Source of the DNA: Cinnamomum chago
Lineage: Eukaryota > Streptophyta > Magnoliopsida > Laurales > Lauraceae
Assembly: GCA_038049695.1 (NCBI GenBank)
Contig: CP142458.1
Span: 45,599,001 to 45,663,000, forward strand
Reading direction: 5' to 3'
DNA: 64,000 nucleotides
Shown here: in pieces, positions 1-64,000 of the stretch
Layout: each line of letters opens with the position of its first letter
Position numbering within the stretch: the stretch's first letter is position 1
Translations under genes and position numbers: made by a program
The notes under the pieces: generated by a model
Seen by the model: only the letters and a program-made list of their open reading frames with translations
What the model was told of the DNA's origin: nothing
The model's database searches: none

Positions 1-976
1 ATACCCATGCTTTGAATTATGGATAAATGAACATTAGTTTTGTCAGATTTCTTTGGTTACACCTGTTTTAAATGAACACCCGGTTTGTTAAATATCAGTA
101 TTTTCACATATGTTTCAAATGGACATTGGTTTTGCCAGACTGCTATGAATACCTGGTTTGTTGTATACTTATGTTTTTACCTAAGTCTCAAATGAACGTT
201 TGTTTTGTCAAACCACTATATTTATACAAGTTTTAGACGAATACCCGATTGTCAAATATCTATGATTATAGATGATGGAAATGAACACATGTTTTATTAG
301 ATCTTCATGTTTTACCCATGCTGGAAATGAATACATGTTTTGCCCGAATTCACGATTTTCACTCGTTTAATTATATGCAGCATTTGATCGAATAGCATGA
401 TTTATCATATGTTTATTCTTCAGTATATTTGTTATCTTTTCATCCACCTGCCAGACCGTCGCGTCTGACCCACTACTTTTGGTACTCAGGTTCAGATTTC
501 TTCGTCCCGAGATGAGTGCTTTTGTTGGCTGTGGAGCCATGTTTTGCAGGTTGTTTTGTCGGCTATGTCATGTAGACATTGAGCTTGACATCGGAGCTAC
601 GTCATATTTGGGGTAGTGTTTATAGCTTATTGTTGTATGGCTTTTATTAGCCTTGTTCTTGGGATTCTTAATTAATGTACATTGATAATTGTAACTTGAA
701 CATATTTGGGAATGTAATATCCTGTTATTATCAGCTCTGTAATTTATTGTGATGGTTTACTCCAGTCTGATATGATTCTCGATATGATAACTATAAGCTA
801 AAGGTTGAGTGCGACGCGGAATCCGATGGCCACGGACTTCGGGTCGCAACACCACAAAAGCTTCCGCAAAATATTCAGAATGTGTTGTCTTCACACACGC
901 GGATCCTGGGAGAAGTAAAATATATTTATGCTAAATCCCATTCCCGCCCCCGAGGTTCCGATTCGGGGGCGTGACA
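1..976 (+). mobile_element. LTR-A: 3' part of a Tekay-type LTR
   Basis: This is the terminal 976 bp of a plus-orientation LTR whose start lies left of the window. It ends in GGGGGCGTGACA and is the reverse complement, with scattered differences, of the first ~1.1 kb of LTR-C (23008 onward). No primer site follows, so it is a 3' LTR or a solo LTR. The next bases, ATTAA at 977-981, are the expected right copy of the target duplication. The uninterrupted target survives in the sister LTR of TK1 at 50290-50294. No coding capacity is seen. Confidence 0.85.
20..335 (+). repeat. Degenerate ~45-bp tandem repeat inside LTR-A
   Basis: The phrase AAATGAACA or a close variant recurs near 24, 70, 116, 189, 279 and 324, at spacings near 45 or 90 bp, alternating with GGTTTGT-type phrases. 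The same degenerate array is present in reverse complement in LTR-C around 23630-24200, so it belongs to this LTR family. Confidence 0.5.
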
Positions 977-1563
977 ATTAACCCATCTGAGTGTAAATCA
1001 AGTGTAAATCATCTCCATGTAACTCCATTAAACTACCACATCAAACTCATTCAATCATCTATTAAAAACTATAAATCACAATGAATCATATGACAAGAAA
1101 AAGGAAGAAATAGATCTTTAGAATTCAAATGGTTCCAAATCAGTTTCCAATCCTTAAGCTGAAGCAGAAAACATGAAATTTCACACACTTAAGCACACAA
1201 CCTGAAATGAAATCAACCTCACCTATAATGAAATCAGTACTAACATCCATCCAACTTCACAACCAATACCCACTTCAGAATTTCAAAGTTTCAAGCCAAA
1301 AGATTTCAAGGAGAGTTAAATTTTTCCATCATGCATACACAAATCTAATTATTCACTTGCCTCTAGTCCAATGGAAAGGGTCTCAAACACAGTCCAAGAA
1401 CTCCCACACAACTCAGCTGCAGTCCTACACCAACCCATAGAAGAACCCATTCAAAAACTCAATATTTTGAAAAGAGAAGGAGCTCTCAAAGACCCTCCTT
1501 GCATGCAAGAAGAAGAGCTTCCAAAGGGTATGAAAAAACCATATCTAAAAGGAGAAACAAAAC
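977..1563 (-). mobile_element. TK1 3' LTR, fragment a
   Basis: This fragment of the TK1 3' LTR lies between the LTR-A and LTR-B insertions. It matches 50290-50878 of the TK1 5' LTR almost base for base. The last five bases, AAAAC (1559-1563), are the left copy of the LTR-B target duplication. Short ORFs here differ between the two LTR copies and are not considered genes. Confidence 0.9.
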
Positions 1564-2910
1564 TGTTGCGACCCCGGAACGGAACCCCGGGCCCGCGACG
1601 GTTGTTGTTTTTGTTGTGTACATTGGAGATATACTTTCCCACAGGTTCCCGCGGTGAGGATTCCCAAAGACACGCGAAATCTGGCTCACACGATCAAGTT
1701 TGCTGAAGCGTGTAGCAAAACACATCGAGATAAGCACCAATAAATACTTAGGTGCTATGACAAAATAATAACATGACATAGTATCAAAGGAAGAAGTTAA
1801 AATGGCATTCCCATCATAGTTCAAGTTATAAGACTAGCACGAAAGTAAGTTAAGTTTTTGTTACAACCCATAAGAGGCCAACAAAGGCCAATTCACTTCT
1901 CAATTAATCAAAGGAAACCCCAAAACCAAATGATGATGAGACTCAAGAACCCGTCCTCTCTCACAGGGGTTGGCTCACAAGCCTCCTCCTGACGCTCCTC
2001 CTCAAAGGCAACGTCTCCTGCACCTGGGCACCAACAAACAAGGGTCAAACACAACGGTTTGGCAGGTAACCAATTTAGGCATGAGTACAAAATAGAAAAG
2101 GTTTAAGAAATCATATAAAGACCTTTTATTGAACTATAAGCATTTACAAGACTAGGGTGCATTTAAAAATATGAGCAAAGGTAACATGCATACTTATAAT
2201 ATCATGAATAGTTATGTTCCACAAAGAGCCCATCCTTTCTCTATCATTTATATAATGAAAAGAGCAAGCACGCACGACAAGCACGATATACATAATATAA
2301 TCACGACACAATTTCCCACAAAGACGGGAATTCCGGCCGCGGAACCGGACACACACGATGTGTAATAAATACACAACCAGTCTGCAGACAGTCCTCATGT
2401 TTAAGGACCCCCAGGCAGTGGATCAAGCTGAAAGGGCAGTCCAAGCTCAGTGGTGTTCACTTAATTCATGAATGTACAAAACACGCGAAACACGGTCGAA
2501 ACACGTCGAGATAAAAAAGGGGGAAATCACTTATCAAAACACGACGAACACGACTAACAAAAAGGCATAATAAATATGCATAACACGCTTAGGAAGTGAT
2601 CCCCTTTTTCTTAAACGATTCTTCAAAACAAGCTTATACTTGAAATTCAAAACTAGTACACGATGGTACCTATCGTACCAAAACGGAATTCAAACACGAA
2701 ATCGGACAAGCATGTGTTAAGGCTACTAATTGACCTTTGTGTAATTGGGACCCCAAATGTCGGAATATACAAGAATTGGTGTCCCCGAAGTTGGATTGCA
2801 TTTCGAAGTTCCATTTACACAATGTCAAGTCAAAACCCTTAATGTAGTCTAGTTTTTCAACCTTCGAGAGAATACAGAAATGAAGTAATTCTTCTTCCTG
2901 AATCTGGCAG

Positions 2911-3122
2911 GTTCGCTCGAGTGGACCTTGTAAGGCAATGACACTTCGCTCGAGCGAGACAGTTCGCTCGAGCGGATAATAAGTGCGCTCGAACGGACAG
3001 CTCTCTGTCTTGCTCCAGATTATACAGAGGGCAGTTCGCTTGAGCGGACAATAGGGTCGCTCGAGCGGATAGCTCTCTGTCTGCACTCGGACCAAACAGA
3101 GGCTTGGTCGCTCGAGCGGACA
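2911..3122. repeat. Cluster of GCTCGAGC-type palindromes in LTR-B
   Basis: About seven copies of CGCTCGAGCG or one-base variants lie at roughly 2913, 2947, 2964, 2985, 3036, 3057 and 3109. They sit in the presumed transcribed leader, about 0.7-0.9 kb downstream of the TATA-position element once the nested array is removed. Confidence 0.75.
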
Positions 3123-3757
3123 AGCTGCTGCCTGTGCTCGCTGAGTGCATAAAATGCCTTTCTCTTGCACATCTTCCACTACATTTTTCTCCTCCTTCTC
3201 ATCCATCAATCACACACAATCCCTTGAGCCTTCATGCTCACCAAGGGTTCATTTCCACCATTTCACACATTCAAATCGAATAAAAACATAATCAGGAAGC
3301 TTGCAAACAAATTTATATGCACAATACTTAAAACACAATGGAATCAAAATACACATGCACATTGAACCTATAAAGATTACTTGCCTTGCCCAATGCTAAC
3401 AATCCTCTCAAGCACTTCACTCAAGCTATTCCAACACTACAAGAAAACCCAAGAGAAAACCACTCAAAACTCAATCAAAATGGAAACAAAGAACCCATTT
3501 TCATAAAAAGGGTTTTCAAATGAAAACCAAGATCTTTAAGAAACCAAAATGACTCAATGAAGAATATGGGTTGAAGCTCTTACCTAGAAATGCCCAAACA
3601 AAAGGAATGAAGACAAATGGAGAGCTTTCCCAACTTTAGCTTTCAAGAAGAAGATATCAATAGGAAGCTTGAGATGAGAGGAAGAAGATGATGGTCTTGG
3701 AATCTTCTTTGGAGTCTAGCTAGATCATGCAAGGTGAGGAAGATGGGAAGGAAAGAG

Positions 3758-3762
3758 GGGTT
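3758..3762. repeat. Left target duplication GGGTT of the array
   Basis: GGGTT directly precedes LTR 1. The same five bases follow LTR 3 at 17596-17600. Confidence 0.9.
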
Positions 3763-4024
3763 TGAAAGTCCACGAGGATCCTAACCCTAGAGGGGGGGGG
3801 GTGAATAGGGTGAGCTACAATTGTGACCAATTTAGACCAATTTTAAATTCTTAAACTAAACTAGTCAAATGTGATGATTAACCATACAAAATGCGGAAGC
3901 TAATAAAACAATCACCACAATAGCAAGCACCACAACACCAATGTTTATAGTGGTTCGGCCTCAATGCCTACGTCCACTACCGGCTTGTGAATCCAACACC
4001 CCACCGGATTTCCACTATTTATGC

Positions 4025-4195
4025 TTTTTCAAAGGCTAAGCAATAACCTATAAAATGTTGTTTTTCTAAGGCTCAACAACAACCTTTACAAGATGCTTTT
4101 CAAGGCTAAGCAATAACCTATCAATGTGCTTTTAGAGGCTAAGCAATAACCTTTACAAAAATGCTTTTCTTAGGCTAAGCAATAACCTTACACAA
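4025..4195 (-). repeat. ~32-bp minisatellite in Sirevirus-like LTR
   Basis: On the element strand GGTTATTGCTTAGCC or a variant recurs five times, separated by short A/T-rich spacers. The same block is at 10004-10174 and 15982-16150. The diverged LTR at the right end of the window has about three copies (63683-63770). The block lies downstream of the LTR TATA box, so it would be transcribed. Confidence 0.75.
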
Positions 4196-4988
4196 TTCAA
4201 GATTTCTCAAAGAAAGTGTTTACTCAACACTCTAAGAGATTACAATTTTAGCTCAATGAAATTGCCTCTTAGATAGGCGGATATGAAAGTTTAATACAAA
4301 CTCACACAAACACTCTATGTATGCAAAAGTGTATGATTATGATGTGTGTGTGTGTGATGACTCCAATCAAGTTTAAAAAGAAGGCTCACTCAATATATTG
4401 CTTAAAGCAATTCAAAGTTTAAAGCTCATAAAAGATTTGAATGAAGTCTAATGCAAATCACATGTATGTATAATAACTTGTTTATGATATGAAAATCAAG
4501 AATCACAAGTTGTAAGAAAAAGACTAACTTAGAACATGTGATGCATGTGCAATGTTGTTTTCAAAAACAAATAGATTTTACTAATGTTTAAATGAATGAA
4601 AACAACAAGCAAGTTTCAACCAAGACAAAGAATCATGCATTAAAGGAAATCAAAGACTTTGGCTAAGCATGATTAAGTAAGTTTTAAAAACAACTTGGAT
4701 TGAAACCTAATGTGAAGAATCCAATCTTAATTAGACCAAAGATTAGAAGAAGAAAGGATTCTACACATCATAGTTATCATGTACAAAACCATTTACCAAT
4801 AGCTTAAGCAAAACATGAAAACTATGATTAACAAAAGGTAGAGCTTACTTGGTTGTTTAACTCATTGATCCAAGCTTTAGCTCTCCTAATGACCTTCTAG
4901 CCTTTCCAACTTTATCCCCTTTCAATGGCTCCAAAATGCTCTCAAAGGTTCATAGTTCAAGCCTTGAAAAAGGTTGGAAATGAATGGA

Positions 4989-5140
4989 CTTTATAGCCAA
5001 AAAGTTGCCAACGGCTAGTTCTCGGTCAACCGGCAAAGAGGTCTCGGTCGACCGAGAAGGCACAACGGTCAGATTTCTGACCGTTGGGGCTTCAGTTCAA
5101 AAAACAGTCCATTTGCCCTGCAGTGGTCTCGGTCGACCGG
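4989..5140 (-). promoter_or_regulatory. LTR 1 core promoter: TATA box and upstream palindromes
   Basis: The minus strand reads GGCTATAAAG at 4998-4989. Immediately upstream (higher coordinates) are TCTCGGTCGACCGAGA, a perfect 16-bp palindrome (5042-5057), two further GGTCGACC-type sites (5021-5033, mutated, and 5127-5140), and an inverted repeat CAACGGTCAGA/TCTGACCGTTG (5064-5085). Palindromes upstream of TATA are described for Sirevirus LTRs. Confidence 0.75.
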
Positions 5141-5641
5141 CGACACTGCCGGGACACCCCCAAAAATTCCAACTTTTGCATTTTGAAGATTTTCTTTGTG
5201 GAATTTTGTGGGTCACTAAACCAAGCTTAAAAACATGTTTTAAAACATTTAAAAACATGAAACACACAAAGCCTAAAATGATTCAAAGGTTTAAAACCAA
5301 AGGCTAGCTTGATTTGATAAAAACTCTTTTCAAGTGAACAAGCATACAAAAATGATTCTTTTTGTAATGAATGTATGCAAAGCTCAAACCTAAATACCTA
5401 ACATGATTTTCCAAATATAATGCACAAGGAATTAGGTTTTCAAAAGAGTTTTGGGTTCTAAAACTAATGCATCCAAGTTTAGAACCAAACCATGCATAAA
5501 ACACAAACTTTTCCAAATCTAAAAACCAATGCATGTATAAAGCTAGATTTCAAGATATTTTAAATCAATGCATGTGTGTGAATTCAAATGATGCCAATAT
5601 GCAAATGCATCCATCAAATTGCAAATACAAAATACCTAACA

Positions 5642-6260
5642 ATCTCCCCCTTTGCAATTTGATGGCAACTTACTCATCATTGGGATTTCACACCAAGTCT
5701 TCAGCTCCCCCTAAGCTGGACAAGTCTTGAAATCTTCTTGGATGCTCCTTCTCTTAGCTTGGGCTCTTGGGCTCTATTCTTCAATCTTCTTGATGCTTGG
5801 TGCTTGATCATTCTTCAAGCTTTCTTATCATCTTCCTCTCTATGGCCAAAGGTTGGTGGTTTAACTTCTTTAGCTCCAAGCTTTCTTACTTCTATTTGCT
5901 CTCCCCCTTTGACCATGCCTCTCTCTTCCTCTTGAGAACTTGAAGGCTTTCTTCCCCTTTGATGGATAGGAGATCTTCGAGTACTTGAACTCTCGAACTC
6001 TCTCCCCCTTTGAAGAGTAGGAGATCTTTGAGTCACACTTGAACTCTCTCTCCCCCTTTGACATTAAATTGCAAAGGTACCTACACACATGAGACAAGAA
6101 GAATACCTTTAGTAGCACCTGTTAACAAATGTAATCGAAAATGAAATACATAACAGGCTATCATGTATGTAAGTTAACTCTAAGGGCTCATTAGCATTCC
6201 AAGGGTGAATTTGATCAAAACTAATTCTTCCTATGAAGGTTTACACTCCCCCTCAATCCA
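5642..6260 (-). other. Multiple polypurine tracts, internal region 1
   Basis: The true polypurine tract AAAGGGGGAGAT (minus strand) abuts LTR 1. Variants of AAAGGGGGAG recur near 5705, 5898, 5953, 6001, 6048 and 6246. Repeated polypurine tracts upstream of the 3' LTR are a described Sirevirus signature. Short ORFs here contain these tracts and are probably not genes. Confidence 0.7.
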
Positions 6261-8056
6261 TTCTCTTCTTTTGTCAAGCTTTTGACAAGATATAACTATT
6301 AGATTCAAGAAGTAGATGGTTAACCAAGTGAGGGTTAACTTCAAGCAAAAGGATTAGATTCATTTAACTATTAAGCACAATATGATCAAATTACCAAAAG
6401 AGAGCTAGGTCTAATGGGAGAAGCAATCATGGATATCAATTGAAACAAACATATCAATTGAGATTAAAGGATATGACTATTAACATAATCACTCTAAAAT
6501 GGATTTAAAAGTATAACTATTATGAGAAATCCAAATTAGAGCTATCCATGATGTGGGGTTTACTCAAACATAGCATCAATCAATATTACTAATGAAAATC
6601 ATATGCTATGTAAGATTTTGAAAATCATTTCATTCAATCAATAAATATGACTTATTAAAGTGCATGAATGAGTGAAATGAAATTCAATCATGAAGCCAAC
6701 CTCAACTAATAACCAACCATTATTATGAACACATAAACATGGTGGTCATGAGATATAACTATAAGAACAAAAGAGGTGGCAATCATGAGCATTATGATGC
6801 TAATGGTGTGTGACATGGAACAAATATATTACTATCAAGTTTAGTCCAATGCACACAAGGTCTATCACATACACAAGATAAGATATCAATTGGATATGAA
6901 ATCAATGGAAAGTTATACCAAATGAAACCAATTGAATATGATAACATGAGTAAAAGCAAGGATGTGATAAACTACCATCAAGCATCATAAATGCATATTC
7001 ATCACTTTTAATGATATTCCTAAAGAGCATAGTGATGAACAAGGCAAATTGCAATGCAAAAGGATAAAGCTTTGTAATGCATGCAATTTCCAAAGTGTCT
7101 AGATCATATGAATTCAACACTAAGAAATCCATCAAACAAGAGATATAACTATGAAATACAAGTAATGGATTTCAAAAAGGTTCATATGATCAAGAACACT
7201 AATATGAGGTTGAAACATGTATAAGGATGATATCAAGAGAATACACATGAATCAACATCATAACCATCCACAAAGAAATGACTATTAGGCATAGAGGATG
7301 GATTTGGGTTCTAGTATGGTTTTTACAAATACTACCAATATCACAACCATACATGGAACCAATTGTCATTTGCATATAAAAAGAATAACTAAATAAGCAA
7401 AGATGCAAACAACATACATTTCCATTTCTAAAGATAATACAACCAAAAGAAAAGGAAATGTGAATCATGGAACATGCTTTGATGAATCTAACTAATGAAG
7501 TTATAGAGCATTTCCAATCATCCAATCTTCAAATCATTTTGAAAAACAAAATTCAACAATGAGCATAAAAGAGAATGATTTTGAAGATCAATTTTCAACA
7601 TTGTATTTTAAAAGATATAACTTAATTGAAACACATACAAGTTGAATTTTCAAAACAATGATTTTCCATATACAAGTATAACTTAGAAGTCCATGGAAAA
7701 ACTTGAATTGAGTCAAATCATTTGTTCAAATAGTCTTACAAATGATTCAACAACAATTGATCATGAATAAATCTAGCTATGAAAGCTTTTAACATCACAA
7801 TCAATTAATCATGTAAAGAAATGCAATGCAAGGCATATGAGTGCAAAAAGCAAATCAAACATGATGAGATTATAATCAAAAGATTTTGAAAACCATGATA
7901 TGTAACTAGAATGGTGCATGAAGACAAAATCAATTGATCATAAAGAAGCAATGCATTTTATGAAATGTAACTAAGAAAGAACCAAAATGCAAATGCAACA
8001 TGACCAGCAAAAGGATTTAACTATTAAGGAATAGGTTGGTCAAGGTGGTCAAGACC
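6261..8056 (-). other. Non-coding internal region 1 with a dispersed motif
   Basis: This 1.8 kb AT-rich stretch lies between the Gag ORF and the polypurine tracts, where an autonomous copia element would carry pol. No pol remnant is recognisable in any frame. About 13 copies of a motif, plus-strand consensus AAAGATATAACTATTA, are scattered irregularly (near 6289, 6364, 6470, 6511, 6752, 7141, 7276, 7384, 7612, 7671, 7899, 7960 and 8012). Confidence 0.6.
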
Positions 8057-9640
8057 CTAAGGTTTGTCTAAGTATTTAGCTTTAGGAATCCACCTAAGGT
8101 CTTGGGAGGGTTGAACTTTGAGGTCTATTTTGGGGTTCTCACCAACTATAGGAGATTTAACTTGATAAATTTTCAATTTGAACTTATCACCATGATATTT
8201 ATATTTTACTAAATTTGGCTTAGAATGGTGATTAGTCTTTTGATGTTGGTGAGTTTGTTTCTTTGGGGATTGTTTCACTTTTCTTTTCTTCTTATTTTCT
8301 CCCTTTCTTTGACTTTTGAAATTTAGATTTAACTTAGTAAATTTCTTCAAAAGTTCTTTCATGTTTTGACTTAAGGGAGGTAGGTTGAGAAGCTTTTTGT
8401 TAATAGATTCTTTTAAACTTGGTTTGACTTGTTTAACCTTTTTAGAATCTATTTTTGGAGACTCCTTGTTAATTGGTTTAACTTGTTTAAGCTTTATGGA
8501 GTCTTCCTTTGTTTTTAGTGTCTTACCCTTCAAGTTTGATTTTACTTTCTTGAGTTCAAAGATGGGTTTAGACACATAGCTTCTTTTCCTTAGTTTGCAC
8601 TCAAATGTAAAATGCCCTTCAATGCCACAATAATTACATTTTGATTTGGGCAAGGGAGGAAGAGTGCTAGAGAAAGAGGACTCACCTTTCACAAAAGTGT
8701 TGGTGAATTTAGGGTCATAAGACATATTCCTATTGAATCCAATACCCGTCCTATCTCCATGAGGTTTACCCATTTTAAATAATTTTTCAAGTCTATCTTC
8801 ACTTTGGGTAACCTTGCACTCATACTTTTGTTTATAGTTTTCAAGTTGAGTGACTTTGGTTATAAGGATTGAATTTTCATGTTTGACTTTTGAAAGTTCA
8901 TTTTCAATTTCCTTATAATTGTTTAGCTCTTCATAGGCAAGTTTTAACTTAGAATTAAGCTCATTAACAACATTAGATCCAAGTTCTAAAGTTTTTGAAT
9001 TACTTTGTGCATTAGACAAATTTTCATTTGAAATTGTCAACTTGGATTTTAAATAGTTAATGTTTTCATCTTGTCTTTTAATTGTATCTCTTAGGTTACA
9101 ATTTTCCTTTTTAAGCTCATCACAATTTATCTTAATCTCATTTATTTCATCTTGAGCATTAGATAAATTTTCCTTAGAGATAGTCAAATTAGATTCAAGA
9201 TTGTTAAAGTCTTTATCTTGCCTTTGTAATTGATCTCTTAGTTTTAGATTTTCCTTATTGACATTTTCATAACCCATCTTTAATTCTTTTAGTTCATCTT
9301 GAATGTTGGATAGGTTATTTAAAGAGATCATGAACTTAGACTCTACACAATTTATTACTTCTTCTTTCTCTCTAAGTTCATCTTTTGAAGAAGCTAATTC
9401 TTTGCTTAGATTTTTAGATTCTTCTCTTAAACTTTTGTTTTTCTTCTCAAGCTTTAAGGATACTTCATATAATTCTTCAAAGGCTTGTTGAAGATCTTCT
9501 TCATTATATTCTTCTTCTTCATTTAATTTACATTGAGATTCTTTTAATTGAATGTTTGAATCTCTAATAGATGGAAGAATGGTAAGTCTAGGAGAATCTA
9601 CAAAATCTAGCATAGTGGAGTCCATACTAATGATTTTCAA
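8057..9640 (-). CDS. Gag-like coiled-coil protein with CCHC knuckle, element 1
   Basis: A 527-residue open frame starts about 86 bp downstream of the primer site. Residues ~45-285 are strongly heptad-like (Leu/Ile/Asn/Lys/Glu-rich). They contain three copies of a ~49-residue unit beginning near 99, 148 and 197, with conserved NLSNAQ. A retroviral-type zinc knuckle C335-X2-C-X4-H-X4-C348 follows, then a Lys-rich basic tail. The C-terminus (WIPKA near 517) resembles the segment just before protease in Sirevirus polyproteins. The N-terminal Gag domain usual in copia elements is absent and no pol follows. It could package element RNA in particles supplied by an autonomous relative (inference). 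It differs from element 2 by one noticed residue (Tyr to Ser near 484). Confidence 0.85.
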   Translation of the reverse strand: MKIISMDSTMLDFVDSPRLTILPSIRDSNIQLKESQCKLNEEEEYNEEDLQQAFEELYEVSLKLEKKNKSLREESKNLSKELASSKDELREKEEVINCVESKFMISLNNLSNIQDELKELKMGYENVNKENLKLRDQLQRQDKDFNNLESNLTISKENLSNAQDEINEIKINCDELKKENCNLRDTIKRQDENINYLKSKLTISNENLSNAQSNSKTLELGSNVVNELNSKLKLAYEELNNYKEIENELSKVKHENSILITKVTQLENYKQKYECKVTQSEDRLEKLFKMGKPHGDRTGIGFNRNMSYDPKFTNTFVKGESSFSSTLPPLPKSKCNYCGIEGHFTFECKLRKRSYVSKPIFELKKVKSNLKGKTLKTKEDSIKLKQVKPINKESPKIDSKKVKQVKPSLKESINKKLLNLPPLSQNMKELLKKFTKLNLNFKSQRKGENKKKRKVKQSPKKQTHQHQKTNHHSKPNLVKYKYHGDKFKLKIYQVKSPIVGENPKIDLKVQPSQDLRWIPKAKYLDKP

Positions 9641-9725
9641 ATAAGCACAACTCTAGGGTTTTTACTCTAGGTTTTTACACCTAATCAAGAGTTCCAAACA
9701 CTTGATCCTAAGGGATAGAGCACTT

Positions 9726-9738
9726 GGCTCTGATACCA
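9726..9738 (-). other. Primer binding site, element 1
   Basis: The minus strand reads TGGTATCAGAGCC two bases after the end of LTR 2. It is complementary to the 3' end of plant initiator Met tRNA. Confidence 0.9.
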
Positions 9739-9740
9739 AT

Positions 9741-11620
9741 TGAAAGTCCACGAGGATCCTAACCCTAGAGGGGGGGGGGGTGAATAGGGTGAGCTACAAT
9801 TGTGACCAATTTAGACCAATTTTAAATTCTTAAACTAAACTAGTCAAATGTGATGATTAACCATACAAAATGCGGAAGCTAATAAAACAATCACCACAAT
9901 AGCAAGCACCACAACACCAATGTTTATAGTGGTTCGGCCTCAATGCCTACGTCCACTACCGGCTTGTGAATCCAACACCCCACCGGATTTCCACTATTTA
10001 TGCTTTTTCAAAGGCTAAGCAATAACCTATACAATGTTGTTTTTCTAAGGCTCAACAACAACCTTTACAAGATGCTTTTCAAGGCTAAGCAATAACCTAT
10101 CAATGTGCTTTTAGAGGCTAAGCAATAACCTTTACAAAAATGCTTTTCTTAGGCTAAGCAATAACCTTACACAATTCAAGATTTCTCAAAGAAAGTGTTT
10201 ACTCAACACTCTAAGAGATTACAATTTTAGCTCAATGAAATTGCCTCTTAGATAGGCGGATATGAAAGTTTAATACAAACTCACACAAACACTCTATGTA
10301 TGCAAAAGTGTATGATTATGATGTGTGTGTGTGTGATGACTCCAATCAAGTTTAAAAAGAAGGCTCACTCAATATATTGCTTAAAGCAATTCAAAGTTTA
10401 AAGCTCATAAAAGATTTGAATGAAGTCTAATGCAAATCACATGTATGTATAATAACTTGTTTATGATATGAAAATCAAGAATCACAAGTTGTAAGAAAAA
10501 GACTAACTTAGAACATGTGATGCATGTGCAATGTTGTTTTCAAAAACAAATAGATTTTACTAATGTTTAAATGAATGAAAACAACAAGCAAGTTTCAACC
10601 AAGACAAAGAATCATGCATTAAAGGAAATCAAAGACTCTGGCTAAGCATGATTAAGTAAGTTTTAAAAACAACTTGGATTGAAACCTAATGTGAAGAATC
10701 CAATCTTAATTAGACCAAAGATTAGAAGAAGAAAGGATTCTACACATCATAGTTATCATGTACAAAACCATTTACCAATAGCTTAAGCAAAACATGAAAA
10801 CTATGATTAACAAAAGGTAGAGCTTACTTGGTTGTTTAACTCATTGATCCAAGCTTTAGCTCTCCTAATGACCTTCTAGCCTTTCCAACTTTATCCCCTT
10901 TCAATGGCTCCAAAATGCTCTCAAAGGTTCATAGTTCAAGCCTTGAAAAAGGTTGGAAATGAATGGACTTTATAGCCAAAAAGTTGCCAACGGCTAGTTC
11001 TCGGTCGACCGGCAAAGAGGTCTCGGTCGACCGAGAAGGCACAACGGTCAGATTTCTGACCGTTGGGGCTTCAGTTCAAAAAACAGTCCATTTGCCCTGC
11101 AGTGGTCTCGGTCGACCGGCGACACTGCCGGGACACCCCCAAAAATTCCAACTTTTGCATTTTGAAGATTTTCTTTGTGGAATTTTGTGGGTCACTAAAC
11201 CAAGCTTAAAAACATGTTTTAAAACATTTAAAAACATGAAACACACAAAGCCTAAAATGATTCAAAGGTTTAAAACCAAAGGCTAGCTTGATTTGATAAA
11301 AACTCTTTTCAAGTGAACAAGCATACAAAAATGATTCTTTTTGTAATGAATGTATGCAAAGCTCAAACCTAAATACCTAACATGATTTTCCAAATATAAT
11401 GCACAAGGAATTAGGTTTTCAAAAGAGTTTTGGGTTCTAAAACTAATGCATCCAAGTTTAGAACCAAACCATGCATAAAACACAAACTTTTCCAAATCTA
11501 AAAACCAATGCATGTATAAAGCTAGATTTCAAGATATTTTAAATCAATGCATGTGTGTGAATTCAAATGATGCCAATATGCAAATGCATCCATCAAATTG
11601 CAAATACAAAATACCTAACA
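9741..11620 (-). repeat. Sirevirus-like LTR 2 (shared by both elements)
   Basis: This LTR is 1880 bp, identical to LTR 3 as far as I can read except for the G run (11 versus 8). It serves as 5' LTR of element 1 and 3' LTR of element 2. It holds the minisatellite, palindromes and TATA box described for LTR 1. Confidence 0.95.
10968..11119 (-). promoter_or_regulatory. LTR 2 core promoter
   Basis: TATA box GGCTATAAAG lies on the minus strand at 10977-10968, with the same palindromes upstream. Here the first GGTCGACC site is intact, unlike in LTR 1. It would drive element 1. Confidence 0.75.
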
Positions 11621-12239
11621 ATCTCCCCCTTTGCAATTTGATGGCAACTTACTCATCATTGGGATTTCACACCAAGTCTTCAGCTCCCCCTAAGCTGGAC
11701 AAGTCTTGAAATCTTCTTGGATGCTCCTTCTCTTAGCTTGGGCTCTTGGGCTCTATTCTTCAATCTTCTTGATGCTTGGTGCTTGATCATTCTTCAAGCT
11801 TTCTTATCATCTTCCTCTCTATGGCCAAAGGTTGGTGGTTTAACTTCTTTAGCTCCAAGCTTTCTTACTTCTATTTGCTCTCCCCCTTTGACCATGCCTC
11901 TCTCTTCCTCTTGAGAACTTGAAGGCTTTCTTCCCCTTTGATGGATAGGAGATCTTCGAGTACTTGAACTCTCGAACTCTCTCCCCCTTTGAAGAGTAGG
12001 AGATCTTTGAGTCACACTTGAACTCTCTCTCCCCCTTTGACATTAAATTGCAAAGGTACCTACACACATGAGACAAGAAGAATACCTTTAGTAGCACCTG
12101 TTAACAAATGTAATCGAAAATGAAATACATAACAGGCTATCATGTATGTAAGTTAACTCTAAGGGCTCATTAGCATTCCAAGGGTGAATTTGATCAAAAC
12201 TAATTCTTCCTATGAAGGTTTACACTCCCCCTCAATCCA
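11621..12239 (-). other. Multiple polypurine tracts, internal region 2
   Basis: Second copy of the polypurine tract series, sequence-identical to 5642-6260 as far as read. The tract abutting LTR 2 is the functional position for element 2. Confidence 0.7.
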
Positions 12240-14034
12240 TTCTCTTCTTTTGTCAAGCTTTTGACAAGATATAACTATTAGATTCAAGAAGTAGATGGTT
12301 AACCAAGTGAGGGTTAACTTCAAGGAAAGGATTAGATTCATTTAACTATTAAGCACAATATGATCAAATTACCAAAAGAGAGCTAGGTCTAATGGGAGAA
12401 GCAATCATGGATATCAATTGAAACAAACATATCAATTGAGATTAAAGGATATGACTATTAACATAATCACTCTAAAATGGATTTAAAAGTATAACTATTA
12501 TGAGAAATCCAAATTAGAGCTATCCATGATGTGGGGTTTACTCAAACATAGCATCAATCAATATTACTAATGAAAATCATATGCTATGTAAGATTTTGAA
12601 AATCATTTCATTCAATCAATAAATATGACTTATTAAAGTGCATGAATGAGTGAAATGAAATTCAATCATGAAGCCAACCTCAACTAATAACCAACCATTA
12701 TTATGAACACATAAACATGGTGGTCATGAGATATAACTATAAGAACAAAAGAGGTGGCAATCATGAGCATTATGATGCTAATGGTGTGTGACATGGAACA
12801 AATATATTACTATCAAGTTTAGTCCAATGCACACAAGGTCTATCACATACACAAGATAAGATATCAATTGGATATGAAATCAATGGAAAGTTATACCAAA
12901 TGAAACCAATTGAATATGATAACATGAGTAAAAGCAAGGATGTGATAAACTACCATCAAGCATCATAAATGCATATTCATCACTTTTAATGATATTCCTA
13001 AAGAGCATAGTGATGAACAAGGCAAATTGCAATGCAAAAGGATAAAGCTTTGTAATGCATGCAATTTCCAAAGTGTCTAGATCATATGAATTCAACACTA
13101 AGAAATCCATCAAACAAGAGATATAACTATGAAATACAAGTAATGGATTTCAAAAAGGTTCATATGATCAAGAACACTAATATGAGGTTGAAACATGTAT
13201 AAGGATGATATCAAGAGAATACACATGAATCAACATCATAACCATCCACAAAGAAATGACTATTAGGCATAGAGGATGGATTTGGGTTCTAGTATGGTTT
13301 TTACAAATACTACCAATATCACAACCATACATGGAACCAATTGTCATTTGCATATAAAAAGAATAACTAAATAAGCAAAGATGCAAACAACATACATTTC
13401 CATTTCTAAAGATAATACAACCAAAAGAAAAGGAAATGTGAATCATGGAACATGCTTTGATGAATCTAACTAATGAAGTTATAGAGCATTTCCAATCATC
13501 CAATCTTCAAATCATTTTGAAAAACAAAATTCAACAATGAGCATAAAAGAGAATGATTTTGAAGATCAATTTTCAACATTGTATTTTAAAAGATATAACT
13601 TAATTGAAACACATACAAGTTGAATTTTCAAAACAATGATTTTCCATATACAAGTATAACTTAGAAGTCCATGGAAAAACTTGAATTGAGTCAAATCATT
13701 TGTTCAAATAGTCTTACAAATGATTCAACAACAATTGATCATGAATAAATCTAGCTATGAAAGCTTTTAACATCACAATCAATTAATCATGTAAAGAAAT
13801 GCAATGCAAGGCATATGAGTGCAAAAAGCAAATCAAACATGATGAGATTATAATCAAAAGATTTTGAAAACCATGATATGTAACTAGAATGGTGCATGAA
13901 GACAAAATCAATTGATCATAAAGAAGCAATGCATTTTATGAAATGTAACTAAGAAAGAACCAAAATGCAAATGCAACATGACCAACAAAAGGATTTAACT
14001 ATTAAGGAATAGGTTGGTCAAGGTGGTCAAGACC
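12240..14034 (-). other. Non-coding internal region 2 with the dispersed motif
   Basis: Second copy of the non-coding half. It is one base shorter than copy 1 (in an A run near 12324), and a G/A difference was seen near 13984. The dispersed AAAGATATAACTATTA motif set is retained. No gene is seen. Confidence 0.6.
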
Positions 14035-15618
14035 CTAAGGTTTGTCTAAGTATTTAGCTTTAGGAATCCACCTAAGGTCTTGGGAGGGTTGAACTTTGAG
14101 GTCTATTTTGGGGTTCTCACCAACTATAGGAGATTTAACTTGATAAATTTTCAATTTGAACTTATCACCATGATATTTAGATTTTACTAAATTTGGCTTA
14201 GAATGGTGATTAGTCTTTTGATGTTGGTGAGTTTGTTTCTTTGGGGATTGTTTCACTTTTCTTTTCTTCTTATTTTCTCCCTTTCTTTGACTTTTGAAAT
14301 TTAGATTTAACTTAGTAAATTTCTTCAAAAGTTCTTTCATGTTTTGACTTAAGGGAGGTAGGTTGAGAAGCTTTTTGTTAATAGATTCTTTTAAACTTGG
14401 TTTGACTTGTTTAACCTTTTTAGAATCTATTTTTGGAGACTCCTTGTTAATTGGTTTAACTTGTTTAAGCTTTATGGAGTCTTCCTTTGTTTTTAGTGTC
14501 TTACCCTTCAAGTTTGATTTTACTTTCTTGAGTTCAAAGATGGGTTTAGACACATAGCTTCTTTTCCTTAGTTTGCACTCAAATGTAAAATGCCCTTCAA
14601 TGCCACAATAATTACATTTTGATTTGGGCAAGGGAGGAAGAGTGCTAGAGAAAGAGGACTCACCTTTCACAAAAGTGTTGGTGAATTTAGGGTCATAAGA
14701 CATATTCCTATTGAATCCAATACCCGTCCTATCTCCATGAGGTTTACCCATTTTAAATAATTTTTCAAGTCTATCTTCACTTTGGGTAACCTTGCACTCA
14801 TACTTTTGTTTATAGTTTTCAAGTTGAGTGACTTTGGTTATAAGGATTGAATTTTCATGTTTGACTTTTGAAAGTTCATTTTCAATTTCCTTATAATTGT
14901 TTAGCTCTTCATAGGCAAGTTTTAACTTAGAATTAAGCTCATTAACAACATTAGATCCAAGTTCTAAAGTTTTTGAATTACTTTGTGCATTAGACAAATT
15001 TTCATTTGAAATTGTCAACTTGGATTTTAAATAGTTAATGTTTTCATCTTGTCTTTTAATTGTATCTCTTAGGTTACAATTTTCCTTTTTAAGCTCATCA
15101 CAATTTATCTTAATCTCATTTATTTCATCTTGAGCATTAGATAAATTTTCCTTAGAGATAGTCAAATTAGATTCAAGATTGTTAAAGTCTTTATCTTGCC
15201 TTTGTAATTGATCTCTTAGTTTTAGATTTTCCTTATTGACATTTTCATAACCCATCTTTAATTCTTTTAGTTCATCTTGAATGTTGGATAGGTTATTTAA
15301 AGAGATCATGAACTTAGACTCTACACAATTTATTACTTCTTCTTTCTCTCTAAGTTCATCTTTTGAAGAAGCTAATTCTTTGCTTAGATTTTTAGATTCT
15401 TCTCTTAAACTTTTGTTTTTCTTCTCAAGCTTTAAGGATACTTCATATAATTCTTCAAAGGCTTGTTGAAGATCTTCTTCATTATATTCTTCTTCTTCAT
15501 TTAATTTACATTGAGATTCTTTTAATTGAATGTTTGAATCTCTAATAGATGGAAGAATGGTAAGTCTAGGAGAATCTACAAAATCTAGCATAGTGGAGTC
15601 CATACTAATGATTTTCAA
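14035..15618 (-). CDS. Gag-like coiled-coil protein with CCHC knuckle, element 2
   Basis: This 527-residue open frame is the same length as in element 1, with one noticed residue difference (Ser where element 1 has Tyr, near 484). It has the same order: acidic N-terminus, long coiled coil with three ~49-residue units, CCHC knuckle at 335-348 and basic Lys-rich tail. Both copies being open after duplication fits recent origin or retained function. It starts ~86 bp past its own primer site at 15704-15716 and would be transcribed from LTR 3. Confidence 0.85.
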   Translation of the reverse strand: MKIISMDSTMLDFVDSPRLTILPSIRDSNIQLKESQCKLNEEEEYNEEDLQQAFEELYEVSLKLEKKNKSLREESKNLSKELASSKDELREKEEVINCVESKFMISLNNLSNIQDELKELKMGYENVNKENLKLRDQLQRQDKDFNNLESNLTISKENLSNAQDEINEIKINCDELKKENCNLRDTIKRQDENINYLKSKLTISNENLSNAQSNSKTLELGSNVVNELNSKLKLAYEELNNYKEIENELSKVKHENSILITKVTQLENYKQKYECKVTQSEDRLEKLFKMGKPHGDRTGIGFNRNMSYDPKFTNTFVKGESSFSSTLPPLPKSKCNYCGIEGHFTFECKLRKRSYVSKPIFELKKVKSNLKGKTLKTKEDSIKLKQVKPINKESPKIDSKKVKQVKPSLKESINKKLLNLPPLSQNMKELLKKFTKLNLNFKSQRKGENKKKRKVKQSPKKQTHQHQKTNHHSKPNLVKSKYHGDKFKLKIYQVKSPIVGENPKIDLKVQPSQDLRWIPKAKYLDKP

Positions 15619-15703
15619 ATAAGCACAACTCTAGGGTTTTTACTCTAGGTTTTTACACCTAATCAAGAGTTCCAAACACTTGATCCTAAGGGATAGAGCA
15701 CTT

Positions 15704-15716
15704 GGCTCTGATACCA
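15704..15716 (-). other. Primer binding site, element 2
   Basis: TGGTATCAGAGCC on the minus strand, two bases inside LTR 3. Initiator Met tRNA type. Confidence 0.9.
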
Positions 15717-15718
15717 AT

Positions 15719-17595
15719 TGAAAGTCCACGAGGATCCTAACCCTAGAGGGGGGGGTGAATAGGGTGAGCTACAATTGTGACCAATTTAGACCAATTTTAA
15801 ATTCTTAAACTAAACTAGTCAAATGTGATGATTAACCATACAAAATGCGGAAGCTAATAAAACAATCACCACAATAGCAAGCACCACAACACCAATGTTT
15901 ATAGTGGTTCGGCCTCAATGCCTACGTCCACTACCGGCTTGTGAATCCAACACCCCACCGGATTTCCACTATTTATGCTTTTTCAAAGGCTAAGCAATAA
16001 CCTATACAATGTTGTTTTTCTAAGGCTCAACAACAACCTTTACAAGATGCTTTTCAAGGCTAAGCAATAACCTATCAATGTGCTTTTAGAGGCTAAGCAA
16101 TAACCTTTACAAAAATGCTTTTCTTAGGCTAAGCAATAACCTTACACAATTCAAGATTTCTCAAAGAAAGTGTTTACTCAACACTCTAAGAGATTACAAT
16201 TTTAGCTCAATGAAATTGCCTCTTAGATAGGCGGATATGAAAGTTTAATACAAACTCACACAAACACTCTATGTATGCAAAAGTGTATGATTATGATGTG
16301 TGTGTGTGTGATGACTCCAATCAAGTTTAAAAAGAAGGCTCACTCAATATATTGCTTAAAGCAATTCAAAGTTTAAAGCTCATAAAAGATTTGAATGAAG
16401 TCTAATGCAAATCACATGTATGTATAATAACTTGTTTATGATATGAAAATCAAGAATCACAAGTTGTAAGAAAAAGACTAACTTAGAACATGTGATGCAT
16501 GTGCAATGTTGTTTTCAAAAACAAATAGATTTTACTAATGTTTAAATGAATGAAAACAACAAGCAAGTTTCAACCAAGACAAAGAATCATGCATTAAAGG
16601 AAATCAAAGACTCTGGCTAAGCATGATTAAGTAAGTTTTAAAAACAACTTGGATTGAAACCTAATGTGAAGAATCCAATCTTAATTAGACCAAAGATTAG
16701 AAGAAGAAAGGATTCTACACATCATAGTTATCATGTACAAAACCATTTACCAATAGCTTAAGCAAAACATGAAAACTATGATTAACAAAAGGTAGAGCTT
16801 ACTTGGTTGTTTAACTCATTGATCCAAGCTTTAGCTCTCCTAATGACCTTCTAGCCTTTCCAACTTTATCCCCTTTCAATGGCTCCAAAATGCTCTCAAA
16901 GGTTCATAGTTCAAGCCTTGAAAAAGGTTGGAAATGAATGGACTTTATAGCCAAAAAGTTGCCAACGGCTAGTTCTCGGTCGACCGGCAAAGAGGTCTCG
17001 GTCGACCGAGAAGGCACAACGGTCAGATTTCTGACCGTTGGGGCTTCAGTTCAAAAAACAGTCCATTTGCCCTGCAGTGGTCTCGGTCGACCGGCGACAC
17101 TGCCGGGACACCCCCAAAAATTCCAACTTTTGCATTTTGAAGATTTTCTTTGTGGAATTTTGTGGGTCACTAAACCAAGCTTAAAAACATGTTTTAAAAC
17201 ATTTAAAAACATGAAACACACAAAGCCTAAAATGATTCAAAGGTTTAAAACCAAAGGCTAGCTTGATTTGATAAAAACTCTTTTCAAGTGAACAAGCATA
17301 CAAAAATGATTCTTTTTGTAATGAATGTATGCAAAGCTCAAACCTAAATACCTAACATGATTTTCCAAATATAATGCACAAGGAATTAGGTTTTCAAAAG
17401 AGTTTTGGGTTCTAAAACTAATGCATCCAAGTTTAGAACCAAACCATGCATAAAACACAAACTTTTCCAAATCTAAAAACCAATGCATGTATAAAGCTAG
17501 ATTTCAAGATATTTTAAATCAATGCATGTGTGTGAATTCAAATGATGCCAATATGCAAATGCATCCATCAAATTGCAAATACAAAATACCTAACA
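15719..17595 (-). repeat. Sirevirus-like LTR 3 (5' LTR of element 2)
   Basis: This LTR is 1877 bp and ends ACCTAACA, followed by the right target duplication GGGTT at 17596-17600. Only the G-run length (8) distinguishes it from LTR 2 on reading. Confidence 0.95.
16943..17094 (-). promoter_or_regulatory. LTR 3 core promoter
   Basis: TATA box on the minus strand at 16952-16943, with palindromes upstream, as in LTR 2. It would drive element 2. Confidence 0.75.
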
Positions 17596-17600
17596 GGGTT
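17596..17600. repeat. Right target duplication GGGTT of the array
   Basis: GGGTT follows LTR 3 and matches 3758-3762. After it LTR-B resumes. Confidence 0.9.
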
Positions 17601-18176
17601 TTCCAGCCCTAGGTCAAAGAAATTGCAGAGATTTGGGGGAAATGAATGAAAAGAGAGGGAGATGGGGCTTAAGTGATGCTAATGGGCCCCAATTAGCTTG
17701 AACCTTGAAATGACTAAAACACGATCTTGTGGGCCTCGGATGACTTCGATGAAGAAGGATAAAACGATCCTCGAAATATCTAGTTTCCAAAAAGTATATT
17801 TTTGATGTGGTTTTGAGATCTCGCAAATTGTGTCCAGATTTGTGCATAAAAGACAATTTTACCCTCTTTGGGCCAAAACATGGGTTTTTGGGCTTCAAAC
17901 ATGAATGGGCCTGAGACGAAAGTTGTAACACATAGAGAAATCATTCAAATGAAATCAAAATCACAATCATACGGAAACCGATACGATCCTCCCAAGCTTA
18001 CACGTGCACTCAGGCCTTCCTGAGTGTGTCTGACTAATATTAAACATTATCAAAATTTCCAAAGCTATGTCCAAGACTAAACTAATTACTTCTAACCCAA
18101 CGACAACTAAACCCCTTTAGAACTAAACACATACTAATTGCACACTAATCGAATTGGTCTAGGTCGGGGTCTAACA

Positions 18177-18979
18177 AAAACCTTACCTGTAGTTATAAAA
18201 ATCATCAACAAAAGCTTGAAAAATGAAGTTGGTTTCAGCAGGAATTTTTACACAAATGGTGTCTTTGGGTTGATCATTGCATGAGGAAGATGATGGTAGG
18301 GTCAGAATTTCAATTTGGGTTGAGCTTCCTAGACATGCAAGAGGATAAAGAGGTTGAGAAGGAAGAGAGGAAAAACTCTGGTTTCAGCTGCTATACAGGA
18401 AACGAATGGGGAAGAAGAAGACCCAACGTGGGTTTTCTTATGTGAATGTGTTTAAGTCCATTTGTGGGCCCCCATTGGCCCCAAAGTTTCAAGTGACTGG
18501 ATTGATCATTTGTGGGTCCCGGATGGAAACGACAAAGAAGACAAAAATGATCGTTGAAAAATCTAGTTTTCAAAAAAGTATATTTTCTTCATGATTTTCA
18601 ATTTTTGAAATTTATGCACAGATTTGGGTGTGAAAAGATTGTTTTGCCCCTTTTCCCGTAAAACGCGATTTCTGGGTTTCAAATGCAAATGGAACAAACA
18701 TGAAAGTTATTGGGATCAAAATAACAAATTCAAAAATGTCAAAATCCATATATTTTTCATAAATCAAATAAATCTAATAAATCAAATTCCTATACTAACA
18801 CGTGACACGGGGCACCCCGGGCCCGGTCAAACCAAACTCAACGCACTCAAAATTCCCCAATGTTATCTAAAAGTCTAATCTAACTAAAAATCCAAGCTAA
18901 TCATCCCCTAATCCCACTTAGAGACTAATCACAATTAAAACAATAATAATATATACTAAACCTGGGTCGGGGCCTGACA
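18177..18979 (-). mobile_element. TK1 3' LTR, fragment b
   Basis: The stretch 18177-18181 is the right AAAAC duplication of LTR-B. From 18182 the sequence continues the TK1 3' LTR, matching 50879-51674, and ends GGGGCCTGACA at 18979. It contains the U3 block with AAAAAGTATAT that is shared with LTR-B, LTR-C and LTR-F. Apart from the last 24 bp, which overlap the pol frame, it holds no gene. Confidence 0.9.
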
Positions 18980-20630
18980 TCCTCCACCCCTTAAAGGCAT
19001 TTGGTCCTCCAAATGAATACTAACCTCTGGTAGCAAGTGTGGGTACTTCTTCTGAACTTGATCATGCAATTCCCAAGTAGCTTCTTCTGGCTCGTGGTTC
19101 TCCCAAAGCACTTTTACCCAGTGAATTGTTCGGTTTCTCAATTCCTGCTCTTTCGTATCAATGATTCTGACGGGTTTCTCAACATAAGTGGTATCTTCCC
19201 GAATCTCTAATGGCTCATGTCTTAGTACATGTGAGGGGTCTGAAACATATTTCTTCAACATCGATACATGAAACACATTGTGCACACCTGAAAGTTCTGG
19301 CGGTAAGGCAAGTCTGTAAGCCACTTCACCAATATGACTCAGGATTTCATACGGTCCAATGAATCTTCTTGACAATTTACCCTTTTGACCGAATCTCAAT
19401 GTCCCTTTGACCGGTGACACTTTCAAAAACACCTTATCTCCTACTTGAAACTATAGATCCTTTCTTCTAACATCAGCATAGCTTTTCTGTCGGCTTCTCG
19501 CAGTCTTCAAACGCTCATGGATGAGTTTAACTTTCTCATTGGTCTCACCAATCAATGTCGGTCCAAGGAAGCTGCGTTCTCCGACTTCCTCCCAACACAC
19601 TGGAGTTCTACATCTTCTTCCATATAGTGCTTCGAAAGGTGCCATTCCTATACTCGAGTGGTAGCTGTTGTTATATGCTAATTTGCAAAGAGGTAAACTT
19701 TCGTACCACTAAGTCTTGAAGTCAAGCACACATGCCCTAAGCATGTCCTCCTATGTCTGAATGGTCCTTTCTGACTGTCCATTTGTCTGTGGGTGATACG
19801 CCGTGCTGAATTGAAGTTTTGTACCCATGGATTCATGCAGAGTCTTCCAGAATCTCGAGACAAATCTGCTATCTCTGTCCAATGTGATGGAGACTGGTTG
19901 ACCATGTTGGCTGACAATCTCGTTAACGAATGTTTGTGCCAGTGATAACATTTGCATCTGCTTTCCTGTCTTCAATGGAATGAAACGTGCAGACTTCGTC
20001 AGTCAGTCAACTATAACCCATATAACATTGTTCCCTTTGCTAGTTGTCGGTAAACCCGAGATAAAATCCATCGTAAGATGTTCCCACTTCCACTGTGGAA
20101 TCTCTAACGGCTGCAAAAGACCTGCTGGTTTCTGATGTTCTTCCTTAATCAACTGACATGTCATGCATCGGGACACAAATGCTGCAATTTCTCTCTTCAT
20201 AATGTTCCACTAGAATCTGCCCTTCAAATTATGGTACATCTCTGTACTCCCCGGGTGCATAGAATACTTGTTGCTATGAGCTTCAGCCATGATTTCATTT
20301 CTCAAATCATCAATGTTTGGAATGCACAATCGGTCACGAAAGTACAATACTCCATCCTCGACTTTGAAATTTGGGCGATTTGAAATGTGCTCCGCAATTT
20401 TTGCCAAGTCTGGATCTTGTAGCTGAGTCTCCTAGATTTTCTGAATGAATATAGGCTCAGACACTGACATGTTTGCTAGCATAAAGCCTTGTCTCAACGG
20501 TTGAAACTCAACTCCCAAATCTTCGAACTGTCGGAGAATACCCATTCCTCGCAAACTAGCCATGCTCCCAGACTTTCTGCTCAATGCGTCTGCCACGACG
20601 TTTACTTTTCCTGGATGGTATTTAATTGGA
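18956..20630 (-). pseudogene. TK1 pol 3' part: RNase H end, integrase, chromodomain
   Basis: This is the continuation of TK1 pol, left of the TAT1 insertion. From right to left it encodes the end of RNase H and its linker (KVNVVADALSRK), the integrase zinc region with C-X2-C, the integrase core starting WEHLTMDFISGLP, and the C-terminal GPYEIL module. A chromodomain at residues ~82-134 of the last frame (WVKVLWENHEPEEATWE) marks the chromovirus Tekay/Del group and is known in such elements to guide integration to chromatin. In-frame stops interrupt it near 20205, 20005, 19753, 19700 and 19450. Several are simple C-to-T changes (for example CGA to TGA at VD*LTKSA). The final frame has no stop until 18956, inside the LTR. 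Confidence 0.9.
18980..18993 (-). other. TK1 polypurine tract
   Basis: The minus strand reads AAGGGGTGGAGGA directly before the LTR start TGTCAGGCC. It is also translated as part of the pol frame. Confidence 0.75.
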
Positions 20631-20635
20631 AAATC
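20631..20635. repeat. Left target duplication AAATC of TAT1
   Basis: AAATC here and at 45470-45474. The two halves of TK1 RNase H join across them. Confidence 0.9.
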
Positions 20636-20880
20636 TGATGGACCGCGCTTTTCTCTTTTTCCAAAGCTGCCTCCGCCCCGGGGCTGACGAGGTACGGTGG
20701 AGGGAAAGAAAGGAAAAGCGGGCATCAGTTTTTTTTTGTACGGGTATGCCAATTTCTCTTTTATACTTGGAATTTAGAAATGGTGATCCGGAGATCCACC
20801 TTCACAAGTAAAAGGGAAATGAAACTTTTTTCTAGTTTTCCATTGCAAATATACTTTAATGAAAGAGACAATTTTTGAAT

Positions 20881-21002
20881 GCCGTGAAAGGCGTTTTTCA
20901 TTTGTTTGCCGTGAAAGGCATTTTTGTGCCGTAGAAGGCGGTTTGGTGCCGTTCAAGGCGATTTTGCCGTAAAAGGCGATTTGGTGCCGTAAAAGGCGAT
21001 TT
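20881..21002. repeat. GCC-N6-GGC minisatellite in TAT1 3' LTR
   Basis: Six units GCCGTGAAAGGC, GCCGTAAAAGGC or variants are separated by T-rich spacers of 6-15 bp. Each unit is a 3-bp inverted repeat around six bases. The copy in the right LTR is 42776-42896. Confidence 0.8.
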
Positions 21003-21477
21003 ACAAATCTCATCAAAATGAAAAGACAAGAATTGTGAATTTTTTTTGTCTCTAAAAAAAATATAATTTACAACAGAAAAGTAAGAAAAAGGAATCTGAC
21101 TTCTCATGCGATTGTGGGAGGGCTTGTTCAGATCGACGGTCGCGAGTCATGTATGGGCTCCGCCATCGTCCTTCAAATGAGAACATAGTGCTTTGATTCT
21201 TTGGCTTGGCTCAAACCTCAGTTTTTGAGAGGATAAAGACCAAGGGAAGGTCCTATTCCAATAAAAAAGAGAGTAAACGGGCTGAAAAGCCACGTCTAGC
21301 CATGTTGGATCGGGGGAGGAACCTTGGGGGGTGGCCCCCCAAGGGGCTTCAATCACCTTGTAGTGTTGGTTGCTGCAGAGTTTTCTTGAAGTAACAGGGT
21401 TGTAGAGATTTCTCCGAGGATTTTTGAATGATTTTCTGGCGATTTTTTCTGGATCTGTTTCCCTTGGAATGACCCTC

Positions 21478-21488
21478 CTATTTATAGG
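21478..21488 (-). promoter_or_regulatory. TATA box of TAT1 3' LTR
   Basis: The minus strand reads CCTATAAATAG. The counterpart in the 5' LTR is at 43376-43385. Confidence 0.6.
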
Positions 21489-23002
21489 CCTTTGGTAGTC
21501 ATTTAGGAGAGTTTATCAGCATTGATTTGTATTAATGCTCATAATGGAAGGAGTTGCAAGTTTTAATTTACTTGTTTTGTAACTCCTTTTTCTTGGCTTC
21601 TGATTGGCCGGTGGAGGATAATGGGCATTTAGTTTCCTTTAATCTCCATGATGAGGGGAGTTTCATGGTTTTAATGCCATGAATACTTGGATTTGTAACT
21701 CCCATTTGCTTGCTTTTGATTGGGCCGTTCAAAATAATGAGTTAATGACCGCATTAACTTGCCATAAACGGGTCATTTAACTTCATTAATTGATTGCCCG
21801 GGCGCTTGAAGAGTCGCGGGCCGTGCCGCGTCCTTTGGGATTCTTCTTGCGATGATCACCAATGGACCCTCATGCTATTTGATGTCGGATGGTGATCCAA
21901 TTTCAAACATTGGTTGATGTCAGCGGGCCAGCAACATCTGTCCAGTCGATTTCGCGATCGGGCGGGCAGAAAGTGTGCTTTCTTGGTTAGCCGTTTGGCA
22001 ATTTTGAGGCGTGCGATGATGATCACATGCTTTTGATGGTAGATCTGAGATGTTGGCGAAGATCAGCTGATTCCGAGCACCAAAAATCAGATTTTCAGAA
22101 AATCACAGGGGCCAATCAACTCGGAACGCGAAAGAAACCCGAAAAACGGGGTTTTTGGGCGAGGTCCGGCGACCATGGGCTTGGGTCGCCAGCGACCATG
22201 GGCCTTGGCCCATTTTTTGGCCGCCTTTCGGTCGCCATTTCTCCGCCGTTTTTCGTCCGTTTTCGCTTCTGTTTTCTTCTGCATTTTTCTTGGAATTTCC
22301 TCTCATTTATTGGTTGGATTTCTCTCAAGAAAACCTGACGAGAATCCGTGCAAATCAGATCTTAAAGTTTCCTATTTTCCGGAAAAGCCGAAGACTTTGC
22401 CATGGAGAACTGCCGATTTTTTGTCAAGCGTCGAAACTAGGTCAAACGATGTCAGAACAACCTGAAATTCGACGTGTAGCTTCTTGAGTAGTAGACGAGA
22501 CCAACCATAGGCTTTTGTTTGAGTTTTGAAGCCGTTTGGGGGCCCGCAAATGCTTGACTTGATTTCACCGCGAGGGAAATGCCGAGCTTTGACTTTCGGT
22601 CAAACGATCTCCGATTGACCTGAAATTTGATGGGTAGCTTCCTCATCAGTAGATAGGACCAACCATAGGCTTTTGTTTGAGTTTTGAAGCCATTTGGAGT
22701 CATGCAAACACTTGCCTTTATTTCACCGCGAGGGAAATGCCGAGCTTTGACTTTTGGTCAAACGATGTCCGATTGACCTGAAATTCGACATGTGACTCCC
22801 TCATCAGTAGATAAGACCAACCATAGGCTTTCGTTTGAGTTTTTGAAGCCATTTGGAGTCATGCAAACGCTTGCCTTTATTTCACCGCGAGGGAAATGCC
22901 GAGCTTTGACTTTTGGTCAAACGATGTCCGATTGACCTGAAATTCGACGGGGAGCCTACTGGAGTCATTTTGAGATGATCCACAAGCTCCGAATTGGGTG
23001 CC

Positions 23003-23007
23003 ATGTT
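23003..23007. repeat. Left target duplication ATGTT of LTR-C
   Basis: ATGTT here and at 27074-27078. A single ATGTT stands at the uninterrupted site 44925-44929 in the sister TAT1 LTR. Confidence 0.92.
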
Positions 23008-24410
23008 TGTCACGCCCCCGAACCAGAACCTTGGGGGTGGGAATGGGATTTAGCATAAATATTATATTTTTCTCCCAAGATCCGCGTGTGTGAAGACAAC
23101 ACATTCTGAATATTTTGCGGAAGCTTTCGTGGCGCTGCGACCCGGAGTCCGTGGCCATCGGATTCCGCATCGCACTCAACCTTTAGCATATAGCTATTAT
23201 ATCAAGAATCATATCAGACTGGAGTAAACCATCACAATATATTACAGAGCTGACAGTAACAGGATATTACATTCCCATATACGTTCAAGTTACAATTATC
23301 AATGTACATTAATTAAGAATCCCAATAGAAAGGCTAATAGAAGCCATACAACAATAAGCTATTAACCACGACCCAATAAATGACGTAGCTCCGATGTCAA
23401 GCTCAATGTCTACATGACATAGCCGACAAAACAACCTGCAAAACATGGCTCCACAGCCAACCAAAGCACTCATCTCGGGACGAAGAAATCTGAACCTGAG
23501 TACCAAAAGTAGTGGGTCAGACACGACGGTCTGGCAGGTGGATGAAAAGATAACAAATATACTGAAGAATAAAACATATGATAAATCATGTTATTCGATC
23601 AAATGCTGCATATAATTAAACGGGTGCAAAATCGTGGATTCGGGCAAAACATGTATTCGTTTCAAGCATGGGTAAAACATGAAGATCTAATAAAACATGT
23701 GTTCATTTACATCATCTATAATCATAGATATTTGACAATCGGGAGTTCATCTAAAACATGTATAAATATAGTGGTTTGACAAAACAACGTTCATTTGAGA
23801 CTTAAGTAAAAACATAAGTATACAACAAATCCAGTATTCATAGCAGTCTGGCAAAACCAATGTCCATTTGAAACATATGTGAAAATACGGATATTTAACA
23901 AACCGGGTGTTCGTTTAAAACAGGTGTAAACATAGGAATCTGATAGAACACGTGTCATTTGAAACATATTTCAAAGCATGGGTATTTAACAATTCGGGTA
24001 TTCATTTAAAAACAGGTATAACCATAGATATCTGACAAACCAAATGTCATTTACAACAAAGCACAGATATTTAACAATTCGGGTATTCCTTTAAAACATG
24101 TGTGATCATATAAATCTAGCGAAATCATTGATCGTTTGAAACATATGTAAAAGCATGGGTATTCACCCAACCGGCATTCATTTAAAACATGTGCGTGTAC
24201 AAGGAACATAAAACAATATAATAATAACTGAATTTACATTGGAGAATATGAACACTTGTTTAAATAACAACTTTCATGAAGGAAATGAATCATTTATTGG
24301 AAAACATATAAGCAATATAAAACATGTCGGGTATCCAAGGAATCGGGAACTGGCAAGATGGCAACCACACGAAGCTAAGTCCTCTATCACTAAAGCGATA
24401 GAGCAATAAC

Positions 24411-24546
24411 TAGGCCCTGATCTCAGTCACTCAAGGTGAGGAGAAACAGGGGATCTCATAAATACATATACATATACTAGGCACTGATCTCAGTCACTCG
24501 AGGTGAGGAGAAACAGTGGATCTCATGAATGCATATACATATACTA
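24411..24546. repeat. Two-copy ~68-bp direct repeat in LTR-C
   Basis: The block CTAGGC(C/A)CTGATCTCAG...ATATACATATACTA occurs twice in a row with few differences. Confidence 0.8.
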
Positions 24547-25451
24547 TACATGACCACGGTAGCGAGCCGGGCATCGGGGACCACAGTAGCAATCTGCGGT
24601 ATCGGGACAAGACCACGGTAATAACCGGGTAGCGGGATCCAAACTGCAGCTGGCGGGACAAGAGGGGGATCTCCAAGTCGGTGGATCAGACCAACATGGT
24701 TATCCAAGCTTAGTGGTGCCGACTCATAGGTCAAATACAATCGAGACAATGCAAGTAAATCAAGTACAAATACATAATCAAGCGGGCAAGGCGGGGGTGC
24801 TCAAGGGCACACTGACATATCATGTGGTGCAATGCACTTCGGGACAAATAACTGTTACTAGAGTAACTTCAATGCTTTCGGGAAAACAAGTCATGTAATG
24901 CAAATCTCGGGAAAGAGGTGAGACAATGAACTATAACAATTCCGGGAAAAATATCGATTTCAAGATCTATTTAAGTGAATAGGGGTCCCGTATGTCGATT
25001 ATAATAATTACTTGGTACTCCTTGAGTTAGAAGACATTCCGGGCTCCTTATGCACTTTTACTATTTTCAAAACTTAAAATGAGCTTATGGGTAGTACTAG
25101 ATGTTACAATAGCAAAAATCAAGATTATAAACGGTCCATCCTAAGTATGATGTCACTCGGAACCATCGAGCAACCTACTCAGTCACCGAAAGGAATAGAA
25201 TTCACGATACCCAAGGAAATAGACTTCGCATTTAGATATGAAGACGATATCGTGTCATTCCATCCCGTTCAAGATTGAAATAGATTGAACTTCGATGCAT
25301 TCGAACCAACCGTGAAGAGCATCGGCTCAAGATGCTCTCACATATGGTCAAATGAGTCCAAGGAGGGTAGCCAAGGTCCACAAAAAAAAAAAATATCAAA
25401 ACCCACTGGACTCAAACTGACAGGTCCGGGAACACTGAAATTTCTGTACCA

Positions 25452-25532
25452 GGGTCCGATCGATCGGCCCAAAAAGCCTTACAATTAAAGACAGGCCGAT
25501 CGATCGGCCTGTAGGTCCGATCGATCGGACCT
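25452..25532. repeat. Three CCGATCGATCGG palindromes in LTR-C
   Basis: CAGGCCGATCGATCGGCCTG (25492-25511) and AGGTCCGATCGATCGGACCT (25513-25532) are perfect 20-bp palindromes. A third with one mismatch lies at 25452-25470. A ~20-bp direct repeat beginning CAGGTCCGGGAACACTGAA flanks the group at 25422 and 25542. Confidence 0.9.
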
Positions 25533-26550
25533 GGGCGTGTGCAGGTCCGGGAACACTGAATTTTTCCTTCTTTTTTTTCCTTCCTTCCAACCCATATACA
25601 AATTGAGTTTTTCCTTACTTCAACAACATCCTAATTACAATAAAACTCCCATCAAAACTTCAATGAACATTAAATCCAAACACCTCTTTCTTCTCATTTC
25701 TCATTAAACAAAGGGAAGAATCCCAAATATACACAAGGGTCCATTTGGGCCAAAAATCTAGAGATAAATCAAGACTATTAATTCACATCTCCTTAACAAA
25801 AGATGATTTAACAAAACTCCTCAAATGAATATCAATTTCAAATCAATGCAAGCTAGTAAACATAGACATGAATGGAAAACCAACCCCATTCACTATAAAA
25901 CCATATGAGCAAACCTTGACCAAATGGGATGCATACATTTCCAAGAGATTAACAAGAGAGAAACAACCATTAAGATGCAATTTCGAAATCCATATATAAG
26001 TGACAAGGAGCATATGTGCAAACATGTATCCAATGATCAAGAACAAGAAATAAACTTAGGATTTTCTCAAAAACTTGATAACAATCAAACCATCCATTCA
26101 TCCACTTGCCTTGGGTTCCAATCTAGCAAATCAAGCTCCTAATCACCTCTCAAACTCAAGATCCACAATCTCTACAAAAACCCCCAAAACAAACCCTAAA
26201 ATGGGTTAAACCATGAAATGACAAGGAAACCTTTCAATAATCAAGGTGGAGCTTCTCTAAGGTTAGAAGATTACAAATCTAGAAGATGAAGAAGAACACT
26301 TACTTGCAAGGTCCTCTAATGGACAAGGTAAGCTCAAAGGAAGTCTTGTGGATGGAGGGTTCTCTTCACAAATGGTATCAATGGAAAGCTTGCAAGATGG
26401 GGAGAGATTGGTGATCTCCACTTCTTGATTGATGAACTCTTGGTGTGGCTTGGAGATGAAGAAGCAAGAAGAAGAAGGGAAACACAAGGGAAAACCCTAG
26501 GTTGCTGGTTTGTGCTGGAAAATGAAGATGGACAAGGGAGGAGATGGGTT

Positions 26551-26560
26551 CCTCTTATAA
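26551..26560 (-). promoter_or_regulatory. TATA box of LTR-C
   Basis: The minus strand reads TTATAAGAGG, followed by a pyrimidine-rich leader. The placement is homologous to the TATA boxes of LTR-F and LTR-D. Confidence 0.5.
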
Positions 26561-27618
26561 GCAAGTGAGGTTTGGGTCCCACAACTTAAGGGACTAGTTT
26601 GGCTGAAATCATCTAATTCGGGACCTCGGATGGATTCGATGAAGAAGGAAGAAATGATCGTCGAAATATCTAGTTTCCAAAAAGTATATGTTTCACGGAT
26701 TTCGAGAATATCGAGTTTTGGGTACAGATTTGGTGTGAAAAGACTGTTTTGCCCTCCGGGCTGGAAAAACTGATTTTCGGAGCTTCGAATGGGTACGGAG
26801 TGAACACGAAAGTTGTAGAGGTTAACAAAATAAGTCAAATGAGGCTAAAACAAGAATTATCAAGAATTTAGAATAACCTCCCAATCACGCGCAAAGTCAC
26901 TAAAAGAACCCCCAAAGGGTCCCACTAATCACAAGGCCCTCAAAATTCCCCAAAACTAGAGAAAAACCATTCTAGCTCACAAACTCAACCCAACAAATAC
27001 TAATCCCACTAAAAGGAACTAATCCACAAATAAAACAACACTAATCCAAGAGATTAGGGGTCGGGTTCTCACAATGTTCCCGGGGTGCTCCGCCGCCGGT
27101 AGGCTTGATTTTGTTTCCGAGCATCGAAACTGGGTCAAACGTCATCGGAATGACCTGAAATTTGTTGTGCAGCCCTTTGAAGGTATTTAGAAGCCGCCCA
27201 TGTGCTCTGTTTGATGAGTGACGACCTCGGTAGTTCTTGCTACCTAAGGGCTTGATTTTGCTGTTTGAGAGTTGATGGAGGGTCAAACGGTGTCGGTTTG
27301 ACTTGAAACTTGACATGTAGCCTTTCGGAGGTATTTTGAGACCATCCGTAGGCTCTGATCGAAGATTTGGGGTCTTCGACACTGTCGCCGCCGGGAGCTG
27401 CTGCTTAGCTATTGGAGAAGTGAAGCTAGGCCAAATGATGTCGGAATGGCCCGAAACTTCATGTGTACCTCTCTTTTGGCTGTTTTGAATGACCTTGCAG
27501 TTTTTGTTTGATTCTGACAAGATCTAATGCTTGAAGTGGCGCCTGCCAATTTTTGGTAGGATGCGGCTCCATGTAGCTTTTGGTGTGAAGAGGCAAAGTG
27601 ACATTTTTGGTGTCAACA

Positions 27619-27632
27619 AATGCCCCCTCGAG
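27619..27632 (-). other. TAT1 polypurine tract
   Basis: The minus strand reads CGAGGGGGCATT immediately before the 3' LTR start TGTTGACACC. Confidence 0.75.
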
Positions 27633-27873
27633 GTACAGCGACGATATAGCTTTTGCAGTCGATGTGCCTCGAAGAGAATCTTGAAGAAGAGCTTCTGACT
27701 TGACCAAGAGTCTTTGAGCATTTTTCTTTTTTTTTTATGGAGTAGCCTTTTGAGCTTCCAGGGGATTTTATGGTAGTGAGAGGGATCACGTACCATCTCA
27801 AGGCAAGATTTTGAGAATGACATTTGGATTTGGATTTGGTTTTGGTTTTTTGGTTTTGATTTTGACCTTGTGA

Positions 27874-28028
27874 CCTAACAAGCTGTATGTGGCAGGTTAG
27901 GGGGGTCAAGTTTTTGGTTTTGGTTTTGACCTTGTGACCTAACAGGCTGTACGTGGCAAGTTAGGGGGTCGGTTTTTGATTTTTGGTTTTGGTCTTGTGA
28001 CCTAACAAGCTGTATGTGGCGAGTTAGG
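27874..28028. repeat. Three ~64-bp units with CCTAAC/GTTAGG inverted repeats
   Basis: CCTAAC and GTTAGG pair across 16 bases at 27874-27901, 27938-27965 and 28001-28028. Between units are GGTTTTGGTTTT-type spacers. The array lies between the polypurine tract and the antisense gene. The remaining sequence 27633-28500 shows no gene. Confidence 0.75.
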
Positions 28029-28527
28029 GGACCATGGTTTGGTTTTTTTGGTTCACTCTTTGGGACAATTTTGGGTCCATTGGAGTGGTTTGGGCTTTTG
28101 TGGAATGTCAATTTCAAGATTTTGGCTTAATTTGGTTCATGAGGTGGGATGGTTTGGATTTTTGGAAACTCATGAAGCTTGGATTTTTGTATGGTATGGT
28201 CCAATCAACTCAAAAGAGGCATGGAACCATTTTTGTATGCTCTTGGTAAGAGAAATTTTGACTAAAAGCCACTTTTAAGTGCCTAGGTGGTCAAACCTGG
28301 CTCATATGGGCTAACCCATGGGACCCTAAGCTTTGAAAATGGCTTAGATCTCATATGGTGTCATTTTGTAAAGAATATCTGAAAATATTTCCTTTGGATA
28401 GAGAATATCTAAAAATATCTTAACTTGGAGAGAATATCTCAAATTTCCTTTTCTTTTGGGAAGGCTGCTAATTTTTAGCCCTTACCTCCTTGCTTTTCTC
28501 TTGTTTCCTCTTTTGGTTTGCTCTCTT

Positions 28528-28536
28528 CTATAAAAG
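28528..28536 (+). promoter_or_regulatory. TATA box of the TAT1 antisense gene
   Basis: CTATAAAAG on the plus strand, 130 bp upstream of the proposed start codon, followed by a pyrimidine-rich leader typical of plant transcription starts. Confidence 0.6.
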
Positions 28537-28657
28537 CAATTGAGGTTGGATCTCTTGCTCTTATTGCTTTTCTTTTTGCAAAAGTCTTCAAGAGTTGCTC
28601 TAAGATCAAGAATCCTCCTTCTTCACGAGTCTTCAAGTTTTTCTTTCTTCTCCATCC

Positions 28658-30012
28658 ATGGCTTCAAGTAAGTTTTTTTTTTTTTTTTTTACAAGAAATT
28701 CCATGTAAAGAAAGTTTCATCATTTTTTTCTTCTCTTTTTTTTTCTTTTGCACGTGTTCTTTTCTTCTTTTTTTTTTACACGCCTTTTTCTTTTTTTTTC
28801 TTTCTTCTTCTTTCTTTCTTTTCTCTCTTTTTTTTTTTTTTTTTTGAATTTGCTGACACATATTTTTGTTTTCTTGTCAGTTGACTTGCCAGAGGGTTCC
28901 GACTTCGAGCCATCTATGGATATGGCTTTTGACGATGCCTCAGATGAGTAAATAGAGACAGAAAGTACTCCACCCATCATGGAAGAAGGTATTTCATAGT
29001 GATAATCTTGACATTGATTTTTTTTTTGTTGACAAGATCATATTCATACCTTTTCTTGTGTTTTTTGCCAGCAAGTTGTGAAGCAACAAGAGAAGTTCCT
29101 TCGTCTTCCTCAGGGCCAGAGCAAGAGATGCCAGCAGCCGATCCAGAAGTAGGGGCTTCTTCTACCAGTCCCGTCATGGCAGAGGCGGGACTTTGTAATG
29201 ATATTGCTTCTTCAGTGGCTCTGATTGGAAAGAGCCTTTTGATTTCTTCTCCACCGCGGCCTGACATGGGCAGTCGGCCAACAGAGCGTGGTGAATCTCC
29301 ATCCGGACCATCCCTCCAATATGCAAAGAAGGTGTTGAAGAGTGTGCTGAGCTCATGGGTTGAAACTCTCTCTTCTGGCCATTTGGAAGCTGGTTTTGGC
29401 ATGGTCAAGCATGTACAGGACATTCTTGCTGACAGTGCAGAGGTCGGTCTGGTCATTGCAAGTGCCAAGGCCTTTGTTGATGAAGTCATTGCTTTAGGGG
29501 ACAAATGGACTGAGACCAAGAATTTCCCAAGCGGTGACTTCTTCAATGAGATGTTTTTGCAGCCATCCGGTAAGATCAAATCTGAAATGGATGAGATTTC
29601 ACGGGCTCGGAAGCAATTCGTTCGGGAGAGGAACGTTACCGAGTTGGCTATCATTGAGCTAACACAGGACCTACGCTGTCTTGATAGGGAGGTCACAGAA
29701 GCTAGGCAGCGCCTTGAGCAATTGCAAGAATAAAGTGCTGCCAAATGGACTGCCATTGTAGAAGCCCGTGCTAAAGAGGGAACTCTGACTCGCCAAGTTG
29801 AAGAAGCCGGTAGCAACCTTCAGAGAAAGACTCAGGAGTATGAGCAGTGGCAAATTCTCTGGTAAGAGCTTCCTCGTGCCGAGGATGGGTCGCGGCGTTC
29901 TACCGTATTTTATGGCAAGATCTTGAAGAAGCGCGGCCTGGAAGCTTTAGAGGCTAAGGCCAAGAGTCTGCTTGAGGAGCTGGATCTTTGGTTGAAGACC
30001 ATGCTAGACTGA
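28658..30012 (+). pseudogene. TAT1 antisense gene, three exons, three in-frame stops
   Basis: Read against the element. ATG at 28658 opens a ten-base exon ending at a GTAAGT donor (28668). Intron 1 is T-rich and ends TTGTCAG at 28880. Exon 2 is 28881-28988, followed by donor GTATTT. Intron 2 ends TTTTGCCAG at 29071. Exon 3 runs 29072-30012. Phases agree across both junctions, giving about 352 codons. TAA stops lie in frame at 28949, 29731 and 29863. The reading frame resumes unchanged after each and ends at TGA 30010. The protein has an acidic Ser/Pro/Glu-rich N-terminus, a central helical segment (LVIASAKAFVDEV) and a heptad-like charged C-terminal half. I do not recognise its family. Antisense ORFs at this place are recorded for Tat elements. 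A captured host exon set is the alternative. Confidence 0.75.
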
Positions 30013-30217
30013 GCTCTTGATTTATAACAAACTCTTTTCTTCTTTTCTCTTTTTTTTTTTTGGTACCTCTATGTAAAACATTTTTGGTACTCTGTGTACC
30101 TTTTACTTAAATTCTTTTTGATGAAAATAAGCAAAGGTTGGATGAGAATGTTTGTTTGAAAATTTTGTTCAAAAGGTTATCATTTTGTGAAAATCTTTTG
30201 TCAAAAGGGTTGTTTTG
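30013..30217. other. 3' flank of the antisense gene
   Basis: T-rich sequence with AT-rich stretches suited to transcript ending on the plus strand. No gene. Confidence 0.4.
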
Positions 30218-31000
30218 GCATGAAAGCCAGATTTTGCGGCAAAAGCCTGGGTTTTTTTTTTTTATGGCTTGAAAAGCTGAATTTTGAGATGGCATGAAAG
30301 CCGAGTTTATGGCATGAAAGCCAAAATTTTGGATGGTGTGGAAGTCGAAATTTTGAGGTGGCATGAAAGCCGATTTTGGTGGCGTGAAAGCCAAATTTTG
30401 GGATGGCATGAGAGCCAAAAATTTTTTTTGAGATGGCACGAAAGCCAAATTTTGAGGTGGCATGAAAGCCGATTTTTTTGGGGTGGCATGAAAGCCAAAT
30501 TTTGGGATGGCATGAGAGCCAAAAAAATTTTGAGATGGCATGAAAGCCGAATTTTGAGGTGGCATGAAAGCCGATTTTGGTGGCGTAAAAGCCAAATTTT
30601 GGGATGGCATGAGAGCCAAATTTTTTTGAGATGGCATGAAAGCCGAATTTTGAGGTGGCATGAAAGCCGATTTTGGTGGCGTGAAAGCCGAAATTTTGAG
30701 GTGGCATGAAAGCCAAAATTTTCTTTTTGGCATGAGAGCCAGGTTTTTTTTTTTTTTTTTGTGGCATAGAAGCCAAATTTTGGTTTTTGGCATGGGAGCC
30801 AGGTTTGTGGCATGAAGGCCAAATTTTTTTTTTTTTTTTTTTTAAAACCGAGTTTTGTTTTGTTGGCATGAAAGCCAGATTTTTTATTTTTGGCATGAAA
30901 ACTGAGTTTTTTGGCGTGAAAGCCAGGTTTTTGGTTTTTTGGCGTAAAACCGTATTTTTGGCATGGAAGCCGGTTTTTTTGGCGTGAAAGCCAGGTTTTT
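30218..31000. repeat. GGC-N6-GCC minisatellite, about 30 units
   Basis: Units GGCATGAAAGCC, GGCGTGAAAGCC, GGCATGAGAGCC and variants recur every 20-29 bp with T-rich spacers. ORFs on both strands through this block (repeated SRF/WHES or FGFHA patterns) are products of the repeat, not genes. Minisatellites in the 3' region are known for Tat elements. Confidence 0.9.
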
Positions 31001-31013
31001 GGTTTTCAAAAAT

Positions 31014-31412
31014 GCAAGTATCGACTAAAAGTCGCCTCCCTGCTGAATGGTATTGCAAGTATCGATGGAATGTCGCCTCCTTGCTCATTCGGTTGCGAGT
31101 ATCGATGGAATGTCGCCTCCTCGCGGATTTGGGTGCAAGTTTCGACTAAGCGTCGCTTCCCTGCTTTTGTCTTCAAAAATTTTGTTTTGTGGGTATCGAT
31201 GGAATGTCGCTTCCCCATGATTTTTGAATTTTGAGGTTGTTTCGAACCTTTGTTTTGCTTTTTGTTTGTTTTGAAATTTGGGTTGTGGATATCAATTGGA
31301 ACGTTGCGTCTCCACGATTTTTGAAATTTTGGGGTTTTTGGAAGTATCGAATGGGGTTCGCATCCTTCCGGTTTTGGGTTTTGCAAGTATCGACTGAACG
31401 TCGCTTCCCTGC
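31014..31412. repeat. Eight 30-bp interrupted-hairpin units with paired changes
   Basis: Units start at 31014, 31055, 31095, 31135, 31189, 31285, 31340 and 31383. Each has a 5-base outer arm, TAT (TTT once), a 4-base inner arm, a 5-base loop (6 once), the inner partner, a CNTC-type tetramer and the outer partner. Outer pairs are GCAAG/CTTGC, GCGAG/CTCGC, GTGGG/CCCAT, GTGGA/TCCAC and GGAAG/CTTCC, and in three units GCAAG/CCTGC with one mismatch. Inner pairs are CGAC/GTCG, CGAT/GTCG, CAAT/GTTG and CGAA/TTCG. Confidence 0.85.
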
Positions 31413-31790
31413 GGTTTTTGAAAAACCATTTTTTTGTTTAAAGACACGAGGGTCGTAAATTTTGACTCAAAACCATTTTGGTGGTAAAAGTCGGGGTGGA
31501 CTAGAGCTGAAATCCCTAGGTCCTGATTTTGTTTCAAACCATGAATTTAGGGTTCAAGGATCGAAAATTTTGGTCAAGTTTGGGAAGAGGCTCCTAAACT
31601 TGGATTTTTGGATTTGCTTTTTTTTTTTTGAACAATGAAACGATGAAAGAGACATTGTTTTGAGGGGTTTTTTTTTTTTAGAAATTTCAACAAGAGGATG
31701 AAAAATCCAAAAGGAGTGGGTTTGACGAGCAGATACCTAGGAATAGGCTTTGGCCATGCAGGCGTTGCTCTGACCCGAGGGAAGAAGCCT
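31413..31790 (-). other. TAT1 region between hairpin array and integrase end
   Basis: T-rich, non-coding sequence with several poly-T runs. It forms the start of the 3' untranslated region of TAT1 pol. No gene seen. Confidence 0.5.
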
Positions 31791-33060
31791 TCAAGGGTAG
31801 TACCGCTTCAAGAACTTTCCATTGATGGGGAGCATACATCTGTCACCCTCCATGTTTAGAAGAGCGTATGCGCCGTTGGAGAAGACTTTGTCGATGACGA
31901 AAGGTCCCTCCCATTTTGGTTCAAATTTGCCTTTGGATTTGTTAGCAAAAACCATTGGTCTTTTTACTGTAAGAATCAAGTCTCCCTTTTTGTAGGCACG
32001 TTGCCTGACCTTCTTATCAAAAGATCCTGCCATGCGTGCTTGGTAGAGTTTAATGCTTTGTAGAGGTTCGAGCCGTCTCTCATCGAGGTTATCCAGCTCT
32101 TAGAGTCTCAATTTGACATTACTTTCTTGCGTCATGTCATTTTGCAGAGATACCCTTAAGGAAGGAATTTGAACTTCCAAAGGGACAACAGCTTCGCATC
32201 CATAGACCAAGGACAATGGTGTGCTATGGGTTGGTCCTCGAACGGTGGTTCGATAGGCCCACAAAGCTTCAGGCAGTTTGTCGCCCCAATCTCTTTTGTG
32301 ACTAGAGACCATTTTTTTGAGAATTTTGCAGAGCGTTTTGTTGAAAGCCTCTGCTAGTCCATTCGCTGCCGGATTGTACGGAGTTGAAGGACAACTTTGG
32401 ATTTTGTATTTGTCGCAAAACCTGTAGAATCGGTGATCGCAGAACTATGGTCCGTTATCATGGACGAATCTTTTAGGTATGCCGAAGCGACAAATTATAT
32501 TAGTGCGCAAGAATTGAAGGACTGACGAGGTCTTCATTTCGTTGAGCGCGAATGCTTCTGACCACTTGGAGAAATAATCCGTAGCAGCGAAAATGAAGCG
32601 ATGACCTTTGCTTGATGGGGGAGAGATAGGACCTATGATGTCCATGCCCCAGGCTTCAAAAGGCCATGAGATTGCTGTAGGATGTAGCCATTCCGGAGGC
32701 ATGTGGACATAATCTCCATGAACTTGGCATTGTTGGCAGCGCTTAGCAAATTGCATTGCATCAGCCACCATGGTAGGCCAATAATAACCTAACCTTTTTA
32801 TCTGATCGTGAGCTTAGGCCCAGCCTGATGGGCTCCACAAAGACTAGCATGTACTTCTTTGAGTGTTTCCTCAGCCTCTTGTTGTGACAAGCAGCGTAGA
32901 AGTACTCCATTGTAGGATTTCCTATAAAGCATTTTTGAAGGAATATCCAAATGAAAGTTTGGGGTTCGCCTTTGGATGCTTACCCGCTCTTTTGGATCCT
33001 CAGGTAGGATTCCGAACATGATGTAATCAATGAATGGATCCCTCCAGTCCCCGATCAGAG
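31791..33060 (-). pseudogene. TAT1 integrase
   Basis: Integrase of TAT1, spread over frames by small indels. It joins element cDNA to target DNA. The zinc region shows RLGYYWPTMV and C-Q-Q-C (32771-32700). The catalytic core begins WGMDIIGPISPPS (first Asp), has VHDNGP (second Asp) near 32450, and PYNPAANGLAEAFNK with the catalytic Glu near 32350. The C-terminal module (FEPKWEGPFVI) ends KRYYP at 31794. No chromodomain follows, as expected for Tat. A stop after DNGP and frameshifts near 32820 and 32100 make it inactive as read. Confidence 0.88.
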
Positions 33061-33062
33061 GT

Positions 33063-34817
33063 TTAAAAAATGGAGATCCGACTTCCAACCACTTGGTGGC
33101 ATTCAGCAACTGCTTGATGTGTGTTGAGAGGAGGGAGGATCCTTTTTTGACACACTGTAACTTGCATGTTTTCCCCTTCTTGGATTGCCATAGACGCAGC
33201 AAGTCCAGCCAGGGCATCTGCACGAATGTTTTCACCTCTGAGGATGTGGGTGATGTGACAGATGTCGAACTTTTGTCGAAGCGATTGTGCCTTGTTGTAG
33301 TAAGGCAACAGATCGGACTTCCTAACTTCAAATTTCTGATTCATCTGGTTGACGATCAGTTGAGAGTCTCCAAAAGCTTCCAGCGTAGTGATGCCGGATT
33401 CAAGGGCGAGCTCCAGTCCTACGATGAGGGCTTGGTACTCAGCTGCATTGTTTGAACATGGTTCCAGTAGCGAGAATGCTTGTGGAATCATGTATTTGTC
33501 GGGACTAACAAAGAGAATGCCAATTCCCGATATTTGATTTCCCTTTTCATTTGTCCTGGTTGCGCCATCGAAGTACATGTGCCAGGAAGCATTTGATAAG
33601 GAAGTCTCCACACTGTAGACCGATTCGTCTGGGAGGTCATCCCTGAGTGGAGAATCTTTAGGCAATGGATGCTCCGCGAGGAAGTCTGCTAGCGCTTGGC
33701 CTTTGATTGCCTTTTGTGGTACATACCTAATGTCAAATTGTGACAGGAGGATGGACCATTTTGCCAGTCGGGCATTGAGAGAACATGTTTTTGTGACAAG
33801 GACCTTTAGGAGGTTGATCCACGAAATCAGGTACACTGTGTTGGATAGCAGGTAGTGACACAGTTTTTGTACGGCGAACATCACTGCCAAGCATTCTTTT
33901 TCGACTGGAGAGTAGTGATGCTCTGCACCTATCAACACGCGGCTAAGGTAATATAGAGCAGCTTCTTTTCCCTCGTCATTCTTTTGTGCGAGTAGAGCGC
34001 CTAAAGAACAGTCAAGGGCTCTTGTGTACAAGAGGAATGGTTTTCCAGTTGTGGGGGCAGCCAACACTGGAGGTTTAGTCAGGTATGACTTGATGTCCTG
34101 GAATGCGGCTTCACATTCAGCATCCCAGACAAAATTGACACCTTTCTTCATTAATCGAGAGAATGGACGGCACTTCCCTGATAGGTTGGAGATGAACCGT
34201 CGAATGTATGCCAATCTTCCTTGGAGCCCTTTTAATTGTCTTAGGGTTCTTGGAGATGGCATTTCTAGGATAGCCTTGACTTTGATGGGGTCAAGCTCTA
34301 TGCCAGCTTTCCGTACTATGAATCCGAGAAACTTACCCGATGAAACACCGAAGAAGCATTTGAGGGGATTCATTCGTAGTTTGTGTTTGCGAAGTCGGAG
34401 GAAGACTTCTCGAAGATCTTTGAGATGGTCTTCTTTTCTTTTGCTTTTGACGGCGAGGTCATCGACATAACATTCGACCGTCTTGTGCTGCATATCTTGG
34501 AATATCTTCATCATAGCCCTCTGATATGTCGCACCGGCGTTTTTCAGACCAAATGGCATGACCGTGTAGCAATACACGCCAAATGGGGTCCGAAATGCTG
34601 TGTGTTTTTCATCTTCAGGATGCATCTTTATCTGATTGTAGCCAGAGAAGCCATCCATGAATGTCATTCGCTCGAACCCACAGGTGTTGTCGATCATCAC
34701 CTCCGGTATAGGGAGCGGGAATTCATCTTTTGGGCATGCATTGTTCAGGTCTCTGTAATCAATGCAGACCCTGATTTGCCCATTTTTTTTGTCACGGGGA
34801 CGATGTTGGCCAACCAT
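33063..34817 (-). CDS. TAT1 reverse transcriptase, RNase H and second RNase H
   Basis: A 584-residue open frame. RT shows FMDGFSGYNQI (Asp 55) and the active site YVDD (117-120), with PFGLKNAGATYQRAM between them. The first RNase H (about 260-390) has lost the first catalytic Asp position (LYTRALDCSLGALL), as is usual in Tat. A second, archaeal-type RNase H follows with all four acidic residues: D417 (YFDGA), E460 (NNAAEY), D484 (GDSQL) and D534 (RADALA). This dual arrangement identifies the Tat lineage. The true start lies upstream: the frame joins the linker ORF through a frameshift at a poly-T run near 34787. A second frameshift near 33070 leads to integrase. Confidence 0.92.
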   Translation of the reverse strand: MVGQHRPRDKKNGQIRVCIDYRDLNNACPKDEFPLPIPEVMIDNTCGFERMTFMDGFSGYNQIKMHPEDEKHTAFRTPFGVYCYTVMPFGLKNAGATYQRAMMKIFQDMQHKTVECYVDDLAVKSKRKEDHLKDLREVFLRLRKHKLRMNPLKCFFGVSSGKFLGFIVRKAGIELDPIKVKAILEMPSPRTLRQLKGLQGRLAYIRRFISNLSGKCRPFSRLMKKGVNFVWDAECEAAFQDIKSYLTKPPVLAAPTTGKPFLLYTRALDCSLGALLAQKNDEGKEAALYYLSRVLIGAEHHYSPVEKECLAVMFAVQKLCHYLLSNTVYLISWINLLKVLVTKTCSLNARLAKWSILLSQFDIRYVPQKAIKGQALADFLAEHPLPKDSPLRDDLPDESVYSVETSLSNASWHMYFDGATRTNEKGNQISGIGILFVSPDKYMIPQAFSLLEPCSNNAAEYQALIVGLELALESGITTLEAFGDSQLIVNQMNQKFEVRKSDLLPYYNKAQSLRQKFDICHITHILRGENIRADALAGLAASMAIQEGENMQVTVCQKRILPPLNTHQAVAECHQVVGSRISIF

Positions 34818-35908
34818 TCAGGATGCTGTTCCTCACGGATGAAGCCAACGCTTTTGAGTTTTTGAACTTCTTGTTCAATTTTGTCCATCACGTCAGGACG
34901 GAACCTTCTTTGGCCTTGTTTGACAGGCTTGATATCTTTTTGAAGATTGAGTTTGTGGACTGCTATTTTGGGGTCTAAGCCAGGCATCTCAGCGTAAGAC
35001 CATGCAAAACAATCAACGAACTCATGAAGAAACGCGATATACTCGGGTAACTCATCATCCTTTATATTCTTGCTTATGAATACAGGATGTGGGTTATCAG
35101 GTGTTCCCAAGTCTATCTTTTGAACAGAATCTTCAGTTGGAAGGTTTGAAGGTGGTTCCTCCATAATATTTTCGGAGGCTTCCAGCCCAACAAAGCCTTC
35201 TGGAGTTCCAAAGGTATCTACAGACCACGACTCTGCTTTTGTCCATGGGTCTTCTTGATTAGTACTTTTCTCAAGATTTGCTATGAGATGGTCCCAATCA
35301 CCTGTTGAAACTAGGTCGAAGTAGGGCACTTCTTTTGGAGATGATGGTTCTTCTGGGCTAGAAAATCGTGTATCCGTATCATCGGTCAATTCCTCTTCAT
35401 CATCCGAGAAATCATACCAATTGGGTGAGCTTCCTGAATCTTTGACGGGTGACTCTTCAAAGAGATATCCGGGGAGATCGATGTCTTCATTAATATGAGA
35501 TGTTGAGGCTTGGTCGGCAAGACGACTTTGCAGCCTTTGTGTCAACTGTCTCAAGGGAGCGTCAGGATCATACCCCAGCCCATGTGAAGACTTTTCTATG
35601 TGGCGGTGGGGTTTCCAACCTTCCAGTTTACTTTTGGTCAGGGTTGGTTCCAATGGCGTGATAATACCACGGCCACCTCCCAAACCGATTGGGTTCTGAG
35701 CGTCGTAGCCCATTTTCTTCATGATAGCTTGTGCCATTGGACTATACAGGGATAGTTGAGGCATACCTTCATTTTGGAAAGGTTCAAGTGAAGAATTTGA
35801 TGAAGAAACTCCCGATTTATGGAAGAAGATTGGCTTTTCTTCTGCTGATGTTGCTGGAACAACGAAGGAAGCAGATGCCGGATCTTCTATGTCAACGGTT
35901 GTCTCCAT
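34745..35908 (-). pseudogene. TAT1 pol linker with G-patch-like segment and RT start
   Basis: A 387-residue open frame joining protease to RT. An acidic Ser/Glu-rich N-terminal half contains, near residues 56-95, a Gly-rich segment (MAQAIMKKMGYD then GLGGGRG) resembling a G-patch. The C-terminal third enters the RT N-terminus (KQGQRRFRPDVMDKI, EWLANIVPV). It ends in a wrong frame where a T run near 34787 has changed length. A G-patch binds RNA helicases or nucleic acid in other proteins and occurs in some retroelements. A role here is inference. Confidence 0.75.
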
Positions 35909-36408
35909 CGGAGTGAGAGCGGGCTAAACTTGTTGATCATCAGCTTGGCTTGACGATGTGTCGTCTTCTGGCTCTGAGTCTGAATCCGTGTCTTGCAAGA
36001 TAGACACAAAGGAGACAGCAAACTTGCCCCCAGTCTTTTGTTTTGTCTTCTTTGCTTTGGTGGTGATCACCAGAGGCTTTGAAGACTTGAGGGAGACCAC
36101 GAAGGGAGATTGATTATTCTTTTCGGTTTTGATAGAAGGTTTGTTTTCTTCCGGTGATTGCTGAGGAGCCTTGCCTTTGTCTTTCTGGAGATTTTCGACA
36201 AAGGGTGTTGTTTCTTCCTCCCTTTCTTCTTTTTCATCTTTGTACATCTGAGCATCTGCGAAATAGACTTCTTTGCCTTTGAAGGGCTTTTTTCTGCAAA
36301 CACTCGACGTATCAAGCCGTCATTGCCAACGAACTTGATGCACTGATGTAAAGTCGAAGGGACAACACCATTCTCGTCCAGGGGCGTCCGAGAAGGATGT
36401 TGTAGCAT
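35909..36408 (-). pseudogene. TAT1 post-protease linker
   Basis: Low-complexity coding sequence rich in Lys, Glu, Ser and Asp, with frames 36408-36067 and 36247-35924 overlapping through a frameshift. The second ends at a stop at 35924. Its place between protease and the G-patch segment indicates pol spacer. No domain recognised. Confidence 0.6.
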
Positions 36409-36750
36409 GAAGGGGTCTTTATTGCATAGACAGTGACCTCGGAGATAAGATCACCGATTTGCAACTTGAACCTGATTTTGCCGATCGGCCTTTGAGCGCT
36501 GCCATCATATCCAAAGATGAACACAGACGTGTGGCTCAGCTTGCTAGGCTGAATGCCCAGTTCTTCGAGTGCCGAAGTGGAGATGATGTTGAGTGCAGAA
36601 CCTGGATCGATCTGGATTCTGTGTAGTGGCACCTCTTTGATGTACCCGGTGAAGTACAGGGGTCGGTTGTGCTTTGTCTCGCCTAGCAGGAGGTCTTCCT
36701 TGGTGAAGGCGATGGTTCCACTTGCTGCTTTTTGAACCGAGAGGCATTCG
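36312..36750 (-). pseudogene. TAT1 aspartic protease
   Basis: The protease core shows IDPGSALNII, the single catalytic Asp motif of retroelement proteases in its D-x-G-S form, then a flap region (VFIFGYDGSAQRPIGKI) and ILLGRPW, the conserved end motif. The upstream part (KEDLLLGETKHNRPLYFTGYI) is in another frame, and the sequence after ILLGRPW shifts again, so at least two frameshifts break it. It would cut Gag-Pol in the particle. Confidence 0.85.
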
Positions 36751-38665
36751 ATGCAGGATCCCTCAGTTTTCTTCTTTTCTCCTTTTGAGGGAGTTTTTGA
36801 TTTTTTGACCCTATGTCCATTTCAATTTGTAGGACTTGTGGGGCATGTTTGTCGACATCCGCATCCAGCATTTGTAGTTCTGAAATGAGACTATCACGAG
36901 TCTGTGGTGACATTCGTAATAAGTCTAGGATGTGCAGACGTGCATGTATGTGTTTGAAGTGCTGAATCAAGTCGTACTTGAAAGCCTCCTTGGGGCCTGC
37001 ATTTTCATTATTCTTGCCACTAGGGGCGTTTACAGCCTGTTTTCCCGAAGGATTTACATAAGAAGCAGAAGGTTGGTTGTAGTTTTTGTGGTAATCCCGG
37101 CCAGAACGGGTACCTCTACCAACTTCAAGAGCTTCTGGAGAAGGGTCTTTGTTTGGAAGATCACCCTCGAGATCGAGGGGTTGTTCCTTCTCATTTGCTG
37201 AAGATGTCTCTGTGTCAGCATTGCCATCTTCAGTAATTGTGTTGCATGGAGCATTTTCCGGGAGCAAGTCCTGAACAGCATCCAGCAACTTTCCTTATTT
37301 ATCGAATATTTTGTCGGTCCAGACATCACCGATGAGATCGGGCATTTGGGACCAATTGACCGGATTTTCTCTGAAGAAGATTTCACTGGCTGGAATTTCT
37401 TCAAGGTGATCAGTCGGAAGAGGTTTGAGTTCCGATGTCACTGTTCCAGGAGACGAAGCCTGAGAAGGTGAGGAATTATCATCCTGAGCTATTGCATTGC
37501 AAGTAACTTTAACGGAAGATGCCTCCAAGATGAACTGTTGGGAATCAGATTCGTCCTCAGATGTAGGAGGATCATCGATCCAACAGCTTTCTTCGTTTTC
37601 CGAGGTTACCGGGGGAGATTCTTGTAGATTTTCAGGAACTTCCGGTGCTGGGTTGTGACGAAGCTGATTGATGCGACCTAGTTCTTGCTCTATAGCAAGG
37701 TGCTGCAAGATCCTTGCGTATTCATCGAGATCAGGCACGGGAGCCAAATCTTCTTCTTCGTCTGCTCCTTGTGGTTCAACATGGCTGGGTTCCACTGGAG
37801 TGTTTTCTTGAACAGCCTCTTGGTCTTCTTCATCATCAGACCAGGATCCTTGCGGCTGTAATGGGTTATACCAGATTACTGGCATAAGATGAGATTCAGG
37901 GATCCATTCCTCGTCGGAGAGATATTCTCCTGTTTTGAGGGATTCCTCCCATTCATCGATGTCACTGGCGGTGTCACTGGACTCGTATCCATCCATGGGG
38001 AATCCGACCACCGAGTTGCAAGAGTATGATGCCCCATGCATAGTTTCATCTTTGAGGTGTGGTGGCATGAAATCACCAAGAGTGAATTTTCTTGTCGCCT
38101 TTGAAGTCTTAGGAGAGGACTCTTCTGTTGTCCCCAGTAAAGCGGTAGAGGAGGTCTCTGCCTTTTCAGTGACTTCTTGCTTTTTCGGAGCTTTCTCCTG
38201 CTGTTTGAGCTTGCGGAGTTGTCTCCTGGCTTGCCTCCGCTGTCGAGCGGTTGGCTTTGTTTTGACGACCTCCCAATTTTCATCTTCTAGGATATCGGGG
38301 TGTACCCAGATGGGCTGTCCGTCTGATGTTGGATATGGAACCAACTCTTGGGACATTTGGGTCATCTTTATCACCTTGAAGGAAGTCGTGATCTTCTCTT
38401 TTGGTGATTTTTGTTTTTGTCCACACGACACCATGATGACGGAGGCAGACCCATAGTTCTTGTCGAAGGTAATGACTCCGTTTTTCCACATCTCATTTAT
38501 CTTCTCTCTCACAACAAAGCATTGACTGAGGATGCGAGACCATCTGATGGTATGGACAGTACCGAGGATCGTTGGTTTTGCCAACATCTCCTGGTCTTTT
38601 GGGGTCAGGCAAGGTGAGTTTACCGTTTGCGAGAAGTGCCCCAAAGATTTCTTCAACATCTTCAT
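36683..38665 (-). pseudogene. TAT1 gag-protease spacer
   Basis: Two open frames, 38665-37295 (456 residues) and 37288-36683 (201 residues). The first contains NEMWKNGVITFD, the continuation of the Gag zinc-region segment (CPYHQMVSHP) in the next frame, then a long acidic spacer. The second contains FKYDLIQHFKHIHARLHILDLL, the block that precedes protease in Tat polyproteins. The two frames are adjacent and separated by a stop. Most of the spacer has no recognised domain. Confidence 0.7.
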
Positions 38666-39713
38666 CGAACGGGTATTTCTTCTCTACTCGTTCTTTGAAG
38701 GCATCAGAGAGTTCAGGCTTTTTACCTGCAGCTTTGTTTTCAGCTTTCTTTGGCTGCTGAGGAGCTGACTTGGTTTGCACATTGAGAACCTCTTTTTTCT
38801 TTGGTTTTGAGGTTGCAATGGCAGTCGGCTCTTTCTTTAATGATTTCTGACTGTTGAGGTCTTTGATCACCATTTTAGCTTCCATAGCTGCTTCCAGGAG
38901 TTCTCCCAGGTTCTTTGATTTGTTGTCGATGATCATGGAGCGGATTCTTGCTCTCATGTTGTTTCGGAAGATGTCGACCAGTGACGCTTGTGGCATTACA
39001 TCGGAGCATTTGTATGCCATTGCCTTCCACTTGTGAATGAAGTCATATGTTGACTCATTCTCTCCCTGTTTTAGGCTGCAGAGCTGAGCCATAGTAACAT
39101 GATGATCCTCGCCTTTGAAGTGGGTTAGGAAGCATGTCTCCAGCATGGCCCAATTTTGAATGGAATCCTCCGGCAGAGTGGAGTACCAATCAAAGGTCGT
39201 ACCTTTTAGGGTACTTGCAAAGAGGCGGATTTTGAGGGCATCTTGATCCGCAATAGCTCCCGTCAGGATCTTGAAATGGATGACGTGCTGTCTGGCTGAA
39301 CCTTTCCCCGTATATGTTTGGAGAGTAGGTTTCTTGAATTTTGTAGGGAACGGGACCGAGTCCATCCACAAGGGATATGGTGGCTTGATCCCATACTCCT
39401 TTAGTGTATCCTCTTCTTTTGCTTTGGCGAGGATATCGTCAACGTCCTTTTTGGTAAGGGCGCGTGACTCACTGTTTTCCGCATTTTCCTCGTCGCCTTG
39501 ATGGCTCGGAGGAGCTTCATTGTTTTGTGGACGCTGAAGATTGAGAATTAGGTTCTCTATTAGAGTCTCTATCCTCTGCTGCCCTTGCTCCAGCTGCTGG
39601 ATGCGTGCGGTTACGTCATCATGCGGCGGAGGTTGCTCAGCATTTGTGACCAGGACGTTCATTCCTCGAGAGTTGAATGAAGATATTGTCTTGGTGACTG
39701 AGCTAGAGCTCAT
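38493..39713 (-). CDS. TAT1 Gag
   Basis: A 406-residue open frame. A short coiled coil (RIQQLEQGQQRIETLIENL, about 37-55) is followed by the retrotransposon Gag domain (TYTGKGSARQHVIHFK, then LKGTTFDWYSTLPEDSI and FKGEDHHVTMAQLCSLKQGENESTYDF split over about 135-250). The C-terminal part is Lys-rich. It ends early: the CPYHQMVSHP segment is followed by a frameshift near 38530. The start is chosen because its ATG overlaps the stop of the upstream ORF. It forms the particle and packages element RNA. Confidence 0.87.
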   Translation of the reverse strand: MSSSSVTKTISSFNSRGMNVLVTNAEQPPPHDDVTARIQQLEQGQQRIETLIENLILNLQRPQNNEAPPSHQGDEENAENSESRALTKKDVDDILAKAKEEDTLKEYGIKPPYPLWMDSVPFPTKFKKPTLQTYTGKGSARQHVIHFKILTGAIADQDALKIRLFASTLKGTTFDWYSTLPEDSIQNWAMLETCFLTHFKGEDHHVTMAQLCSLKQGENESTYDFIHKWKAMAYKCSDVMPQASLVDIFRNNMRARIRSMIIDNKSKNLGELLEAAMEAKMVIKDLNSQKSLKKEPTAIATSKPKKKEVLNVQTKSAPQQPKKAENKAAGKKPELSDAFKERVEKKYPFDEDVEEIFGALLANGKLTLPDPKRPGDVGKTNDPRYCPYHQMVSHPQSMLCCEREDK

Positions 39714-40769
39714 TCTTTTAGATGAAGACTCGAAGAGTGGTCACTCCAATGTCCTTGGCTTGAAGGAGTGGGAGAGTTTTCTTTATGTCTTCGTGTCCGG
39801 GAGACGCTGCGAGTCACCGGACGCCTGACATGGATTTTTGTTGCTGACTTCTGACGTCTTCTGGTCTTGCCAACCATATGGACAGCAGCAACTTGGTCGG
39901 GTCTTTCTTTTTCGACCCATTTTTGGGAGACCTGAAGTGCAGAATCTTGGGTTCTTTGCTTCTCTAGTCTCTTTTGTCGATATGCCGCACGGCGGCGCAT
40001 ACGACGAGCGATTTGAGCTTCAGTTAGCTCTGGCTGTGCTCTGGCAATGAAGGACGTAGTCCCTGGCGCGCAGCAGCCGAGCTTGTCTTTTTTTGAAGAC
40101 TGGCAGGGACAGGATCTGGACGCGGTCCTTGGCCTGTCGTAGCGAAGCTTTGAATTTTGCGAGTTCGGCTCCTGTTGAGAGGAAGGGTCGACTCGCAGGA
40201 ATGTAGGCCTTGGCAGGTTCTTGCGGAGGCCTGATGATGCATGACTTGATTTTGGGCTTGTAGGAGCAAGCCGGCTCATGCTGAGTTGGTTTTGTTTGGC
40301 GGAGGGTAGGTTTCTCCTCTTTCATGTAAGCAAGAGGGTAGAACCGGTTCTCCTTGAGAGGGGCCAGGTATGCTGGCTTTGCTGATGTTTGTGACCTTCG
40401 CTGTTTGGGTGAAGGTCTTAGGGACCAAGTCTTTGAGCAGACCTGGTTTCTTGTAGGTTGAGGCTTCGCAGGAGCGCTACGGGCCTCAGGCTTCTTGATG
40501 ATCGCCCTTGGTATCACTGTAGTGATACGTTGAGGGGCGGTTCTCTGCTTCTTGGCAGGTGCGGTTTCTTCTACGGGTAGTGGGAATGGTCCCAATGACC
40601 CGAAGACAATGGTCTGGGGAGTAGAGTTTGACCCGGTGTCTTTTGAGTTGCCGAGGGAGATGACGCTTCGGCAGCTGGCAGGGCGCTTGTAAGTGCGCTT
40701 GGTTTGTTTGTCTTGGAGCATGAGCTGGTACTTGTTCTCATCAAAGGTGATGGTTAATGAAGCTGCCAT
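39710..40769 (-). pseudogene. TAT1 ORF upstream of gag (ORF1)
   Basis: Starts MAASLTITFDENKY at 40769 and continues in a frame ending at 40020. A frameshift between 40279 and 40020, probably at a T run near 40083, leads to the frame ending at 39710. The joined product would be about 350 residues, Lys/Arg/Pro/Gln-rich with a very basic Arg-rich segment (RRMRRRAAYRQKRLEK) in the C-terminal half. The stop codon overlaps the gag ATG as ATGA. An extra ORF ahead of gag is known in Ogre-type Tat elements. I recognise no domain. The basic segment suggests nucleic-acid binding (inference). Confidence 0.7.
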
Positions 40770-42507
40770 TGTTAGTTTTTGGAAAACTTCTGAAACAAGA
40801 CCATATCCATTAGTAATCACAAGAATATGGTGATCATAAATGGAAAATCCTATGGTTTCGCCTCTTCAAGTCGCCCGAGGGGACATGGCCCAGCCCAAGC
40901 AACATGAGGAAGGCAGAAAAGCCATAGAGGGCACAATTGTTCTAAACGCAGGTAGGGTTAGCTCAGAATGAGCGTCCCAGTGACTGCTAGAAGCATTTGT
41001 GAACCTTAATTCAAATTACCGAGAAGCAAAGCTCACTCAAGGTAAAATGATATAAGGTTGAGATACAAATGTGTCGGTTGCGAATACAGTAGACCCAAAA
41101 GGGCGTACTAGCACCGCTAGGCACAAATGTTGCAAATCGCATCCTTGGAAAGGACACGAGATGAGATTTTTGAAAGGTCAAGATTGGATTCATAGAAGAG
41201 AGAAAATGTTATTCCATTCTGAGAATGAGCTCAACATTTCCGCGAGCTCGAAATCCTGAAAGGGAAGGAACCAAGATTTCTCAAGTGTGAATCCAAAAGT
41301 GACGGAAGTTTTTTTTTTTTTTTGTTTTAAAAGTGTCAAGATTGGACTTTATAGAAGAGAGCAAATGGTATTCCAATCCGAAAATGAGCTCAACATTTCT
41401 GCGAGCTCGAAAGTCCGAAAAGGAAGGAACCAGGATTTCTCAAATATAAATCCAAAAATGATAGAAGTTTTTTTTTTTGAAGATTTAAAAAAAAAAAAAG
41501 AAAAGAGTTCACATAGATCTCCAATTCGATCTTATGAAACCTCAGTTGATAGATCAGCCCCCAGGTAAGGGTAGGATTACTTAATGAACCCGTTTGGAGG
41601 ACCCTTGCCTAGAACAGTCTAGCTGTCTCCACACTCTGGACAAGGCTTTTCTTAGATCCACTTTGGTCAAAGAACGCAATTGGTACAACCTTAGTGGTTT
41701 TTTTTTTTGAAAGATTTTTTTTTTATGGATTCATAGAAGAGAGCGAATGGTGTTCCATTCCGAAAATGAGTTCAACATTTCTGCGATCTCGAAGTCCGAA
41801 AAGGAAGAAGCCAAAGTTTCTCAACTTAAACCCAAAAGGGAGAAATCTGAAGTTTTTTTTTTTAAATCGATTTTTTTTTGTGGATTCATAGAAGAGAGCG
41901 AATGGTGTTCCATTCCGAAAATGAGTTCAACATTTCTGCGATCTCGAAGTCCGAAAAGGAAGAAACCAAAGTTTCTCAACTTAAACCCAAAAGAGAGAAA
42001 TCTGAAGTTTTTTTTTTAAATCGATTTTTTTTTTTGGATTCATAGAAGAGAGCGAATGGTGTTCCATTCCGAAAATGAGTTCAACATTTCTGCGATCTCG
42101 AAGTCCGAAAAGGAAGAAACCAAAGTTTCTCAACTTAAACCCAAAAGAGAGAACTCTGAAGTTTTTTTTTTAAATCGATTTTTTTTTGTGGATTCATAGA
42201 AGAGAGCGAATGGTGTTCCATTCCGAAAATGAGTTCAACATTTCTGCGATCTCGAAGTCCGAAAAGGAAGAAACCAAAGTTTCTCAACTTAAACCCAAAA
42301 GAGGGAAATCTGAAATTTTTATAAATCAGATTTTGTTTCTTTTTGAGAATTTTTTTTTTAGAAACAAGAAAGACTGGAAATAAACTCAAAAGAAGAAATT
42401 TCCAAGAATCCCATCTCATGTGTTTTTTTTTTAGATGCAAGATCCAACATAGGCCACCAACTAAAAAGGAGCCAAAGAATCCAAGCATGGTGTTCTCAAA
42501 TGAACAA
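40770..42507 (-). other. TAT1 long 5' leader
   Basis: 1.7 kb between primer site and ORF1, without a credible gene. It holds the ~154-bp array described separately and several poly-T runs. Confidence 0.7.
41170..42330. repeat. ~154-bp tandem repeats in TAT1 5' leader
   Basis: Four close copies carry GAATGGTGTTCCATTC, a perfect 6-bp hairpin, at 41745, 41900, 42054 and 42208 (spacing 154-155). Two more diverged copies begin near 41180 and 41340. Units are separated by poly-T runs of variable length. ORFs in the array are repeats of one another. Confidence 0.85.
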
Positions 42508-42526
42508 GGTCCCACCGGGTATGCCA
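42508..42526 (-). other. TAT1 primer binding site
   Basis: Three bases after the LTR end the minus strand reads TGGCATACCCGGTGGGACC, beginning with TGG as needed to pair a tRNA CCA end. I cannot assign the tRNA from memory. Confidence 0.6.
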
Positions 42527-43375
42527 GCTTGATGGACCGCGCTTTTCTCTTTTTCCAAAGCTGCCTCCGCCCCGGGGCTGACGGGGTACGGTGGAGGGAA
42601 AGAAAGGAAAAGCGGGCATCAGTTTTTTTTTTGTACGGGTATGCCAATTTCTCTTTTATACTTGGAATTTAGAAATGGTGATCCGGAGATCCACCTTCAC
42701 AAGTAAAAGGGAAATGAAACTTTTTTCTAGTTTTCCATTGCAAATATACTTTAATGAAAGAGACAATTTTTGAATGCCGTGAAAGGCGTTTTTCATTTGT
42801 TTGCCGTGAAAGGCATTTTTGTGCCGTAGAAGGCGGTTTGGTGCCGTTCAAGGCGATTTTGCCGTAAAAGGCGATTTGGTGCCGTAAAAGGCGATTTACA
42901 AATCTCATCAAAATGAAAAGACAAGAATTGTGATTTTTTTTTGTCTCTAAAAAAAATACAATTTACAACAGAAAAGTAAGAAAAAGGAATCTGACTTCTC
43001 ATGCCATTGTGGGAGGGCTCGTTCAGATCGACGGTCGCGAGTCATGTATGGGCTCCGCCATCGTCCTTCAGATGAGAACATAGTGCTTTGATTCTTTGGC
43101 TTGGCTCTAACCTCAGTTTTTTAGAGGATAAAGACCAAGGGAAGGTCCTATATCCAATAAAAAAGAGAGTAAACGGGCTGAAAAGCCACGTCTAGCCATG
43201 TTGGATCGGGGGAGGAACCTTGGGGGGGTGGCCCCCCAAGGGGCTTCAATCACCTTGTAGTGTTGGTTGCTGCAGAGTTTTCTTGAAGTAGCAGGGTTGT
43301 AGAGATTTCTCCGAGGATTTTTGAATGATTTTCTGGCGATTTTTTCTGGATCTGTTTCCCTTGGAATGACCCTCC

Positions 43376-43385
43376 TATTTATAGG
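43376..43385 (-). promoter_or_regulatory. TATA box of TAT1 5' LTR
   Basis: The minus strand reads CCTATAAATA. It would drive the TAT1 genomic transcript. Confidence 0.65.
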
Positions 43386-44063
43386 CCTTTGGTAGTCATT
43401 TAGGAGAGTTTATGAGCATTGATTTGTATTAATGCTCATAATGGAAGGAGTTGCAAGTTTTAATTTACTTGTTTTGTAACTCCTTTTTCTTGGCTTCTGA
43501 TTGGCCGGTGGAGGATAATGGGCATTTAGTTGCCTTTAATCTCCATGATGAGGGGAGTTTCATGGTTTTAATGCCATGAATACTTGGATTTGTAACTCCC
43601 ATTTGCTTGCTTTTGATTGGGCCGTTCAAAATAATGAGTTAATGACCGCATTAACTTGCCATAAACGGGTCATTTAACTTCATTAATTGATTGCCCGGGC
43701 GCTTGAAGAGTCGCGGGCTGTGCCGCGTCCTTTGGGATTCTTCTTGCGATGATCACCAATGGACCCTCATGCTATTTGATGTCGGATGGTGATCCAATTT
43801 CAAACATAGGTTGATGTCAGCGGGCCAGCAACATCTGTCCAGTCGATTTCGCGATCGGGCGGGCAGAAAGTGTGCTTTCTTGGTTAGCCGTTTGGCAATT
43901 TTGAGGCGTGCGATGATGATCACATGCTTTTGATGGTAGATCTGAGATGTTGGCGAAGATCAGCTGATTCCGAGCACCAAAAATCAGATTTTCAGAAAAT
44001 CACAGGGGCCAATCAACTCGGAACGCGAAAGAAACCCGAAAAACGGGGTTTTTGGGCGAGGTC

Positions 44064-44119
44064 CGGCGACCCGGAGTTCCATGGTCGCCGGCGACCATGG
44101 GCTTGGGTCGCCGGCGACC
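44064..44119. repeat. GGTCGCCGGCGACC palindromes in TAT1 5' LTR
   Basis: A perfect 22-bp palindrome at 44079-44100, centred on GCCGGC and ending in CCATGG, is followed by a perfect 14-bp one at 44106-44119. The left LTR has one unit fewer, and its remaining unit (near 22185) has a CpG-type change. Confidence 0.85.
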
Positions 44120-45469
44120 ATGGGCCTTGGCCCATTTTTTGGCCGCCTTTCGGTCGCCATTTCTCCGCCGTTTTTCGTCCGTTTTCGCTTCTGTTTTCTT
44201 CTGTATTTTTCTTGGAATTTCCTCTCATTTGTTGGTTGGATTTCTCTCAAGAAAACCTGAAGAGAATCCATGCAAATCAGATCTTAAAGTTTCCTATTTT
44301 TCGGAAAAGCCGAAGACTTTGCCGTGGAGAACTGCCGATTTTTTGTCAAGCGTCGAAACTAGGTCAAACGATGTCAGAACAACCTGAAATTCGACGTGTA
44401 GCTTCTTGAGCAGTAGACGAGACCAACCATAGGCTTTTGTTTGAGTTTTGAAGCCGTTTGGGGGCCCGCAAATGCTTGACTTGATTTCACCGCGAGGGAA
44501 ATGCCGAGCTTTGACTTTCGGTCAAACGATGTCCGATTGACCTGAAATTTGATGGGTAGCTTCCTCATCATTAGATAGGACCAACCATAGGCTTTCGTTT
44601 GAGTTTTGAAGCCATTTGGAGTCATGCAAACGCTTGCCTTTATTTCACCGCGAGGGAAATGCCGAGCTTTGACTTTTGGTCAAACGATGTCCGATTGACC
44701 TGAAATTCGACGTGTGACTCCCTCATCAGTAGATAAGACCAACCATAGGCTTTCATTTGAGTTTTTGAAGCCATTTGGAGTCATGCAAACGCTTGCCTTT
44801 ATTTCACCGCGAGGGAAATGCCGAGCTTTGACTTTTGGTCAAACGATGTCCGATTGACCTGAAATTCGACGGGGAGCCTACTGGAGTCATTTTGAGATGA
44901 TCCACAAGCTCCGAATTGGGTGCCATGTTCCCGAGGTGCTCCGCCGCCGGTAGGGTTGATTTTGTTTTCGAGCATCGAAACTGGGTCAAACGTCATCGGA
45001 ATGACCTGAAATTTGTTGTGCAGCCCTTTGAAGGTATGTAGAAGCCGCCCATGTGCTTTGTTTGATGAGTGACGACCTCGGTAGTTCTCGCTACCTACGG
45101 GCTTGATTTTGCTGTTCGAGAGTTGATGGAGGGTCAAACGGTGTCGGTTTGACTTGAAACTTGACATGTAGCCTTTCGGAGGTATTTTGAGACCATCTAT
45201 AGGCTCTGATCGAAGATTTGGGGTCTTCGACACTGTCGCCGCCGGGAGCTGCTGCTTAGCTGTTGGAGAAGTGAAGCTGGGCCAAATGATGTCGGAATGG
45301 CCCGAAACTTCATGTGTACCTCTCTTTTGGCTGTTTTGAATGACCTTGCAGTTTTTGTTTGATTCTGACAAGATCTACTGCTTGAAGTGGCGCCTGCCTA
45401 TTTTTGGTAGGATGCGGCTCCATGTAGCTTTTGGTGTGAAGAGGCAAAGTGACATTTTTGGTGTCAACA

Positions 45470-45474
45470 AAATC
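45470..45474. repeat. Right target duplication AAATC of TAT1
   Basis: Matches 20631-20635. Confidence 0.9.
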
Positions 45475-45872
45475 GTAGTCTTTAATATATTCCATCCATC
45501 TCCTTTGTCTCATGTTCAATTCCTTCTGTGAGAACAAATACTGGAGACTACGGTGGTCCGAGTGAACTTCAAATTTTTCTCCATACAGATAATGTCTTCA
45601 CATCTTTAGTGCAAATACGACTGTTGCCAGTTCTAAGTCATGCGTCGCATAATTCTTCTCATGCTCCTTCAGCTGCCTCGAGCCATACGCTATGACTTTT
45701 CCATTTTGCATTAACACACATCCAAGTCCCACAGTCGAAGCATCTGTATAAACTACAAAATTACCACTACCTGAACGTAAGGTGAGAGCTGGAGCTGTGG
45801 TCAATCTCTTTTTCAACTCTTCAAAACTTGCTTCACGTCATTCGGTCCATAAGAATGGCACGTTCTTCTGGG
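45475..45872 (-). pseudogene. TK1 RNase H, N-terminal part
   Basis: Contains the start of RNase H with the first catalytic Asp ([20 protein letters not shown]), then [20 protein letters not shown] with the catalytic Glu, and [31 protein letters not shown], where TAT1 cuts it. The remainder is at 20432-20630. A frameshift or stop separates it from RT near 45845. Confidence 0.9.
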
Positions 45873-46808
45873 TTAGTTTGGCAAAGGCGTTGGAATAGAT
45901 GAAAATCCCTGCACAAACCTTCTGTAGTAGCCCGCTAAACCTAGAAAACTCCTGATTTCTGTTACATTCCTTGGCCTCTCCCAATTGGCGATTGCTTCTA
46001 TCTTTGCCGGATCAACTGCTAAACCTTCTTTGGAAATAATATGACCGAGGAAAGAAACTTGTGTCAGCCAAAAATCGCATTTCTCGAGCTTTGCATACAA
46101 CTGGTTATCTCTTAACAACTGCAACGATGTCCTCAGGTGCTGCTTATGCTCTTTTCTGGACTTGGAGTATTCTAATATGTCATCAATGAGGACAACTGTG
46201 AATTGATCTAAGTGAGGTGCAAAAATTTTATTCATTAGTGCCATGAACACTGCCGATGCATTAGTCAGTCCAAAGGGCATTACTAAAAATTCATAGTGCC
46301 CGTATCTTGTCCGGAAGGCTGTCTTCGGTATATCCGATTCTCTTACCCTCAGCTGATGATATCCAGACTTCAAGTCTATCTTCGAGAAATGTTCTGCTCC
46401 CTGCAATTGATCAAATAGTTCATCTATTCTTGGCAATGGATACTTATTTTTGATGGTCACTTGGTTCAATCTTCTGTAATCTATGCACATTCTCAAGGTT
46501 CCATCTTTCTTCTTAACAAACAACACTGGAGCTCCCCACGATGATATGCTTGGCCTAATAAAACCTTTTTCTAACAACTCTTGCAATTGAAGTTTCAATT
46601 CACCCAATTCTGTCGAAGCCATTCTATAAGGTGCAATGGAAATTGGAGCTGCTCCTGGCATAAGCTCTATGGTAAATTCCACTTCCCTGACTGGTGCAAT
46701 CCTGGAACTTCTTCCGAAAATACATTTGGAAATTCGCACACTACAGGAATTTGTTCCACCCCTTGGGACTTTTTGTCCTCTGTAATAAATGTTATGAATC
46801 CCTCGCAT
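45873..46808 (-). pseudogene. TK1 reverse transcriptase
   Basis: A 311-residue open frame covering most of RT. It shows [33 protein letters not shown] (Asp 145), [11 protein letters not shown] and the active site [11 protein letters not shown] (Asp 209-210), then the thumb ([16 protein letters not shown]). The usual F-I-D-D has become L-I-D-D, and Val is Glu after IL. Catalytic Asp residues are kept. The frame is broken from protease by a shift near 46800 and from RNase H near 45870, so the protein is dead as read. Confidence 0.92.
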
Positions 46809-46823
46809 CCGCTTCTCAATAGC

Positions 46824-47267
46824 TTAACTGCTGATAATGCTGAAATAACACCAGCTTGTGAAACCCTTTTCTCTCCATGGAATTCGACCCCCTGATGATG
46901 TTCCATTCAACTTGAAGGAAATAGTTTTGTTGAAACAATCCATACTGGCATGATGTCCAGACAACCAATCCATCCCCAAAATGACATCGAAGTCATGCAT
47001 GTCTAACAGAATAAGGTCTGTTGGAAATGTGACACCACCTATCTTAACTGTGCAGTTAGGGTGATATGTGCTACAAACAACTTGTTTCCCTACTGGTGTT
47101 GTGACAGTTAGAATAAAGTCTAGTTCGCAAACAGGCACATTAATCAATTTAGCAAACATAGGTGATAGAAATGAATGTGTGGATCCAGGGTCAAATAACA
47201 CTTTAGCTTCTATTCCACAAACAAGAAGTAGACCTTCGACTACGTTGCCCGCTGCATCCGCGTCCAC
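46824..47267 (-). pseudogene. TK1 aspartic protease
   Basis: An open frame with VLFDPGSTHSFLS (catalytic Asp 26 in D-P-G-S form), VVCSTYHPNCTVKIGG, DLILLDMHDFDVILGMDWLSGHHASMDC, the conserved Tekay protease end. A frameshift follows near 46880 before the RT start. Confidence 0.9.
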
Positions 47268-48532
47268 TTGGTTCAGATGATACGCTTGACCTCGCTGTTG
47301 AGGTTTGTTTCGATTCTGGTTCGGTCTTCCTTGCTGTGTATTCCTATTCTACTGAAGTGGACGACCGTTCTGATTCTAAGGTTGTTGACGGGGCTGCTGT
47401 TGCTGGTTCTACTGCTGTGGCTGCCTGGGTTGGTTCTGAGTTGCTTGTTGATTCTGCTGAGGTGGCCTGTTGCCCTGGTTTCTATTGTTTGGACAATCCT
47501 TCATCAAATGATCTGCACGGCCACACTTAAAGCATCCACCCGTGACTCTGTAACATAGGTGGGAAGGATGGTTCTTGCCATAATGCTCACATCCACCTTG
47601 TCCTTGGGTGTTCTGATTTGGCCTTGATTTCTTACCTTGTTAGGATTTCTGTCCTTGTTGCTGACGTTTCCTCTGGGCATCCTTAATAATCTTGTTATTA
47701 ATGTTTTCAAATTTATAAGCTCGTTTGACTGCCTCTTGGAATGTAGCTGGTAGGACAACACCTGAAGCATCTCTTTCAATTATAGGGTTGAGTCCCTCGA
47801 GGAATTAGATAATCTTTTTCTCCTCAGTGTCGACAAGCTCTGGTGCATACCGAGACAGTCTCTCAAATTTTGTAACATATTCGAGAACCGTCATGTCTCC
47901 TTGTGTGAATAGCTGAAACTCCACTGCCATATGTCTCTTGATATGAGTGGGCACATACTTCTCAGTAAACTAATCCTTCAAAGTAGCCCACGCGATATCA
48001 TTAGCAATATCCTGATATCCATCCTTGAGTGTTTTCCACCAAATATCAGCCAACCCAATAAACATAGAGGCGGCTAGAAGAACTCATTGTCTGCACTGAA
48101 AAAGGTCGAAGATGCTCTCAGTGTGGACTAACCAGTCATCTGCTGTCAAAGGATCCTCATTTCCAGTGAATTCTTTAGGACCTCTCTTCCGGAACCATTC
48201 GAATAATGTATTTGGGTTGTCATCACGGTTATTGATAAGAATCTGAGGACCCATGTTTTGAGGTTGTACTTGTTCTGGTCTCCTGCCCAAGACTTCTAAC
48301 AACTGCCTTGTACCTGTGTTAATTCCTCATCTTTCTTGGCCATCTGCTCTTGTAATCTGGCTTGATTCTCATTGGCTCTCCTCTGTTGTTCCATCATCAT
48401 CTCATTTATTTTCGGTTGCTGTTCCATCATCATTTGCATAAAGTTCTAAAATTGGCTATCTCCAGAGGAACCTGCAGCATGAGCATTGCTGGAAGAAGGA
48501 TTTGTGTTTGAGTGGTCCCAGCGTGGAGGCAT
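47268..48532 (-). pseudogene. TK1 Gag
   Basis: Starts MPPRWDHSNTN at 48532. Blocks seen are LFEWFRKRGPKEFTGNEDPLTADDWL (about 48205-48130), the Gag core in damaged frames to about 47700, and a CCHC knuckle CFKCGRADHLMKDC (47531-47490), followed by a Gln/Asn-rich stretch. Several stops (for example after GDSQF near 48450, and in the Gln-rich stretch) break it. It would bind and package RNA if intact. Confidence 0.85.
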
Positions 48533-48680
48533 TTTGCTGCAAAACCATTTGTTAGTACAATAAATATATTAAAAAAAACGCACCCATAATCCCCATGCAA
48601 TACTAACTAACGAAAATTCTAACGGATCCTCTCCACGTCCCTATGTTACTAATGTCTTTTAATTGCCCGACATATTTCTC

Positions 48681-48692
48681 GCTCTGATACTA
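48681..48692 (-). other. TK1 primer binding site, mutated
   Basis: The minus strand reads TAGTATCAGAGC. The standard initiator Met tRNA site is TGGTATCAGAGC, so one G has become A. Confidence 0.85.
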
Positions 48693-48696
48693 AGCC

Positions 48697-51674
48697 TTTC
48701 ACGCCCCGGGACCGAGGCCCTAATAATCAAGTCCTTAATCCGGGGGACGTGGCGCGACGGGTTAGAAAATTCCACCCGCACACGTAATTACTTTCCCACA
48801 GGATTTCGCAGTGAGGATTCCAGACGATCCATCACAACCAATTAATCGAATTCACAACAAATAATAATATGCGGAAGCTTGTAGCAAAATAAAAAACCAA
48901 ACGAGATATAAGATAATTGCACAAACTCTGTATCAAAAGAGAAATATATAAAAGGTATAACCCAAAGTTAGTTAAAGTTGTGAGGATCACAAAAGTATAT
49001 TTAAATTATACATCCCAAAAGAAGACCGATGAAGTCATAAACTAAGTTCCCAAAATGTTATCCCAGCTCAAATTCCAACACGACGTCTACATGACATCGT
49101 TGGGCTGCCACTCGTGCTCCACTGGCGGCTTTACCGCCTCAACCGCGTGCTCCGCCTCAAAATCTGCGGGTTCGACATCTAACACCAAACAAAACAGTAT
49201 CAGACACGACGGTCTAGCAAGTGAATAAAGCAGATAAGGTATACAAGTTTTATAAACGTCATGTTTAAAATCATAAAAATACAATTGAAACGAAACATAT
49301 ATAAAGAGTAAACCAAATGAACCAAATCTATACAAATGAAAGAATTTCATAGTTTAAATGTTTCAAACTAATTGACAAATAATCGAAATATTGGAAAACC
49401 ACATGTAGCTACATTCTCCTATTACTGAAGTAACAAGAGCACACAGACAAATAGTAGTTGCCATATAAAATGGCCGGAACAGACAGACAGAAGTCGTTGC
49501 CACTACTCGTGGGACCGTAATACAGAACCGTTGCCATGACCGGAGCAAACAAACAGAATCCACACTGCAGTTGGCAAGTAATTTTAAGATCCCAAGCCGG
49601 GGGATCAGCCCAACTAGGTGACGTAAGCTTAGTGGTGTCATTCAAAACCAAAACCTGAATCGATACAAATCAAATCATAATAATACATTTCCAAAATCGA
49701 TAAAAGGAACTACTCCAGAAAAATACATACTGACAAATTCGAACGAATCAGATGAGTAGCCGTACCGATGTTTCCGAACGTGGCAAACCACTCAAATCTA
49801 TTTCAAAACAATTTGTAGAAAATATACAAATTTTCATAACTTGGAATGAAGTGAATAAGATGATTAATAATGTTTGATGGGCTTACCGGGGGCCGTCTCA
49901 ATACATGCTTAGTGTCTCCATGTTGATTTATAAGTGAAGGAGTTGGTGTCTCTGAAGGTTTCCAACATTTGAGACATAAAGTGTATATTAAGACTAATGG
50001 AAAATCCCCGGGTAATTTAATTACTAAACTTTCTCCATGGGTTTTATTCAAATAAGGTGATTCGGGCTCAAATTCTCAATTCCCAATGATTAATAAGTCA
50101 TTAGGAAGTTTTTACACTCGAACCGGGCTCAAAACTTACTCCACCGGGCCTTAAAATGCATTGGAAGAAATCTAGGCCAAAACCCAAGCCCGCTCGAGCG
50201 GGCTGAGCTTCTGCCCAGCCCGAGAACAGTCAGCTGCATGCTGACTGTTTCCGGTTCCTCCTTCCGATTTCCACTTCTAATCACTTCCCATTAACCCATC
50301 TGAGTGTAAATCAAGTGTAAATCATCTCCGTGTAACTCCATTAAACTACCACATCAAACTCATTCAATCATCTATTAAAAACTATAAATCACAATGAATC
50401 ATATGACAAGAAAAAGGAAGAAATAGATCTTTAGAATTCAAATGGTTCCAAATCAGTTTCCAATCCTTAAGCTGAAGCAGAAAACTTGAAATTTCACACA
50501 CTTAAGCACACAACCTGAAATGAAATCAACCTCACCTATAATGAAATCAGTACTAACATCCATCCAACTTCACAACCAATACCCACTTCAGAATTTCAAA
50601 GTTTCAAGCCAAAAGATTTCAAGGAGAGTTAAATTTTTTCCATCATGCATACACAAATCTAATTATTCACTTGCCTCGAGTCCAATGGAAAGGGTCTCAA
50701 ATACAGTCCAAGAACTCCCACACAACTCAGCTGCAGTCCTACACCAAACCCATAGAAGAACCCATTCAAAAACTTAATATTTTGAAAAGAGAAGGAGCTC
50801 TCAAGGAGCCTCCTTGCATGCAAGAAGAAGAGCTTCCAAAGGGTATGAAAAAACCATATCTAAAAGGAGAAACAAAACCTTACCTGTAGGTATAAAAATT
50901 ATCAACAAAAGCTTGAAAAATGAAGTTGGTTTCAGCAGGAATTCTTACACAAATGGTGTCTGTGGGTTGCTCATTGCATGAGGATGATGGTAGGGTCAGA
51001 ATTTCAATTTGGGTTGAGCTTCCTAGACATGCAAGAGGATAAAGAGGTTGAGAAGGAAGAGAGGAAAAGCTCTGGTTTCAGCTGCTACAGGAAACGAATG
51101 GGGAAGAAGAAGACCCAACGTGGGTTTTCTTATGTGAATGGGTTTAAGTCTATTTGTGGGCCCCCCCCCCATTGGCCCCAAAGTTTCAAGTGACTGGATT
51201 GATCATTTGTGGGTCTCGAATGGAAATGACAAAGAAAACAAAAATGATCGTTGAAAAATCTAGTATTCAAAAAAGTATATTTTCTTCATGATTTTCAAAT
51301 TTTGAAATTTATGCACAGATTTGGGTGTGAAAAGACTGTTTTGCCCCTTTTCCCGAAAAGCGCGATTTCTGGGTTTCAAATGCAAACCGAACAAACATGA
51401 AAGTTATTGGGATCAAAATAAAAAATTCAAAAATGTCGAAATTCATATTTTGCATACATCAAATGAATCTAATAAATCAAATTCCTATACTAACACGTGA
51501 CACGGGCCACCCCGGGCCCGGTCAAACCAAACTCAACGCGCTCAAAATTCCCTAATGTTATCTAAAAGTCTAATCTAACTAAAAATCCAAGCTAATCATC
51601 CCCTAATCCCACTTAGAGACTAATCACAGTTAAAACAATAAAAATATATACTAAACCTGGGTCGGGGCCTGACA
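48697..51674 (-). repeat. TK1 5' LTR
   Basis: 2978 bp, start TTTCACGCC (TG mutated to TT), end GGGGCCTGACA. It is uninterrupted and preserves the empty sites of LTR-A (ATTAA, 50290-50294) and LTR-B (AAAAC, 50874-50878). It carries the AAGCTTAGTGG block near 49630, a perfect palindrome (50187-50204) and the U3 AAAAAGTATAT block near 51280. No gene. Confidence 0.92.
50187..50204. repeat. 18-bp perfect palindrome in TK1 5' LTR
   Basis: AGCCCGCTCGAGCGGGCT, about 0.9 kb downstream of the TATA-position element on the minus strand. The core is the same GCTCGAGC as in LTR-B. Confidence 0.9.
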
Positions 51675-51812
51675 GGACTTCATTTATTGTTTAACGCATA
51701 CCAAGAGAGGTAACAACGCAACATGGGTGATCGTCGACAGACTCACTGAGTCAGCCCACTTTCTGCCCATGAAGACTGGGAAGAAGATGCAGTTGAGTAG
51801 CCTTGCCAAGTT
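51675..51812 (+). pseudogene. Integrase core fragment of the element TK1 inserted into
   Basis: A plus-strand frame starting one base in reads DFIYCLTHTKRGNNATW, VIVDRLTESAHFLPMKTGKK and SSLAKL, an integrase core segment of a Tekay-type element. Its left half should lie beyond the TK1 3' LTR, outside the window. It stops abruptly at 51812, where LTR-like sequence begins. Confidence 0.88.
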
Positions 51813-52465
51813 GCCAGTTATTATTTAGTTTTATTTTCAGTTATTATATTACCGTAAATATGATATATTGTCTATAAGTTGATTCTTTATGCAATTGCTT
51901 TATTAGTCAAGCATGATCTGCCTAGTTTACTGACATTGCAAATCTTATTAATCATACTTGTCCTTTATTCATACTTGATATACATACATTGTTATTTACT
52001 TTGAACTGCTTGTTAGGTTTCCTTACAAGCTGACTCAGCACCGCTTGGTGTTGTAGGTGATGACCTCACTCCTCTTGAGATGGAGCTTGAGGAGGAGGAG
52101 GTGATAACCTCGCTCCTCTACTTGGTGCTATAGGTGATGACCGCAGTTCATAACATAGTGGACTGGATGATGTCAAGTAGACATTGTCGAAGCTTAAGAT
52201 GAGTCACATTTTGGGGATGGTGTTAACTTTTTGGATTTTCGAGTTTTTGCAGCTTTTTCACATCTTCTGGGTTGTCACTGGTGAAGTTTTTGGTAAAGCC
52301 AGTGTTGGGTTGTAATTAACACTCTTTATAGCTTTTTAAATTATGGCAACTTGAATGTTAATATAAATGCCTAGCTATTTCGGGACTGTACAATTTGATA
52401 CTTATCCTGTTATTTTATTTATCATGTTATGTTATATTATTGTTCATTTGATTACCATGAGCTTC
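51813..52465 (+). mobile_element. LTR fragment joined to integrase scrap
   Basis: Resembles the 3' third of Tekay LTRs: GATGATGTCAAGTAGACATTG (52168-52188) and CACATTTTGGGGATG (52207) correspond to blocks near 59230-59280 in LTR-F. It is cut at 52465 by LTR-D. No gene. Confidence 0.65.
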
Positions 52466-52840
52466 TGTGAGGCCCCACCCCTTGTGGACCCTCAATTTGA
52501 ATTTGAATACTATAATTACAGCCTATAGTATCTAATTATACTAATTAGTAGGGATTAGTAAGGGTAGATAGGTATTTTCCTAAGTTTTAAGTCTAAATAG
52601 GCCTTATGTGTATTCTATAGGTCCAATAGGGTGTCTTTTATAATTTTAGAGTAAGTTAGTTGGTTAGAGGCCCTAGCTAGTAATTATCCCCTAGCTTCAA
52701 TAGCTAGTAATTAAGACTTACTATAGGGGGTTTCCACTTGAGAAGCTTCTAGAATTCCCACCAAAGACCAAAATACCCATGGCCTTATCCCCATTCCTAT
52801 GTAAACTAAATGGGCATTTTTGTAATCTGCCCAACCCCAA

Positions 52841-52850
52841 CCTATATAAA
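52841..52850 (+). promoter_or_regulatory. TATA box of LTR-D
   Basis: CCTATATAAA followed by a CT-rich leader (52880-53150). Confidence 0.6.
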
Positions 52851-53637
52851 CTACACCCATCCCATCCCATACGTTTGATGCTCTTCCATCTCTTTTCTCT
52901 CTTCTTCCGTCATTTTCCTCCAACTCTCTCAATTTCCCTCCAATTCTCATATCTCCCTCCCTTTCTCTCTCTAGAACTCTAGCAAGAAAAAGAAGAGGAT
53001 CGTCTACAATCTCAGTTGTAACTTATCTTAAGGATTTCTCTCTCCATCTTATTAGTCTCTTATCTCTCTCTTCTAATCAAGGTATTCTTCATCTCCTTCT
53101 AGTTCAATTTCCTTAGAATTCTCTCTTTCTCTCTCTAGAATTCCTTCCTTATAGCAATTCTCTTGCGGATATGGGTATAGGTGTTAGAAAGCTCTCTAGA
53201 TCTGAGTTTTGGGCTGGTTTGTGTGATTGGAAATCTATAGGAATTGGGATTTGTATGTGGAGCTTTGGATCTCTCTTTTCTCTCTCTATTTGATTGCGAT
53301 TGGATTGAGGTAAGTGCAATAGACCTATTTAGCATAGAATGCATGTTTTCCTTCATTTTGATTCTGCAATTTTAATTCAATTGATGTATATATGCTAGAT
53401 CTACCATTTGAGGTTGGTTTTTATGAATTTTTGGCCATTGATGGACGAGTTCTCTCATTTGGAATATCAATGGCCCGGTGTGATGATGGATGATGGGTCA
53501 TAGAGTGCTTTTGTGATTTTATATGTTTATGTGATGAATGGTGTGGATTGGATATGGTTTGCATGGGTTTTAGTTCAAAATTGGATTGAAGAGGCAGAAA
53601 TCCAGAGTTCTGGAATTGGCACCAGGTGCATGTACCT

Positions 53638-54066
53638 GGTCGACCGACCTGCAGTGAGGTCGACCGGATACACTGAAATATGAGAAAATGCGGGTCTCAG
53701 TTATTTTTCTTGCAGGACTTGCAGTCCAGTGTGCGCGGTCAATCGGACCCTATTTTGGGTCGACCAGGCACATAGGATTTACAACAAATAGCTGGGAGAT
53801 GGATTTTCCACCTTAGGCTAGAATTCAGTGTGTGCGGTCGACCTGACCTTGTTCCAGGTCGTCCGGGCACAAAGGAAATTTAGGAAATGAACTGAGTGCT
53901 GGGACACCCTTTTAGCCAGGACTTTCAGTGTGTGCGGTCGACCGCCCAAGCCAGGGGGTCAACTGGACACATAGAGAATTTTGGAACCAGGCCTTGCCTG
54001 CAGGGTGACTGTTCTCTGCTCACAGTGGGTGGGGTCGACCGCCTAGGCCAAGGGGTCGACCGGGCA
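53638..54066. repeat. GGTCGACC palindrome cluster in LTR-D
   Basis: About ten GGTCGACC sites or one-base variants in pairs, each pair within 20-40 bp and pairs about 90-110 bp apart. They are often framed by GTGTGCGGTCGACC on the left and a GGACACA-like end on the right. Confidence 0.85.
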
Positions 54067-55341
54067 CACTGTGTACAGTAACTTTTCCTAGATTTCAGTT
54101 TCTGTGGTTATGATCATTTATGGCACCCATTGACCATCCAAATAAACTTCCATTGATGTGCCAAGCACGAGTCTATAGTGTGGCTCAAGCTTGACTCTTG
54201 GGGACCGCCAAGTACGGTCTAGGTTATGGATTTAATGGCGATTCGATCCTTAAATGTTGTTGATGATGCCCGTAACTTCTGGAGCACCAAACATAATATC
54301 CATTTGCATCTGAGACTTCATTTAGAGATCAAATTAACTAAGATGGACCTAGACCTTAATGTGGACCAATACTTAGGTTGGACTTTCGATATTTCCCGTT
54401 AATTCTCTTATCTTGGAGGTTAATATACTTAATGCATCACTGTCACTCTTATATCCTTTTTGTTGTTTATAACTTTTAATTAAATGGAAAATGGAGGACC
54501 TGAACCTAGGATTACTTAGAGGTGACCTGGTGATGTGATTGTGTGAATATTGACCTGTGTCTGTGGCTAGGCGGGCCCTTATATGGCCTAAGATGGGATG
54601 TTTGATACCCTAGGATGGAGAGGTTGATTATGGTAGACTTATAACTCAATATGGATGAAAATGGATTGATTATTATTGGATATGGACTTGTTACCTCATT
54701 TGGACTATTTTAGACCAACCAATGTATTTGGTGGGCCTCGTTATGGATCCAATGATTGGACTTAGACCTGGACTGTGTTCCATGGATTGAACTGGTACTT
54801 GTTAGGACCTTGCTCACGCAAGGCAAAACCAAGACAGACAGAGACCTACATTATTTCCTTGAGTATGCATGAATATTCACTTAGTTGTTCTAAGCTCAGC
54901 CTGTTGACTAATCACCACTGGTAGGAGCTCCTGGTGAGTCATGAGTGTTGAGTTCTGTGTGTTGAGTGGGCTATCATGATGAGTTATGTTTTAGATAGAC
55001 GGTGTGATACCAGGTCCGATCTCCTGAGTGATGAGTGTTGAGTGATCAGTGGTGAGTGTTGAATGATGAGTGATAAGAGGCATGAGTGTTATTTTGTGGG
55101 GCTTGTCATTTCCGAGAACTGATTACCCTTTTTTCCCCACCTCGACTGTGTTCAATATGGGAGGGCCGCGGCATAATATCCCGCGGTATTTCAGCTTGTG
55201 TGAATGTGCCCCCATGTTGTCTTCAGACTAGATTACTATTTATTTTGATTCAAATCGTCTTAATGCTCAATTGCCTAGATTATGTACTATTGTTATTCTC
55301 ATTGATTATATGCTCATCTCTACTCTATTGATGCATACATC

Positions 55342-56513
55342 TGTTACACTCCATCGAGATTAATGCGATTAATGCATGACTAATCAACTTAATGGTGATT
55401 AACGATTAATGTGGATCAACTTAGTCTCGAATAAATGAATTAAGCATAATGGAATGAGTTTGGAAGAGATTGACTTAATTGAGTTGGTTTTAGGCCCAAA
55501 TTAGTGAAATTAAGGACTTTTCCGTAAATATGAATTTATGCATATTTCGTCTGATGCGGTGAAATTTTGATACTAGCATGTGTATCTCAACAAGTACGTC
55601 AACTTTTATAAAATACTCGATTTCATTTTACCTCAAATGAAGTACATGAGTCTTGATTTGACTTGAACTCGAAATATGTAAAATGTAGGGGGTTAAGTTG
55701 TAAAAGTACATTCTATAAGGTTCAGAACGAACCCAGAACCCATGTTATTCGACTCTTCCAAGTGAAACAATAGAGAAAGTGAGAGCTTTAGGTTTTTCTT
55801 CTTCGTTTTTCCTTCCCTGGATGTTTGAAGTGAGATTAAGCTAAAGGTTAAAGAGAGGGCCTCATCTATATCATCTTCTCCATCATCTTCTTCACTTTTC
55901 TTTGGAGAAATAGTTAAAGGAAAGCTATGATTTGCTCTTTGTTGAGTTACAAGTAAGTGATTTGGATTCTTTCTTAGGTTTGAGTGTTGTGACTGATTTC
56001 TAGCACAACCAATTTAAGAAATCTTGTTTTTAATTTGTCTCATGGTATTAGGTTGCAAAGAGGGTTTGGATTTGGGTGGATTTTGTGTTACATAGAGCTT
56101 GAAAGGAAGGGGTTTTTATGTTAAACTTGAATTAAGGCAAGTATAAATAGATTACTAATGGATATATGTTAATTGATATAGTTCTTTTTTGGTTTTGTTA
56201 CAATTGTGAATTAGACTTATGTTGTGTTAGAAATGGAATTGGTTTGAATGAATAGAGTTGATTTGAATGATGTTAATTGGAATAGAAGTGTAGTTGTTGT
56301 GTATAGATCATGTTGAGAAGGGGACAGGAGGTCCCAAATTGTGTGCAGGTTATGAAGGAAATGAAGAGAAAACAATTAGATTAGAAATCTGAAACTTGGA
56401 ATCGTTGCAGGTCCGATCGATCAGACAGACAGGCTGATCAATCGGACAGGTCCTAACTGCGAGGTGTTTGCAGGCCGATCAATCAGACAGAACATCCGAT
56501 CGATCAGACAGTC
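55342..56513 (+). mobile_element. LTR-E: plus-strand LTR start, cut by TK2
   Basis: Starts TGTTACACTCC after candidate duplication ACATC (55337-55341). TATA-like TTCTATAAGG at 55711-55720 with a leader after it. Four (C)CGATCGATCAGACAG or CGATCAATC motifs at 56411-56513, where TK2 is inserted. No gene. Right end is out of view. Confidence 0.6.
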
Positions 56514-57019
56514 TGTAAGACCCCGACCCGAGTGACCTCGATTAGTACTAATTAAGTGTGTTTTAGCTCTAAGTGAGATTAGTGGATTTTGATTTAAGTT
56601 GGGATTAGAATAGCTTTTAAATAGCTTTGGGGAGTTCTGAGTGCCTTCTTGAGTTAATGGGACCCTTTGGGGGTTCTTTTAGTGACTTCGCATGTGATTG
56701 GGGGATTATTCAAGTTTCCAATAATTCATGTTTTAGTCTCGTTTTACTGACCTCGTTAATCTCTACAACTTTCGTGTTGACTTTGTCCCCATTCGAGACC
56801 TCGAAACCCGACTTTTCCAACTTCAAGGGCAAAATATTCTTTTTACACCAAAATCTGGACACTATTTTTTCATGTCTCCAAAACCCTCGAAATATATACT
56901 TTTGGAAACTAGAAATTTCAGCGATCACTTTTCCCTTCTTCATCGAATTCATCCGAGGCCCAGAAATTCATGTTTTAAGCCCAACTAGTTTGATAAGTGG
57001 TAAGGCCCAACTCCACTTC

Positions 57020-57029
57020 TTATAAAAGG
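57020..57029 (+). promoter_or_regulatory. TATA box of LTR-F
   Basis: TTATAAAAGG, followed by a pyrimidine-rich leader at 57040-57130. Confidence 0.6.
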
Positions 57030-57892
57030 AGTGCCCATTTTCACTTTACTCTTTCTAGCTAATCTTCATTGAAGGCTGCCTAGGGTTTCTTCTTGCAATT
57101 TCTTCTTCTTTTTCTTACTCTTCCATCTCCAAATCCACATCAACCTTGCACCAATCAAGAAATGGAGGTCATCTTCTTCTTCCCCACCTTGCAAGCTCTC
57201 CATTGATACTCTTGGAAGAGAAATCCATCAACATTGAGGCACTCCTTGAGCTAACTCTTTCCATTTGGAAGTCACCCAAGTAAGCAATCATCTCCATCTT
57301 CGAGGTTAGTGTTCTTGTAGCCCTAGAGGAGCTTCTCCTCCATTATTGGAAGCTCTCCCTTCCTATATCATTGTTTTGGCTATTTAGGGTTTGTAATAAG
57401 TTGTATTTGGGGGTTTTTGTAGATCTTGGTGATTTTGAGCTTAAGAGAGTGATTAGAAGATCAATTTGCTAGCTTGGACCCAAGGCAAGTGGATGAATAG
57501 ATAAACTTAATGATTTTTATGTTCTGCTAGAAAATAAATCTTGATTTCTATTGTTTACTTTTGGTGATTTCACATGTGGTTTGCATCTACACTATTACTA
57601 TTTGTTTCCATTTCCTTTGAAGAACACCTTGATGAATTTTCTCCTTATTCAACCCTTTTGGAATTTTATGCATTGTTATTTTGTTATTCCTTGTTTTGTT
57701 GGGTTTCTCTTGACTTAATGAATGTGAATGGAAAGGAAGTGAAGGAAGAAAATTGAAGTGTTGAATGATGAATTGGAGGAGCGTTTTAACTCATTTTATT
57801 GCAGGAAAATGAATGGGAAATTAAGAGAACGGTTTTGAGGAAGAAAAGGCTCAAATATGTGCTCAATGTGAATTTCTCGCAGCTGGGCGGTC

Positions 57893-58180
57893 CGCTGGCG
57901 GTCACCTATCGACTAGCCGCCTGGTGACTGGTGGCTAACCGAACCAGGTTCGGTTACAATTCCAGAGAGCTATTTTTTTGTCTTGAAGGGGTGGTCAGCT
58001 AGCAGTCACCTAGTCGGCTAGCCGATCAGTGACCGCCAGCCAACCGAATTGGGGCGGTTACAATTCCTGTATGTTGCATCATGTCAGGCAACCCCCGGTC
58101 AATTGCGCAGCCAGCCAGTAGCTAACCGCCGAACCCATCAGTGGCTAACCGCCTGCTGACCAACAGGTGACTGACCTCCT
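57893..58180. repeat. CTAGCCG/GGTCAC repeat cluster in LTR-F
   Basis: Repeated GGCGGT, GGTCACC, CTAGCCG and CTAACCG words, including the palindrome CGGCTAGCCG near 58013. It occupies the same leader position as palindrome clusters in the other Tekay LTRs but is more diverged. Confidence 0.6.
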
Positions 58181-59650
58181 AGAAATTTTTAGGAATTGAA
58201 AAGGAAGAAAAGAACTGCTTCAAACCATATATTCATGAAATGGTTAGGAAGGACTGTTTGGGAATTTAGGGAGAAAATCTCATCTCGGAAATACGTTGAG
58301 GACTCTCGAATTATCAAAGTGTATAGGATGCTTGGAATGTCCTTAATTTTATTGAGTACCAAGCCAGTGATAAAACTGACATACGGGGCCCTTATACACC
58401 TTGATTTAAATCTTAAATCCTCAATGCATGGTCCAGTATCTTGTGGAAATCTTTCTTATGTTTCGTGTACTTGGATTTCATATGCACTCGCCTCTTTTCA
58501 CGTAATTTTACTAGCATGTTCTAGAAATCCTGAATTATGCACTTGAAGTGTCCTGGTAGCCTATATATGCATGACCAGACATGAATGTTATTTATGTGCC
58601 CATGTGCACCTTGTCCCGCCTGCTAAAGAGTTGCACACCTACCTGTATATATATTTGTATATGTCTGATTTCTTGCTTGTAACCTATAAGTCGGCACCAC
58701 TAAGCTTGGACAACCTTGTTGGCTTGATCCACCGACTTGGCATCCCCATCTTGTTCCTGCCAGCTGCATTCTGGATCCTGTCTATCCCATTACCCAGTTC
58801 CACGGCCGTGGTCTTGTCTAGCTACTTGTATATATATATATATATATATTTAGTTGGTTCTCATCACCTCGAGTGTCCGAGATCAACGCTTCCAACATGC
58901 TCTCATCACATTAGTGATGGAGGATTTAGCTCAGTTTGGTTACCATCTTGCTAGTTTCCTTTTCCTTGGTTCCTTTACACGTTTAATATTGCATATGTGA
59001 CTTTCCAATAACTTATGCATTGTTTCATGAAAATTATTCTTTTAGTAGGTTTTAATGTTTTCCAAGGTACATTTAAATATTATTATGTTGTTATATCTTT
59101 TCACCCACATTCCAGACCGTCGTGTCTGACCCATTCTTTGGTACTCAGGTCCAGATGTCGGTTATCTCAAGGAGGAGACAGAGGAGGTGGCCAGAGAGCT
59201 GCAACGAGTTTTAGAGTGGCAGGCTGATGATGTCGTCTAGACAGTCGGTCAGGCCTTGAGACATGGAACATTTTGGGGATTATGACTGACATATTCTTTT
59301 GGTTGTACTGGCCTTTGTTGGCCTTTATTTTTTTGGGGAGTGACTAATTAACTGATCTTTTGTATAGACATCTAACTTTATTTTGGGAAAATGCTATAAT
59401 GATCATTGGTCACTTTGACATCAAGTTATATGCATATGTTATCAGTCTTGTGGTTTTCGAAATGAATTATTAATTTGATTTGCTACACGCTTCCGCACTT
59501 GAATGAAATTATTATATTGGTGTGATATCCTCACCGTGGACACTTATGGGAAATTAAATAAATGTGTGCATCTTATCACCACACTTCAACACATTACTTA
59601 GTCTTGATCCCGGATTAGGCCCATGGGCCCGGTCCGGGGTCGCGACAAAC

Positions 59651-59662
59651 TGGTATCAGAGC
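59651..59662 (+). other. TK2 primer binding site
   Basis: TGGTATCAGAGC, three bases after the LTR. Initiator Met tRNA type. Confidence 0.95.
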
Positions 59663-59807
59663 GAGACGTGTTTCAGGCAATTAAAAGAAACTAGAAATCC
59701 TAAGGATGTGGCGAGGATTCGTTAGACTTTTCGTTAGCCAGAATCGTGTGAGCAATGTGTGATCCTCTACTCCATTATTATGTGCTAACATCTTGTTTTG
59801 CAGCGTT

Positions 59808-60980
59808 ATGCCACCTCGTAAGAGGCCTATAAACGACAATCCCACCTCGAGCAATAGTGATCACACTAGGCCAGTTGAAGAAGATATCCCTCATAACACC
59901 ATGCATAATCAGTTTCAGTAGATAATGCAAGCCATGGTTGATCAGCAACATCAGGCTAATGAGAATTAGGTTAGGCTATAGGAACTGATGGCAAGGAGAG
60001 AGGAAGGTCATGCTAGGGAAATGACACAAATGCAAAGACAATTGTTGGAAGTTTTAGAGAGGACGCCTGAACCGGTTCTAGCTCAACCAGCCGGTCCACA
60101 AATTGTCATCAATCAAAAAGAACATGACCCTAATGCCTTGTTTGAGCGGTTTAGAAAGAGAAGTCTAAAAGAATTTGCTGGAACAGAGGACCCATTAGCT
60201 GCAGATGATTGGTTGGAGCACATAGAAAACATCAAATGTAGAGGCTTGGGCTAATTTCAAGAGACAGTTCGGTGACAAGTATGTGCCAACTCATGTCAAG
60301 AGGCAGAAGGCAATAGATCTCTCGCAGCTTGTGCAAGGCAACATGACAGTCCTTGAATATCTCACCAAGTTTGAAAGGTTGTCCCGATATGCTCCGGAGT
60401 TTATAGACACCGTTGAGAAGAAAATAGCTAAGTTCCTTGAGGGGCTTAACTCGATCATAGAGAGGGATGCTACGGGGGTTATACCACCTGCAACCTTTAA
60501 AGAAGTTGTCAAGAGGGCTTGCAAGTTTGAGAACATGAACAACAATATCCTCCGAGTTCAAGGAAAGAGTCCAGTTTACCAACAGAACTACCAGTAGAGA
60601 AATCAGCAGAGCAAAAGGCAAAGGCCAGAGCAGAATGTTATAATCCAGTGGTTCCCATCCACTATATGAAGAATCATGTAAGTACTGAATGTCGTACCAT
60701 GACTGGGGCATGTTTCAGATGTGGTGCCATGAACCATCAACTCAAAGACTGCCCTAGGCTCAGGCAGAATCAACAACGACAAGGGGCACATCGTCCGGGA
60801 CCACATCAAAACGCACCAGTTACTCAAAGCCAGGCAAGGCCACCAAAGCAACAAGCACCACAACAGCAGTATAGACCACAGCAACAACAAGCTCGTCAAC
60901 AGGGACAGAATCAGAATCAACGTCCCACACAACAGAACAGGAATGCCCCACAGGGAAGGCAACAACTAGCTAAGAATAGG
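59808..60980 (+). pseudogene. TK2 Gag
   Basis: Starts MPPRKRPINDNPTSS at 59808. A stop lies at 59918. The frame at 59988-60254 holds LFERFRKRSLKEFAGTEDPLAADDWLEHIENI. It then jumps directly to WANFKRQFGDKYVPTHVKRQ (from about 60245), so roughly 60 residues usual between these blocks are deleted. The Gag core continues (EYLTKFERLSRYAPEFI). After a stop at 60597 comes the knuckle CFRCGAMNHQLKDC (about 60710-60755) and a Gln-rich stretch. Confidence 0.88.
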
Positions 60981-61530
60981 CCACAACATCAAGGGCAAAT
61001 CTATCTAGTCAATAGAGCTGATGCAGAAGCGGTAGGCAACGTGGTGGAAGGTACACTCCTCGTTTATGGAATTGAAGTTAGGATTTTATATGACCGTAGC
61101 TCTACACACTCATTTCTATTCCCTGATTTTTCTAAAATGATTGTTGTGCATGCTAGAGAACTTGAGTTTATTTTGACTGTGGCTACTCCAGTAAGCAAAC
61201 AAGTTATGTGTAGAACTTTTTACCCTAGTTGCACAATTCAAATAAGAGAAGTGTTGTTGCCCGCAGACCTTATTTTATTGGAGATGCATGACTTCGATAT
61301 CATCCTAGGGATGGATTAGTTGTTAGGGTACCATGCCACGATGGATTGTTTCCATAAGACCCTCACCTTCAAATTAAATGAGACACCGGCAGGAGTATTG
61401 TTTCAGGAGAGGAGGAATCCTCATGCAGAGTTTATCTCAGCATTGAAAGCTGAAAGACTTTTGAAAAATAGATGTGGAGCTTATTTGGCATTTATCACGG
61501 AGGATAAACGGTCCCAAGGGGTGTAGGAGA
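60981..61530 (+). pseudogene. TK2 aspartic protease
   Basis: Frame continuous with the Gag knuckle: EGTLLVYGIEVRILYDRSSTHSF has the catalytic Asp, but D-P/S-G-S has become D-R-S-S, losing the Gly. Then DLILLEMHDFDIILGMD, a TAG stop in place of Trp at 61318, YHATMDCFHKTLTF, and a TAG at 61525. Inactive. Confidence 0.88.
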
Positions 61531-61540
61531 TCCCTATTGT

Positions 61541-62159
61541 TTGGGAATTTCTAGATATTTTTCCAGAAGAGATTCAGGATTACCACCTATCAAAGAAATC
61601 GATTTCACTGTTGAGTTGTTACTAGGGACTGCTCCGATTTCTATTGCACCCTATAGGATGGCTCCAGCGGAATTGGGAGAATTGAAGATACAATTGCAAG
61701 AATTGTTAGACAAAGATTTTGTCAGACCTAGCATTTCTCCTTGGGGAGCTCTAGTTTTGTTCGTCCAGAAGAAAGATGGTTCGATGAGGATGTGTATTGA
61801 TTATAGGAGATTGAACCAAGTGACTATCAAGAACAAATACTCATTGCCAAGAATAGATGAATTATTTGATCAATTGCAAGGTGCCTCATACTTTTCGAAG
61901 TTTGACATGAGATCCGGTTATCATCAGCTGAGAGTTAGAGAATCAAATGTATTGAAGACAGCCTTCCAGACAAGATATGGTCACTATGAATTCCTAGTGA
62001 TGCCATTTGGGTTGACTAATGCATTGGCAGTGTTCATGGCATTGATGAACAAGATATTTGCATAGCATCTAGATCAGTTTATAGTAGTGTTCATTGATGA
62101 TATTTTGGTGTACTCCAAGTCTAAGGAAGAACATGAAGAGCATCTGAGAGTAGCATTGC
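61541..62159 (+). pseudogene. TK2 reverse transcriptase, truncated
   Basis: Shows [44 protein letters not shown], a TAG stop after NKIFA at 62063, then [13 protein letters not shown] with both catalytic Asp. The frame ends in HLRVALL at 62159, where the Sirevirus-like LTR begins. The missing half should lie to the right of that element. Confidence 0.92.
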
Positions 62160-62543
62160 TGTTAGGAATTTTGTAGATTGCAATTTGATGGATGCATTAT
62201 CATTCAAGCATCATTTGATTTACACACATATGCATTGATTTAGAACAACTTGAAATCTTGTTTTACACATGCATTGTTTTTAAGATATTGATTTATGCAT
62301 GATTTGTTTTTAATCTTGGATGCATTTGTTTTTTGAATAAGTAGTTTTTAGAAATCAAGCTAGCCATTGGTTTTATGGTTTTGAATCTTTTTTGGCTTTT
62401 TATGTTTCATGTTTTAAAACCCTTAGAATGATTTAAAACATGTTTTTAAGCTTGATTTAATGGCCCAAAAAATTTCCAACCAAAAATACTTTGAAAAATG
62501 GATTTTAGGAAATTTTGGTCCCAGGCCAGAAACGCAGTGTACC

Positions 62544-62696
62544 AGGTTGACCGAGCCAGGCCCAGGTCGACCGGGTATACTACCGTTGGCCATTTTTCAA
62601 ACGGTCACTTTTTTTACCGTTGTGAAGGCCAGGTCGACCGGGGAAGTGCCAGGTCGACCGGGGGACTAGCCGTTGGGCTGTTTTGGCTATAAATAG
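62544..62696 (+). promoter_or_regulatory. Palindromes and TATA box of the right Sirevirus-like LTR
   Basis: Four AGG(T)TGACCG or AGGTCGACCG sites and an ACCGTTG/CAAACGGT inverted pair precede GGCTATAAATAG (62686-62697). Same order and spacing as LTRs 1-3. Confidence 0.8.
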
Positions 62697-63682
62697 TGGT
62701 TCATTCCTTTGCCAGAGTTTGAGCATTTTTAAGGCCCTCCTTGAGAGGTTTTGAGGCCAATGAAAGGGAAATGAACTAAGGGATGAAAGGGGTCATTAGG
62801 AAAGCTAAAGCTTGGATTAATGAAGTTAAATCACCAAATAGGCTCTACTTTCCTTAATCATATGTTTTCATGCTTTGTTTTATTTTTGGTAAATCTTTTG
62901 TAGCATGATAAACTATGAGTTGTTGTGTCCTTAACATGTTTTATGTTTTGAATTGATTTATTGTTTTGGATGCATCACCATTGATTCAATCCAAGTATTA
63001 CTTTATTTGGTAAATCTAAGTAGATCATGTTAATGAAAGAATCTTTGAAATTATATGTAACATGATTCATATACTTGGTTGAATCTTTGGTTGTTGTTTT
63101 CCAACATAAGAAAATCTCTTTCAAATATATCTTATGTTTTGGATTCAACATCTTTACAAATCATATGTAGTTTTGTTTTAAAGTTTCACAACTTGCTTTG
63201 CATTGATAGGAATATCATTTTCAAGTTGATTTTATAATTACATATGATTTGTCCCCTAATTTCAATCAAATTTATTTTTATGTTTTATGAGCTACATTGT
63301 TGATTTGATTGACATCCCTATGCATCACATGTTTAGAGCTAATTAATTTCATACAACTTGTGAATCTTTGATATCATTAACAAGTTGTTACTTTTAACAT
63401 GTGACTTGCATTCTTTCCTCAATCATAAATGTTTTTATGAGCTAAAACTTTCAAAAGCCTTAGGCATACATTTATGAGCTTTCATTTTCAAAATGATTGA
63501 GGACATCACACACACACATCATGAGCATACATCTTTGCATTCATTGAGTGTTTATGTGAGTTAGATTTTCATTTTCATATCCGCCTATTTTAGAGGCAAA
63601 TGTAATGAGCTAAATTGAATCTCCATCAAGTGTATTATAGACACTAATTAGAGAGATAACCAACCATTGGTTGGAGAGGTTA

Positions 63683-63770
63683 TTGCTTAGCCTAAGAAAA
63701 GCATAATGTAGAGGTTATTGCTTAGCCTTGAAAGGCATATTGTAAATGTTATTGCTTAGCCTATTGAAAA
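63683..63770 (+). repeat. Minisatellite of right Sirevirus-like LTR
   Basis: Three copies of (GGT)TATTGCTTAGCCT about 36-40 bp apart, fewer than the five copies in LTRs 1-3. Confidence 0.75.
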
Positions 63771-64000
63771 GCATAAATAGTGGAAATCCGGTGGGGTGTT
63801 GAATCACAAGCCGGTAGTGGATGTAGGCATTGAGGCCGAACCACTATAAATCCTTGTGTGATGGTGCTTGCTTTGTGGTGATTGTTTTTATTAAGCTTCC
63901 GCATTTTATTTGTAATCACCACTTGTGACTAGTTTAAGTTAAAGAAGTTAAAATTGGCTAAAATTGGTCATAATTGAAGCTCACCCTATTCACCCCCCCC

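Follow-up and report, generated by a model that had tools for sequence, protein, structure and literature searches.

The window, a stretch of 64,000 nucleotides from Cinnamomum chago (contig CP142458.1), carries on its minus strand an LTR retrotransposon with a gene of opposite polarity inside it, and the features that matter here are, in the sense order of the element:

20636..45469, minus strand: whole LTR retrotransposon, with a 5-bp target duplication (GATTT)
42530-45469, minus strand: 5' LTR, 2,940 bp
33063..34817, minus strand: reverse transcriptase, RNase H and additional RNase H (RVT_3)
31800..33060, minus strand: integrase, ends approximate, frame broken in the window copy
31014..31412, minus strand: whole array of eight hairpin units
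30217..30997, minus strand: short-hairpin array adjoining the 30-nt array, in sense YGGC-(mostly UUUCAU)-GCCA
28529..30012, plus strand: antisense gene; its TATA-like box and introns were identified by eye
20636-27617, minus strand: 3' LTR, interrupted at about 23008-27073 by an insertion

The domains RVT_1, RT_RNaseH and then RVT_3 lie within one ORF, with the integrase downstream in sense (rve and H2C2 were detected on one of the two open integrase pieces scanned) and gag upstream of the array. As judged from domain content, this order fits a Tat-clade Ty3/gypsy retrotransposon. An additional RNase H (aRH), a hallmark of the Tat clade that in Ogre and Retand sits between RH and INT (PMC6317226), is present in the window element, as is a Retand hallmark, the antisense ORF between pol and the 3' LTR. 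The best matches of the RT ORF are Persea americana proteins, three of the four best at 88-90% identity and the other at 80%. Outside the element, a tandem repeat occupies 3762-17595; its period is about 5,978 bases, and 3762-11620 matches 9740-17595 at 99.86%.

The antisense gene runs towards pol and is interrupted by stops in the window copy, and the named relatives of its ORF are nearly all hypothetical proteins of Persea. At their N-termini, the Persea relatives P0012, P0046 and P0048 have an arginine-rich stretch (RKSKRRRGQRRSKRQ or similar); a tblastn search of the window gave no match to it. The short-hairpin array, which directly follows the 30-nt array in sense, has 28 motif matches, with 26 exact GGC-N6-GCC matches in 30180-31010. 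The local-fold z of that interval is -7.2 in sense and -2.9 in plus, and pairing above 0.5 is predicted for 22 of the 26 short hairpins in sense RNA and for 12 in plus RNA (7 with a span limit). The C-terminus of P0048 weakly matches (E 0.03 to 5.6) plus-strand readings of this array, which hints that it may also be present in elements of Persea. Both LTRs contain five hairpins of the form YGCC-UUYYAC-GGCA, at 42775-42893 and 20880-20998, in which the loop resembles that of the 3' short hairpins and the G/C stem is flipped.

The 30-nt array lies downstream of pol and consists of eight hairpin units of 30-31 nt, its sense RNA being that of the minus strand. Read in sense, each unit runs through a 5-bp outer stem, GANG, an inner CRAN, the apical loop, NUYG, AUA and back into the outer stem; the inner stem has 3-4 bp, CRA(N)/(N)UYG, the internal loop sets GANG opposite AUA, and the apical loop measures 5-6 nt in the window units, with 5-7 nt given for the array overall. 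The units, all on the minus strand, are:

31383..31412: U8, first in sense, outer arms GCAGG/CUUGC in the window
31340..31369: U7, outer GGAAG/CUUCC, inner CGAA/UUCG
31285..31315: U6, 31 nt with a loop of 6, outer GUGGA/UCCAC, inner CAA/UUG
31189..31218: U5, AUGGG/CCCAC in the window, GUGGG/CCCAC being commoner in other arrays
31135..31164: U4, GCAGG/CUUGC, with an internal-loop change private to the window copy
31095..31124: U3, GCGAG/CUCGC, fourth pair A-U or G-U (sense) among near copies
31055..31084: U2, GCAAG/CUUGC
31014..31043: U1, GCAGG/CUUGC, with one G-U in sense

A sequence-only reading of this DNA had described eight hairpin units at this place, and their arms, internal loops and loops were found where it put them. 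Its 30-bp unit and 5-base loop hold generally and fail for U6, in whose inner stem an A-U pair also stands at the position of G-C in the other units. The deviating internal loop TTT of unit 4 (plus strand; AAA in sense) is private to the window, TAT being found in 20 of 20 near copies. Searched against the 64-kb window with E values up to 10 allowed, a model built from the eight units matched those eight only. No match to Rfam 15 reached its gathering score in 27600-33000; three fell below it, and the match overlapping the array was Arthropod_7SK (14 of 44 bits, E 1.1, below gathering score). A pattern scan of IMG/VR gave single matches in 10 stretches, which were attributed to chance. A coding role of the array was set aside, although open frames span it on both strands, because near copies have indels in the spacers and the unit spacing is not in multiples of three.

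Within the window array, the 72 paired cells comprise 64 Watson-Crick pairs and, read on the plus strand, five G-T and three A-C, the A-C cells being G-U in minus-strand RNA; the paired fraction is 93.1%. Two-sided changes occur at six of the nine pairs and in 11 cells. In 500 column shuffles, none matched the paired fraction, the two-sided pairs (6), the two-sided cells (11) or the covariation score; the observed number of further pair types was attained in 171 of 500, so that this measure is uninformative. When whole 3' arms were permuted among the units, 24 of the 40,320 arrangements attained the outer pairing and 720 the inner pairing, and pairing fell to 18-42% when the partner was shifted by 1-3 columns. 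Inner pair 4 is unpaired in sense, and T-G on the plus strand, in four of the eight window units. The claim that the arms vary together while pairing is kept is thus borne out by these counts.

The comparison was then extended to other copies, all from the one genome (1.06 Gb searched, 14 contigs). The 40 closest of 1,735 first-look candidates were scored and share 97-100% identity across the whole query, which marks them as a young burst. In 21 near copies (20 plus the window), the minor stem letter occurs at U3, U5 and U6 in 10, 8 and 5 copies, respectively, and at one stem position of U5 and of U6 the letter that makes a Watson-Crick pair is found in 13 and 16 of the 21. Older copies were found by patterns in which one arm was left free, with 30 loci fetched per pattern; one pattern gave 66 matches against 0 for its reversal, and a second gave 82 against 0. 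The sample of copies is not random, because it combines the 40 closest copies with pattern copies that had to have one intact core. A set of 49 distinct arrays with 426 units remained after removal of L046 and L056, duplicate arrays of L045 and L055. A set of 73 arrays (72 distinct sequences) remained after removal, in addition to these two, of L069 (no array), L071, L074, L083 and L089 (duplicates) and L072 (fewer than five units). An extra unit that other arrays have between U7 and U6 was left out of the counts.

The commonest outer-arm pairs in the 49 arrays are GCAAG/CUUGC (46 arrays), GGAAG/CUUCC and GUGGA/UCCAC (38 each), GCAGG/CUUGC (36), GUGGG/CCCAC (28), GCGAG/CUCGC (19) and GCGGG/CUCGC (18), and all seven form complete stems in sense, with a single G-U in two cases. 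Half of the 20 arm pairs that occur in at least three arrays are mismatched, four of these 10 being of the kind selected by the search pattern, four mismatched at the end pair and two mid-stem; the rarer arm pairs have at least one mismatch in 65 of 85, as decay would give. Free loss of pairing in other copies had been named beforehand as the observation that would speak against a selected structure; such loss does occur in single copies, where it looks like decay after insertion, and the commonest arm pairs stay paired. At U8, other arrays have GCGGG/CUCGC or GCGAG/CUCGC against GCAGG/CUUGC in the window family, a two-sided change between A-U and G-C; we claim no intermediate for this pair 3, since the path runs via G-U in one tree and via A-C in the other. 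Copies were also chosen by an integrase-end motif (1,445 genome matches) instead of by hairpin letters. This non-random sample comprised eight stretches picked for varied motif letters among the 100 matches listed, plus L100, and eight of its nine distinct copies have the array, with at least six units each; the ninth, L101, is of a different family and lacks it.

To separate evolution while the element was spreading from changes that are mostly decay after insertion, changes on internal branches were compared with those on terminal branches. The tree of the 73 arrays was built only from columns outside the units, the outer-stem counts exclude columns used for the selection of copies, and the spacer and flank counts exclude columns in which more than about half of the arrays lack a letter. 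In the 49 arrays, internal/terminal changes number 108/290 in spacers and 640/1486 in flanks. Against the spacers, inner pairs 1-3 have 5/94 (Fisher p 3.7e-7), the fixed internal-loop bases 2/51 (p 5.4e-5) and the outer stem 23/125 (p 0.0047), with 1/37 for inner pair 4, 4/20 for the variable loop base and 17/73 for the apical loop. The 73 arrays give 17/148 for inner pairs 1-3 against 168/472 for spacers (p 6.4e-6), 10/91 for the fixed internal loop (p 2.3e-4) and 33/193 for the outer stem (p 3.3e-4), with 10/29 for the variable loop base. Constraint at inner pair 4 is not significant there (10/53, p 0.094), and the apical loop seems constrained (20/119, p 0.003), with p 0.76 at clades of at least 5; the flanks (1103/2083) differ from the spacers (p 3.4e-5). 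On internal as against terminal branches, inner pairs 1-3 and the internal loop are thus much less changed than the spacers, and so, to a lesser degree, are the outer stems. CpG decay may inflate the terminal counts of the stems, yet their internal changes per column are low too (inner pairs 1-3 0.35, internal loop 0.21, outer stem 0.52, apical loop 0.49, spacers 0.88; 73 arrays).

These counts bear on two explanations that would do without selection. If the array were the product of plain tandem duplication of a chance palindrome, the likeness of its units would reflect ancestry only, and it is true that TRF calls parts of the region a tandem array and that, according to PMC7004042 and PMC11963269, repeat arrays readily arise in Tat 3' regions. 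Under duplication alone, however, arm letters would not be expected to differ while pairing stays, and the stems and the internal loop change less than the spacers on internal branches, the opposite of what it predicts. The arms also stay tied to unit position across arrays, which means that homogenisation is not seen, and we consider this explanation very improbable. The other is arm-templated correction of imperfect palindromes, or template switching, which makes arms match without selection, would yield two-sided changes and could operate during reverse transcription, outside the view of a test on inserted copies. In inserted copies, however, mutated arms were re-paired in 1 of 61 units: pair 2 mutants are unpaired in 29 of 30 distinct units (34 rows) and pair 3 mutants in 31 of 31 (35 rows), several of the latter being one-base deletions that shift the arm; one unit is common to both sets, and L069 is a lone match outside an array. 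Frequent correction of arms at the DNA level is therefore not seen in inserted copies. Template switching should moreover erase the internal loop, which is unpaired and yet ranks with the parts that vary least. We regard template switching as unlikely, if somewhat less so than duplication. The best reading of the comparison between copies is selection on the hairpin in replicating copies, acting on the fold and not just on the letters. The sequence-only reading, too, had preferred a selected structure over simple duplication, and both the covariation in other copies and the branch test support that preference.

The next consideration is which strand carries the structure. In silico, the sense RNA of 31010-31420 is more stable than its shuffles (z -3.0; local-fold z -4.7), the plus RNA having z +0.9 and local-fold z -0.1. 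The mean pairing probability of the outer arms in context is 0.66 in sense (0.73 with a span limit) and 0.22 in plus (0.35 with the limit); U3 and U5 are poor folders in sense (outer 0.20-0.43), and U2 and U5 good ones in plus (0.67-0.86). Seven consecutive sense segments from 30000 to 31749, in 250-base steps, have z of -3.3 to -4.5, and sense structure of equal strength is also predicted in other parts of the element, coding sequence among them. The ORF region upstream of gag, at 40000-40749, has a sense local-fold z of -4.5 to -5.8 and contains short two-copy direct repeats only. Wobble pairs had been said at the outset to leave the strand undecided, and they still do: on internal branches, mid-stem changes go through G-U in 7 cases against A-C in 2 (p 0.30), and those at stem ends in 0 against 5. 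On the folding predictions, the sense (minus-strand) RNA is favoured as the structured strand.

The stem-end changes, being G-T on the plus strand, together with inner pair 4, which is T-G there, and the position of the array about 1 kb downstream of the antisense stop codon, would suit a selected structure in the antisense (plus) transcript, where it would serve the antisense gene as 3' untranslated region or as end signal. The plus RNA is predicted mostly to fold otherwise (outer pairing 0.22-0.35, local z about 0), and we think this placement improbable, though the least so of the alternatives weighed here. One could also envision a double-stranded DNA site, in the form of a CGA-N7-TCG dyad recognised by a dimeric protein of the host or of the element, given that constancy is highest in the inner CGA/TCG and in the internal-loop letters beside it; such a site would have no need for the outer five pairs to covary, and it appears about as doubtful as plain duplication.

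Our main interpretation, to which we give a probability of roughly 0.6, is that the genomic RNA (sense, minus-strand) carries the array in its 3' noncoding region as a cis-acting RNA element. Eight to ten hairpins would be displayed among A/C-rich, poorly pairing linkers, and the outer stem, whose letters could change freely as long as pairing holds, would support the near-invariant GANG/AUA loop and the near-fixed inner stem. The constant internal loop and inner stem would form a putative protein-docking site, and reiteration of that site would let several protein molecules occupy one RNA. By analogy with retroviruses, the ligand would most likely be the Gag of the element, in packaging or assembly; the product of the antisense gene, or a host factor for export or stability, would be less likely. 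No CCHC knuckle was found in the minus-strand frames of the window copy, which leaves Gag as the binder unsupported. The hairpins would then be reiterated protein-docking sites with a role, perhaps, in packaging or export.

It is tempting to extend this argument to the Tat 3' repeat arrays, whose origin and function are stated to be unknown (PMC11963269) and which, according to the accessible part of PMC7004042, seed satellite DNA. Such arrays might, in this lineage if not beyond it, be reiterated protein-docking RNA, with several classes of hairpin (the 30-nt units, the YGGC-UUUCAU-GCCA units and the LTR units) displayed on the genomic RNA and read by an element-encoded protein, with the logic of a viral packaging or export element, a generalisation that we offer as speculative and regard as less likely than not. 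A constrained RNA structure in even one array would give a concrete, testable function to a part of the element termed hypervariable, and the comparison of internal with terminal branches is applicable to any high-copy retrotransposon family.

Retroviral packaging and export elements such as Psi and the RRE are structured cis-acting RNAs with repeated protein sites. The array would work similarly, by analogy, and is unrelated to them in position, sequence and ligand. Closer relatives are found among the plant elements. In the Retand lineage, too, the interval from pol to the 3' LTR contains repeat arrays and an antisense gene (PMC11963269); in the survey of that lineage, a TRP28 (PF04195) antisense ORF was present in 97% of clusters and LTRs measured 315-1,194 bp, whereas the window element has an LTR of 2,940 bp and no detected TRP28, PF04195 having no match in its antisense ORF (E up to 0.001) or in nine relatives (E up to 1). 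A plant mobile domain, which the accessible part of PMC6317226 reports in an extra ORF of 57% of Ogre elements and which is thus not universal in Ogre, was absent from the 10 ORFs scanned of the broken window copy. Concerning structure, the accessible texts of PMC11963269, PMC7004042 and PMC3305785 nowhere use the terms hairpin, stem-loop or secondary structure (palindrom appears twice in PMC11963269, in a reference title), and among the papers listed by the literature searches no title or opening of an abstract reports hairpins in the 3' region of a plant retrotransposon, an earlier mention being possible in Macas et al. 2009. Repeat arrays in Tat 3' regions are already known, and relative to the papers searched the hairpin structure appears to be the new aspect. 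As described in PMC11963269, PMC7004042 and PMC3305785, the 'hypervariable' 3' regions of Ogre, Retand and Gmr9/GmOgre resemble that of the window element in having arrays between pol and the 3' LTR, with several kinds of repeat side by side; in contrast to those arrays, the units here differ from one another, keep their fold and change less than the spacers between them.
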